Below are positions 1 through 64,000 of a stretch of DNA of 64,000 nt, one piece after another (positions within the stretch are counted from its first letter, which is position 1; each line of letters begins with the position of its first letter). A program made the translations under genes and the position numbers. Source of the DNA: Coffea arabica (Eukaryota; Streptophyta; Magnoliopsida; Gentianales; Rubiaceae). The notes under the pieces were generated by a model. That model was not told the origin of the DNA. It saw nothing but the letters and a program-made list of their open reading frames with translations, and did no database searches. The stretch lies in assembly GCF_036785885.1 (NCBI RefSeq), contig NC_092312.1:12418001-12482000 (forward strand), read 5' to 3'.

Positions 1-1315
1 GAAGAAGCAACAGGCTTGCCCCTTTGCCATGTCTCTTGTTTTCCTTATATCCTTTTCCATTAGAACCATCCCCATTTTTGTCATCTTTTTCCTTGTCTTT
101 GGAAAGCCAATTCATACTCTCTCTTTGATCCCATTAATGCAGCATAATGACCTTCTATCCATATCTGCAAAGTGGGGTTGAGATATTTCAATTCAAGAAT
201 TCATGGGGTATTGGTTTTGGACAAAATGGGATTGGAAAAATCAGGACAGAAGCTCGTTTTATATTTTGGTCTCATTGAGAATAATATCTTATGAATTGGG
301 CCTTTCCAAACATAAGAAAAAAAGATGACAATGTTGGGGATGGATCTAATGGAAAAGAAAATAAGGGAAATAAGGGAAGTGGCAAAGGAAGCAAGCTTGC
401 TTCTTCTTCTGCCAAGGGGTTTTTAGGGGTATAATTAGGGCAGACACCATCAATATTATTGAAAGATTAGGAGGGTAAGGCCCTTACAGAAGCTAACAGA
501 AGAAAAAAAAAAAGCAAATATACAAACTCAGGTATAAAAATACCTTCTTCCATGCTAAACTTTCTGCTTTTAATCTTTCATACTTGGCAATTAAAATAAA
601 TGGAGTTTTTTTTCACTTTTTTATATTTTTGTTGGAAATGAATTTTTTTTTCCAATTTTCGTATGCAGTATTTTTTAAAAATGTTTTACCCTAATACTTC
701 AAGGGGGCTTTTGCTATCTTCTTCTGCAGGTGTTTTTATCTGTTTATTTATCAAGTAAAATTTTTTCTGGACAAATACCTTCATGATTTTTGATGGGCTT
801 GGAATGCTGCTAGCAAATTCTATCATTAACATGCTAGTTTTACATTAATATTGTTGTTTTAAGTATTGTAGTCTTCTTTTTTGACTGAAGTTATTCTAAT
901 TACTTTGCTCTGGTTTTTTGTTTTCTGCTTATAGATCTGTCCCTAGATTAATGTGATGTTGTAATGCGCTGAGTTTTTTTCTTCTTTTTTTTAAATTTAT
1001 TTTTGTGGAATGGGGCCGGGGGTTAGGAAGGGGGGGACTACTAGTTAATTTAATTATGGTTCTATTTTTCTTTTTTCGTACTAGTTAACTTGCATTGGAA
1101 ACTTTTGAGCCTGGTTCTATTTTTATCCTATTATGCGAATTATTTTTTAAAAAAGATATATATCGTAAATTAATTTTGTTTTCCTTTTTTTAATTTGGGA
1201 ATCTTAATCTCCAAAAGTGAATAGGATTCAACGATGTAGTACTCTATATATACAGATATTATAGGTTATAAGCCTGTATTACGCTTTCTTACGTTACTTT
1301 ATTACGCGTTTGATA
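1..1315. other. Intergenic, no gene seen
   Basis: AT-rich sequence with homopolymer runs. I see no open frame with family resemblance, no tRNA and no clear repeat boundary. It ends at the UFD1-like retrocopy. Confidence 0.5.
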
Positions 1316-2645
1316 ATGAAGTTCTTAACAACACCAACGGAGTATTTGGGAGAGAATCAACAATTCGTGCACCATTATTTTTGCCATTCTTTTTCTACAA
1401 TCCGACAAACAAAACTCAACAAGGGAAACAAAATTCTTATGCCAGCTTCAGCTTTAGACTGCCTTTCTGCTCTCAGGATCGATTATCCAATGATGTTTTC
1501 AATCCAAAATACTTATGACGATTGTGTCCGCACTTCTCATTGCGGAGTCTTGGAATTCACTGCCGAAGAGGGTTTCGTCTTCCTCCCTCAATGGATGATG
1601 GACAACTTGAAAATCCTCGAAGGGGACCTCGTCCTCCTCAAGGATGTCTCTCTTCCAAAAGGAACTTATGTGAAGTTGCAGCCACACACCACAGATTTCA
1701 TTAACATATCCGATCCTAAAGCCGTTTTGGAGAAAGCCCTCAAGAAGTTTGCTTGTTTGACCACCGGAGATACCATTACAATCTCACACAATTCCAGAAG
1801 AAGTTTAGCATTGATGTAGTGGAAACCAAACCAAACTCGGCAATAAGCATTATTGATACAGACTGCGAGGTGGATTTTGCTGCTCCTTTGGATTATATAG
1901 AGCCAGAGAAGAAAGGCTCACATGTAGCAAATAAAATTGGAAACAGCAAGGAAGGCAAAGACAAGCAAAAGTTTGTAGCCTTCTCTGGCTTAGCAAGACG
2001 GTTAGATGGGGCGGTGCCAGTAGGGCTGCAAACGAATCAAACGGCTCGAGTCGAGCTCGAGCTAAGAATATTAAACTCGTTAGCTCGCGAGCCCGCTTCG
2101 AACTTGAGTATATATATATATATATTTTTTTATTTTTATTTAATAATAAAATTACGTATATTATATATAAATTTTTTTTATTTTTTATTTTTATAGTAAA
2201 ATTACGTATATATTCTTAATATTTTATTATTTATTCAGAAAAAAATATTATTTTATTTATTTTTTTAAAAATAAAATATTTTTTTTTTATTTTTTTTCGA
2301 GCTGGCTCGACTTGATTCGAGTCGAGCTCGAACTTGATAAAATTTAGTCGAGACTCGGCTCGATTAGCTCAAAACTCGACTCGGTTCGGCTCGTTTGCAG
2401 CCCTAAGTGCCTGCGGTGTCTGACGCGGTAGTAGAAAAGATGGAGACGGATGAAATCAGCGGCAAGACTTCGTCAAAAACCCGTGGGTGTCAAGACCCCG
2501 GAAGCATGGTGTTCGGACGATCTAGCGTGGTTAATGAGGGATCCCCGAAGAAAGACGAAAAAGAATAACATGCTTGCAAGAAAGAAGAAACTAAATTTGA
2601 ACCATTCACAGGTAGGAAAAGCGTAATAGGTTTCCGTTTAGCGAT
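1316..2645 (+). pseudogene. UFD1-like retrocopy, frameshifted and interrupted by a MITE
   Basis: UFD1 is the ubiquitin-binding partner of NPL4 and CDC48/p97 in protein degradation. From the ATG at 1316 the frame carries UFD1 N-terminal landmarks: KILMPASALD, HCGVLEF, PKGTYVKLQPHTTDF, CLTTGDTI. It stops at 1817-1819, but the family continues in another frame from about 1787 (DVVETKP, IIDTDCEVDFAAPLDY, then RRLDG near 2005), so about one base is lost near 1785-1795. A 381-bp inverted-repeat element follows at 2023-2403. Beyond it the UFD1 tail can still be read in pieces (a VFG-type motif near 2510, ETKFEPFTGRK near 2590-2630). Plant UFD1 genes are, to my knowledge, multi-exon; this copy has no introns, so it is probably a processed retrocopy. 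I saw no poly-A tail. Not a functional gene. Confidence 0.85.
2023..2403. mobile_element. 381-bp MITE-like element inside the UFD1 retrocopy
   Basis: The ends are perfect 13-bp inverted repeats, GGGCTGCAAACGA at 2023-2035 and TCGTTTGCAGCCC at 2391-2403, each flanked by TA (2021-2022, 2404-2405). The subterminal parts are rich in GAGCTCGA/ACTCGA motifs and the core is very AT-rich. There is no coding capacity. The TA flank fits a Tc1/mariner-like target site, but superfamily is uncertain. It splits the UFD1-like copy. Confidence 0.75.
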
Positions 2646-5139
2646 TGCCTTTTTTTATTTTCACTTGCTCGATTTTTGCAATTAACATGTACTCGGCAGT
2701 TCTTGTACATAAGTTCTTGGAGTGATTGAAACAATAATCTTCATGTTTTAAGCTCCATCACATTAACTGAATTAGTGTCCCACAATGTCGCCTATGATTG
2801 AGAGTTGAAGTCTCAGGGGGAGACGCATCAGAAAGTTTTCATGCATGACGTCTGTAGATTTTGAAGCTTTCAGCAGCATCTAAAGCCAAATAATTTTTTC
2901 TGGAATATTGCTGTAAGCTGGATAACGCCTGCAGACTACTGCTTCCAAGTTCCCTGATGGCGATTTGCTAGTAGCTAGGCCTTCAAATATTCCACTAACA
3001 GTGTAAGGCGCAAAATTTAGGACGGTTGTGCTTGCAAGCCTTTAAATGTCCCAGCACTTATTTCCCTTTTTGTCCCTTCTTTTCTTTCAAGTATGAAGAG
3101 TATTAGTAATTCGTTTCAATAGCATCTTTTGCAGCCCCCAGTGCACTATCAATTAAGAATCCATAAGTTCACTTCCAGTCTTCCATCTCAGTAACTTCTC
3201 TATCAGAATTGAGAAAATACTAAACCACAGTGTCACCTTTTTTGGCTATTTCTTACTTTCAATGTAGTACTTTTTAATTTTCTTTTTTTTTATTTATCTA
3301 AATTTTATTTTTCTTTCTTCTTTTTTTTTTTGTTTGCATTTGGGGCAAATTAAGATTTATTACAATTTAGTAGGGCAAAATATGATTTTTTTTTAATATC
3401 ATCTCTTATTTTTCCAAAGGAAAAGAAAAAGAGAAAGAAAAAGGAAAAAGAAGAAGTAGTATTAGTTTTTATTTGACCTTTTTTTAACTTTGATAATTAG
3501 TTTTAATGGAAACTAACAGTTATACTTTACTCCAAATTATGAGGGAGTAATACATAAGTTTTTAAATTATAGGAATTATGTGGTACGGTTCCAAATCATA
3601 GGAAAAATAATTTACCTTCAAAAAAATAAAGAATCACAAAAAAAAAAAATAGGGAATGACATTTTTGCCCCCCAGGGAGAAAAGAACCAAGTAAAAAATA
3701 ACTGCCCTCTCTTTCTTTCTTTTTTTGGGTATGGTATTGCTAAATGGGAGGATCACACTTTGACACTTCACTCTCCAGAGCTCAATGATTCCAGAAATCT
3801 TCAAAATACTAGAGGAACAAGAGGGCCTTTCTGATATTAGAATTTTTTTTTTTTTGGGAACCATTTTACAATTTTCAACCCTAGTTTGTGATAATCTACA
3901 TGCATCTTCGTAATTTTCTTCCAATTTGGCTAACCTAGCTATGATGAACTTATCGGTATTATTTGCATTGTAATTAAGGCTATGTTTGTTTTTAGGAAGG
4001 AAAAAGAAATAAGAGAAAACTTTTTTTCTTTTTTGAATGAAAAGAATTGAAAATTTTTACAACAATATACTAGAAGAGAAGAGCTTTCGTGGGTTGGAAA
4101 TTTCATATGAAAGAAAAGGAATTGAGGAGTACGATGGGATAATTAAGGAGTACGTAGTATACTAGTATTAAGACTTAAAAGATTCCCAGGTTGGAAAGAT
4201 GCTCAATTACTTCGTTTTCTCTCTTTTCTCCTGTTTTAAAAAATCACAAACATATTATTATTCTTTCTCTGTTATTAACCAACATTAAGGTGGGGAACCC
4301 GGCTTGGATTCTTATCTTTTTCTCCGTTATTTTGTAATTTATTTTTGTTTTAACCATTCATTAGAATTCACATATAAGTAAAATTTTAGTCATTCTTGAA
4401 CTACAGTTGTGAATTGAATTATCCAAGTATTTGAAAGCAAATCTTAACTCAGAACAACTGAATAGGACCTCCTAATCTCCATTATTGTCTTATTAATCAG
4501 CCCCAACTGCTGGAGTTTATGATACAAATTAGAACGGGTGCAATTAGGAGTGTCACTCTCCAGACTAATGACAAGTCAGGAAATCCTATATATGTTTACT
4601 AAAACATATTACTAGAAAACTTTTTCTGTTTCCAGCTCTAAGCTTCAGCTACTGCCAAAAAAAAAAAAAAAAAAAAAAAAGCTCTATGCTTCAGCTCTTT
4701 CATTGCTTGTCTAGCACTCTTGTTGGCTTTACAGGGAAGGATGCTTTTTTTTCATCTTTTGGGACTTTATTTTGGTCATACTACATGTTGAATTAATGCG
4801 CATGGAAGGACGCACACTAGCATTGTCAGTCTCTGCCTGATTCGCTTGTACGTAGCTTTGTGACCATCATTAATGTCACAGATACTTGGGCAACAAGATA
4901 GTATCAAGTTATTGTCAAACCTGAAAAGACTCAAAAAAAAAAAAATTAAAGTGAAGCACAAATTTGGACAAGCATAGATATCAGAGGAGTAAAGATTGCT
5001 TTGCAGTTGCTATAAGAAGCTAACGCTGAACTAATGTACTACTAGATCAAATGATCAATCCTCCTGTAGCCCTTGAAATTTGACCTGATAGAGCGATATT
5101 CCACCAAGAAACGAAGGATTAACTTGATCATCAAACAAA
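2646..5139. other. Intergenic with homopolymer tracts
   Basis: No gene recognised. Short open frames near 3580-3924 have low-complexity translations and no family resemblance. A poly-A retroinsertion scar lies at 4634-4696. The last few hundred bases are presumably the promoter of the F-box copy at 5140. Confidence 0.5.
4634..4696 (+). repeat. Poly-A retroinsertion scar with direct repeats
   Basis: Two 17-bp copies (AGCTCTAAGCTTCAGCT at 4634-4650, AGCTCTATGCTTCAGCT at 4680-4696, one mismatch) flank only ACTGCC plus a run of about 24 A. This is the expected footprint of a LINE-machinery insertion truncated almost completely at its 5' end. Replication slippage is an alternative, but the flanking duplication favours insertion. 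Confidence 0.55.
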
Positions 5140-6154
5140 ATGCCATCACCAGCAGCAGCAGCAGCAGAAGATGGTCAAGATCCCTTCAAACGCTTACCAG
5201 ATGATCTGTTGATATCCCACATATTTGACAAAATTTCAGAGGCCAAGTCCCTGTGCTGGTGTTCACTTGTCTCCAAGCATTTATATTCTCTAGTTTACCA
5301 AACCCGAAATGTTTTCTTGAAAATACCTCTCCTGGTCCCAGATGATGATGGACTCGATCAATTCAGGGACTTCACCCGTCGTTTTTGTTTAGCTGGAAAA
5401 AAAGGCGTCCACATTGTCACCATTCCCTTCGAGTTCTTCGTTCATGGCCACGGATCTCGTCCGCCGTCCTCTCCTACTCCTACAGCCTCTGAAAATCAAT
5501 TCTTGTCTCATCCGTCAACCAAGTGTCTCTGGAAATTCAACTCCATCAAATCTCTCCAAGTTGAGTTTCATCGTTGCGGTTCACGGAATGAGCAGCAGCC
5601 AGTGGTCAAGTGGAAGATTGACAGAAAATCAGCTAAATATATACTAATCCTGGCCCCCCCCAACGAGCCCTGGCCCAGCCGATCCTGCTGCTGCTGCTGA
5701 AATTGGGTCCCTTATGAAGGTTCACTTTGGCTGTCATCTGGATATTGCTTGCCTAACGTTTTCACTGATGGAATCCCTTCTTCCTTTTTTACCAGAATCC
5801 CTTCAGCATGTTATATTCACAGATTCTGAGAAGCGAGGTAGGCTTGATCTTGGAGAAAGTGAACTTGCTCTGATGAGGAGGACTGATATTCCAACGAATA
5901 CAAGAACAACAAATGCTAAGGATCAAGGAGACGAGGAAAGCATTGGATTCTGGTTTGCACCTTCGCTGAAACTGCCAGTGCTGTCAAGTGGCAGCTCATA
6001 TATGATCATGATTACTCTTCTCAAGCGCAAAAGAAATGCTGATCAAGTAGGAAATTCTGCTTGTAATTTCCAGAGAGTAAAACAAGCTTTTGAAGGTGAA
6101 GAAGAGGTTCTTATCGAAGATGTAATAGAAATGCTCAGGGACGTTGATTTCTGA
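5140..6154 (+). pseudogene. F-box protein (AUF1/At1g30200-like), one frameshift
   Basis: F-box proteins are substrate adaptors of SCF ubiquitin ligases. Residues 14-62 form the F-box (FKRLPDDLLISHIFDKISEA, then LCWCSLVSKHLYSLV). The start is the ATG followed by a short poly-alanine stretch. The first frame runs to the TGA at 5698-5700; the second half (LPFLPESLQHVIFTDS to the TGA at 6152-6154) is one frame over. The break lies in a run of eight C at 5654-5661: with seven C the frame runs through four GCT codons into EIGSLMKVHF and on to the end, matching AREIGLL in the paralogue at 7702-8699. So it is either a real one-base insertion or a homopolymer sequencing error. If the latter, this is an intact intronless gene of about 337 residues. 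The paralogue lies tail-to-tail downstream. Confidence 0.8.
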
Positions 6155-7701
6155 AAAAAAAAAAGTTTAGCCTTCTGACAATAGTAGTATCTCCTTAGTT
6201 ATGGTCGAAAAAGTGAAAATCCTTGGTAGGATTTGACTTCTAATCCGTCATGGCTTGTTTAGCTTAAGAAAATGAAATAATAATGTTAACGTTGTTAACA
6301 TAATTGCCTGTTAACGTTGTTAGAGCATTAAGAAAATGAAATCTCCTTTTTATTTATGCCAACTCATGATTTTCGTCCACCTCACCGAATCCAACAAATT
6401 CCCTAAATTTACCGTAGCTATTTGAGGCCAACTCTGAAGTTAGAAAAACTGAGAAAATTGGAAAATACTGCTACTAATAGGAAAAGAATTAGTACTATTA
6501 CTTTTTATTGGAATTGTATCCAAGTCTTTTACCAAATTATACACATGTGGAATTATATCATATGCGCTCCCCATCAGCCAAGGAAACAAGAACTTGAGAG
6601 AATCTCTATCTCATTAAGATAAACATGTGTGAAGTGCTGTGGTACTGTCAGTAAATACGGAGAACATGCCAACAAAGTAAATGGCACGTAATAGCATCAG
6701 ACAGCAGAATAATTTTCTGGCTATAGTTTGAATCAATGGCAATGCATGTTCATGTAAGAGGTAATTCCTTTACTTCTTTCCTGGTGAGAAGACTAAATTC
6801 TGTCTCATTGACAACATTCTGATCAGTAAAGATAAGACTGTTGGCAAAAATAATAATAATAATGCTGCTCCTAGCAACTGGGGCAAACACAACTTTCACG
6901 TGGTTAAAAGCTGATGTCTTGACAGAAGAAAGCACTTGTACGTAAACTTTGGCAACGAGGATGTTGATGTTAGGGGTATGTATAAACTTACTCGGAAACA
7001 TGATTATTTTCAAGCGATTGTTCGGATAAGAGTTTACTTGGATGATTTATTTGAGATATTTACGGTAACACTTTTTATGATGTGATGTATGTGAAATAAA
7101 AAAGTGATTGAAAAAATAAAAAATGTGATTGAAATTTGTGAAGTAAATTATTTTGTTTCAAATTATTTCAATCCAAACACACTAATTAATGTAATAAGGG
7201 TAGCCCCAAACTCCCTAAATAGGGGTGGGTGGCTGTGGGTATAATCAGCTTCTTCTATCACGCTGTCTCAATTACATGGTGATGGTGGTGGTTTTTTTTT
7301 AACTCATGATAATACATATGAACTTGTTTGTTGCTTTGAATCTATTTTCCCTACTCCTAATTTCCTCCGCTTTAGTAACGGATGAATCGCTTTTCCTTAG
7401 CCCCAAAATAACAAGAGACAGAACGAAACTGCTAGCAATTAATAATAACATTGATTCACCGGCAGACTACTAATATTAATATTACATGAACGATTCATGA
7501 GTCTCAAAATTAAACTAATACATAGTAGCTGACCTTTCGCCCCCAAAAAAAAAAAAAAAGTAACGCGAAAATGCATTAAAAACAGTAATGACAGCAGACT
7601 GACTACCCCATTGAAAATCAAACCTCAAAAACCAAACGAATTTTAGACTTTTTAAAGATCATCATGACGAGATAGATATTTGTTTGCTAAGCGAGATTTC
7701 C
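6155..7701. other. Spacer between convergent F-box copies
   Basis: Contains the 3' regions of both F-box copies and one MITE-like repeat (7033-7180). A short direct repeat of TAACGTTGTTA appears near 6285-6322. No other gene is seen. Confidence 0.5.
7033..7180. mobile_element. Degraded MITE, GTGTGTTTGGATT family
   Basis: The right end reads AATCCAAACACAC like the better-preserved copy at 20068-20232. The left end is mutated (TTTACTTGGATGATTTATTT). Both share an interior with a poly-T/AT block and a GTATGTGAAATAAA-type motif. No coding capacity and no clear target-site duplication. Confidence 0.5.
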
Positions 7702-8699
7702 TCAGAGACTAGCTCTAATCTCCTTCACCATTTCCAGTACAGTTTCAACAAAAACCTCATCTTTATCTTCAAAAGCGGATTGTACTTTCAAGTAATCCTC
7801 GGACTCATTGGCCAAGAAAAGAGTAAAAGATTGCCCGATTGGGCCTGAAAATGGAAACTTAACTCTAGATTTAGCACTCGTCACCCTCTGCAAATACTCG
7901 GTATTTCTTGGATTATCACAAATCCGCCTCATCTGATCAGCGAGATCAGTTTTTCCCAGATCTTGCTTGCTCCGGTTCTTGGAATCTGTGATGGTCACCC
8001 GGAGAAGGGATTCCGGTAAGAAAGGCAGGAGGGTTTCCATTATCGAGAAAGTGTAAAAACCCATAGCCAGATGACAATGACATTCAACGGTAAGCAACCC
8101 AATTTCCCTAGCATAAATGTTGTTAGCATCATCAAGACAACTTCTGGAAGCATAGAGATATATAAAAGTATCTGATTCGAAGTCGAGCTTCCACTTCATC
8201 ACAGGTTCCTTGATGAAACGGATACTGCCTGTGGCCTCGGAATCTTCCGGCGGATACAAGATTTCCACATGGAGGGATTCCATGCGGGAGAATTTAGCAA
8301 GAAATTTGGTGGTGAGATGAGACAGAAACTCGAAATCCAAGTGCTCGAAGTGGAAAGTCAATCGCTGGGACTTCTGGAGGAAGGGAAACATCCCCAGGGG
8401 AGCTATGAAACAGTGGACTGGTTTTCCTGGAAAACAAGCAGGAGTGGTTTTCTTATCGAGTTCCTGGCGGGGAATCCGAAGTGGGATCTCGACAGAAACA
8501 TTTTTGGTTTGGTAAACAAGGGAAGAGAAACGTTTAGAAACCAAAGAACATCTGCAGAGAGAATTAGCCTCAGAGATTTTGTTAAAGATATGGGATACTA
8601 TCAAACCATCCGGTAAGAGTTTGAAGTGGGGATCTTCTTGCTCCTTTTGGCTTTTCCTCCTCCTGCAACTATGGTTAGACTAGCCACCAAATCCTCCAT
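7702..8699 (-). pseudogene. F-box protein paralogue with broken 5' end
   Basis: The minus-strand open frame ends at 7702 and contains the F-box (FKLLPDG, IVSHIFNKISEANSLCRCSL, VSKRFSSLVYQ) and the same C-terminal landmarks as the copy at 5140-6154 (METLLPFLPESLLRVTITDS, DLGKTDLADQ). Reading upstream in this frame a TAG is met near 8682 before any ATG, and the first in-frame ATG lies far inside the protein. An ATG at 8697-8699 opens a neighbouring frame (MEDLVASLTIVAGGGKAK), so a frameshift between about 8690 and 8630 probably separates the original start from the F-box. Alternatively an unrecognised 5' exon supplies the start. C-terminal two thirds are undamaged, so the break is recent or an assembly error. 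Confidence 0.75.
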
Positions 8700-9815
8700 T
8701 TTTGTGGCCAGACAGAAAGAAGGAGCCTTTGCTTTTCTGATAGCTCCAAATTGCAGCTCTTTCTTGGGACTCAGCCAACCCCAAAATGCCGTGCTAAGGC
8801 TGAGGCGGTTACTTTTCTGTGCACATTGAGCAAGGTGTGAATTAAGAAGACAGCTGTTGCTCGATTCTTGATTGGGTACAGTACATAGTACAACAACTTT
8901 TACCTGCTGCAGTAACAAAATGTGGCCACCATTGCAGTAATACGTACGTAGTTGAGATTTCCTGAGAAAAACCCTAAACAAGCAGTCGGCTATTGGGGTT
9001 TAAGAAAAGGAATCATATAACACACACTATTGAAAGTTGAACCGTTTTTGTGAATATAGATGGGGGGGCCTTCTGCATGAAAAGGGATGTTACATTTCTG
9101 CATGAAAAGGGGTGTTATATCACTATTTGAGTAGCATTCATTTTGCATACTCAAAACAAAATTTATCTCTAAAGTTTAAGTTGCATTCATTTACCTATTT
9201 AAATTTTAGCAGAAACTCGCATTTTAGGTTTATATCACGTATACAAAATAACGTATAAGGGAGTTTAAGTTGCATTTCATTTACCAAATCTTTTGGATTT
9301 TAAGTTCCTAGGGAAAGCTTTAGTCATATCAAAATATATTTTTACAAAATAACTGTCTAGCAATGAACAAGAGGACATATTTTTAAAATATCTTTACATC
9401 AATTAGATCACACGAATAAATTCTGAAAATCAGTAATGGTGGTCGAGGTAAAAATTGCAATCATATTATGGTTCTACGGCTATAACTGCGAGACATTCAC
9501 AAAAATAATTCTCGTAAATGGAGGGTATCCTAGAAGAATTCAAGTATAAACTAAACAAAGAAAATCCTCAATAAATTACAAAAAAAAAAAAAAAAAATTC
9601 CCCTCCATTTTGGGGGTACTGTTAGCTTTCAGAAAAATAAGTAAAAACAGAGGGTAGAAAGCTTTTGATTAGGAGGAAAAAGGGTCTAGAGTACAGAGCA
9701 TGCCATCTTCAACCCAATTTCCTAATTCTCATTTCAAAATTCATAACCTGTTAAAATTCAAAACCAAAACCAGAAAATCCGAGCAGCTTGACATACTCAG
9801 GAGAGCATATACAGG
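8700..9815. other. Intergenic, short tandem repeat
   Basis: Upstream region of the minus-strand F-box copy and downstream region of the cystatin-related gene. A 25-bp tandem duplication lies at 9071-9120. A run of A at about 9580-9597 and AT-rich DNA fill the rest. Confidence 0.5.
9071..9120. repeat. 25-bp tandem duplication
   Basis: Two adjacent copies of a 25-bp unit beginning TTCTGCATGAAAAGGG (9071-9095 and 9096-9120), with few mismatches. Confidence 0.75.
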
Positions 9816-10702
9816 TCAAGTCGCAGCAGTTGCTTTGAGCCGGCAGAATTTCACAACTGCTGCGAAGGGATCTGAACCAGACCCATCTTTGCCCCACCAT
9901 ACCAAAGCTTGGAAGGTTTTCAAACCATCAGCAACAGATTCTCTGGCTTGGAAAGTTATGTAATGGTTGGCTCCACAACCCCAAAGTCTTGCGTTTGCCT
10001 TCTCAACCTTTTCCAACTTGTACTTTGTGCCCTGGAAGAAATTTAACACTCCTGAATTCACTTCCCTTAAACCGCAGATGCAGAACTAAGGGCGGAAGAG
10101 AGCACGTACCTCCTTTTGGTTGAAATCATTAATGGCAGCCACAGAGTAATCGAACAGGTTTTGGCAAGCAGCATTAAAAGGATGATATGGAGCCATAATA
10201 CAACAACCCGGATAGTGGTTGATATCAAAACCCTAAACGAGAGCGGGCAAATCCAGCTTCACTCAGATAAAATTATGTAGCAGATCATCACAAAAATTTA
10301 AAAAAAAAAACAAAAACAAAAGAGGGGCGTACGTACCTCGCTCTCCCTTATCTCTTGATAGTACTTGGACCATTTATCTACATCGACCTCTTCAGAGCCT
10401 TCAGCCCCATCAGGCAAATAATCACTCTTCAACCTATTCGGAAGTCGCTGATTATCAATAATAAAATAACCAGAATCGTCGGAATCATATTCCGATGTAA
10501 GCACGTCATCCTCGCCAGTGCCATCGCTCATGTCGTCCTCCCCCTCTTTAGCACCGTCGCTATCTTCCATCTCCTCCTCAGCGCCACCGCTCTCTTCATC
10601 AAGCTCCTGCTTCTTCTCCGGTGGCGACTGCGTAGATTTTCCCTCATCTTCGCCTCCATCACCAATTATGTGATTTCTGCGTAATTGCTCATCATCGGCC
10701 AT
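9816..10702 (-). CDS. Plant cystatin-related protein, three exons
   Basis: Proposed exons on the minus strand: 10702-10337, 10232-10106 and 10051-9816, giving 242 residues. Exon 1 starts MADDEQLRRN, is strongly acidic (Glu/Asp-rich, residues 30-80) and ends YYQEIRESE before GTACGT. Exon 2 starts GFDINHYPG after TTTAG. Exon 3 carries a cystatin-like strand (KVEKANARLWGCGANHYITF) and ends at a TGA. The layout of acidic head plus GFD segment plus cystatin-like domain is that of the plant cystatin-related proteins of unknown function; the inhibitory QxVxG loop is not conserved, so protease inhibition is doubtful. The exon 2/3 junction is the weakest part: keeping frame needs the donor GTGCTC one codon after a better-looking GTACGT. 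The 5' end faces the prohibitin copy 0.6 kb away. Confidence 0.7.
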
Positions 10703-11315
10703 GGCGATTGATTACCCACGATCCCTACCACTTGCCCTGATTTCCCAAGTTTAGGCAAGCGCACACCAATTGTTAGAAATATTTTTTTTTAAAAAAAATG
10801 AAAAATGAAAAACCACTTTGAGCATCAGGCTTTGACAAGTCCAAATCCAAAATATATTTATATTTGGGCCTGAAAGCCTAATCCAAACTATGCCCAGTCT
10901 CACCATTAATGCAATTTCGTTGGGTGAAGAAACCCAAGTCTATGTTCCTTCACACAATGAAATCATATAATAAAGAGAGGAGACATGTCATTTTTTGTTA
11001 ATTACATTGCCACATTTGTTTTATCATAAAAATCATATAATAAAATTACTAGCGAGAGGTGCGATTAACAAAAAGTGAAGTATGAATAATAATATTTTTT
11101 TCAAAGAAAAAAAGTTAATAACCAAACTCGAGATTCTCAATTAATTTAGTGATAACTTGTACCAGTTGCTTGTCCAAAAACCAAAATGATGATGATGATG
11201 ATGATGCAGCGGAGATGCTCGTTTGATTATTTGCATATTGACTCGAACGCCAAAGCTCTAAATTGGCACATGATTACATGCTGATCTCAATGTCTTGCTT
11301 TTGTAGAATTCTAAT
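10703..11315. promoter_or_regulatory. Divergent upstream region, cystatin-related gene / prohibitin
   Basis: About 610 bp between two divergent starts, AT-rich, with a run of seven GAT/ATG triplets at about 11187-11208. TTTTGTAG just before the prohibitin ATG could be the end of a 5'UTR intron. I see no convincing TATA box for either gene. Confidence 0.35.
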
Positions 11316-13919
11316 ATGGACAAGCTTAAGTTTGATGTGCCAAAGTTGCCAGGATGGGTCTCTGCTCTGATAAAAGTTGGAGTTCTTGGAGGTGCTACCA
11401 TATAAACTTTGTCAAAGAGCCTTTACAATGTGGAAGGAGGTCAGAGAGCTGCTGTATTCAATCGTATTGTTGGTGTGAAGAGAAGGTGCGTACACTTAAA
11501 CCAATAGTTATCATGTCAAATAGCTTTGTTCCTTCTATGTTAATGTTAAATTATAAATTCCCAGTTTCCTTTTGCAACTAGACCTTCTTTTATTTGTCGT
11601 TCTCTGATCTGCAATGCGTTTTATATTTTAAGTTTCTTCTTAATCTTTCTGAAAAGGTTTTTCTAATTGGTTAATTGTTCTTGAATGTAAAATTGTTACA
11701 TGTTCAGTTGTCTATTTTCCTGCAATATGTTTCCTATCTCATGTTGAAATAGCAGAGAAATTTTATCCACTTGAAATGAAACTCTGCTCATCACGTCAAA
11801 ATGTTATTCATATGTGCATCTGTTTTGCTTCATTCTGAATTGAGTTTAATGATGATTTTCCTGCATCCTTGATGTTACATAGCCTGAAATTCATTTTATA
11901 GTTGTCAGGTTTCCTTAGGGTGTAAATTGTTTACTTAGTTAGAATAGAAAAAAAAAATCGCTGAAGACTCATCCCTTTCTCATCATTGCCAACGCTAATG
12001 TTGAACAACCCTATGCATATTTATTGCTTTGAAATGTTGGTGAAATGGTTTAATCCTCTACAGTGTTTCAGATATTCTACATCAGGTACTTAAAAAGCAG
12101 TTGTATGATTATCTCCAACATATTTAACTAGAATAGATCACTTTTATATTGAACATCTTGTTTTTAACAGAAATGCCTCCTAAAATATGCTGATATTTGC
12201 TGTTTCATTCTTTCAACCAAGGACTGCAAAACAATCATAATGATGGACCCAACTTCTGTATTTTCTCATCTCCTTATGTCATCCTTCTTCAATTTTCCTT
12301 TTGATGTTTACTTTTGGATGTTGAGAGGAAGGCAGGGTAAGGGAAAGAGTCAGTTGGAAAAAATGACATCTCCATCATCATGTAGGTGTACCCTGAAGGA
12401 ACTCATTTTCTGATTCCCTGGTTTGAAAGACCCACAATTTATGATGTTCGTGCACGTCCCTATATTGTTGAGGGTACTTCGGGCAGCCATGATCTCCAAA
12501 CGGTAAGTATTCTTGCGCTTATTAAGTTTACAATTAATATACTGTTTTGCCTATATAAACTGTTGAAGGTGGACTTTATTGACCTAATTAACTTAATGAA
12601 TGCTCCTCATGCACCATTTTAAGCTAAAAGAAACCTTGCCGTAGTGTAGTTGTCAAAAGAAATTAGAATATCCGAGCTCTCCTATATTTGTTTCCAGCTT
12701 GAGAACATACATCGCAAGAAACGGTTTCACCATTGGGAATCTATTCTAGCCTTCTCTTCTCATGCACCACATTTTGGCTGTTCCAAATTCTGAGCAGTTT
12801 AGGAGTCTTATTTTCTATTTGTTTCATGCTTGGATCTTCGACTTGTTTCCTATTTGCCATTTTCTTACAGGTTAACATAGCTCTTCGCATTCTTACGCGC
12901 CCTGTGGCAGATCAACTACCAACCATCTATCGAAGCCTTGGTGAAAACTTCAATGAACGGGTCCTGCCGTCTATAGTTCATGAAACTCTGAAGGCCGTTG
13001 TTACTCAGTACAATGCAAGCCAGCTCATAACTCAAAGAGAGGTGAGGACCACATAATTGCTCCAGCAGAGGTCTATAACTGTAAGGAGAATAAAGAGAGA
13101 CTTTTGATATACAACAACTTGTTATTATCTGGAAGTGCATTTCATCGGTCACATAAACATGAAGGTGACATAAACACGAGCCTTTCTAAGTATGACAGTC
13201 AGATCAATACATTGATCTTTCCAACAGGTATCTGTCAGGTGCTTAGTTTTTAGTTGCGCTCAATGATACATTCATTGGATCCTGTTTTCTCTTTTCTAAG
13301 ACTACAGGAGGTTTACACTTATTGATTACTGTTTCTGCAGACTGTCAGTCAGGAGATTCGAAGCCTTTTGATTAAAAGAGCAGCTTCCTTTAACATCGCA
13401 CTTGATGATGTGTCTATAACTAGTCTGACTTTTGGAAGGGAATTTACTGCTGCAATCGAGGCAAACCAAATAGCTGCACAAGAAGCTGGGAGGGCTAAAT
13501 TTGTTGTGGAAAAAGCTGAACAGGAGAAGAAAAGTGCAATAATCAGAGCACAGGTAAAATAATTTCTTCAGTTAATTACACATTATTGTATGTGCAAAGT
13601 TTTGTTGTGTCTGTTTTTCATCCCGTGGCTCTCTCATCTCTCTTATTGTACTGAAAACATGTAACCACAGGGTGAAGCCGCGAGTGCAGAGCTAATTGGT
13701 AAAGCTACCGCAGAAAACCCTTCATTTATCAAACTTAGAAGAATTGAGGCTTCAAAGGATGTTGCTCAAACAATATCAAACTCTGCTAATCGCGTGTACT
13801 TGAATTCAGATGACCTGTTGCTCAACCTTCAGGGAATGAACTTGTCCACCTCTAGTCTGATCGAGAAAATGAATTGCGAAGGATCTCAGCTTTTCTTAAT
13901 TTGGGGGATCTTTAGGTAG
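11316..13919 (+). pseudogene. Type II prohibitin (PHB) with broken exon 1
   Basis: Prohibitins form ring complexes in the mitochondrial inner membrane. Exons read: 11316-11485, 12386-12502, 12871-13041, 13341-13553, 13671-13919, all with GT-AG borders. Type II signatures are clear: SLYNVEGG in exon 1, VYPEGTHFLIPWFERPTIYD in exon 2, [20 protein letters not shown] and [12 protein letters not shown] in exon 3, [20 protein letters not shown] in exon 4, ANRVYLNSDDLLLNLQGMNL in exon 5. Exon 1 is disabled twice: TAA at 11403-11405 (codon 30, where the family has a tyrosine-type residue), and one missing base near 11480 so that GVK(E)K no longer joins exon 2 in phase. The C-terminus also runs on about 25 residues with no family resemblance. 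Exons 2-5 remain open, so decay is young or a downstream ATG is used. Confidence 0.85.
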
Positions 13920-16900
13920 GTGGTGAATGATATTATTGATAGCCATAGTGAGTGTTCAAGCCCCCGTTCAGCATTAAACAGTAGAGATATTTCTAAAACT
14001 TAATTACTTTACAAGGCAAGTGATGTGGTCATTTAACTACTTTAAGCATTCTTTGTCTTGTTAGTCAACATTTGCTGGAATATTTATGCTCTTACTCATC
14101 ACATTCTTGGACTTTGTGAACGGCTGGTGTAGTATGGCCATCAAAATCTTTAAGCCTTTTGGTGTTCACAAGGCTGTGATTTTATTAAGACGTTTAGGTT
14201 AACAACTATATACTGCTTTAAGCAGACTGAAGTCATTTACCTTGTTAATTTATCCTCTATTTTCATTGTATGTATGTTTCATTGTGTAACGAATTACATT
14301 TTTTGCAACTTCTTGGCAGCTAATAGCAGTGTATCATTGAGGGACTCTTGCAACTTTTCCAAATTCTGGGATGTCTAGACAGGAGAGTACAAAACCACGT
14401 TTGGGTAAATCGTACATGTTTGCTATCTGAATCTAGAGTAGATTGGGGGGGGCTTTTTCTATTTCCTCACCGTCGCATGGCATAGTTGGACTTTGTATCT
14501 TGAACCCGGTTCTGCATTGTCATGCTTTTCCTTGTTATGTGGGGCTGTGGAGTTGTATAACGGAATGGGAAAGGCACATAAGATGGAAGTCAAAAGTTTG
14601 AAGGATAGCAATTAGAAGTGTGTTTGGCGTGGTTTTTCATATCTCATGTCCCAAAGACTTGTTCCACCCCAAATTCAAGGTTGTCCTTCGGAGAACAAAA
14701 ATGATCTGAACCCAAACACTTGGGACCAGGAGCAACTCTCGCTTCTTGATCCTTTGTGGCCTTGGATTAAATGCCATCTATGTGCTTGTGGTGGGCACTC
14801 TTTTGACCAAGTTTTATCTCTATTTCCATACGTTAGGTCGATAGATTCATTGAAGACAAGAAGACGGCTCGTGGAGGCCCAAAAAAAAAAAGAAAAAAAA
14901 AGTTTAAAAACCTTTTACAAGTCACAAGATGTACAAACTCGAGAGTCGGTGGGCCTCTTTAGTGCGTATTTATATCGTTTTTTAAGCGACCATTCAATTT
15001 CTGACGTTCCCAATGAGGTGTGAAAGCTTCCAGGTCCCTTTTGGCTACTTCATCTTTTCTCATGCTGCTGCTGCTGCTGCTGCTGTCTACTTTACTTGTC
15101 CGTCTAGACTTTGACCAGCCGAATGCCTTTGATTCATTTTTTATAGTAAAAAAATTAGCAGTTGAAAATGCGATCACTGCTAGCTTTGAAAAAAAAAACA
15201 TGGGATCACTGCTGCTATCTAACTCTTCCTTGTCGTTTTTATGCCCTTAATTGGGATTGTCACTCGTCAATTTGAGGGGTTGGAAGAATTATAATTGACA
15301 ACAAAAGAGGAGCGGATCGTCTCTCTTCCATAATATTCCTCGAGATAGCGCTCTGCAGGCACAAGATGTGCCCTTCAACATTCCACAGCGACTGGATTTG
15401 TGTGGGCATAAAAGTGCGGAAGAAGGGAGAATTCAAACTTCAAATAGTAACCATGCTGCTAGTGACATGGTGAAAGGTGCACCTGTCCTGGCTTTCAAAA
15501 TGTTTTTCTCGACGTCAATTTTGCCTCTTATTCTAATCTTTGGATCCTCCTCTGGCGAAGTTCTCCAAGAAGGGCTCTCTTTTCATTGGAGTCAGCAGTC
15601 AAGAAAATCACACACAATAAACGTGGATTTTCGTAGAAAAGGTTTGGTTAGTTTACTTTATTGTAAAATATCTATTCAACTTACCTTCTTCGTAAATACA
15701 TTTTTCTATCACCTTTGCATCTGATATAAACAAACGTCATATTATAAAAAGTATTACGATATTATTTCAAATACTTTTTTTTTTTTCAAATAATCTCCTG
15801 TCCAAACACGGGTTTTGTTATCATGCACCTAATTAAGTTACCTGACCGTGTTCCTTGCAACCTGAAATCGAAAATTATCTCAAACTAAAACTGTATGTTT
15901 CTATGGTTGTCTAAAAGAAAAAAAAAATTGGAAAATGTACTCTTTCTTGTTAAATCCAGTCATGAACTCTGGAATTCAAATCTTCCAGAGGTTTAAGTGA
16001 GTGCTTTGATCAGGCGTTGACTTAGGTCAACAGCTACCTATTCAAAGAAAAGGAGCAGAACGGGTCTTGGAAATTTCCATTAATCCTGCAACGCAATTTT
16101 TCATCTAAACCAATGCCATGAGCGGATGAGCCAATGATCGTTGGCTACTTCAGCCCACTCCCGGCGCGTGATTCCACCTACGGTTGAAATCGCAGCCGCC
16201 TCATGTCTGTACGTTTTTTCGCTAGAAACGTTTGTGCGCGTGGAACAAACGCCTTATCACTTCCACCTCGGTGAACACTATTGCTACGCTTTTTGTCCAG
16301 TCTTTTTTGGGACGATCCAAAATTGGTAAAAGAGGACAACGGCCACCGGCCCAAGTGGCGACATTTTACGCATTAATTAGTTAACAGGTTTGGTAGTTAG
16401 TCTTTAACAAATCCGGTGTTGTCAATTAGACAAGCAAAACTTTATTATCTTGTTTGAATTGTATTGTATGTGCAATTAATGGGTCTATAATCTTATCCTT
16501 TTTTATTGATTAAACCGTCTACGGTTGCATTAATTAGCTAGTTTAGAAAAGAAGAAATCTCTCCAACCATTATTACATTCCATGTACTCTGGCAAATTGA
16601 TCTTTTACTCGTGTAAAGTAATATGGAGGTTATTTCCCTTCACAAAAAATATTCCTAAAATGATTCAATTTCATACTTTATTCCCATAACAACCTTTTTT
16701 GTTATTCATCCGATCAAAATCAAATGGAAATGAGAAAAAGGGTAAAATCCTTCATTAGTCATTAATATAGTCCAAAAATCCCTTACATGATTATAATACT
16801 CTATTCTGAATCTATTTTCTCCTTTTTGACTATAATACTCTACTCTGTTTTTACTTATCACTCTACTGTCCAAAAAAAAAAATCTTGAATACTTCTAACA

Positions 16901-17875
16901 ATAATATTTCCAAACATGAGAGCAAAAGTCTTGAATACTTAACATAAATTTGACGATATTTCCGAAGATAATAGCAAAATCTAAAATTTGACTGTTTATA
17001 TCTGTTCTAGTTATAATAATTTTCTCTTTGTGATACTTTCCTTCTTATTTAAAAAAAAAAAAAGAGAAAAACTCACTGCAAATCCAGGAAAATTGAAATT
17101 ATCTCCAAACATGAGAGCAAAAGATAGAGTAACGGGCGCCACAAGTTCGAGTAGTATTGTTCAATATAGCAATTATTTTTTCTTTCCGAAATTGTCAATA
17201 TAGCAAATTCAGTAATGCTCATGCATGGACGTTATCCGTTCAGTCCAGTCCTCGTGTCGACGTGTCCAACAAATATTTCGACAGTGCAAAGACAAATGCT
17301 GATGTGTCGGAATTCCTCTCCTCAACAAAGCTGTCGTTAATAGTCGAATAAGATACAATAAAACAAGTTTTTGAAATACATACTACAGTGCAACTTTTTT
17401 TAAAAAAAATATTTAAATCATACGAGCTCAATTTTTAGAGTCCCAACATCAGCATCGATCCAATAAATTGATTTTTTTTTTTTTTTGGGTTGCTAACCCT
17501 TAAATCCTTTACTTTATACATTCTTTTCGACAGGATAATTTGGGCCTTCTTCAAGGCTACTTCAACTCGCTAGCACATCATAAGTAATTTGACAAAATCA
17601 AGAAATGGGATAATATTTATTTGCACTAACCTATCACAATAATACTTTAAATTTTTTTTTTTTTTTAGCAAAGCCCGCTTACCGGGTGGGGATGCCAGCC
17701 CCTGCTTTTATTAATAACCTCTAAACTTTCTTTATGTCTTGGTGTTTTTACTACTTAGAACCTAGAGAAGGAAGGGGTTGATATGATACTGCCCTCCGAA
17801 AGGTCAACTTCTATTTTAGATAAATTACTGCAAATAATCTATACTTTTGCCATATTGGATCAAAGACTACAATAC

Positions 17876-17909
<34 letters not shown>

Positions 17910-18936
17910 TTTTCCATCATAAGAACCATATCTATTCTCTTTTCCCATCTACAATCGATGTCGGAGCCAAACAAAGCATATTATAAGTTGGATCCACAAG
18001 GTTAAATTTAACTTCAAACTTTGGATGTTGCAGCTTTTGATAGGTTCAAACTAGGTTATTCAATCACCTTAACTTGCTCTACATGATGTACAGCATAAGA
18101 ATATTTCAGTTCTTCTTTCTACTATTTTGTCGAAGAATTCTAGAAATTCTCTCCATTTGAATTCTTCAACATGGAAAGCAATTGTATACGAAATTTTCAA
18201 TTTCAACTCTTCGTATGGTAGGTGCATAACCCTTTACTGTAAACTCCATAGTCAATATCTTAGTGGTACTTATTTTTTGAGTAGTAATATCAGCAGAATG
18301 ATTATTTACACAATCTCTTTAATCGAAAAACCAAGCCTAATTAAGATTAAGAGTAGGTTAGTGCAAAATGGGCACGCTCACTTAAACACCACTTAACAGA
18401 AAAAAGGATGGAAGGATCCCAAAGCGTGAGCAAATGGGCTTCAGTCTAATCTAATGGTCAAAATCCGGATAACAATTTCACATTAGTTGAGTTATTTTAT
18501 TTTTTTCCTAATGTTTAGGATACGAGTAGATCGTTTCCTATTGTTAATTTCTAGTGATAAGATAATCCCGTGATTCCGTGGTCGGTGATCCAGTGAGAAT
18601 TCTACACTTTGATAATCACGCTTTTCCAAAAAGCGCGTTGTCTCTATCGTATTCTCATCAATTATTTAGTACGAAGATTCTGCTCTTTTTCTTGCTCTCC
18701 TTTTGGGGCGGTTACATTAAATAATAGAATGATTTCAGAAATCTTCCATAAAATTTATAACAACTTCACTTAGCATTTTGTTGAAGTTTTAAAAATACCT
18801 CGAATTATCCCAAAAAAAAAAAAGAGAGAGAGATCATATTTTCCTTGCTTATTTTGTCAACATCAAAAAGAGACAAAAAAATGGAAGGCCGCAATTAAAA
18901 GTATGCAGCCACTTGGAGTTTGCCTTAGCAAATCAG
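13920..18936. other. Intergenic, about 5 kb
   Basis: No gene supported; open frames at 14646-15023 and 15368-15724 show no family resemblance. Holds a CTG run (15062-15084), a possible decayed MITE at about 15640-15800 (ends resemble GTTTGGTTA and TCCAAACACG), an imperfect tandem repeat at 16881-16980 (units starting TCTTGAATACTT) with a further copy of CCAAACATGAGAGCAAAAG at 17107-17125, a short piece at 17657-17701 next to a T-run that looks like a reverse-oriented retroelement end, and a TA run at 17875-17901. Confidence 0.45.
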
Positions 18937-18999
18937 TGACGTAGTATCATGGTCCCAACAGTACCTATGACGTCTAACGTTACGTAATTTCCATTGACG
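18937..18999 (+). promoter_or_regulatory. Cluster of TGACG/ACGT (as-1-like) sites upstream of GRXC9
   Basis: TGACG occurs at 18937-18941, 18968-18972 and 18995-18999, and the palindrome TTACGTAA at 18980-18987. All lie within 63 bp, 35-100 bp above the TATA box. These are core sites for TGA-class bZIP factors. Spacing does not match the classic tandem as-1 element exactly. Arabidopsis GRXC9 is known to be controlled through as-1-like elements and TGA factors. Confidence 0.65.
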
Positions 19000-19034
19000 T
19001 TATGGTCTACCAAGCTTCTCTCCGCCCCACCTAT

Positions 19035-19045
19035 GATATATATAG
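19035..19045 (+). promoter_or_regulatory. TATA box of the glutaredoxin gene
   Basis: GATATATATAG about 120 bp upstream of the ATG at 19165, just downstream of the TGACG cluster. Spacing implies a 5'UTR near 90 bases. Confidence 0.65.
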
Positions 19046-19164
19046 TCTTCCCATCAGCCCCTACCCACTATCAAAAGCCCCCCCTCCACCACACCACCTA
19101 GCTATGATCACTTTTTTCTCTCAAAAATCCCAAAAAAAGGGTAGACAGTAGAAATTAAACCACC

Positions 19165-19623
19165 ATGCAGCAAGCAACACCATATACAACCTGGCCTCCG
19201 ACCACCGCAACCTCCGCCGGCGGCTCCACCAGCCTCGAGTCACAGCTAAGTGACAGTAGCAAAAGTGCGGAAAATGATGGTATGACAAGTAGTACCAGTC
19301 AGGTAACGAGACTGGTATCAGAAAATGCAGTGATTGCGTTTGGGAGACGAGGGTGCTGCATGTGCTATGTTGTCAAGCAACTGTTGCTGGGCCTTGGCGT
19401 TAATCCCACCATTTTTTACGTTGACGAGGAAGATGAAGGGGCAATAATCGATGAGCTATCGAAAATCGCAGGCGTTTTGGAAGGGGATGGCAATGGGAAG
19501 GTGCAATTTCCGGCTGTTTTTGTGGGCGGAAAGTTGTTTGGAGGGTTAGAAAGAGTGATGGCTACACATATTACCGGCGAATTGGTGCCTATGTTGAGAG
19601 AAGCTCGAGCTCTGTGGCTTTGA
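19165..19623 (+). CDS. GRXC9: CC-type glutaredoxin, GRXC9/ROXY19-like
   Basis: A single-exon, 152-residue protein. The N-terminal 45 residues are Ser/Thr-rich and variable. The glutaredoxin fold starts at about residue 50 (VSENAVIAFG) with the plant-specific CC-type active site GRRGCCMC (CCMC), followed by LLLGLGVNP, the glutathione-binding FPAVFVGGKLFGGLE, and HITGELVPML. It ends in ALWL, the motif known to be required for binding TGA transcription factors. GRXC9 (GRX480) is a salicylate-induced nuclear redox regulator that represses jasmonate genes through TGA factors. The TGACG cluster upstream fits the known feedback control. Intact, with start, stop and length as in the family. The closest alternative is another ROXY member. 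Confidence 0.93.
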   Translation: MQQATPYTTWPPTTATSAGGSTSLESQLSDSSKSAENDGMTSSTSQVTRLVSENAVIAFGRRGCCMCYVVKQLLLGLGVNPTIFYVDEEDEGAIIDELSKIAGVLEGDGNGKVQFPAVFVGGKLFGGLERVMATHITGELVPMLREARALWL

Positions 19624-20067
19624 CGGTTGACTTTGTCTTTGCCAAAAGTCTTTCAATATATATATATGTATGTATATTTTAAATTGCAAGAATCCTAGGT
19701 GGTTAATATGCTTAGGTTTGTTTCTTCTCTCCGTAAGTTTTCAATATTGAGAGATATGCAGGGCAGGAGACATTTCGTCACTGATCTCCTTGTTTTTCTT
19801 CTTTGTGTAGAGGATAAGGTTTTAGGACCCGCAGATCATGTAATTTTGATCTCTTAAACTCTTTCCGATCGTATATGTTTCATCCTTTACAAGTTTATCT
19901 TCACAATTCATAGAATTTAGCCAAGCAAATCATCAAGTCTTCTTCTTCTTGTTTTATTGTTATTATTCTTATTATTACTATATTGCAATGACATGGTGGT
20001 TGCATAAGAGGTGTACGAGTATATATCTCTGGCATATATATATATATATATATATATACGGAGATTA

Positions 20068-20232
20068 GTGTGTTTGGATTATAAATTATTTGAGATAATT
20101 TTGTGAAAAAAGTACAGTATTACTTTTTTTATATAATGTATGTGAGATAAAAAAATAATTGAAAAATGTGTTGATGATGCAAGCAAATCAGTGTATGTAA
20201 ATAAAGTGTAATAATTTACAATCCAAACACAC
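20068..20232. mobile_element. 165-bp MITE with GTGTGTTTGGATT ends
   Basis: Perfect 13-bp inverted ends, GTGTGTTTGGATT (20068-20080) and AATCCAAACACAC (20220-20232), with the inversion continuing into the AT-rich interior (ATAAATTATT versus AATAATTTAC). Non-coding. No clean target-site duplication. Relatives lie at 7033-7180 and probably 15640-15800 and 52865-53010. Confidence 0.7.
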
Positions 20233-22428
20233 TCATCGATATCATCAGTGAAAATATATATGGCTCATCATCATCAAAACCCTAGTGTGATGATCATCAG
20301 GATGATTATATCATTTTCAGATTTTAACTTTTTCTGACTAATTGAAAGATCTGGATTGCGGCCGATGACTAGAATTAGCCAGTGGTTAATTACTTTGGTT
20401 TTACGTGATCGATCGCCTCCTTAGTCCTTCCTTATACTGTCCAAGAATAAATCACAAGATTAAAAAATTAAGCTAGTAAAAACTTGAAGAACTAGAACAT
20501 AACCGACCATCATGTGCTATCTAAAGCCTAGAAGACTTGCATCCAAAGCCAAACTTAATCGGCACGAATAATAGTTAGTTTAATGATCACGAGATCATTG
20601 GTTTTTATCTCAAACTTTCTCATCTTTCCCTTGTAATTAAGACTTGAAGTCTTCTTTTAAAGTAAAAAGAAGAAGGACAAAGGAAAAAAAAAAAAAAAAA
20701 CACCCGAAATATTGATTCTCTATCTAGGCCGACTCGGGGGAATAGAATAAGTATCTAGGCAGGCATATAGTAAGATTACGTACCATCGATTTGTTAAAAA
20801 AGCCAGTACAATTACGGGAAGGAATCTGCTTATGTAACCAAAATTTTATCCCTACGATTTTCTTTTCTTGATTTTGTATGTGAATATGACGTGAATTCAT
20901 AAATTATTGCTTGAACAGTGAATTATTTGTTTATATTATCAACACGTTTTTAAATTATTATTTTTTATTTCATATGTATCACGTCAAAAAATATTACAAT
21001 GCTTTTTAAAAAAAAAATTATCCCAAATAATCTATTATCTAATAACCTCCCATCACATACATCACATCAACCAAGCTCACTTGTTATCCACAGTCTATAA
21101 TATCGTTTTCTGCAATTCTAATAGAGATGAAACACGTCAAAAAAGTCTTCTGCGTGTAAGGTAGCAGCCGTGTGCGGTGCAAAGAAAGAGTAAAGATTGA
21201 CAAGCATCCACACACACAAAGCTAGTTAACCTTATCCAATCCCTTTGCTATTCCCTTTCATCAGTGTATGGATATTTTGAAGCCTGAATTGGTGCTATCG
21301 AATCGACGAAGTTCTTGAGACTGTTGGTTGTCATCGTATTAATGTCCCAATCTATTCCATCGCTCACCAGTTACGAAGCAGTGTACAACATCTTTATTAA
21401 CGTGCCAGTACGAGTAGCACCATCAAATCTCATGGCAATTTTGATTTTGAAAAGAACATTACCAAATTCATGCTTCTAATAATATCAGAATCCAGCAATA
21501 TAGAAAGAGCCAATAACAAACTGTTCAAGTGATCACTCGATTTCCTTTATCACGAACCTGGATTTCAATCACTTTTCCATCCACTAGAAAAAGAACTAAT
21601 GTAAAAAAGATTATCTTGCGTCTCAAGTGCTAATACAATGACTGCCTTTTTGTCAAAAAAAAAAAAAAAAAACTATGTACTCCCAGATGCAAGGTTAACA
21701 ATACTACACCTTAAATTAAACCAACTGTAGTTCTATTTTTTTGGCTTATTCTTCTTGAAAAACGATCGATGGCCTTCCACAATTAATAGTGTAATCATTT
21801 CTTCCTGAATATTTGATGATCCACTGAGACCGTGGACCAAATATAACCCCAGTTGACTTCAAAACTAACCCAGCATTCCCTCCTTTTTTTTTCTTTTTTT
21901 TTTCCCCCTTTGGAATGCTATACCGAATCTACATACGCCTTGTTTCATCATGAATAATAGATAATTGATTAGTACAATTATGCATCATTATCCGTGAGAA
22001 AATCATTATATACTTTGTCTGATATGAGCCCCGTGACGGACAAACAGCATTATGAAGTCAGCAGTAACTGTCATTACGTGAGAGGGTTGGTCATGATGAG
22101 GAAGATGATGATGATGATGACCATGACGATGCAGCTTATGTAAGTGTGATTATATTTCTTCTCATCGAAAATTCAATGTGCGCTTCGGTACAATCTGCCA
22201 GTGGGATTCAATGGTTGTCCGCATCGGTCAATAAAGTTGTTTGCATTTTTTTTTGTTATCGATACGATAGACCTACAATTATTCTATGCTATGAAGAGAA
22301 GAAGATCTGAAGAGGTCGGAGAGAAATCGGAGGCGATTGAACCACCTACCGGTCTCGTGCACTCGTCTTGAAGTGGCTTATCATATTTTTGTGCCAGTGA
22401 TAGGAGACAAGGTTTGATCCCCTTAACT

Positions 22429-22435
22429 CCCCCCC

Positions 22436-22468
<33 letters not shown>
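22429..22468. repeat. C-rich homopolymer tract
   Basis: Forty bases that are all C except one T at 22436, unusual in this AT-rich window. Length is likely to be unreliable in the assembly. Confidence 0.9.
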
Positions 22469-22471
<3 letters not shown>

Positions 22472-25400
22472 CAACTTTGGTGACAGCTTAGCTCGGTGGT
22501 TTTTTCTGCGTAACTGGGGTCTTCATGCTTCCCCCTTCCTCCTAAATAAAAGAAGTATACTATTAATTAGTACTACTAAATTGACACGGTTGTCACTAAT
22601 AATTTCTATCATTAGTGCAACTTTCTTAGTCGAGTAGAAGGTGATTTTCAACTAATTTATTAATAATATTGATTTCTATTTCATTAAAAAAAAAAAGATT
22701 GACACAATTCATTACTCCCCGCAAGGAAGGACTAGTTGATTGTTAGTTTTTTTTTTTTTTTTTTAAGGATGCATTTACTCGATGATTTAAACTACTATAA
22801 TACTTGCCTAGGCAAGATACATGGCAAATAATAGTCGACCCACATAGGCAAAATCTAAGTTGGCTGGCGTAATTTCATAATTAGAGAGATCTGATTCAGT
22901 GCTAAGTTTTGTATCTGTAGCCACCACCAGAATCTGTGTTTGGCAATGTATGTGGTACAAAAGTTTAGTTAAAGATCGATTGCTATTCTTATTCTAGGAT
23001 CGTAGATTTAAAATCGAGTTAGTTTACACTTTACATTGGATTGGAGTGCACTTGTCAAATCTCTAAACATCAATCATTAGCTAGAGGACTAGAGCCAAAA
23101 GGGGATCCATTTTTTCTACATTTCTTTATAGTAAAAGTTTATGCTGTTGATCCATTCCATGCGGCATCGTCATTGAACAATGGCCACCACTTTCCAGAAA
23201 AAACAACAATGGCCACCAATATTCTTGTAGACTTTTCATATTTTGTCTTTTGCAGTACACGTGATAAGAGAATTGCTAGTCTTTGGATCTCTAGTTCTTC
23301 ACCATCAATGCCAACAAAGACTTGATCTCTCGGAATTCATCTTGTGGAAACTGGAATGCATATCTCATTCAATTTGAGACTATGACATCGGGAAACGTAC
23401 TTGTCCCCAAAACTTCACAAATTTATCTCAAATGCTTCGAATCATCTCCACCAATTTTAGTAAAAGCAAAATTTTAATTGAAATTCAACAAATTATTTTT
23501 TTCAAGTTAGTACAAATCTGAAAACCCATCACCACCAATTGCTACTCAAAAAAAAAAAAAAAAATCACCATGAATACACAACATCCCACCACAACCACAG
23601 AAATCAACAAAAAAAAATTAAGAAACCCTCAACCATCACCAGCGAAATCAGATGAAGAAGAAGAAGACTCGAACCATCTATAGCTTGGGTTCCATGGTTG
23701 ACCATGTTTTAGGAGAGCCAATGGGTGAAGGGAAAGTGCAGGCAAGGAAGTAGAAGCAAGGGGTGCTGGGTGGTGAGGATGTGGCTGAGACAAGTGTCGA
23801 AAGAGAGAGAGAGTATTGTACCGTGAAGATTAAGAATATTTTTTTTTCTTTTATTTTTTGTGGCTGGGTGGGTACTCAGGCAAAAGTACCAAATTTACTC
23901 TGTAATGGCTATTAAAGTTTTTTTGATCTTTCATTACCATAAATTCATTACTATTGTAGTGTTCCAAACATAATTATTAGTGACAATCACTATTGGTTAT
24001 AGCACCCTCCAACAAATGGGTCGTAATATCTCAATAATATATTTGTGGACTATGGACAAAAGATAGATGACTATGGGAACAAATTGGATGATTGAGAAAT
24101 TTTTAGGTAAAGATTTCACGAGTTTCGGGGCAGCTCCATAAGTTATACTAGTTTGAGTGGTTTTTTTTTTTTTTTGAGTGGTTAAATTATATGAATAAAA
24201 CAATAGTACTTTTCTTTTAATAAAAAAAAAAAAAAGCTAAGATAAATTCAGTTTTGATTATCACCATCGATCAAAACATGTACTCGAAATCATAGATCGC
24301 CTATCAATACGATTCTCACATCATCAATAGAAACGTTCGAACATACGATATTTTGTGAAGAAATGATCGTTCTACTATCGATCTTTTATGAAAAAATGAT
24401 TGTTCTAGCCAACCTGCGTTGATTATAAACAACAAAATAGCAGTACGATTTTAGTCAAATCCGAAATCTTCCGACAGTGTAAAACTGCCATTAGCTGCGC
24501 CCATGCAGCACATTTTTTTCCTTCCAATCCACATACGATCCAAGCCTAAAACTTGTGGATTAGGTTGCGACTTTTCAGGCCCATTTACAAGTTAGAACAA
24601 CAAGCCACGTAAAACAACGCTTTAAAAACCAGACGGGCTATGACCATCCACCTTTGTATTTTTTTCGGTGTGGTATTGGAAGTATAGACAAACCACAAAC
24701 TTTGTCAACTCTTTTCTTTCTTTTTTTTTTTTTTTGTCAAACAGTAAAGTTACACACAAGTTAGATTAAAATTAGCCGAAACACTCCGAGGATTGAATCT
24801 AAGGGGGATCCATAAGAAAATACAAATTCAGTCAACTTTGGAGCATCTTTGCATTACAGCAATGCGATTTTTGAATGGGATTTTGTAAAAGTAACGTTCC
24901 ATTGTCCTCATTGAGTTTGAGCGTAGCTTATGAAAATACTCCGAACAAGTTTTAATTAGCTTATTGTGAAAAGGGTGAAGCAGATTTTTTTTTGTCATTT
25001 TAGTTGCTCACATCTGAAGATACCGAGCCATTAACACTAACTCTAAAATGCTAATCGTGTAGGCCATTTTCCTTTTAATCTTATTAGCAAGACTGTGTTA
25101 AAAAGATTGGTTGGAGTTAATCAACTCAATATGGAATGGAAGTAGTATTTTGGGTTGTACGGAATGGTCGAAACTGAATTTGGTGTCCGAGTACTTAGTC
25201 TAACATCCGATCTCTCCTCAACCAGGCCCAGGGTGGTCATAGGCTCTTTGTCGGGAAAACTAGCAGCAGATTCCTTAGCGTCCAGTACCGGAATCGTAGG
25301 CTAATTGGGCTTCAGCAACCTCTTCTCTCTCTCTCTCTCTTTTTTTTTTTTTTGGTTTTAAATACAAATTTGAACAAAACGAATAAGATTTGTTGTAAAA

Positions 25401-25826
25401 AAAAAAAAAGAAAATAGAAGGACAGTAAGATTGCAGTAAAGCAATTCAGCTCAAAAACTCATCTTTCCTTCGTAGCTGTCTCAATTTTGATTTAGAAATT
25501 ACTTTTGATCTCACCAAGTCTCATATCGTTTGATTGAACTTTAGTAGGTAACAAATAGATTTAGCAAAAGAAGAACGAGCTTATGGGTCCAAAATCTCAA
25601 AGCGCAGGTTGTGATTCATATGAATAAAGACCTGACATCTCAACACTGCGTTGCAACATGATGCCATTGTTCATGCGACTAATATCTAGCTTTCCACCAA
25701 AATCTCTTTTTAAAGTGAATGCAAGGTGCAATTTTGTGCGAAGAGAGACCGGGAACCAACTTTCACAAGCATATATATTCACACGATTTTCCAAAACAAA
25801 TTGAAGGCAACCCCAACTAAAGAAAT

Positions 25827-25929
25827 ATTAACAGAGAGAGTTGAGTTGAGTGGAGTGGTAAGATAGGAGAGACTGTCAACAGGTGGTCTTGAACCCCAAG
25901 ATCTCCCACTTATCTCAAAAAAAAAAAAT
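25827..25929 (+). mobile_element. SINE with 14-bp target-site duplication
   Basis: Flanked by perfect direct repeats CCAACTAAAGAAAT at 25813-25826 and 25930-25943. The element ends in a poly-A run (25917-25928). It holds an A-box-like TGAGTGGAGTGG near 25848 and a B-box-like GGTCTTGAACCCC near 25884, so it is probably tRNA-derived and Pol III transcribed. It is about 100 bp long. Confidence 0.75.
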
Positions 25930-26014
25930 CCAACTAAAGAAATTGATTATCTAAAGCCTCTCAAATTTTGAGACTCAGAGCTAAACCTACTACTAGGTAG
26001 TTCATAATCAAGGT

Positions 26015-26566
26015 TCAAGAAATAGATGAACGGAAAAATTCTTGATCATTTGTGTTCCCAAACTGACCTTCGCCGCCAATCAAACAAGCAAAGAAGTCCT
26101 TGTCCAAGTGATTCCTGGATCCATGAACCAAACTCGAGCTTCCAGCTTCATCACAACTGCTAGAGATCTGGGAGGAAAGAGAAGAATAAGGCGTATTGTT
26201 CACCGATAACAGCATTTCTTGAGCCTTATGCAACTCCTGCTTAAGCCTCTCAACTTCACTTTGAAGCCTCTCATTATCTGCTAACAGATTTTCCAGTCTT
26301 AGCTGCAAAGCCTTGTGATCAACCTCAAGGTTTTCATTCTTCCACCGGGCACGCTTGTTTTGGTACCAAATTGCAACCTTGCGAGGTGGTAGACCCAGCT
26401 CGTGGGCTAGTTGGGACCTGCGATCTGGATCCAGTTTGTTATTGAAATTAAAGCTTTTTTCTAGGAGACTAACCTGATCTTGAGTTAGCCTTTTCTTGTG
26501 AAATTTGAGTTCGTTTTTTCGAACGCTTGACTGAATGTGGTGGTAATCCATTGCAGTTCTTGCCAA
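26015..26566 (-). CDS. HD-Zip class I transcription factor, ATHB-52-like
   Basis: A single-exon, 183-residue protein. A homeodomain spans about residues 20-75 ([16 protein letters not shown] through [13 protein letters not shown]), directly followed by a leucine zipper (about 78-120, [30 protein letters not shown]). HD-Zip I proteins bind the CAATNATTG pseudopalindrome as dimers in the nucleus. The order, small size and KKRLTQDQV start resemble ATHB-52. Odd point: helix 3 reads WYQNKRAR where HD-Zip I members nearly always have WFQN. The C-terminal 60 residues are Ser-rich and unmatched. CTATATAG near 26729-26736 could be the TATA box. Alternatives are the LMI1 or ATHB-21/40/53 groups. Confidence 0.9.
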
Positions 26567-27627
26567 GAGAAACGTTCAAAAATGGCAAATAACTCTGACA
26601 ATTATATGTGACAGGCCAATAAATTGGAGATCAAGATGTTAAGTTGGGCAGCACATCGTAATCATGCATGCATTTGGCTGGTCATCACGTGGGCTGTGTC
26701 CTACTACTAATTGAAAGTCTAGTCCTACTATATAGGATTAGACTTCAGTAATTGGTGAACTTGTTTTTCCAAACCAAGAAAAGGGCAAAAAAAAAGAAGA
26801 AGATAAATGCATGTTCAAGAAAGCTATATATATTGGAGAAACAACACGTAAAAGCACCATGATTTGGTGTTGCGTGCGGTAATATTTCAAAGGCCAACGT
26901 AAGAATTGAAAGCGTATTGATCTGTTGATCTCCGTACTAGAAAAAAAAAATCAAAATATCAGTTATAAAAAAAAATCAACACATCAGTTGCAAAATTGTC
27001 GACGCATGTCTTGTCTGTATCTGTAATTTGTCAATGGATATGGTGGGGGAAACGCCAAGTCAATGCTTGACAAAGCATACGTCTTTGGTTAATGCCCACC
27101 TACAGCTCATGATTTGAACAATTCTATTTTGGTTCGCTTTCCAACATTTGTGACCTCTCTCTCTCTCTCTCTAAGTTATAGATACAGTCTTCTCCTTCTT
27201 TTTTTTTTTTTTTTTTAAGATAAATTGACTTCGAGTGAAACTGGCTATAGCTGGATGCACTTCGACTGAGGAGAGCCGCCTCAATTGTTCAAAGTTGATT
27301 TCTTGAGGGGTTTCAGAATTGCATATCAGTTTCATGATGAACTTGAATAAGCTTTTAATAATAGTTAAGCTAAATCATTTCAAATTCAAGGTTACTCAAA
27401 CTTGTTGAAACTTGACTTTAGATTTTTTTTTCTTGACTTAGATTATTAACAAACAAAATTTGAACAACCTTTTACTTGATAAGCTCGAGTCAAATGTCGA
27501 GCAACACGATTCATATTTAAACCCTGTTCAATTCATCAGTTTTCATCTGTGAATTCATTATTCATGTACGTACGTAGAGGATAAATAGAACTCAAGGGTT
27601 GAGAGCTCATGACCCTTTTTATTAACC

Positions 27628-27658
<31 letters not shown>

Positions 27659-29282
27659 GACCCTTTTTATTAATCTAAACTCGTCATCTTTCTTTTATTT
27701 TTGGTAGATCCCATCCAGCAGCAAAACTTTGATTATACTGCCCCGCCCTTGAAAACTGACTGACATTTCTTGTGAGATTTCATTTTCAAACGCAAAATGA
27801 AACGCACAAATTACTGTCAAATAGAAGAGAGATCTCCAGATAGATATTTTGTTGTTGTATATATAGGAACGCAACCTACAACGGATACACTTTATAAACA
27901 ATACAACTTGCGGAGACTTATTAATCCATCAGGCATGAACCAATTAAGTTACACTACTGCATTTCTTTTCCTTTTCTTTTGGGTTACGCCAGAGGGTGCC
28001 TTGTTTGATAAGATCAAGCTCTATCTGGTAAAGAATCAGCGCAAGAAAACCAAGATAATAGAATAAAATTAATGTCTATTTTCATCAATCATTTTGATTT
28101 TCTGTCCACCAGAAATGATCTCTAGCTTCTGGCTGGCTCAATTATTTGCAAGATCATGCTATATTACATATTCCCCTTAAATTCGATCGCCCGCCATCTT
28201 TAATTTTCGTAACCTATTCCAACAATAATGACAGCGTAACGACTGAAAACGTATTGTATCAAATATTTCATCGAACAATTCGGTTAAATAATTCACAAAT
28301 GATCGCTTAGTAATTAAGCTGTACAAGATTTTCATAACATTTAGGCACACTGAACCCGTATCAAAATCTCCGCCGCCGCCCAACTGTGTACTGCTCGACT
28401 GAAATCACTCTATTCTCATCATTCACCGTTAAAAGAGAAACTGGTTGTTAGGATAGGAATACGATACATTTTTCCCCACCTGCCATGTCTTTATTGCACA
28501 TAAAAGGATGTAGCTTTCATGCATCAGTACTTGTGGGGTTCAAATTGGCGGTTCATGAAACGCGATCGACGTTAGGGCACGGTTCTAAGATTGTAATGCT
28601 TTGAATGTTGGAATAAGTAGTAATACTTCCTCGTTAGCTTTCTGTGGAAAGTGCATGAACTTCAAAATGCGGACATATTCATTTTCTTGACCTAACATCT
28701 TCGTCATGGACGTTACAAGGGTCCCAAAGCTAGTAGATTAGATTCCAATAGTCCAGCTAATTATATGTCTACAGGACATAGCTGGAACTAAAAAGTTTTG
28801 TTTTCCTTTTTTTTTTTTTTTTTGGTATTACATCGTTTAGAATAATTTATTTTTCCCATTACAGTTATGGAGTTTAAAATTCAAGAGTATAAGATGATTT
28901 ACTTGAGAGCTTGCAACAACTCTGGTAAAATTTTTATCCCGTGAGTGAATCAGTAGAATCTTTGAAATCACGGTAGAATTCTGATTCGGCTTCCTCGAAA
29001 TTAAAGGGGCCGGGATAGAGTTAAGTTGATTTCTAGCTTCTAGACGAGCGAATGATACTCTATATTTCTTAGTGGAATTTTGATCAAATTGAGGAGACAC
29101 TTTTACTAAAGATCTGGTGCAGTTGAAAACTAGGGTCAAACAAAATCTACAAACTAATATATTTATGAAGACTCATGTTCAACTTATTTGGGGTTTAGCA
29201 TGCTGCAGTTAGCTGTTTTCCCATGCTTCTCCGTGCAAAGGGTTTCTAAGTTTTCTGATCGACTTATGTACTACAACTATAA

Positions 29283-30119
29283 GTGTCAAATAAATTCATT
29301 TAATTAAATTTATCCATACTCGTTCATGAATAATTGGGTATAGATATTTTAAATTTTTACATATAGGTATAAATGAGTTATCCAATAATATTCATTTAAT
29401 AAATGGATATAATTGGATAACCCATCAAACTCAATTAATCCAATTATTCTCTTTATAAAAAGGACTATAGTCATTTTGTCATGATGTCCTACTTAATTTT
29501 TTTCTAAGATTATTCATTTTGTCATGATATTAACTACTTTTATTTTAATTATTATTATTATTATTTGTTAGTTTTATCTTATCATTTTATTTTCTCGTAG
29601 TTTGTTAACTTGTTCATTTTTCAGTATTACCAATTTATGACAAGCTTTATCCTCTTTTCCTACCTTTCTAAAATGAAATTTTAAATTTATGCAAAAAAAA
29701 TGCTAAGGGTTAAAAGTTTTTGGATTAAATTTTTATGTTAACTTTCATATTATTTAGTCCAAATTTTTATATTTTTATTGTTCAATTATTAAATTGTATG
29801 CAATTTTGTGACATAGCGTACATATGGGAAAAGATGGTAGTTAGACTTATTGGGTATTATAAATAAATATTTAAAATTAATGATGAGTGCAAACCGCAAA
29901 GGGTGGCATAAATTGATAATTTAGTTTACAAAATGAATTTAGATGAGTTTGTAAAAGTTAGAGTAAATGGGTTGTAAATGGGTAATTGGATTACTCAACT
30001 CATTTTTTGACTTGCTCATTTATACCCATATTTTTAGATGAGTATAAATGGATTGACTTATTTATTCCCATTACCCATTTTAATCCGTCCAAACCTGTTC
30101 AAGTCACATATTTTGACAC
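29283..30119. mobile_element. Possible non-autonomous DNA element with GTGTCAAA ends
   Basis: The left end begins GTGTCAAA and the right end closes TTTGACAC, followed inwards by TATAAATGAG-type words in inverted orientation on both sides (GGTATAAATGAG near 29363; CTCATTTATACC near 30016). About 840 bp, AT-rich, non-coding. Target-site duplication is not clear. Confidence 0.4.
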
Positions 30120-30723
30120 ATCTAAGTATCTAACTACAGTTTAATCTGAAGTTAATTTATAAATACATAATATGACAATTGTTTACGATAAATAGACAGA
30201 CCCACACAAGTGGGTTTATTTAAGCACTATTCTCGACAATAGCATGGTATGGTTGTCTTGATGATTATCATTATCATTTTGTCGAATACATGTAAAAACT
30301 CCATAGGAGAGTATTGAAAGGGTTATTTAATGACAATAGTATCATGCAGTGGTGAAGTCAGGACCCATTACAGAGAGTACAATGAGAAAATGCTTTTTAG
30401 TATATTAAAAATTTATTGTGAATATGAGTTATAGTATATATTGCCTTAGGCTTTAATTATTGTGATGACCACATTGTTTAAGTTAAAAAAGGTCGAATCT
30501 TTTTTTATTGTTTAAGGAGTGACATAGATGTTTGATATAAAAAAAATAGATCCAATGTTTTTGCAAAAAATTATTTGTTATAAACTTCGTTTTTTAGGAA
30601 GAAGACAATTCTATGTAATTTAAAAAGGAAATGCAGACAAAGAATGAACTTTTAAAATATTAAAGGAATGCAATGTAGTAAAGGAAAGAAATTCTACTGT
30701 TGTGGCGGTGCCTCAGTACAACT

Positions 30724-31520
30724 AGGGATGGCAGGCACCCGCCCCGCGGGGGGCTCTCGGGGCGGGGGGTGGGGCGGGGGCGGGGGGGAATTTTTTCACC
30801 CCGCTTAGAAACGGGGCGGGGGAGTATACCCCCGCCCCATCCCCTGCCCCGTCCCCCGCAAAACAAAAAAAATATAAAAAAATATATAATTATATATAAC
30901 ATGTAAGTTAATTAGTTATAAACTTATGATAATGATATTATTAGTTAGATATATTATATAATGTATATTAGTTTATGTAATATAATTGATATTATCAATT
31001 ATATGAATAATTCTACATGTTTACTAATAGAATTTATTAATTAGTTATACTAAATTTACTAATATATTTATACTAAATTTCTAATTACACTTAATAGAAT
31101 AACACTTTTTTCTCAAAAAAAAGCACAAACACAATAATGAATTAGTGATTGCATTTGTACTAAAAGTGAAAACTTGACTATTTTAGTTATATTTATTTCA
31201 TCATATTGGATTGTATTCAAATAACTTCTGTTTGATTGTTTTTATGAGTTTCAATTGTAAAATTACAATGAATAATAATTTGGTGATGTGTTGATATTTT
31301 AGTACTTGATTATTTATTAAAATTTAATTATAATAAAATTATATAATAAAATTGTATTAACCCCGCGGGGGCACCCGCGGGGGAAACGGGGCGGGGACGG
31401 GGCGGGGCGGGGGGAACAGGAGGCGGGGGACGGGGCGGGGGACGGGGGGAACTAATAGGCAACGGGACGGGGGACGGGGGAGGGGACCCCCGCCCCAACC
31501 CCGCCCCGTTGCCATCCCTA
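30724..31520. mobile_element. Inverted-repeat element with GC-rich ends, hAT-like
   Basis: Ends are TAGGGATGGCA (30724-30734) and TGCCATCCCTA (31510-31520). Both are followed inwards by extreme GGGGCGGGG-type tracts (30740-30860, 31359-31508), while the core is AT-rich. The flanks AGTACAAAC and AGCACAACT resemble an imperfect 8-bp target-site duplication, which would fit hAT. Long open frames across the GC tracts are compositional artefacts. Confidence 0.7.
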
Positions 31521-31778
31521 AGCACAACTTATATATCATCAGCAGCGCCTTCAGTTTGATGTAAGGAAAACTTTTTGCGACAAGTGAATAAATGCTTTAT
31601 GTAAGTGATTACTAAGATGCTTTACCGAGTAAAATATTAATGAAGAATAAGTTTAATTTAAATATAAAAAATTTGCCTTTAGTTTTTTAATTTTGTTCCA
31701 TCAATGTTTCTCATCTTTAAAAATGAAAAAGTTGCCTTTAATTAAGAATAAAAGTTTTTTTTAGAGCAATTTTTACAA

Positions 31779-32288
31779 GCGCTGTTAATCGAACTGAGTA
31801 GCTCTCCAGTCAAGTCTTAAAGGTTCGACTAGGCTCGTTTTTCTTAGTAAATGAGTTGAATTTGAGTGCTATATGTACTCGTTTTTGAATCGAACGGCTC
31901 ACCAACTACTTGACAGGTTCAAAATATAAGGGTCATTTCATTGCATGCCTAATAATTATGCCCTAAGTTTCAATTTCCAAATGAGGATTCCTGTTGTTGC
32001 TGCTCTAATTTTTCTTTCCTCTTCCCTTTTCCACAACCCGCAGCTGCACTTTCCTACACACCAAATCACCAATCCATCCACCACCTCACCACCATTACTC
32101 AAGCTCGTTAAGCTCGACTCGATTTTCAAACTCGAGTTCAAACTTAAACTCAAGTTTGACTAGTTGATCTCGAATAACTTTTGAAACTCGAATTACTAAT
32201 CGAGCGGGTTCGAACTAGCTTGATAAATGTTTGAGTCGAGTTCAATTATCAAGTGCTTGAACTTGACTCGACTCGATTAATAACACTA
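31779..32288. mobile_element. Degraded element rich in ACTCGA motifs
   Basis: The left end (AGCGCTGTTAATCGAACTGA) and the reverse complement of the right end (AGTGTTATTAATCGAGTCGA) are similar imperfect inverted repeats. Subterminal DNA is full of CTCGACTCGA words like the element at 2023-2403, so the two may be related. Non-coding. Confidence 0.45.
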
Positions 32289-35200
32289 GTTTTTATCATG
32301 AGTTTTACTTTCTCTTAGTGAAAGGGAAACCGATTTTGTTGCACAGCAAACCGCTTTTTTCGGTTCTCTCTCCACTTTTCTACTCTGAAGAAACAAAGGA
32401 GTTGATTCAGAGTATCTTTTCCCAGATCAAATGCTGGAATTTCATTAGCCTGACTTCGTAGCCACCAGAGCTAAGGAAATTAACTCTGGCAATAAGCTAT
32501 CTGAAATTTAACCAATCAGTTTATGGATCAATGTTTGTTTCGACAGTTACAAAAGCATTCAAGGTTTCTTTTTCTGTTTAGATAGTACTTTAAGAACATG
32601 CTGAAATGGATATTGCTATATCAATTTTGTTTCAATTTGTCCGAACAGACTCAAAAAGTTCCGTAACCATTGGTTAATTATCCCATTAAACCCTTAATCT
32701 TTTCAAAGGGGTACAAGATTAACTTTAAGCCTATTGATAGAATCCTCTATAATTTAGTGTTGAGTCAATTAAATCCTTTCAATGGTCTTAAAATTTGAAC
32801 AATAAGTAGAAAATCGACCCACAATAAATAACGATTGGATTTACCTCATAAACTTTTTAATTAAGGTACAACAAAAGTATATGCAGTAAAAAAGCTTCCT
32901 TTATTACTAAAGTAAGTATATAACAATTTCAAATTGTAACCAGAGAAAGACAAGTTGAATCAAATATTTGCAAAGAAAGGTTTTGCTACCCAAATCAATC
33001 ACCAATAGGCTAATAAATATACAGTAAAAAACACTTAGAAAATTGCCGTCTTGGTTATTTAAAGAGGATTTTAATGTGGTATGATATCTATTTTCTATGA
33101 TCTTTTAGCTCAGATGAAAAAGTTAAAAATACTTATATGGCTGCTCATAAATTTATAAAGAATAATGGGCTCCAAAACTAAGAATTGGCTAGACCTAACT
33201 GGTTTGTCCTCACAAAGTTTGACAATTACATTGCACATGTAGATAATTTGAGAACTTTCATAGCAATTTACCAAAATCCTTATACATGTAATTTAACGAG
33301 CTACAGGTCAAAACAAACTTAATGTCATTATCTTGCAGATCTGCCTGGAAATTTACTCAGGGCAGATAACATATGATAATATGTATGCCGGTCATTGTAT
33401 GGGTACTCTCTCTCTCAAAACTTCTCTGTATCGTTCCAATTTTATCGGATGTCCCAGAAGGAACATGTCTTCCTCCAAAACATGATTATAATAATATGAC
33501 ACTTAGATTATTAATGGGTTGCAATGTAGGGTTAGAATTACTCATGCATGTTTTTGTCAAGCCCTATTATTCACCCCACTCAAGGGAAATTTTTTCTTTA
33601 AAAAAAATTAAAGCTCTGTTTCGAATCGAGATATTCACCTGCTGTCTCTCGTTTCCATTCTTGGAAACAACTAAGAAGTTTCTTTCTCTGTTGCCTGAAT
33701 GGTGGAATTTATGTAGTGTTTGTTCAAGTCGCCCTGTTGAAGCCGCAAGCAAAATATTTTGGAAGCAAGAGTAACGTTAACAATATGAAGCCATAGAGAT
33801 TAAATTTGTACTTGAACTCTGGAGAAAATTTGTCAAGAGATTCGAGACATAGGTGTTTTACTCGGAAATTTACATAGTTAGTTGGGTAGCCACGAAAGGA
33901 AAAACTGGTACCATATATAGATTCTATGTATGGACGTTAAATTGATTCATTCTAGAATGGTATACTGATTCAGTCTATGTTTACGGTAATTGAAATTAAT
34001 CATATCATTTTCGTTTCCAAATTTTACGTTTTCTGGCCATGTTCTTCTTTGGTTAATACTTTATTATACATGGCGGTCCAAATAGTGTTACTTTTGTTTG
34101 ATTATTTCCCATTGAAAAACTCAAAATTTTAATTCACCAGAAAGATTTTGATAAATAAGGCAACAACTAAAATTAACAATGTCCAGGTAATTTTGATCTA
34201 GCAGTTAAAGTTAAAATCTTAGACGTACTTTAGAGTTTTTGGGTTTTAATTTCTCTTTCATCCTTTCCGCTTCTCAAGTTCCATCACTCCCATGCTAAAA
34301 AAATATTTTAAAAGTATATATTAAACAAAGAAAATTAGCATTGGTTTCTCAACAAATCTTAAGTCAACTAGAAGAATTCCTGATGAGATATGGATCAGAT
34401 TAAATATAGACTTTTGTCCTTTTTTCCTTTATTAATCCGTTGACCTCAAAGGTGACAAGAGGACCCTAATTAAAGAACTCCATTTTCTTCTCCAAGACCA
34501 TCTTCTTTCTCTTGTAATACAAATTTTTATGGACAAATACGCGTCTCCCTAACACATGGGTAGAACCATTAGCTTAGGTAAGAAACATGATTAAGTTCCT
34601 AATTGCTGATCAAGGACAGTTGATTGCATAAATGGATGGTGCAGACATCAACTTTTTTTTCAATCATATTTGAAACGAGTTTCAAAGATGAGAGCGTATG
34701 GTAGATAAATCTACCATTCGAAAAAGTTATCATCCAATATGGCTAAATCCTGATTAAATATTGTTATGGATTTATTATTATTATTATCATCATCATCATC
34801 ATCCAATAGGATCATGGTTCATTTTCTGTGCGTGTTATTTTTCTTTTCTTCTTTTTGGTAGAGTTACACGTACTCATATTTATTATTGGAGCATCATATT
34901 GAAATTCATATGGTGTTTCCAGTATTGCTTGTCCTTAAGCCAGGAAAATCATTCTTTGGCAGTGAGGTGTGAGCAAAGTGGCTTAATTATCTTTGCCAAA
35001 ACATAAGAATGCCTATACTTGCCAAAATATAAGAATGCCTATACTTGAAAATAAAAAGCCTATACTTGCTAAATAGCACAACTTTTTTGCATCTTTCTCA
35101 CACCATTTTCACATATGTCTAGTGTATTTTGTGCTTCATTGGAATTTTTTTTTTTTTTTTTTAAAAAGGGTCAAGGTTGAGAGATCAAAGCTGCCTAGTG

Positions 35201-36418
35201 TCACCTCAGCTAACTAAAAAGCATTGGACCAGAAGATGGGCATTTATTGAGAACACAAGAAATTGCTACCATCCTAGTTTTCCCCATACGTATATGAATT
35301 ATTGTAGCATGCAGGCGGGCGGTGAGTTAACAAGACAAATACATACATTTGCATCAGTCAGACAACACAAACACAAAACTCCTCCAATTATCAAAATTGG
35401 ATCCAGCCTACACCAGGTACAATTTATATAGCAATTTTTTTTATTTTTCTATTTTTTTTAGTTTTTCTTAAATAGTTGAAGGAAATTAATTATAGGTTTC
35501 AAGAATGGGCCCTTTTTAAGGTCATTTGTTTTCATGCTTTTCTCTCCTTGTTGTCTAATATGTTTTTGTCCTCTCCTCCCCCCCCCCCCCCTAAAAAAAA
35601 AAAATCTGATTCTTTACCATATTAGCACCCAAAAAGCATTCCATATAAGAAGCTAGCTATGGCCTCTGCCCTCCTACCTTTTTTTTTTTTATTCCCTTGC
35701 AAAACATGTTTAGAATTTCTACGGCCACATCCTTGCTTCAATAAGTGTGAGGAAGTCTGCCAAGTTTACCAACTTTTATCAAAAGTGCAAGGTCATAAGG
35801 AGTTTTGACAGTAAAACAACGGAGGAAGACTTCAGAAGTCATCGAAGAAATTTCGAACCAAAATCATTATGCGCATATGATAATCTGCTGACACCGATAG
35901 GCACGAGGAATTATTCGGCAGATTTCTTGAATATAATTGCTCAAAAATCAAAATCAAATCTTTTTAGATAACGCAACTGGGAATCTAGCTATTGTCTTTT
36001 TCTTGCATACGATTGTAAAGGAAACTTTGATGCATGCAGCTAGATTATGCATTTGAATATTCCCGTCTCAAATAATAAATGGCAATCTTATCCTGTTAAA
36101 TACATTACTATGGTACTAGACATGAGATGATTAAATGTTTTATTTATGGATTGCTGTGTCCTAGAAAAAACAAATGTCCCTGGATAGAAATTGACCTAAT
36201 GAAATTGTAATGCAACCATGCACTATATGCCATGGTCAACGTCATCAACTCTGATCATTAGTCAATTAATGTTTCTAGCTAGAAGGTTTTACTCTCTTTT
36301 TTTTTTTTTTGCACCGAGAACAATCTAATTTCATCGAGTTTGTTTGACATTATAGGCATGCATTTATTCTCGTTTATCTGTTGCATGAGTTAATTATGCT
36401 CAAGCTGAGTTTCAAATG

Positions 36419-36555
36419 AACCACTAGTTATGAGACTAGTTGGTCAGGGAGTTGAACTCCTGCGTGATAGATCTTGATTGATCAAAGATTCAAATCCTGA
36501 CTGGCAAGTTTAGGGTAGGAAGGGAACAGAGGAGTAGGAGGAGGTAAAAAAAATG
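36419..36555 (+). mobile_element. tRNA-derived SINE
   Basis: A clear Pol III promoter: A box TAGTTGGTCAGG at 36437-36448 and B box GATTCAAATCC at 36487-36497. It ends GGTAAAAAAAAT. Direct repeats GAGTTTCAAATG (36407-36418) and GAGTTTCAAACG (36556-36567) flank it with one mismatch. It does not fold as a complete tRNA, so it is not a tRNA gene. Confidence 0.8.
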
Positions 36556-37133
36556 GAGTTTCAAACGGTCAATATTGAGATATATATTTTGTTCACCTTG
36601 AATCTTAACACCTAAGGAGTATTAAGGACTACAACGAGCTCTAAAAGGTCGAGAAAACATGATGTCTTAAGTGAAATCCTAATCAAAAGCGTGTGCTAAT
36701 GAAACTGAATTCTTTAGGATGAAACGCAATGGATCAAGAGCTTGAACCGGAATAGCAATATCTTAACAGTCAATTAGCTAGTTGCCCTAAAAAAAGTTGA
36801 TAAATCAAAAGAAAAGAGGGTTTTTACATTTTGCCCGAATTGATTCTCAGCATTTTTATGTTTCTCCACCCTTTTTTTGGCTTTAACAGTGGAGAATGTT
36901 CTATGTTAAACGAAAGCAACTTGATGTCAAAAGGCTAAGAAACTTCCTACGTAACTAATTGCCTGTTTTGGGGTGAACTTCCAATTTGATGAAAGCAACA
37001 GGTATACCAAGCAAGAAAGCGTGCTTACTCTGTCAAGAGCGAATACAGCCAACAATTAAATGACGACCATTACAACAGGATAATTGGTGATCTCGCCAGG
37101 ATACGATTTTACGATTTCACACTATAGATTTCA

Positions 37134-37165
37134 CCCTCTCTCTCTCTCTATATATATATATATAT
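37134..37165 (+). promoter_or_regulatory. CT repeat and TATA region of the NAC gene
   Basis: A CTCTCTCT run passes directly into a TATATATA stretch, about 65-95 bp above the NAC ATG. It is a pyrimidine-patch plus TATA arrangement common in plant core promoters. Confidence 0.45.
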
Positions 37166-37228
37166 TCTCTTCCATCCTATGTGGAATGAGGTTCATCGCA
37201 CTATCTTCCTGATCAGTCTCATATATCA

Positions 37229-39073
37229 ATGGAAGGCATCAATGTTCTCCCGCCAGGTTTCAGATTTCACCCCACTGATGAGGAGCTCATCAATTATTAC
37301 CTCAAGAACAAAGTCTCTTCTGCCACAAATCCCTTAGTTTCCATCATAGCTGAAATTGATCTCTACAAGTTCAATCCTTGGGACCTTCCCGGTACTTCCT
37401 GAATCCTAACCTTCCATTTTTTTGTATTCCTAAATTCATATCTGCTTAAGAGTTGGTAAAAGATCATTATCATGTCATGCATGGCTTATTGATACCATAC
37501 ACTATTTCTTTGAAACGCAGACAAAGCCTTGTTTGGTGAAAGTGAATGGTTTTTCTTCAGCCCCCGAGATAGGAAATACCCCAACGGGGCTCGTCCGAAT
37601 CGATCAGCTGCATCCGGCTACTGGAAAGCCACAGGAACTGATAAACCTATCCTTTCTTATGCGTCACAGTGCATTGGGGTGAAGAAAGCTCTGGTATTCT
37701 ACAAAGGTCGTGCTCCAAATGGCACGAAGACTAACTGGATGATGCATGAATATAGGCTTCTCAATGATAGCCATCATTCTTTAGTGCAGAAAGGATCGAT
37801 GAGAGTAAGTTCATTGGATTACTACTCCTATCTCCTCGTGGATTTTCTGAGAAATAAAAAACGAATACAAATCGTGATTTGTAGAAGTTTGAACTGGAAA
37901 ATGTAAAAGGCACCGTAAGGTATTAGACATTTGTGAAATGGAGTCAAGTAATCATCCCGTGAAAAGAAAACAACTCGGACAAGTTCAGCATTCTTCTACA
38001 CATAATTAGATCATTTGGTTGATTAATCATTCAAAGGTTTGAAAGCGAATATGGACCTGACAGACAGCTGTTTCAAAACATTGATTCTTTGTCTAGTTTG
38101 GTTAACCCTTTAGGAATGCACGAAGTAATGATAATTATTAGATTCACCAAAATCCAAAGCAATGTCTTTCCTCGCGTTTCTCTCCTCAACTTCTGCCTAC
38201 TAGTATTAGAGCACCTGCGTCACATGTGGGAGGTATTGTGGTTTGTGATGCATAATCAAACAACATTTTTATTTAGATCGATTAGAAAATGTTTTAAGTA
38301 TTTTAATTACTTTATATTCTATAATCTAGCCTCAAAACATAAAACAAAATTAAACTATTTAGAAGATTTTACTTCTCCTTAAATAATGAATATATACTTG
38401 GATAGTAATATACTAGTATAGATTAAGTCCAGTAAAGTCAAGAAGGAGAATGGAACGCCTGCTTCCCACCGATAGGTGGAAAAAGTCTGATGATTGGCAT
38501 CATGGTAACAAAAGATCATTTGGTCTGATAATTTTTGTCAGGTGATTTACCTCCAAGAGTTATCAGTTTTTGAGATTCATGTTTGACGTTCATATTACCT
38601 TTTGATTAATGCAGCTGGATGACTGGGTATTATGCCGTGTTCGGCAGAAGAGCAATAATAGCATTGAGCCAAGGGAAGGAAACGCCAAAAGCAGGTCCAA
38701 GCGGACATTCCCTTGTGGCTTCGACGCCTATGGAGAAGGAGAAATCGCTCAGAATATCAGCTATTTTGGAAATAACCATTGGCATCCACAACAAAACTCT
38801 GATAGACTAATTCCATATGGGCATCTTGATATTCAAGGAGGAACTTCATCGGATCAATCGAGCTCCCAAGAAAATTTCGAACCATCCCAAGTTAATATTA
38901 ACATGAACCATTCAATGAAAGATGCATTAGAAAGCATCAAAAGAGTGCTCTCCCTCGGGAATTTAGATGAACAGGGATCAAAACTGCCAAATAAGCGATT
39001 ACGTTCTTCTTTAACTCCATCATCAACTTATTTGGAAAACTCAGGCATATTTGTGATTCCTAATAATCCATAG
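37229..39073 (+). CDS. NAC-domain transcription factor, three exons
   Basis: Exons 37229-37391, 37521-37804 and 38615-39073 with GT-AG borders give 301 residues. The NAC domain fills residues 1-161: subdomain [59 protein letters not shown] and [31 protein letters not shown] and [17 protein letters not shown]. The intron positions (after DLP and after GSMR) are the usual NAC positions. The C-terminal 140 residues are polar and unstructured, as in NAC activation regions, and contain [20 protein letters not shown] near 255. NAC factors bind CGT-core sites in the nucleus. It resembles the NAM/NAP group, but I would not assign a single orthologue. No damage seen. Confidence 0.92.
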
Positions 39074-40124
39074 CCCAGATTTCGCTGCCAAATCCTATGT
39101 CATTTTCGGAGATCCAGATTTGTTAATGTACATTTCATTCTTGAATAGTGCTACAAATCCGCAAAAGGGTTGTTTTCAACATCCACGAGTGCATGGCTGG
39201 ATCCTGCTTTCCACCATAGCCCATCTAGTACTTTTTGGGCAGGTGACAGGTGGATATATATATATATATATATATATGTCATCATTGATTTTCTTTTTTT
39301 TTTTTACTTTTTTATCTTTATATTGAAAAAACGAATCTCTTGTTGTCCCGAGCAATGGCTGGGTCGATGAAGAGTGGTATGCACATACATGTATATGCAT
39401 GTCTTGTATATAAATTGTATATGATGATATATGTATTTCTTCATAAACAGAATTTCAGAAATCCAAAAATCAATATTATGATTAATCAATGATTATCCAT
39501 CTTGTCTGCTCTGATGAAGAGGCCATGTTTTACTTGTTCTGGGTTGAGAACATGTCAAATGTAGTGATCGAGTCGAACCACATACTAGATCTGAAAATTT
39601 GCTTGGAAGATATATTAATTACTATTAAGATGAGCAAGTTATATACGTGTTAACAAAAGCAAATCAGATGATGCCTAATATTTGTCTTCTCCAAAATATG
39701 ACATGAATTATGGGATCACAATTATCAATTATTGTGGAAGTTAGCTTAAATCAATCGGTCTTTCAGTGTATGAGACATCAAAATATTTAGTTCTTGAATC
39801 CAAATTAAAGCAACAGCTCGTCCAAAACTGTTTAACATGACCTATTTGTTCTATTCTTTGGTTCTCGGAAATTATCAAAGTTTGCAGCCGAGCTGTTCCT
39901 TCTGTTGATGACATTTTGCAGAGGCTGTCACATGTTAAGTATATGATTTATTTATGCTGTATTTGGAAACTTTGATTCTTGTTTGTCACTTTATTGATAA
40001 CTTCTTCTAAACATTAATGTGAATCCCATTTAAAATTTTCCCACAATGTAGGCAATTTTGTAATCAACTGCTTGGAACTTATATCCTTGCGTGAAACCAT
40101 AAAGATTATGTAACTTGCTCCTGC
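39074..40124. other. NAC 3' region and spacer before the MULE
   Basis: Holds a TA run at 39253-39277 and otherwise unremarkable AT-rich DNA. No gene seen. The first 300 bases are probably the NAC 3'UTR. Confidence 0.5.
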
Positions 40125-40134
40125 AGTGAATTTA
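40125..40134 (+). repeat. Left target-site duplication of the MULE
   Basis: AGTGAATTTA directly precedes the left inverted repeat and is identical to 51026-51035. Ten bp is within the 8-11 bp normal for Mutator-like elements. Confidence 0.9.
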
Positions 40135-40370
40135 GAGAAATTTCTAAAATTATTATGATTTTAAAAAAAATTCTACAAAGGGGGTATTTTGTGTACTGGT
40201 TTCTGTTTTTGGGGTGTTCGCATTTAGCAAATGCGAGCTCCTTGAGCTCGCATTTGATAAATGCGAACTCTCCTTAAATTTCGTAACAGCGAAAGTAAAA
40301 AAAAAAATAAAAAAAAAAAAGCTAACCTCGCATTTCAGAAATGCGAGTTGTATGTACCTCGCATTAAACC
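40135..40370 (+). repeat. Left terminal inverted repeat of the MULE
   Basis: Starts GAGAAATTTCTAAAATTATT. Against the reverse complement of the right end I count about eight mismatches and no gap in the first 140 bp; similarity ends at about 40370. It includes a palindrome of the unit AAATGCGAG / CTCGCATTT (40217-40253) and a further unit near 40328-40345. Confidence 0.88.
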
Positions 40371-40453
40371 ACAAAACCTCCGTTGTCCAGTGGGCGCTGC
40401 AAGCTGCAATTTTACAGTTATGATTATTGCTAGTGATCAAGTATGCACTATGT

Positions 40454-40610
40454 CCTGTGGGGTTTCAAGTCCCACATCGATGTTGGGGGGGGGGTTGGGT
40501 TTGGGTTGATAAGTCCCCTGGACACCTTCAAAAGTTGCCGGCTTTTGAAGGGCTGTTTGGGGATTAGGTTTATTGACAAAAGTCTGAGTCCGCTCAGGGT
40601 TTGACAAAAA
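40454..40610 (+). mobile_element. SINE-like insertion with 15-bp target-site duplication
   Basis: Perfect direct repeats AAGTATGCACTATGT at 40439-40453 and 40611-40625 flank a 157-bp insert ending CAAAAAA. A B-box-like GGTTTCAAGTCCC lies at 40461-40473. No A box precedes it, so the element is 5'-truncated or of another Pol III type. It inserted into the MULE after the MULE arrived or before its last transposition. Confidence 0.75.
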
Positions 40611-41062
40611 AAGTATGCACTATGTACCTATGTTGTTTGCTTTCCAATAACAGGATTCTAGATTTTGCCTAAAAATTTTTCTTTTTGCTTCAGTTGTAAT
40701 GCCATTCTCTCTTGCTGTATGAATTGATTGCAAATTGTAAATGAATTCTTGATTTACAATTTGCAATGCAAATTTCTACAAATTTTACTGCTTAAGGCTC
40801 TAAATTCATCACAACTGGAAAAAAAAAATCCCATAATATTGACATCAATAGTTGATAATAATTTGGGGGAATAAATCAACACCAATCTAGCAAGCTTTTT
40901 GGTTGGACTTTATCTTGCATCCGATAAATACGAATTCCTAGAAAATTGCATAAAAATTGTAATAATTTTTAAATTACTTTTTAAATTTGTTTATTTGTTA
41001 AATTCATTCTTAATAATTTACCATAAACTCTTTGTTCTTAAAAAATATATGTAGCTGATGTT

Positions 41063-41367
41063 GTAAAGTGTATTAATCTAGTACGTCAACAATTTTTGCA
41101 AAGTGTATTAATATAGTAATTCAATAATTTAAGTATCTATAAACTAATTGAGAATTCGTAGTTACTCAACAACTTATATTAAAAGTAACATATTATATAC
41201 CACATAAAAAAGAAAAGTTAGCAATTATTATTTATAGTGAAATAAAAAATAAGAATGAACAAGAATAGTATTTTATTATTTTGTTATTGATACTAGTAAT
41301 AATTGATTAATCAATTTCTCTAATTTGCTATCATGTAGTGGAAAAGTTAAATTTCTTAAATGACATT
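41063..41367 (+). repeat. Direct repeat, copy 1 (within the MULE)
   Basis: About 305 bp, from GTAAAGTGTATTAAT to CTTAAATGACATT, closely similar and in the same orientation to 49201-49501. Ends do not look like LTR ends (no TG...CA). Non-coding, AT-rich. Confidence 0.85.
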
Positions 41368-41369
41368 TA

Positions 41370-41635
41370 TAATACATTTATAAACTTGTACATAAATAAA
41401 TGTATTTATGTATTGATAAAAAAACTGTAAATGTATAAATGTATTATATTATATATAATACGTAATATAAATATATTTATAAATGTATAAATTATAAATG
41501 AATATTATAAAAATCTATAAATTATAATTTATAAATATATGTTAATATTATGTATAAATGTATAATTAATATTATTTGTAATTTATAATTTTTATTGTTT
41601 AAATATTTATATACATTTATGCATTTATAGCAGCA
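41370..41635. repeat. AT-rich block of TATAAATGTA-like words
   Basis: Degenerate repeats of ATTTATAAATGTATAAAT-type sequence. Almost no G or C over 260 bp. No function inferred. Confidence 0.7.
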
Positions 41636-41689
41636 AAACTTAACTAATGAGAGGGATTTATTCATACTCCATTTTATTTTAATAGTGAA

Positions 41690-41825
41690 AACGCCTTTTT
41701 ACGCGAAAATCGACACTTTTAGGTGAAGATTCTCAGTTATTCAACATTTCACTTATTAAAATTGCTAAGCATACTCTTAATTTCGATACCTTTTTACGCG
41801 AATGTCGACATTTGTAGATGCCAAC
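41690..41825 (+). repeat. Two copies of a TTTTTACGCGAA motif
   Basis: CCTTTTTACGCGAAAATCGA (41693 on) and CCTTTTTACGCGAATGTCGA (41790 on) lie about 97 bp apart in the same orientation; the downstream 15 bases are also similar. Confidence 0.65.
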
Positions 41826-42596
41826 CCCCGGTTACTCGGTATGTGAATCATTGGAGTAGAAGATTAATATATATATTTTTTCTCTGTCTCTCTTTTTTTT
41901 TTTGAAATGATTTCTTTTCCCTCTAACATCATTAAAGGAAGAATTTGGCCTTGTTTTGACTATATCAATCACTTACTTATAAAATGAAGTGAAAATGAGA
42001 AATATCAGTAACCTTGCAAATTTGTAAGCATAATTTTTCTTATTTAACCGAATATACTTTCTAAGCATAATAATTCTTGCCAAACAAAATAAGAACTAAA
42101 CCTTCCAAAATACATATAGCATTCAATCCAATGGAACAGTTTGAGCACTTAAAATGTGAACATTTTGACCATTAATATTGGAAAATATTTTTAGGAAAAT
42201 TTTGACAGAGTTCCCCACAAAAATGGACAAAACTCCCTGCCAACAACCTCAAGACAATATTTCCAAATAAAAGTTTAAGCCATAGACAATCAAATTCATG
42301 CATTTTAAGACACAATCACCACAAAATGTATGTAATCCCTCCCCCACACTTAAAATCTACAATGTCCTCATTGTAGAGGAAGGTACAATAAAACAAAACT
42401 TCCCACTTGGTAAGTGGTGATGCAGTTTGAACCCCTTAATCCTCACGACCATCCAAATTCAGTCATGCTTGAAACATCAAGGGTACTAATTATCTTATAG
42501 GTAGAACAAGAAACTCCAATAAGAAAACTACAAAGTTTGAACCGAACACAATAAAAGAAAAATAAAGCATATTCAGATGGAATCCTCGGAAGGTCT

Positions 42597-43952
42597 TCAT
42601 GACTGCGCAGAACGAGGGTCTACTGCCTCCTCAGCTCCCTGAGATGTACCACTAGGCCCCTCCTCTTGATGAGGGGTAGGAGTAGGTGAGCGGTGAATGT
42701 GGAAATGATCTTCCATCGCTCGAAGGCGACGATCCTGCCTGTCTAGTCGCTCAGTCATCATCCGCTCGGTTTGGTCAATGCGCTCCATCACACGTGTCTC
42801 CATGCAGCAGATGGCATTGAGGATCTCTTGCAACTTGGATCGCGGCGGAGGCGGTGGTCGTGGAGTGGGAGGAGGAAGGGTCTGCTGTGCCTCCGTCTCT
42901 TGAGCTTGCTCTTGTTGTTCAGTGTGAGGTGGAGGCTGAGTGGAGGTCGAAGCTTCTCCTGTGTCCCGAACTAGAGCAGCTCCAAAATCCGTAGGAATGC
43001 CTAAAGCCTTGAGTATAGAGGCATTGACCTCTTCAGCAGACCGAGTCACCACTGCTCGTTCGGTTCCAATAGGAACCTTGAGCTTCTCAAAAATGAGGGA
43101 GAGGAGCCGGGGGAACCCGAAACATGTATGACCGGCCCCCATGCGAGCTGTGGTCCTCATGTAACTGATAATGATGCTGGGCAGAGGAATTCCAGTCATA
43201 TGATTACCTATACCATGCATCATTTTATCGAGGAAGTATAGGTCACTGTTGCGGAGCTCCCGTTTTCCACTCCGTTTTGGTACCATATTGAAGGCAAAAA
43301 GATAGAAAAGCAGGTGGTACCTATGCTCGAAGGAATCGGCATATACGGTGAGCTTTTTCGAACTTCCTCGCTCACGGTATTGACCCTTAAGACGTGCCAC
43401 AGCTTCTCCCACTTGCCATGGGTCACGTGCCTTGAACTCCTTAGTCAATTTGATATCTTCTCCTGAGTCTTTGAGTTTGGCCCACCTGGCAACTTTGTCT
43501 CGAGTGAGAGCCACTCGTTTGCCTCGGACCCAGGATTCGATCAGATTGCCACTATGGCTATGTTTGTCTTCCACATTGGCATAAAACTCTCGGATCAGGT
43601 TAGGATAGTAATGCTTGGGCAACTTGAGTATGTCCTCCCAACCAAGTCGCTTGAAGGCAGTGGAGATCTTGTAATGGTCATCCACCTCCGGCGCCAAGTG
43701 CTTCTCAACTATTATTTCTTTGTCTAAACCGGCTTCGTACCACTGCTGATTCTCAATTGATGTGAAACGTGTGGTATCGTAGTCCGGAGGTGGTTCGTCA
43801 CGACTGGTAGATGCCGTCTTACGCCTAGAACGAGGTGGGGACTGAGGAGAAGGAGATTCGTCTTCAGGCGACTCCTCTTGTAAAGAGGGTGTATGTTCCT
43901 CACTCGATGAAGGTGTAGGAGTGCGAATCACTGCCCTTCGTGTGCGAGCCAT
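42597..43952 (-). CDS. TE-encoded 'putative plant transposon protein'
   Basis: Intact 451-residue frame from MARTRRAVIRTP (the upstream in-frame M at 43982 is less likely). A Ser/Pro/Glu-rich head (to about 60) is followed by a globular region (about 65-310; HYYPNLIREFYANV, ESWVRGKRVALTRDKVARWA, RSGKRELRNSDLYFLDKMMH, TCFGFPRLLSLIFEKL), a Pro/Gln-rich linker, and a helical tail (CCMETRVMERIDQTERMM). This matches a family common in plant genomes and annotated only as a putative transposon protein; its biochemical role is unknown and I see no DDE, integrase or RT motifs. It lies on the same strand as the transposase, 2.5 kb downstream. Either it is a second MULE gene or it belongs to another element that inserted here. 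Related words (CAGAGTT-CCCC ... CCTGCCA) flank it at about 42200 and 44040. Confidence 0.7.
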   Translation of the reverse strand: MARTRRAVIRTPTPSSSEEHTPSLQEESPEDESPSPQSPPRSRRKTASTSRDEPPPDYDTTRFTSIENQQWYEAGLDKEIIVEKHLAPEVDDHYKISTAFKRLGWEDILKLPKHYYPNLIREFYANVEDKHSHSGNLIESWVRGKRVALTRDKVARWAKLKDSGEDIKLTKEFKARDPWQVGEAVARLKGQYRERGSSKKLTVYADSFEHRYHLLFYLFAFNMVPKRSGKRELRNSDLYFLDKMMHGIGNHMTGIPLPSIIISYMRTTARMGAGHTCFGFPRLLSLIFEKLKVPIGTERAVVTRSAEEVNASILKALGIPTDFGAALVRDTGEASTSTQPPPHTEQQEQAQETEAQQTLPPPTPRPPPPPRSKLQEILNAICCMETRVMERIDQTERMMTERLDRQDRRLRAMEDHFHIHRSPTPTPHQEEGPSGTSQGAEEAVDPRSAQS

Positions 43953-44692
43953 GATGTCTGGATTACAAACAAGATTCAACACAAATTAGAAGCAATACAA
44001 AACATAACAAACACAATTGTCTTAATGAGTTAAGAAAATTTCGGCAGAGTTTCCCCTTGAAAAAGGGCTAAACTTCCTGCCAGCTGCATCCAAAAACAAG
44101 CACAGAACCTGGTTAAATCATTTTAGATACAGTGGTGGGCATGTATAATATGAATTTCAATCCCCTTTGTCAACACATGGTTTGAACAATCCACTTTTCG
44201 ATTTTGTTAATCCCATGTTTCAATTAGAAGGTCATTTAAAAGTCCAATCTCATGAGAATTCATGCATATTTCAACAATAGAGTATAATCTCCAAGTGAGT
44301 ATGGCCTATTAATTAATAGGGAAAATGGCCATTTTCGTCCCTAAACTTTTTTTTCTCGTCAATTTAGTCCCTAACTTTTATTTTTGGCCAATTTAATACA
44401 TGAACTTAATTTTCGGATCCAATTAAGGCCTTCTACGGCGGCGCCACCACCTGAAAGTAATTTAGCTCCTAATTTAACATTAAACAAGGGCATTTTGGGA
44501 ACTTCAGGTATGAATTGTAATCAAAGCCCTCTTGTTGCCTTAGAAGCAGATGAAGAAAATGAACAACTTTTGAATCTGCTTTTGAATCTGTAGAAGCTTT
44601 TGAAAAGCCCTCTTGTTGAATCTGTAGAAGATGAATAACCTCTTGTTGAATCTGTAGAGACTACACTACCATTATTATTTAAATCCCTCTGA

Positions 44693-44858
44693 TCAATAAC
44701 TGGGTACTTCCCACTCCTGCACTTCTTCTAGCATTGCGTCCGGATAACCTATGCCTAGCTTAGCTAAAACCCATCCATCCAGCTCCTTTTGCGCTTGTCT
44801 ATCAGACCCTCCAACAAAACCTGCTACTCTGATGGTAATCCTATCTTTTGCCAAAATC
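44693..44858 (-). pseudogene. Captured exon of an unidentified gene
   Basis: On the minus strand an open frame of 54 codons starts right after a splice-acceptor-like TTAATTTAG and ends at a TGA (44693-44695). It reads ILAKDRITIRVAGFVGG, then a Gln/Lys/Glu-rich helix and LDGWVLAKLGIGYPDA, ending EWEVPSY. Codon use and the acceptor look genic, but I do not recognise the family. Confidence 0.5.
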
Positions 44859-45428
44859 CTAAATTAAGTAACAAACGCACGCAGTTTCCTCTTTTTGTTG
44901 CCCCAGTAATGAAGGCTAACCATTGTTCAAGGTAACTAACTGTGTGTGTTACTATATTCAAGACAACAAGAAGTTCCCAAAATGCTGAGCCAAAATTCCT
45001 AAGCTGGTGACAAACACTTTTGAAGTTTTAAGGCTCAGATATGTCAAAATTAGGTCAGGGAAAGGGAAAGTGACGCTGCCATGGCTGCAACATCGGTTGT
45101 AACGTGATGTGAGGAAAACATTGAAAGTTTAAACAGACAGAGGACCCAACCCAGAAAGAGGGATGGATCCTCTCAAACCCTTTCTCTCCCTCTCCCTTTC
45201 CCCCTCACATTTGCATCCGGGTTGCCCAGCCAAGATACGGGTCGGACTTGTCTCAAACACACTGACCCATTTTCTCTATAAGTTAAATCTTCACAGCCCT
45301 CTTGTTGCCTTAGAAGCAGATGAAGAAGAAGTACAAGGGTCAGTCATGTCAAGAAGAAGCAAGACATTAGAGATCATTAAGGCTCCGTTTGGTTCGCCGG
45401 AAAGTCACATGGGAGTATTAAAGTCAGG

Positions 45429-45640
45429 CTCTTGAGGAAGCTCCTGGTCAAGCTGGAGAAGTTGGTCAAGCGTGAGGGGTTTAGGGCCAAGGCAGCCGTT
45501 CTGGGGTTCATGGGATCCGTGATCGAGTCCGGTGGGGCTCCGGATGATGCTGAGCAACTTGCTGGCGTGTCTGGTGCAGTTTTTGAGCAGTGAGGATTGG
45601 GCAGCGAGGAAGGCCGCCCTTGGGCAGCGAGGATTAGTTG
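45429..45640 (+). pseudogene. Captured TORTIFOLIA1-like HEAT-repeat fragment
   Basis: The plus strand reads EGFRAKAAVLGFMGSVIESG to about 45560; then, one base shifted, NLLACLVQFLSSEDWAARKA to about 45622. In TORTIFOLIA1/SPIRAL2 microtubule-binding proteins these two pieces are consecutive in the N-terminal HEAT repeats. The copy has no start, a frameshift near 45562, and stops soon after. Only about 65 codons were captured. Confidence 0.7.
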
Positions 45641-46413
45641 AGAAAAGAACTGTTCCATGAAGGAGGAGGTGGGTGGTTGGTGGCAAAGTTCCCAAAATGC
45701 CCTTGTTTAATGTTAAATTAGGAGCTAAATTACTTTCAGGTGGTGGCGCCGCCGTAAAAGACCTTAATTGGACCCGAAAATTAAGTTCATGTATTAAATT
45801 GGCCAAAAATAAAAGTTAGGGACTAAATTGACGGGAAAAAAAAGTTTAGGGACGAAAATGGCCATTTTCCCTAATTAATACCAAATTACGAACTAATGCG
45901 CTAGCATTCTTCTTTATGAGTGCCAACATTCTCTAAGAACAAGGAATGTTCAATCAAAAATTTCACATGTTGAAGCTTAAAAGTTTAGAAAAATAAACAG
46001 ATGACTATAATAACGATTTTGTCAATGTTAAGCTTTCCAATGTAGTTGACATAGAGAAGTAAAATGACCCAATTATACAATTCATGTGCATAAAGCTTAA
46101 AATTAAGAAGGAAAAGCTGCACAATTCTACCAAATCCACAAATCCAAAAAACGAAGGATTAAAATAGTCAACTGCTTGTAGAGAACTAAGCATGGTTAGA
46201 TGAGAAATTTGATAAAGATATCCTTTTCAGGGGAGTATAACGCCGTGGTCATTTGTCTCGATTGAAATACAGAGCTGCTAAAAATAAGACCAAAATTATG
46301 ACTCGATTGAAACATTGATCAACAACATGTATCTCATAAATCATATGAATTCCATAATCCCAAAAATTACAGATATCATAGTACACTGGTTCGTATCCCT
46401 AAAACGGATGACA

Positions 46414-49140
46414 TCAAGCTCTAAAATTTGGACAATTTCTTCTATTATGGCCCGATTGATGACAATTTGTACATCTTCTTGGCTCCTCTGGGTCTCTCTC
46501 ATCCATCTCATTCCGAATTCTTCTAGCTCGTACCCTTCCAGCCCGACGTGCAACGTATTGACTACTATTTGCCCGTAGCTCCCAATCTGGTTGGAACCAA
46601 GTATCCGGATGTGGCAAAGGGCTAAACTTTCCTGAATACTGCACCGCCCACCGCCTTTTTGTAAATTGAGAATCTACAAGTGCATCAGGATTATCACATC
46701 GGTGCCTGCACACGGCCATCACGTGCGAACAGGGAAGTCGGTAGCACTGCCACTTACCACAAGAGCATGTTTTATCAAAATACTTTACCGTTTGTGTATT
46801 ACCCCCTTTGCCATCCACACGTCTACCAGTCACAATTTTGTACACCCCCGATGAGCCATCGAACTCAACAACCCTGTGGGTTCCTGCTTTCAGGTCCGAA
46901 TTCTTAAACCGCCGCCATATCTTTGGAGGAAATGGATAACGGCAATGTCTAGCATCCTCTCTTCTTGTTTTAAACAACTCAACTGTCCGATGAAATGTCA
47001 TATCAATACAAGCCCGGATAGGCAAATGACGAGATCCTCTAAGTACATTATTGTAACTTTCGGAAATGTTGGTTGTAAGAATACCCCAACGGTTCTCACC
47101 GTCATGTGTTAGACACCACTTCTCAGCTCCAATGTTAGACAGATAACTCCATGCATCTGGAAACATGTTCCTCAATTCTCGTTTGAATGCCCGCCACTTG
47201 CGCAATTGTCTGGCTTTTCCCATTGCCCAACATAACCTTCTAAGGTGCAAGCCTTTGAAGTGACTCATTAGGTTACTCCTAACGTGTCGTAGACAAAATC
47301 TATGAAAGGCCAAAGATTCTTGCCAATAGTCATAATGTGTCATGGCATGGATGATACCATTATGCCGATCCGAAATGACACAAATAGGATACCGATCACG
47401 GGCCACATTGTATCTTAGTTGTTCCATGAACCAAGACCAACTAGAAATAGTTTCTTCGTCGACAATGGCATAGGCTAGCGGAATAATGTGGTTGTTGGCA
47501 TCTTGCGTAACTGCAACAAGTAGTTTGCCTTTATATTCGCCCCGCAGATGAGTGCCATCAACACATATAACCGGTCGACACATGTGAAATGCATCAATAG
47601 CCGGTCCAAAAGCCCAGAAGACATACTTAAATGTCTTCAGACGATCCGTACTATCAGAATGGTGCAACCATCTGATCACAGATCCCTGATTTGACTGCAT
47701 AAGTGCATCAACATATTTCGGTAGTTCAGCAAAATTGGCATCCCAAGAACCAAATATAAGTTCAATAGCTCTGCGTCTGCCGTACCAAGCCTTTTTATAA
47801 GAGACATCCACCTTCAAAACTTTCTTAACATGGCTTACTATATTCTTTACTTTAAACCCAGGATCATCTTCAATGTCCCGAACTATGTGTCTAGCAATAA
47901 CCGAAGATGTAAGACTAGCATTGCTATTACTCATCAAATCACCAACACAATTATGGTCGTTGACCCATTTGGTTATTTGCCACAGTCCATGAGTCTTTTT
48001 TTTCACTGCTCGGACACACCAGTCGCATGGAGGATACGATACGTTGGCCACAGTGATGGTGCTCCTTTCAAATGCAGATTTACATTTGGCAATCCAAGTA
48101 TTACTCTTGCTCTCAACAACCCTAAACTCCCTATTATGATTGATAGACCACATTCTAATAGCCCTGATCAGCTGTTGTTTGCTCTCAAATCTCATATGTA
48201 GACATATGTGATTATTATCCTCACTAAATGTCACAATACGTTCCAACCCACTTTCATCAGTGAATTGGTCGTCATCATCTATATTTCCAAGGTTAGAGAA
48301 GAATTCGAATCCTCGTGGAACATACGAAAGGTTGGCAAATGCAGCAAAGGGCTGTTGGTTCCCAAGATCCTGGTGGACTACACGTCTTTCATTTTCGCCA
48401 TCTGAGTCACTGTCTGACACATCTACCGACTCAGATTCTTCCACATCTTCTACATCATTTTCCAAATCATCATCTACCAATGTGTTACAATGACTTGGAC
48501 CAGCAGTCGAATCGAAGCCATAAGAAGGCACATGATTCGGCGATACGTGGTCTCTAAAACTTTGAATCGAGTCAAGGCCTTAAACATATTCAACATCCGT
48601 CCTTAAGCCTGACGTGAACCGTGGCTCTACCACGTCCCTAACACAATCCCCATGTGGTCGTTGTGATACCGATGCTGTCTCTGGTACCACTGTACTAGAG
48701 TAGGATCGATACCTAGTTGGATCCATGCATGCATGGACAAGCGACATCATCGGCCCAATATTGGTAGTTGGTGGAATGAATGTGCTACTGACGAGAGGAT
48801 TTTGGACTATTTCCTCCTTCTCGATATAAAGTTCAGCGATGTATGGGACAAGTTCGTTCCAGACATCATACATTATCTCCAGAGTTTCATCATCCACCAC
48901 TGGAGAGACATTATAAGAAGTACGGCCACAAGGTTGGCGGAGAAATAAATTCAACTTGAACAGCCCCCTATCGACCCCCATGTATTCATAAATTCTATCC
49001 ACCAACTCATCATATCCAATTCTATGCCGTAATGAAAATGTACGGTTGGAAGTACGAGGCAAATAACAAATTGACCCATCTTCATAGTGTATTTTACCTC
49101 CCCAATAAAGAGATACTCGCAGAGGTCTTTCTATAGACAT
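46414..49140 (-). pseudogene. MURA-type MULE transposase with one in-frame TAA
   Basis: Two open frames, 49140-48580 (186 residues, from ATG) and 48579-46414, lie in the same frame separated only by TAA at 48580-48582, giving about 908 codons. Part 1 is an N-terminal segment (RVSLYWGGKIHYEDGS). Part 2 has an acidic linker, a MuDR DNA-binding type region (HICLHMRFESKQQLIRAIRM), the MULE DDE core (CVDGTHLRGEYKGKLL with first Asp; CVISDRHNGI with second Asp; TTNISESYNNVLRG with Glu), a SWIM zinc finger (CSCGKWQCYRLPCSHVMAVC) and a CCHC knuckle (CTNCHQSGHNRRNC). All catalytic and zinc ligands are present. The cut-and-paste enzyme acts on the element's terminal repeats. It is either inactivated by one recent nonsense change or made by readthrough. 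Confidence 0.85.
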
Positions 49141-49200
49141 ATCAAAGAAAACAATCCCTATGTTGGAAAAAATAAATTAGAATTAGTAGTACAAAACTAT

Positions 49201-49501
49201 GTAAAGTGTATTAATGTAGAAGGTCACCAATTTTTGTAAAGTTTATTAATCTAGTAATTCAATCATTTAAGTACCTATAAAGTAATTAAGAATTCGTAGT
49301 TACTCAACTACTTATAATAAAAGCAATATATTATATACCACATAAGAAAGAAAGGTTAACAATTATTATTTGTAGTGAAATACAAAATAAGAATGAACAA
49401 CAATAGTAGTTTTTTTTTTATTGATACTACTAATAATTGATTAATCAATTTCTCTATTTTGTTATTATATATTTGAAAAGTTAAATTTCTTAAATGACAT
49501 T
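49201..49501 (+). repeat. Direct repeat, copy 2 (within the MULE)
   Basis: Same orientation as 41063-41367, 8.1 kb apart. It starts about 60 bp upstream of the transposase ATG (minus strand), so this copy may contain the transposase promoter. Confidence 0.85.
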
Positions 49502-50194
49502 GAATTCAACATTTGGGAAAAAATCTTTTACTCACATACATTTTTTTTGTATAAAATATTGACCTACGAAATTAAGAAATAAACAAATTTTGACTAATCT
49601 AGTCTACTTATTTAAACAATTGTTTAAAGAAAAAAAGGAAGAATTTAAAAAGAAAATTAACAAATATGATACATTAAAAGGGGTATATTTTTCCAAACAT
49701 ATCATTCAAGAGGGCAAAATGCCTATTATTATAGTTTAGGGGATAAATTGTAACTGGGTAAATAGTTTATAGGGATTTTTTGCATTTAACCCTTTATCAA
49801 ACGATTATTACGTGATTATTTTTCTTATACAGTACAAGATATAATTTGCTATAAATGCAAAAATAAAGAGCGAGCATAATAATCATTTCCAAATTTTATT
49901 TGTTTATTGTAATTTATTATTCCTAATAGATATATATATTTTGAAAAAATTACTTTTTATTATATATATTTTGAAATATATATATATTTCACATTGTCAT
50001 TACTTTTTTTTAAAAAAAAATTTGATAGAATCTCCCCTTAAAAGTCTAATTACTTTATTTAATGCTCACAAGAGCTTAGGGAAGGTTTTTATTGTGAAAA
50101 ATTGGAAGTTTTATGGATGAAATGGAAAATTAAGGTTTCGGTGAGAAGGGGGAAGAGTAAATCTGGAAACGGAGGAACCGAGCCCTCGGTTTCA

Positions 50195-50385
50195 GACATA
50201 TTGCGAAAAGATCCGAGCACGGATCCGTTCTTGAAGTCCTCGGATCCCACAAGCCTTGGATCTGTCTCACCAGGAACACAGAAGATCCCTCGGATCCGGT
50301 CGGGTTTACTTGGATCCGACCTCGTATCTTATGCATCCGGGGTCGGATTTGTCTGGATTGACTTAGATCCGACCTCGGATCTTAC
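50195..50385. repeat. Block of GGATCCG/CGGATC motifs
   Basis: GATCCGA, CGGATCC, GGATCCG and related words recur about ten times in 190 bp, for example near 50219, 50242, 50296, 50310 and 50371-50378. It sits between the transposase and the right TIR. The overlapping plus-strand frame (50102-50473) reflects these repeats; I would not call it a gene. Confidence 0.5.
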
Positions 50386-50789
50386 TTCCTCTGCACTAAC
50401 TGCAGAAAGTGCCATTTCCCAAACTTTTGCTCCCTTTTCCAAACTAATTGTCAGACTAACCATGGCAAGCTAATGCGACTCAAACCGAAAGAACAACAAC
50501 GATTAATAAATTGCCAAAACATAACAGCCAGCTCAATTCAGCAAAACAAAAATCTTGTTGTAACAACAAACAAACTGACAAACAAAAAAAAGAGATAAAT
50601 TCATACCTCTTATGGCAAGTTGGGAGGGAGGGGGGAGATGCACGGATTCCAGACAGCTTGGCAGAAATGGGACAGGTTGGTTCCAGCGGTTTTTTGAATT
50701 GGGTTTCAGACTGAGTTTTGTTGCATTTTTTCTTTGTTGGTTTTTTTCTTTTCCGCACAACAATAATGCGAGGTACATGACCTCGCATT

Positions 50790-51025
50790 TCAGAAATGCG
50801 AGGTACATACAACTCGCATTTGTGAAATGCGAGGTTACGTTTTTTTTTTTGATTTTTTTTTTTACTTTCGCTGGTACAAAATTTAAGGACAGTTCGCATT
50901 CATCAAATGCGAGCTCAAGGAGCTCGCATTTGATGAATGCGAAGACCCCAAAAACAGACACCAGTACACAAGATACCCCCTTTGTAGAATTTTTTTTAAA
51001 TTCATAATAATTTTAGAAATTTCTC
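50790..51025 (-). repeat. Right terminal inverted repeat of the MULE
   Basis: Inverse of 40135-40370. The AAATGCGAG/CTCGCATTT units occur as a palindrome at 50905-50940 and again at 50782-50832; this end has one extra unit pair on the inner side (to about 50768). Confidence 0.88.
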
Positions 51026-51035
51026 AGTGAATTTA
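51026..51035 (+). repeat. Right target-site duplication of the MULE
   Basis: AGTGAATTTA, identical to 40125-40134, directly follows the right inverted repeat. Confidence 0.9.
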
Positions 51036-52427
51036 TACCGCCCTGGCAAGGTAAAAACAAAAGCTACTACTACTGTTACTATCATAATCATTTCACTTTC
51101 CTCCCGGCGAAAATAAAAGAGATATACATATGGTTTTGTATTGAAACGAGTCATGAACTCTGAAGAAGTTTACAAACCAAGCATCCTGCACTATTTCACT
51201 TGAATTTCTTTTGGATTTCAGACAGACTACTAATACAAGTTTTCCAAGCCCAAGAGAAACACAGGGAAACGGAAAAAGAAATGACAGATACTTTCATTTA
51301 TTTTTTTTTTCCGTATAAAGTCAAAGAGAGGATGGTGATCACAGATAGAATAATTGTTTCTTTCTTTAATTTATTTTATTTTGGTGAAAAGAAGGGCTTC
51401 ACGCCATCACATACTAATTGAGCAATGATATATGGGAGGCTCCTATCTAATCTGTAATCAAAACAGATCAAACTAGATTAAGTGTATCCCGAAGTAACTT
51501 TAATTACATAAAACTTGAAACAAACTCAACCCTTGCTCTCTAATTTATTGTTTGGCAGTGGCATTTCACAATATGGATCAGATATCTTGCGCAAAATGCC
51601 TGAACGAGACACATAACGGTCTAGTCTGTCTAGACAACAAGTTTTTGGTCTACTTTTAATTTTGGGCCAGGATCACTTGTACCAACAATTCCAAAAAATA
51701 CATATATATTGCCTGGACTACTATATCTTGACATTCTAGGCCCAAAACTCTAGTACTGCCATTTTGTTAGCTCCGAATGAGTCGGCCTCTCTAGACTCTG
51801 GTGTATAGTTAGTAAATGGTTGCGTTTGGATTAGCTGTTTTTTTAGATGTTTTTGAAATATTTTATTATAACAATATAGATGAAAAATTTTACCGTACAT
51901 ACTTTTAATAGTGTTTTTGAAAATATATTTTCAAGTATTTTTAAAATTTAAAATTTTAATAAAATATTTTTAAATTTTTATAAAATTTTACAACCACCCA
52001 CCCTCTCCCCCTCCTCTGGTCAGGGGTCACAATCAAAAAATGGTCGCCACCCGCGACTAGAGAAGGGAAAGAAAGTTGCGACCAGAGAGGGGGAGAGAGG
52101 CAGCGGGAGAGATGTGGGGAGAAACGAGGAGGGGAGAGGAGAAAGGGGAGAGGTAGAGAGAGGCGGAGAAAGAAGAAGGGGCGGGGGGTGGTGGTGGTGT
52201 ATTTTTTTTTTTTTTGTATATTTGGAGTTGTTTATGAAATATTGTATGGATGGTGTTTTGGAGTTATTTTTGTTTGTATATTACTCTATTATTGTACATG
52301 AATAACTTGTTTTTCAAAAATTAAGGAATTCAAAAGGATCATATCTGTGGCTTTTTTCGAGAAAGGTTTTGAAATATGTTATGGACACATCTTTTAATCA
52401 TCTTTTTTATGTCATATCTAGTACATC

Positions 52428-52485
<58 letters not shown>

Positions 52486-53406
52486 AAAAAATTATAGTCC
52501 AAATATATATATAAAAGTTGAGAATTACAACTCAACAATGCTACAAATAAACTTGTAAATAGTGAGAGAACAAATTTATATATAATAAAACTTGAATACA
52601 AAACTTCTAAATCTTGATACTCCAGCCCTAACAAATAAATTAATGTCTCGTCACTGTAGGAAGTGACAATCTTGCAAATTTAACTTGCTTCACACAATTT
52701 CGAATTCATTTTCAATTGTCTAGCATAAAAAACCTCAGGGATAAGTGCAAATTTTGATTGATCCCAATTGATAATTTCCATAGCAGAAAGAAAAGGATGA
52801 GAAATTTGAAGTAAAAATCACAACTGAATTCAAGAAAATTAGAATCATTAGCCTTTGATATTCGTTTGGTTAGTGGATTATTAGCAAAAAATTATTTATT
52901 AGTATCATCAATATAATAGTGTTTAAATCATCTTTTTATCTTTCAGACATCACATAAAAAAAATAAAATGTTACAATATTTTTTTCAAAAAATTATTTTG
53001 TATAATCTAGTGTACAAATACGCTCTTTCACCATGACTTCCAGGTTTGGCAGTCTCTGGCTTCCAATTTTCATGCGGCCAAAAATGTCTTCACGTTGCTT
53101 CCTATCTAAGCTAGTCACAGGCTCACACTTTGACATTGATACCGTGCCAACGCAATGTAACATGCATTAATTCCCAAAAAGCCCTTTCAACGACCCCAAT
53201 CGAAATCATTTCCACCTGTACGAAATGGTAACTTCATATCAAACATCTTTATGAGCCCTTCTGTGAGACCCCAAATCTTCCCAGTCATCATGCTTCCGTC
53301 CATTTTCCCTCCCCTCTTTTAAAACTCTCTGCCTTTCCATAAGCATCTCCTTCCTCAAACTTTACTCTCTCTCTCTACAAAAAAGTTCCCAAAAAGGTGA
53401 ACGCAA
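51036..53406. other. Spacer and GBPL3 upstream region
   Basis: No gene. Contains a repeat at about 51820-52330 beginning GCGTTTGGATTAGCTGTTTT (typical plant MITE end, right end not found) with a GAGAGG-rich interior, a TA microsatellite at 52430-52480, a likely decayed MITE at 52865-53010, and a CT-rich leader (53356-53375) just above the GBPL3 start. Confidence 0.45.
52430..52480. repeat. (TA)n microsatellite
   Basis: About 25 uninterrupted TA units. Other TA runs lie at 27630-27658, 39253-39277 and 55757-55807. Confidence 0.95.
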
Positions 53407-55760
53407 ATGAGGAAATTTTTCAGTCGGGGTTCGAGCGGCGATTCGCCGCAGCAGCAAGCGTCTCCGTCTCCGGAGCCGTCACCTCCTTTTCGCTTACCCG
53501 TGACTTCCAATATGACAGTAGGACCTGCTAGGCCGATCCGCTTCATATACTATGACGACAAAGGCAAGTTCCAAATGGATCCAGAGGCTGTCGCCGTGCT
53601 TCAGCTCGTCAAAGAGCCCGTCGGCGTTGTCTCCGTCTGTGGTCGTGCCCGTCAAGGCAAGAGTTTCATACTAAATCAGGTAAATTTCGAATTTCCAGCA
53701 TAGGGTTTTGTGACTTACTTGAATTTCTTCGTTAATGGTAAACCTAGGTTTAGATTTGACTGTTTTTTCCAGTAATTGGGTAATGGACTTGCGAATTAAT
53801 TGCGGTTAATTTGTTGTTAGTTGTACGGAACATTGATATTGGGCACAATGTAAGGGAATGGAGTTATTAAGCCGGACTAGCCCGTTCAAGGTTTAAAGAC
53901 GAAAGAGACTAATTAACTCTGCTCAAACAATCTCAGTGGGTACAGATATAAGTGACAACGGTCGCTTAAATAGTTTTAAATGCTTTTATTTTATTGAATT
54001 TGGTGTAATTCAGTTGGGTATCTGGGATGACTGAACGTTACTGCATTTCACTTCAGATGGTACTGTGAAAAAGAAAGTTGGCAACTTGGTGTTTTACCTT
54101 CTTCTGCCTATCTGTTAATTCCAAGACACAGTTGTCCTCATTGCCTTGTGCTATTATATTATTTGTTGGTGAGCTAAAAATATAGGCTTGGGATTACACA
54201 AGACACGGTTTTAATGATTCAGCCTGAAAGTGAGGTATAATTTGTCAATTACTGGATTTGATTTCTTTGGTGGTTGGCAAAAGGAATACATTATTTGCTT
54301 TGCCTCTTTTAAAAGGATAAGTAATTTTGAATTACATTTTATGTAACGGGTGGATATGGAATTATGGGAGGTTTTGGGCCATAGGTACAGCGATTGACTC
54401 AAACACCGAGATGGTGAAAGTGGCCTGCTGATGGTTGTCTTTTTTGGGAGAAGATGGTGAAGATCTCATACCAATGAGGAACCTTTTTTAAGTAAAGGAA
54501 TCACACTTTGTTGGCACCAGTATATCCTTTGACCTAAGTCAAAACTATAAAGAGTCCAGGGTACCAGAAAATAGGTAAAATAGAGATGAGTGGACGCTCT
54601 TCAATTTAGTGTTGGTTTTTGGTTACAAGACGAAATCCCAGTTGCTGCTTTATTTGGCAATAAGTTGGTTTGATTTTTGCCAGACAAGTAAACCTTTAGA
54701 TGGAGGCTTCATATCTCTGAGTTTCCTTTCCCACTCAAATTAGTTGTACCCCAGAAAGTTTATAGTCTACTGTTAGGACAAAACCATGTTTCTTGTAGAT
54801 AGTCTCTGCGTTGGTACTTGGTATTAGAAAAGGCATCATATGTGATATCATTTTACCAAGTCCTTTACTACTTTTTGAGCGAGAAGTGATTTTCACATTC
54901 TGATTCGTCACATAGATTGGAAATATTTCTGGTGAAATTGGGTCTCATCTCCATTCTTTCACTCTATGTCAAATTTTATATATTTTTCTCGAAAAAGTGA
55001 AACTGTTCTTGATAGTGTTCAACAGACTGAAAAGTGCTCTATACTGGTGCTTCAAATTATTTATATCCAAGATTTCTAGGAAAGCCTTTTACTGGTGCTG
55101 CTATAGCGTCCTAGTTCATTCTAAATGATTCGATAAGAGTAAAACTTCATCTATCCGTTTGAGTTTTTTGGCTGTCTGATGTAACATTATCGATAATCTA
55201 TATTTTGTTTTGTCTGCCACATAATTGCCTACTTTTTTATTTTCTGAGAAGCTGTTTGGTGTTAATGTGCTATAGCTTCTTGGGAGGAGTAGTGGGTTTC
55301 AAGTTGCAGCAACTCATCGGCCATGTACCAAAGGCATTTGGCTGTGGAGCGCACCTTTGAAGAGAACTGCTCTTGATGGAACAGAGTACAATCTTTTACT
55401 CTTGGACACTGAAGGAATTGATGCCTATGATCAAACGGTTAGTTCTGTTCTATTTTGTCATACCCCTTCTAAATGTTATGCAATTCAGCCAGTATTTTTA
55501 CATTATCTGTTTCAAATTCAGGATTAAACTATTTTAAACTTGACCTTTTTTTTTCTCTCTTTCCATCATTGTCAGGGAACATATAGTACACAAATATTCT
55601 CCTTGGCTGTCCTCCTATCAAGCTTGTTCATATACAACCAGGTTTCTGAAAATTTTTTTCCCTGGAACTGTTGATTTTTTGAGATGCATAGTTGTTTATC
55701 TAGTTTAAGTAGTTTGTTTTGATATTTTAGGTAGTATGTTTGCAATTTTCTTGTGTTATA

Positions 55761-55809
<49 letters not shown>

Positions 55810-58800
55810 TTAAGGTTTTCTAGCTCAAAAGTTTTCCTGTTTTGGAATATCACTGTGTTGGTTCAGATGGGTGGCATTGATGAAGCTGCACTAGATCGCC
55901 TCTCTCTTGTTACTGAAATGACTAAGCATATTCGTGTCAGAGCCAGTGGAACAGGGAGTACAGCTTCCGAGCTTGGGCAGTTTTCTCCAATTTTTGTGTG
56001 GCTTCTCAGGGTAATTTAGAATTGAGATTCCATGTTATTAATTGATGAATAGGCTTTATAGTGCACGATTAATTTTCTCCTGTGAGTCTTGTTACCAGTA
56101 GCTTGCCTATTGGGGCCTAGGCATACAAGGATGTGCTTATTTCAGTTTATTACTGCAGGATTTTTATTTGGACTTGGTGGAGGATAATAGGAAAATAACA
56201 CCTCGTGACTACTTAGAGCTTGCTCTCAGACCAGTCCAAGGTGGCGCTAGAGATATAACTACCAAAAATGAGGTTGTACATCTGCTTCAACATTCTTATA
56301 ATACACAGCATCGTACCCACAGATGTCCATTTTGCTTCAGTAGTTGTAACTGGTTTCTTGGGCTGAATTTTGTCACAGCCTGAGCTTGAGTATTAGGATT
56401 ATATGTTAAATATTGTGGATTCATATTACAATGCTATTACCATCATCAAGTACTTTTATGCAGACTGCCACTCATTGTATGAATCTTAGTTCTTTTATGG
56501 TAGTTCTACTATTTTAACATTTGCCAATTTTATCTAGTTAATTCTGCTGATGAGTTAGACTATATTTCCAGATTCGCGAGTCCATTCGAGCTCTTTTTCC
56601 AGACAGAGAATGCTTTACTCTTGTTAGGCCTTTGAGCAACGAAAATGATCTCCAACGACTAGACCAAATTGCTGTCAGTATCACTCTGTTTTGTGAATAC
56701 TATAGGACTATCATTAGGATACGTAAATGCTACAAATGTGCAAATGATTTAGTATTTCCTCTTTGATTTTGCAGCTGGACAAATTACGACCAGAATTTAG
56801 AACTGGTCTTGATGCTTTGACTAGATTTGTGTTTGAGAGGACAAGGCCTAAGCAAGTAGGAGCGACGGTAATGACAGGGCCCATTCTTGCTCGCATCACT
56901 CAGTCCTTCCTAGATGCTCTTAATAAAGGAGCAGTGCCAACAATAACATCCTCATGGCAGGTTAGTGGTGGATTATGTGGTTTTATACTCGTCTGGTAAA
57001 TTCAAACCTCCAACTCTGTTGAATCTTTAACTCAAAAGGTATAAATACGACCCATAAGGACTTGAATATTTGTCCATAGATATCATTTGAAGATACTTAT
57101 GCCCAAGTAAGATATTGACCTGAGAAGTTTCCTATTTGTGGTAGTTAGGAGTAGAAAGTTGTTATGATGTTCTTTTTTGCAGCCTGTGTGTATAGCGGGG
57201 TTGCATATTTCTTGTACCAAGAATTTGTTTCAGTTCAATAAGTAACCACTTATTCCCTTGAATTGAAATCTCACTACAACTCTTTTTTTTTTCCTTGGAG
57301 GATTGATAGTTAAATTTTGAGTTCTTACTTTAAGGAAGCTGTCGTAGAAGGGGCTAAAATTTGTTCATTCTCTGATGGTACTAAGGGATATATTTGTTCT
57401 CTGATAATATTAAGGGATGTATATGTTCATTCTCTGAAGTTTGATAGCGCTATGGGGCAAATTTATGTTCTTGACCAAAATATTTAAAATAGTAGCTTAA
57501 GCTTTTAGGAAGACTAAATTTATTAGCATTTCATTCTGAAAAGTTTGCCAGTGTGTGACTGCATCAAGCTTTAGCTGCAAGTGAAGTTGCCAAAAGAGAG
57601 CTCTTTTATGAGAGTTATACCAAGTATTGTGGTAATTGTCAGTGAACATTAAAATGATAAAAGTAAGGGGCCTTTTGGTTGCAAAGTTGTTTATTATTCA
57701 GAAAAATGATTTCTGTGTTTAGTCTTGATAACATTACAAAGATAAATACATTTGATAGTTTTTATCTTTTGAAGAACATAAATAAGAATAACATAGTCGA
57801 AACCAAATAATCTTGCTATTGTTTCAGTTACCTTTTTATCAATTTTACATTTGTAATCTATCCTGTTCCTCCTGCCCACCCAAACCATAATAATGCACAA
57901 GGCCACAACCCTGTGGACATCCTGGTGAAGACCACTTTTCCACCTCAAACATGAAATGTTTCTTCCTTGTGCTAATCTGTAATGTAATTAAATGTTGAAG
58001 GAAAAGATATAGCAGCTTTTGTTATGCCTTCCATTTTTGGTTTCATGTGCATAATAGAAGTACTTCAGAACATAGGGATTTAGATATCTTTGTTTGTCTG
58101 TTTATTTTGACTATTAGAGTTTGTTGGATTCGGTAATTGCATTGAGGCAATTAAGGTATTTGCAACTGAATATGAATTAAAAAAAGGTGAGTGGCTCCTT
58201 GGAAGTGTTGGGTTGTTGGTGATGTAAAGGAGTGGAGTCAAAGCAAAGAAGGCTTTCGGAGATGGTGTTGGAGGATAAGAGTGGTGGGAGAAAAATTAGG
58301 CTGATGGTTTGTGTGTTCGCTTGCTTTAGAGGATAAAAGCAAGGGAATGACCTCCAGAGGCGTGGGTGCAAGATTGTTAGGTAGTACTCACAGATATATC
58401 GAATGGAGTTGCAGTAGGCACTTGGGGTGTGTGTTTCTCTAGGCAGAGACCATTGGTGTTTTCTTCTAAAGGTTTTGCTGGTTATGTGATTTGAGTGCTT
58501 GAGGCTTTGAGTGTGTTCATATGTGAAAAACGAGTCCTCAAAACAAGTAAAATCACATTCTTTCTGCTTTTGAAGAGACACATCCATTTCAAAGATGTGT
58601 TTGAGAAATAACAAATACAAAGGGATGTCAAATGGAAATATCTGTTTTTGTTTGTGAAAGTAGGAAGGGTAAAAGTAATTCAATTGAAAAGATATATTAG
58701 AAAGTTTACAAGTTTTACTGAAGTGAGCTAGCATACTTTCTTAATCTCTTCCTTACTGTTGCTGTTGTTAAAACAACATTTTCATGATTGATGTTATTTT

Positions 58801-61800
58801 TGAAAGTTGCAACTGAGCGTGCTCATCGATCATTAATTCATAGCTTTAAATCTTGTTGTACTTTACCTATTTGTGTTTCCCATTACTGATTTGCTTTTTT
58901 GATTTCATTTGGGCAGAGCGTTGAAGAAACTGAGTGTCAAAGAGCATTTGATGTGGCTACTGAAGTTTATATGTCTTCATTTGACCGTTCGAAGCCTCCT
59001 GAGGAAGTAAGTTTTGCTTCTAAACTCCTTGGATTGGCTGCTGGTAGGTTCTTATTGCAGTGTGGTTGTAGGCTGTGCTTAGAGAAGCACATGAAGATGC
59101 TGTTCAAAAAGCTGTGGCTGCGTTTAATGCTACTGCTGTAGGGGGTGGTTCGACTAGGCAGAAGTATGAGAAGCGTTTTCAGACCTTCATTAAAAAAGCA
59201 TTTGAGGTAATTTTAACCATGTTCATATACAGCTGGATTTGTGTAATACTTGTTCCAAACATAAGAGGAATGGAAACAAGGAGTTGCCTTTCCTTCTTTA
59301 GTCTGGTTTGCTTGTATGATTTGAGATTTAAAAGTGACATGTTAATAGAGTTTTATAAGTGGCATGTCAAGTTAATAGAATATTGCTAAGGGCAGGTTGA
59401 GGCATAGGAGGAGCTCAGCCTGAGATGAGGATAGATAGCAAATGTTACACTTAACAAAATATTGTCCGTGCATTGTTTTTGCCCTTTTTTCATTCTGATT
59501 CCGTAACATCTTTCTTTTAGTCCGTGCATTGTTTTTACCGTTTATTCATAATGATTCCCTAACATCTTTCTTTTTAGCTTCAGGTTAATTCCAATAGTCC
59601 CTTGATATACAATTGAATCAATGTGTTTTGCTATATCTTTTTTTCCTAGTTTAGTATAACATGCCAGCAAATCCTTTGAAAGTATTATGTTACCTTGACT
59701 AGGACTTTAGTGAACACTCTAACCTAAAACACCTTGTATCACTGTAAGTGGTCTCTTCTCTCCCTCCCAATTCCTGAACCTGCTTATTAAATCCTCTATC
59801 AATAGCGCTTTCCTTTACCTTCATTTTTTTTTCTGGGCCAGAGCTTCTTAAAGTTGTTGCATGTTTACACTTGAATAATTGTGTGCTTTTTGCATAAATT
59901 CATCTTGTCTGCAGTGTAAGCTATGAGCTGATTCGTCTGTAAGATGATGTATTTGTCTACAACCATATTTTTATGACTGCATGAGTTTGTTCATCTCTCT
60001 TCTGCTTGAGACTTTGTTGCAGAGTCTCTCTGTTGTTTGTTATGTGTAATGTATGTTAGAGAATGGGAAGGGCAGGGTTTCATCCCTCGATTGCACCAAA
60101 AGGGGAGGGGAAAGAGCAGAGAGAGGGAAGGTCGGAGATGATGATTCATATTTATGGCATATACCTATAGAGCTTTATAGCATGCATTTTGCAGAAATTG
60201 CTTTCTATTAAGTGCAAGAATGTCTTGAAAATTGGGGATTTGCCAGAATACTGTCTGGAAAATTTAGAACGTTGATGGAGTAGATTGATCTGACTAAAAG
60301 AATGGGGAGGCAAAATGTAGGTTAAGTAAAGTTGGACAGGGCTTTTGGATTTAATCTGATATTATTCCCCCTTTTCACCTTTGCCACTCAATGAATTAAT
60401 TCTTTACATTTTCTACTGCTGTCACCCTATGGTGGTTAACTTGGATATGGTGTTAATGCAGGATATTAAGAAGGATGCTTTCAGGGAAGCTTATCTGCAG
60501 TGTTCAAATGCCATACAGAATATGGATAGGGAACTTAGAAGTGCTTGCCATGCTGCAGATGCAAAAGTAGATAATGTCCTTAAGGTTAGGGTTTGAGTCT
60601 TAAACTTATCTTGCTCTGCGGAAAATCTGTCTTGACTTGACTCTTTCAAGTTCCATGGCCTGTTACTCGTGGACATTAGTAATCTGAATATATCAGGGTG
60701 AAGAATGACTAACAATGCTCCATAGTATTGTGGTGGACTTATTTTTTTGTTGTGTTGCAGGTTCTTGATGGCCTTCTATCCAAATATGAATCCAGTTGTC
60801 ATGGTCCAGAAAAATGGAAAAAGCTGACTATTTTCTTGCAACAGAGGTTTGTATTGACTTTCTGTAAGATGATGAGAAGGTTTTTTATCTGATCTTACAT
60901 GTGACTGAATTGACTTTCCCCAGTTTGGAGGGTCCAATTAATGACCTCATTAAGAAACAAATAGATCGAATTGGATCAGAGAAGAGTTCTCTTTCATTGA
61001 AGTGCCGTTCAATTGAAGATAGGATGAATTTGCTGAACAAACAATTTGAAACTGCTGAGCAGCAAAAGTCTGAATATTTGAAGCGTTATGAAGATGCCAT
61101 CAACGACAAGAAGAAGCTTGCTGATGATTACATGAATCGCATAACCAATTTGCAGGGCAAATGCAGTTCTTTGGAAGAGAGATGTTCCAGCATATCAAGA
61201 ACATTGGAGTCAGTGAAGCAGGAGTCAACAGAATGGAAGAGGAAGTATGAGCAGCTCTCGTATAAGCAAAAGGCTGAAGAAGACCAAGTAAATTCTGAAA
61301 TTCAAATTCTTAAATCCAAAAGTCATGCTGCTGAAGCTAGGCTGGCTGCTGCTCATGAACAAGCTCAGTCTGCCCGAGAAGAGGCAGAGGAATGGAAGCG
61401 GAAATATGACATTGCTGTGAAAGAAGCTAAAAATGCCCTTGAGAAGGCTGCCACTGTGCAAGAACGGACCAATAAGCAAACCCAACATAGAGAAGATGCT
61501 CTTAGGGCTGAATTTGCCAGTACCTTGGCTGAGAAGGTGCAGATCTCCGGTTTCCATATGTGCTTGCACGTGCATGTGTAGATGTCTTGTGGTGCTTTTG
61601 CACTGTCCATTGATAATAGTTGTACTTGATTTTTGTTTGCTATTGTCACTGCAGGAAGAGGAAGTAAAGGAAAAGGCATCTAGACTTGAGCTTGCTGATC
61701 AGCGTTTGGCTACTATCAATGTAGACCTAAAGGTGAGTCAACCACCATACATTCTTTGTGCTTGCAGTAAAGTGAGTATGTCTATGCTTGGGTATGCTGA

Positions 61801-62866
61801 ATGTGCTCTTCGCTTTTGGCAGGCTGCTGAATCAAAGATGAAGAACTATGAACTTGAAATATCGGGCTTGAAACGAGAACTGAAGGAGTTAAATGAAAGG
61901 CTAGAAAATTCCAATGCTACTGCACAGTCATTTGAAAGAGAAGCAAGGCTTCTGGAGCAGCAAAAAGTTCATTTGGAGCAGAAGTACCGATCTGAATTCA
62001 GCAGATTTGAGGAGGTCCAGGAAAGATGTAAATCTGCTGAAAGAGAGGCTAAAAGAGCAACAGAGTTGGCTGACCAGGCTAGAGCTGAAGCAGTTGTTGC
62101 TCAAAAAGAGAAGAGTGAGATCCAAAGAACTGCAATGGAGAGATTGGCCCAGATAGAGAGAGCAGAGAGGCACCTGGAAAGCTTAGAAAGGCAGAAACTG
62201 GATCTCACCAATGAAGTGGAGAAATATCGTGCTTCAGGGATGGATGCACTGGCCAAAGTTGAAATGCTGGAGGCGCGAGTGGGAGAAAGGGAGAAAGAAA
62301 TAGAGTCACTGTTGGAATCGAATAATGAAGAGAGGACTAGCACAGTTCAAGTACTGGAGAAGTTGTTGGATACCGAACGTGCGGCACGTGCGGAAGCAAA
62401 CAATAGGGCTCAGGCGCTCTCTGTTCAGCTGCAAGCCACACAAGGGAAGCTTGACATGCTTCAGCAACAGTTAACTGCAATGCGACTAAATGAAACAGCA
62501 TGGGATGGTAAGTTGAAGACTGCATCACATGGAAAACGAGTGAGAGTGGATGACTATGAACTAGGGGTTGAGTCCATTCACGATGTGGGCGCTAATGATA
62601 AAGCAAGTAGAGGAAACAAGAGGTCTAAGAGTACTAGTAGCCCTCTGAAATTCAGCACTCCCGAAGATGGTGGTTCAGTATATAGGGGTGATGAAGATAC
62701 CCATAGCCAGCAGACCAACACTGAAGACTATACCAAGTTTACCATACAAAGACTGAAACAGGAGTTGACTAAACATAATTTTGGAGACGAGCTGCTACAG
62801 TTGAAGAATCCAAACAAAAAAGACATCTTAGCTCTCTATGAGAAGTGTGTTATTCAAAAATCATAG
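53407..62866 (+). CDS. GBPL3: Guanylate-binding protein-like 3 (GBPL3), 14 exons
   Basis: Exons: 53407-53679, 55276-55437, 55576-55641, 55867-56010, 56159-56272, 56572-56673, 56775-56960, 58917-59006, 59072-59206, 60462-60584, 60761-60846, 60924-61536, 61655-61732, 61823-62866; all borders GT-AG and in phase, total 1,071 residues, close to Arabidopsis GBPL3. The large-G domain has the P-loop GRARQGKSF (exon 1), DTEG (exon 2) and TLVRP (exon 6), the plant counterpart of the TLRD guanine motif. The helical GBP C-domain follows (exons 7-11), then about 400 residues of coiled coil. The tail has a basic KRVRV and NKRSKSTSSPLKF (nuclear signal) and ends RLKQELTKHNFGDELLQLKN, NPNKKDILALYEK. In Arabidopsis GBPL3 forms nuclear condensates that gather transcription machinery in defence. 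Intron 7 is the longest (1.96 kb). No damage seen. Confidence 0.94.
55757..55807. repeat. (TA)n repeat in GBPL3 intron 3
   Basis: TATATATG/TGTATATA followed by about 20 TA units, ending 60 bp before exon 4. Confidence 0.9.
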
Positions 62867-64000
62867 ATTTGGAGGCTAGCTTAGTACAGGTAGAGAAATT
62901 ATTAGGAGGTGCTTTCAGACCAGGATTTGTCGGTTTCTCTGGATGTGGCAGTAGATGCTTTTTCGTATTGAATTCTGTTAATTTGCGTTCTTGCTTGACA
63001 GTTACTGTCTTTGGCTCAGTGTGTAATTATGTGCTCGGAAAATAGTTTTTGGCTTGTTACTGTGAACTGTAACCTGTGTAACCATATCAAATTGACTTCA
63101 AACAGATAAAAGAGTAGGTGCCATTAGATGTAGGTCGTTCTTTGTTGATATTACATGAAATTGTTTCCCCGTTTAACTTAAATTTGTTTGGGTCGAGCTC
63201 CCTTTCTTTCTTAATTGTCTGTACCCCATGCGGACAAAAAGAGTAACCTTCATTAATTGTTATTTGTTACTGAGCTTAAGCAATTGTGCATGCCAGAATC
63301 TTTATGTCACATGGGTAAACATCTTTTGGATGAAATAAAGCACTGAAAGGTCCTCAACTCTTCAATAACAAACAATCTAAAGTATTCAAGGTCAAGGCGA
63401 TGATTAGTTTGCTTATGCCACAGAAAATCATTCTTGGACCTGTTGAATATTCTGAAACACACCTTATTGTTATTAATAGTTTATCACGTAAGTGTTTATT
63501 ATAAACAAACAAACTTCATTTTATTTTAAAAGGCATTGGTCCTTGCATTGCTCACAATAGTATACAAATATGACTTCAAAGAAAGTTGATAATACAATTC
63601 GCGATTTGAAGAAGAGGGACTTGGCCTCAGACACAGATTTTGTCAAGAATATGGGCGGCCATCAACTCCTCCGGCAGGCGTTTGAAGGGATTTTCTTGAT
63701 TATCTTCCGGAATTTGTGCTGCTACTGTCTGATTAAGTATGGACTCCATTTTTCTTGACAGAACCTGAATCGCGAGGCCCAGAGAATTTTAGTATTTATT
63801 AAAGCTACTTGCCTACTAGCTACTATGATATTGCATTATGAACTTTGTTTTAACCCATTGGGAGCGAGGGATATGGGCAGGGGGATAAGTATAACAGTGT
63901 CATATATTTGTTAAAGAAATTACTTGTGCTTTCTTGTTGCTTGAGCATATGTACAGTACGAGACGGAGGAAAACAGCTATTACTGGGACGAAGCAAATTT
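62867..64000. other. GBPL3 3' region and window end
   Basis: The 3'UTR of GBPL3 probably fills the first 250-500 bases. A 62-codon frame at 63570-63758 (starts MTSKKVDNTIRDLKKRDLAS, contains MGGHQLLRQAFEG) has gene-like composition but no family I recognise; AGG|GATTTT after QAFEG is not a standard donor. Possibly an exon of a gene that continues beyond the window. Confidence 0.35.

Follow-up and report, generated by a model that had tools for sequence, protein, structure and literature searches.

A decayed three-gene MULE in Coffea arabica and a candidate self-regulation cassette common to MULEs and LTR retrotransposons

The stretch of Coffea arabica DNA analysed here (the window: 64,000 nt of GCF_036785885.1, NC_092312.1, 12,418,001 to 12,482,000, forward strand; element positions are window positions) holds at 40135..51025 a genuine but damaged plant DNA transposon, a MULE. 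It is an internally deleted, non-autonomous derivative of a three-gene family with terminal inverted repeats (TIRs), which we call MULE1. One of the three genes, matching PF20167 (Transposase_32), travels with clusters of GATCCGAG half-sites (motif A), and we put at roughly 55% the probability that gene and palindromes form a VANC-like cassette for sequence-specific self-regulation, probably by anti-silencing, that is common to class I and class II transposons. The ends of the element are as follows.

40135..40365, + strand: left TIR, 231 bp, with AATGCGAG hairpin motifs; copies found in the genome
50795..51025, - strand: right TIR, 231 bp
40125..40134: target-site duplication (TSD) AGTGAATTTA, left copy, exact 10-mer
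51026..51035: target-site duplication AGTGAATTTA, right copy, exact 10-mer

The original prediction was of one well-delimited unit with intact ends, inverted repeats of about 235 bp and a perfect 10-bp target-site duplication, and our results bear it out on each of these points. The TIRs are 231 nt each, 94% complementary without gaps, and in the whole 64 kb the 10-mer AGTGAATTTA is present only at 40125 and at 51026, both times directly outside the TIRs. The window copy has the TIRs, the TSD (10 bp, in the 8-11 bp class) and the MULE-type transposase of a MULE. Both checks proposed with that prediction were positive, and neither of its refuting conditions applies. A genome search with the TIR gave 758 candidate places, 40 of them scored, several of which pair up as full elements with the same ends, and a perfect 9-10 bp TSD flanks five of the eight siblings checked for one; this rules out that the TIRs are independent dispersed repeats. 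For the insertion-free site, a query of the joined flanks matches a paralogous empty site at C4:12352864-12353104 (95%, a single alignment across the junction). The element would have transposed with its 10-bp TSD, presumably in cut-and-paste fashion, and intact siblings could still mobilise it in trans.

These siblings are about 13 kb long and carry three open genes in the same direction, encoding a 920-aa MULE transposase, a plant-mobile-domain (PMD) protein and the PF20167 protein. Against them, the interior of the window copy reads as follows.

46414..49140, - strand: MULE transposase, MULE and SWIM domains, a sub-threshold CCHC; frame interrupted once, by the TAA at 48580-48582
42597..43952, - strand: PF20167 (Transposase_32) gene, 451 aa, intact; C terminus coiled-coil-like by eye
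46143..46261 (about): deletion junction, with about 4.4 kb of sibling C4 (4582-8995) missing
44319..45871: nested element of 1,553 bp, MULE-like and non-autonomous, its inverted ends about 190 bp long and 97% matched
44310..44318: TSD TAATTAATA of the nested element, left, 9 bp
45872..45880: TSD TAATTAATA of the nested element, right, 9 bp
41062..41367, + strand: direct repeat, copy one, 306 bp, 89% to 49200-49501; close to an edge of the block in which MULE3 differs
49200..49501, + strand: direct repeat, copy two, directly upstream of the transposase gene

The transposase (MULE PF10551, E 6.5e-17; SWIM, E 1.8e-6; no relative found in a PDB search) had been predicted as near-complete, and its frame, open in the siblings, is indeed interrupted only by the single TAA. 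Since about 4.4 kb of sibling C4 is missing, the element is not full length, and the lost part holds the PMD gene and the motif cluster upstream of the PF20167 gene; stop codon and deletion together leave the copy without autonomy. Nested insertions had been predicted, one of which we confirm: sibling C7a holds the 9-bp TAATTAATA once. The three ORFs of the nested element that were scanned gave no Pfam match. The interpretation is upheld in part: the unit is one delimited MULE, its second gene is real and its siblings share its ends, but the copy is a decayed derivative and its second ORF is not peculiar to the MULE.

That ORF, predicted as conserved-looking, is real and intact. PF20167 is the only Pfam match of the gene (E 4.1e-21; 76.1 bits in the window and 80.4 in a second, related family, MULE3, against a curated cut-off of 45), and it is under purifying selection between families (dN/dS 0.08-0.10). 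A genome search with it gave 3,151 candidate places, 94 of them scored, and several of those examined sit in LTR retrotransposons; the gene brings palindrome clusters of its own. In particular, an abundant LTR retrotransposon (the C6 unit) carries a PF20167 gene downstream of pol with flanks similar to those in the MULE. Its gag, protease, reverse transcriptase, RNase H and integrase stand in Ty3/gypsy order in the two pieces scanned, and we take it to be Athila-like from the 3' PF20167 ORF and the layout usual for Athila elements. The parts of the window that concern this relationship are listed below.

41634..44082, - strand: retro-homologous segment, 78% nucleotide identity to C6:41950500ff, in the stretch that separates pol from the putative 3' LTR; includes the PF20167 gene
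50059..50438: segment 5' of the transposase gene, 75% to the pol-PF20167 intergenic region of the retroelement (C6 4230-4622)
50210..50381: motif-A cluster 5' of the transposase gene, four GATCCGAG half-sites at 50210, 50239, 50289 and 50374

As the closest non-MULE relatives found for the second gene lie in LTR retrotransposons, it might be thought part of a retrotransposon merely nested in the MULE. We find this scarcely credible: siblings C4 and C7b contain no gag or pol frame, and alignments between MULE1 and the retroelement are confined to the part between pol and the putative LTR (C6 994-4875 for copy C4, to 4902 for copy C5). Moreover, 13 copies of the gene are 94-100% identical, those with their context fetched occupying the same place in MULE1 copies, and a PF20167 gene sits at the corresponding place in both MULE3 and a further family, MULE2. 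MULE1 and MULE3 differ in a block (C4 1558-6289) whose extent nearly matches that of the retro-homologous pieces (C4 1857-6213). As for the direction of transfer, neither acquisition by the retroelement from MULE2 nor acquisition by the MULE from the retroelement is settled by AU tests on 25 of 30 PF20167 sequences (three without the searched start, one stop-shortened and one of unknown context being excluded), which reject neither a MULE/retroelement split (p 0.248 for DNA, 0.334 for protein) nor monophyly of the retroelement sequences (p 0.283).

The association of the gene with motif A is the first line of evidence for a cassette. The 16-bp palindrome occurs at 1,994 places in the genome (reversed control, 1), and its half-sites number 22 in MULE1 (copy C4), 20 in MULE2 and 18 in the retroelement, against 0.14-0.30 expected, with none in the remaining 53,089 bases of the window outside the element. 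The clusters lie upstream of the PF20167 gene, upstream of the MULE transposase and, in the retroelement, within the putative LTR. The hairpin motif of the TIRs, taken as a control, behaves differently (AATGCGAG: 18 in MULE1 copy C4, 19 in MULE2, 10 in MULE3, 0 in the retroelement). Between MULE and retroelement, half-site bases are 97-100% identical (62/64, 55/56, 62/64, 48/48) and the bases around them 68-80% (327/457, 334/491, 468/597, 482/600; Fisher 7e-8 to 1e-4 in four comparisons that are not independent, being reciprocal comparisons of two segment pairs). The clusters could in principle be repeats that expand by themselves through slippage or hairpins and match the type of PF20167 gene by coincidence or linkage, and the intergenic cluster of MULE1 copy C7b is in fact a tandem array (144-bp unit, 3.3 copies). 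However, this is very improbable given the excess identity of the motif bases, and the cluster in the putative LTR is no copy of the internal cluster, with which it shares matches of at most 23 bp.

Several observations count against the cassette reading. The exact 16-bp palindrome is scarce per element (two in C4, three in MULE2, four in the retroelement) and absent from C20, C7a, C15b and the window. In copy C20, 22 half-sites remain although its PF20167 region is missing; conversely, a 5-kb fragment at C9:42.96 has an open PF20167 frame and no half-sites, and lacks what corresponds to C4 4338-6091. Homology to the intergenic cluster of the retroelement is also seen in the cluster that precedes the MULE transposases. 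Since the gene and the cluster nearest to it sit together in the shared block, physical linkage makes part of the association hitch-hiking.

MULE3 provides the second line of evidence. Its transposase is 83% identical to that of MULE1 (dS 0.36), its PF20167 gene (type B) is only 33% identical to the MULE1 type (A), and its palindrome is a different one, ACACCGGCGCCGGTGT (motif B), the core of which occurs 14 times in MULE3 as compared with a single motif-A half-site. One type-B gene lies at C6:38623577-38624665; further PF20167 subtypes exist besides A and B, for instance in six MULEs whose PF20167 gene has the opposite orientation. Eight of the nine loci with the exact motif-B palindrome lie 5' of a PF20167-B gene at a distance of no more than 2.2 kb, the other 15 kb away. 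At up to one mismatch, 14 of 17 motif-B loci have such a gene; results at up to two mismatches (98 places) were left out because the control gave 91. Against a cassette, the other three of the 17 are orphans, 4 of 18 PF20167-B loci are without motif B even when one mismatch is allowed, the MULE3 copy read has one-mismatch forms and no exact ACACCGGCGCCGGTGT, and motif B lies there only 5' of the PF20167-B gene, with none 5' of the transposase. The PMD gene is present in MULE1, MULE2 and MULE3 whatever their motif and thus does not explain motif type.

A rather unlikely alternative, though one to be weighed seriously, is that the palindromes are sites of host transcription or silencing factors, and that PF20167 is linked to them only and has another role, e.g. 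structural or env-like. PF20167 has no recognised DNA-binding domain, and its PDB search gave one chance-level match only (a ribosomal protein, E 0.15), both of which also count against the cassette; nearest cluster and gene share one block, and passages of PMC11728184 consider an env-like nature for the extra 3' ORFs that Athila elements carry. This alternative is at odds with the pairing of two PF20167 types with two palindromes on closely related MULE backbones, with the further occurrence of motif A upstream of the transposase and inside the putative LTR, and with the predicted nuclear signal that the same account reports for the sunflower Athila PF20167 ORF.

If the cassette reading holds, the PF20167 gene would be one half of a transferable two-part unit, and the palindromic clusters in the control regions of its carriers the other. 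Judging from sequence, the protein would most likely dimerise via its C-terminal helix and bind the palindrome cognate to its type, with GATCCGAGCTCGGATC as the predicted partner site of PF20167-A. Once bound, it would keep or make the control regions active, most plausibly by countering DNA methylation, in the manner of VANC in the VANDALs of Arabidopsis. Gene type and motif of the Athila-like retroelement are those of MULE1 and MULE2, so that two transposon classes would share one regulatory protein. In MULE3 the corresponding block holds another pair of gene and palindrome. PF20167 might instead be a plain activator of its own and its carriers' promoters, with no part in anti-silencing. Clusters upstream of carrier genes and inside the putative LTR would suit this as well, nothing in the sequence speaks against it, and sequence cannot separate the two roles; we nevertheless regard it as distinctly unlikely.

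Transposons are known to counter silencing in a sequence-specific way through VANC, a protein that VANDAL-type MULEs encode in Arabidopsis. A 2022 paper, going by its title, reportedly treats VANC-type anti-silencing in eudicots. The present system resembles VANDALs, as far as described in the portion of PMC5735166 consulted, in joining a MULE to an extra gene and to family-specific short motifs clustered in non-coding DNA, and in that related elements with a different accessory protein have different motifs. It differs in that VANC consists of DUF1985 and DUF287 whereas the second gene here is PF20167 (DUF1985 gave a weak match below cut-off, E 0.0019, in the PMD exon only), and in that the motifs are palindromic and the cassette also occurs in LTR retrotransposons. 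The TIRs make no clear difference, because excerpts of the literature disagree on VANDALs ('non-TIR' in PMC13317346; TIRs of 46-174 bp in PMC6446971).

PMD-bearing MULEs (MDR, MUDR and related groups, in excerpts of PMC6446971 and PMC5418596) likewise combine transposase and PMD with TIRs and a 9-10 bp TSD, and the excerpt of PMC5418596 speculates that MULE-borne PMD acts in anti-silencing. Here a third gene, PF20167, unnamed in those excerpts, and a palindrome cluster are added; the 'unknown ORF' beside PMD in MULE-Solanaceae_1 (PMC6446971) could be a PF20167-like gene. Sunflower Athila also has an additional ORF matching PF20167 downstream of pol, although the portion of PMC11728184 consulted gives no palindrome motif such as we report. 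Pack-MULEs, in transduplication (treated also in part of PMC6446971), similarly acquire foreign DNA; theirs are host gene fragments, in contrast to the intact gene here, which is under purifying selection and common to another transposon class.

A wider reading, which we offer tentatively and to which we would not quite commit, is that PF20167 proteins may form a hitherto unrecognised class of anti-silencing factors that transposons encode and that act sequence-specifically, and that the cassette could be exchanged between LTR retrotransposons and MULEs as a common, changeable counter-silencing code. The PF20167 pairs would bear on the generality of transposon anti-silencing and on the function of the 3' ORFs of Athila; whether Athila ORFs modulate their own epigenetic landscape is named as a matter for future study in the part consulted of PMC12844716, a 2026 follow-up to the sunflower study. 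Two protein-palindrome pairs on closely related MULE backbones make directly testable predictions. If true, unrelated transposon classes would cooperate or compete via one regulatory code, such clusters would become predictable in plant genomes, and the protein-palindrome pairs would be candidate tools for sequence-addressed epigenome editing.

The window element, a copy of the MULE1 family, is delimited by two TIRs that come close to the inverted repeats of about 235 bp claimed in the original prediction.

Features of the window element
40135-40365: left TIR, 231 nt, 94% complementary to the right TIR
44319-45871: nested element, 1,553 bp, with TSD TAATTAATA
50795-51025: right TIR, 231 nt, 94% complementary to the left TIR

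The perfect target duplication claimed with them holds as well, AGTGAATTTA occurring exactly twice in the 64 kb (40125 and 51026), each time directly outside a TIR. An uninserted counterpart, also proposed as a check, is found on C4: when both flanks are joined around a single AGTGAATTTA, they match C4:12352864-12353104 at 95%, with the junction spanned by one alignment (query 54-300 of 300) and query 1-56 covered by a second matching piece, and by this alignment the C4 locus is a paralogous site without the MULE. The flanks have a 93-95%-identical paralogue at C4:12352707-12353104, which suggests a duplicated chromosome segment. The window copy is decayed: it has lost about 4.4 kb, the plant mobile domain (PMD) gene included, between positions 46142 and 46262, and the transposase, described as near-complete, is present as a frame but interrupted by one TAA stop. 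As for the nested insertions claimed, one was recovered (44319-45871), and its TSD TAATTAATA is present once in C7a, another MULE1 copy. A 306-bp direct repeat lies at 41062-41367, near one element end and at one border of the segment in which MULE1 and the related MULE3 differ, and at 49200-49501, just upstream of the transposase gene. The TIRs hold many AATGCGAG/CTCGCATT hairpins, candidate transposase-binding sites, which MULE1, MULE2 and MULE3 have in common and which the retroelement described below lacks. Host-type genes nearby are UFD1 (1265-1816), two F-box-like genes just under the Pfam cut-off (5128-5697, 7705-8679), a glutaredoxin (19159-19620) and a homeodomain gene with a weak leucine zipper match (26018-26575).

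Across the 1.198-Gb genome, in which the window is C3:12418001-12482000, the TIR query gave 758 candidates, 40 of them scored. Nine sibling regions were retrieved and a TSD was sought in eight; it is perfect, at 9-10 bp, in five, and none was recognised in C2b, C15c or C7b, the last with a shortened right TIR. C15c and C7b are 99.5% identical across 12.9 kb. Five TIR copies of equal score at C9:2205930-2570100 are perhaps a segmental amplification. In the siblings C4 (C4:15595060-15607889) and C7b, three genes share a strand: a transposase (920 aa), a PMD gene split over three open stretches (of 313, 160 and 206 aa) and a PF20167 gene (462 aa). PF10536 matches the first two PMD stretches (E 1.9e-50 and 2.7e-21) and not the third. 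Four copies (C4:8.0, C4:15.6, C7:10.6 and C15:49.4 Mb) are free of stops in the transposase, first PMD stretch and PF20167 frames.

The second gene of the original prediction is real, a PF20167 gene, but is not confined to MULE1, as it also lies downstream of pol in an LTR retrotransposon. PF20167 has 3,151 candidate places in the genome, of which 94 were scored (13 at 94-100% and 81 at 84-87% identity). At C6:41950500-41965499, the retrotransposon stands in tandem with a period of 11,503, its head-to-tail units 99.9% identical in the 3.5 kb of overlap seen, and a 1816-aa gag-pol frame (gag, protease, RT, RNase H, integrase) is followed by the PF20167 gene. Upstream of other PF20167 copies, the same pol end is in place in 8 of 12 stretches (81-99% identical); the remaining four are one retroelement fragment without that pol end, two MULE2 and one unassigned. 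We call the retroelement Athila-like because a PF20167 ORF is reported downstream of pol in sunflower Athila (PMC11728184). This presence in Athila suggests transfer from retroelement to MULE, a direction that our trees (25 DNA rows; 26 protein rows, MULE3 serving as outgroup) did not decide.

Two related MULEs allow the PF20167 gene to be compared with its backbone. MULE2 (C9:3493000-3508999) has the three genes of MULE1 in identical order. MULE3 (C6:38613500-38626600) shares 83% DNA identity with MULE1 in the transposase-PMD region, while its PF20167 gene differs (type B against type A; 33% aa identity, profile E 2e-22). The block that differs, C4 1558-6289 in element coordinates, nearly coincides with the stretch of MULE1 that matches the retroelement (1857-4300, 5035-5503 and 5707-6213); an extra matching piece, 12701-13022, lies 5' of the transposase. 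Between MULE1 and MULE3, dS is 0.36 for the transposase and 0.52 and 0.31 for PMD stretches, and is not computable for PF20167. Between MULE1 and MULE2, it is 1.38 for the transposase and 1.03 for PF20167 (dN/dS 0.097); PF20167 gives 1.02 (dN/dS 0.092) for MULE1-retroelement and 0.50 (0.097) for MULE2-retroelement. The long branches are strongly constrained; recent MULE1 copies look relaxed, given PF20167 dN/dS of 0.29-0.50 in the six pairs computed. Among 62 scored transposase loci, at least 48 have a same-strand PMD match within 4.5 kb and at least 32 a PF20167 match within 16 kb, lower bounds since both lists are partial; the 16-kb match of C12:12651397 may be chance. In six of these loci, the PF20167 gene is oppositely oriented, 5.4-7.6 kb from the transposase, as if a cassette had been inserted anew (C15:41.92, C17:41.08, C2:11.76, C4:51.47, C10:44.79 and C21:4.03 Mb; transposases 83% identical).

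The carriers of type A share motif A, the half-site GATCCGAG/CTCGGATC, with 22 occurrences in MULE1 (C4), 20 in MULE2 and 18 in the retroelement against a dinucleotide expectation of 0.14-0.30, and none in the remaining 53,089 bases of the window. Counts in further MULE1 copies are 28, 27, 27, 22, 19 and 6, and the window copy has 5. Some pairs form the exact palindrome GATCCGAGCTCGGATC (two in C4, three in MULE2, four in the retroelement; C20, C7a, C15b and the window lack it), which has 1,994 places genome-wide against one for the reversed pattern; among the first 50 places listed, all on C1, the palindrome stands some 1.2 kb upstream of the gene at each of the three scored PF20167-A loci in range. 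All three carriers have a cluster 5' of the PF20167 gene; further clusters lie 5' of the transposase in MULE1 and MULE2, at the other MULE2 end 3' of PF20167, and in the retroelement beyond the polypurine tract, a putative LTR whose cluster shares only matches of up to 23 bp with the internal one; a few isolated half-sites occur elsewhere, coding sequence included. In six comparisons of aligned non-coding DNA between MULEs and retroelement, the bases of the half-sites agree at 62/64, 55/56, 62/64, 48/48, 40/40 and 39/40, against 327/457, 334/491, 468/597, 482/600, 213/282 and 117/169 for other bases (Fisher 7e-8 to 1e-4 in the first four, which are non-independent, being reciprocal comparisons of two segment pairs).

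MULE3 has a single motif-A half-site. Instead, 14 occurrences of the motif-B core ACCGGCGC fall at 7861-8277, upstream of the PF20167 gene and mostly inside forms of AACACCGGCGCCGGTGTT; the core is absent from sibling C4, MULE2, the retroelement and the window. The exact palindrome ACACCGGCGCCGGTGT has 14 places at nine loci. Eight of these lie upstream of a PF20167-B gene by no more than 2.2 kb; at the ninth, C22:36.37 Mb, the distance to such a gene is 15 kb. The copy of MULE3 that was read holds the palindrome only with one mismatch. Allowing one mismatch, 14 of 17 loci have PF20167-B, and the orphans (C3:19840291, C4:19824966, C8:17640457) may have an unscored gene, as 112 of 3,201 candidates were scored. 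Two-mismatch rows were excluded (98 against 91 in the control). The 15-base form AACACCGGCGCCGGT falls in PF20167-B elements at 12 of 14 loci, with none for the reversed control. Conversely, 14 of 18 PF20167-B loci (at least 73% identity) have motif B, which is missing at C21:6.23, C2:41.72, C21:4.10 and C18:25.98 Mb. The TIR motif AATGCGAG serves as a backbone control, with 18 occurrences in MULE1 (C4), 19 in MULE2, 10 in MULE3, none in the retroelement and one in the rest of the window; it tracks the backbone, whose transposase and PMD gene are common to the three MULEs, whereas motif A or B goes with the PF20167 type. The MULE-borne PMD, for which PMC5418596 speculates on an anti-silencing role, is present in both motif-A and motif-B MULEs and therefore does not account for motif type.

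The element structure, the shared block, the motif clusters, the conservation of motif bases and the different gene and motif in MULE3 are direct observations. Their most likely explanation is a transferable regulatory cassette, in which we infer that the PF20167 protein would dimerise (its C terminus is coiled-coil-like by eye), that the dimer would bind the palindrome, and that binding would keep the carrier's control regions open, by anti-silencing or plain activation, which sequence alone cannot separate. A 2022 EMBO J paper reportedly deals with anti-silencing in eudicot MULEs. Against this reading, PF20167 has no recognised DNA-binding domain and a PDB search gave no relative. Moreover, motif B is seen only 5' of its own PF20167-B gene, copy C20 has the motif without the gene, and a 5-kb MULE1-type fragment (C9:42.96 Mb) has the gene and zero half-sites; in this fragment, the stretch expected to hold the cluster is missing, and non-autonomous beneficiaries would also look like motif-bearing copies without the gene. 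The literature searched, which takes in few subscription papers and may therefore miss an earlier mention, describes neither a PF20167-palindrome system nor a PF20167 gene in a MULE; for MULE-Solanaceae_1, PMC6446971 lists next to PMD an ORF given only as "unknown ORF". According to PMC5735166, VANC proteins bind short motifs in the non-coding parts of VANDALs and strip methylation, with related VANCs acting on different motifs. A PF20167 cassette would work along the same lines, using a different family of proteins.
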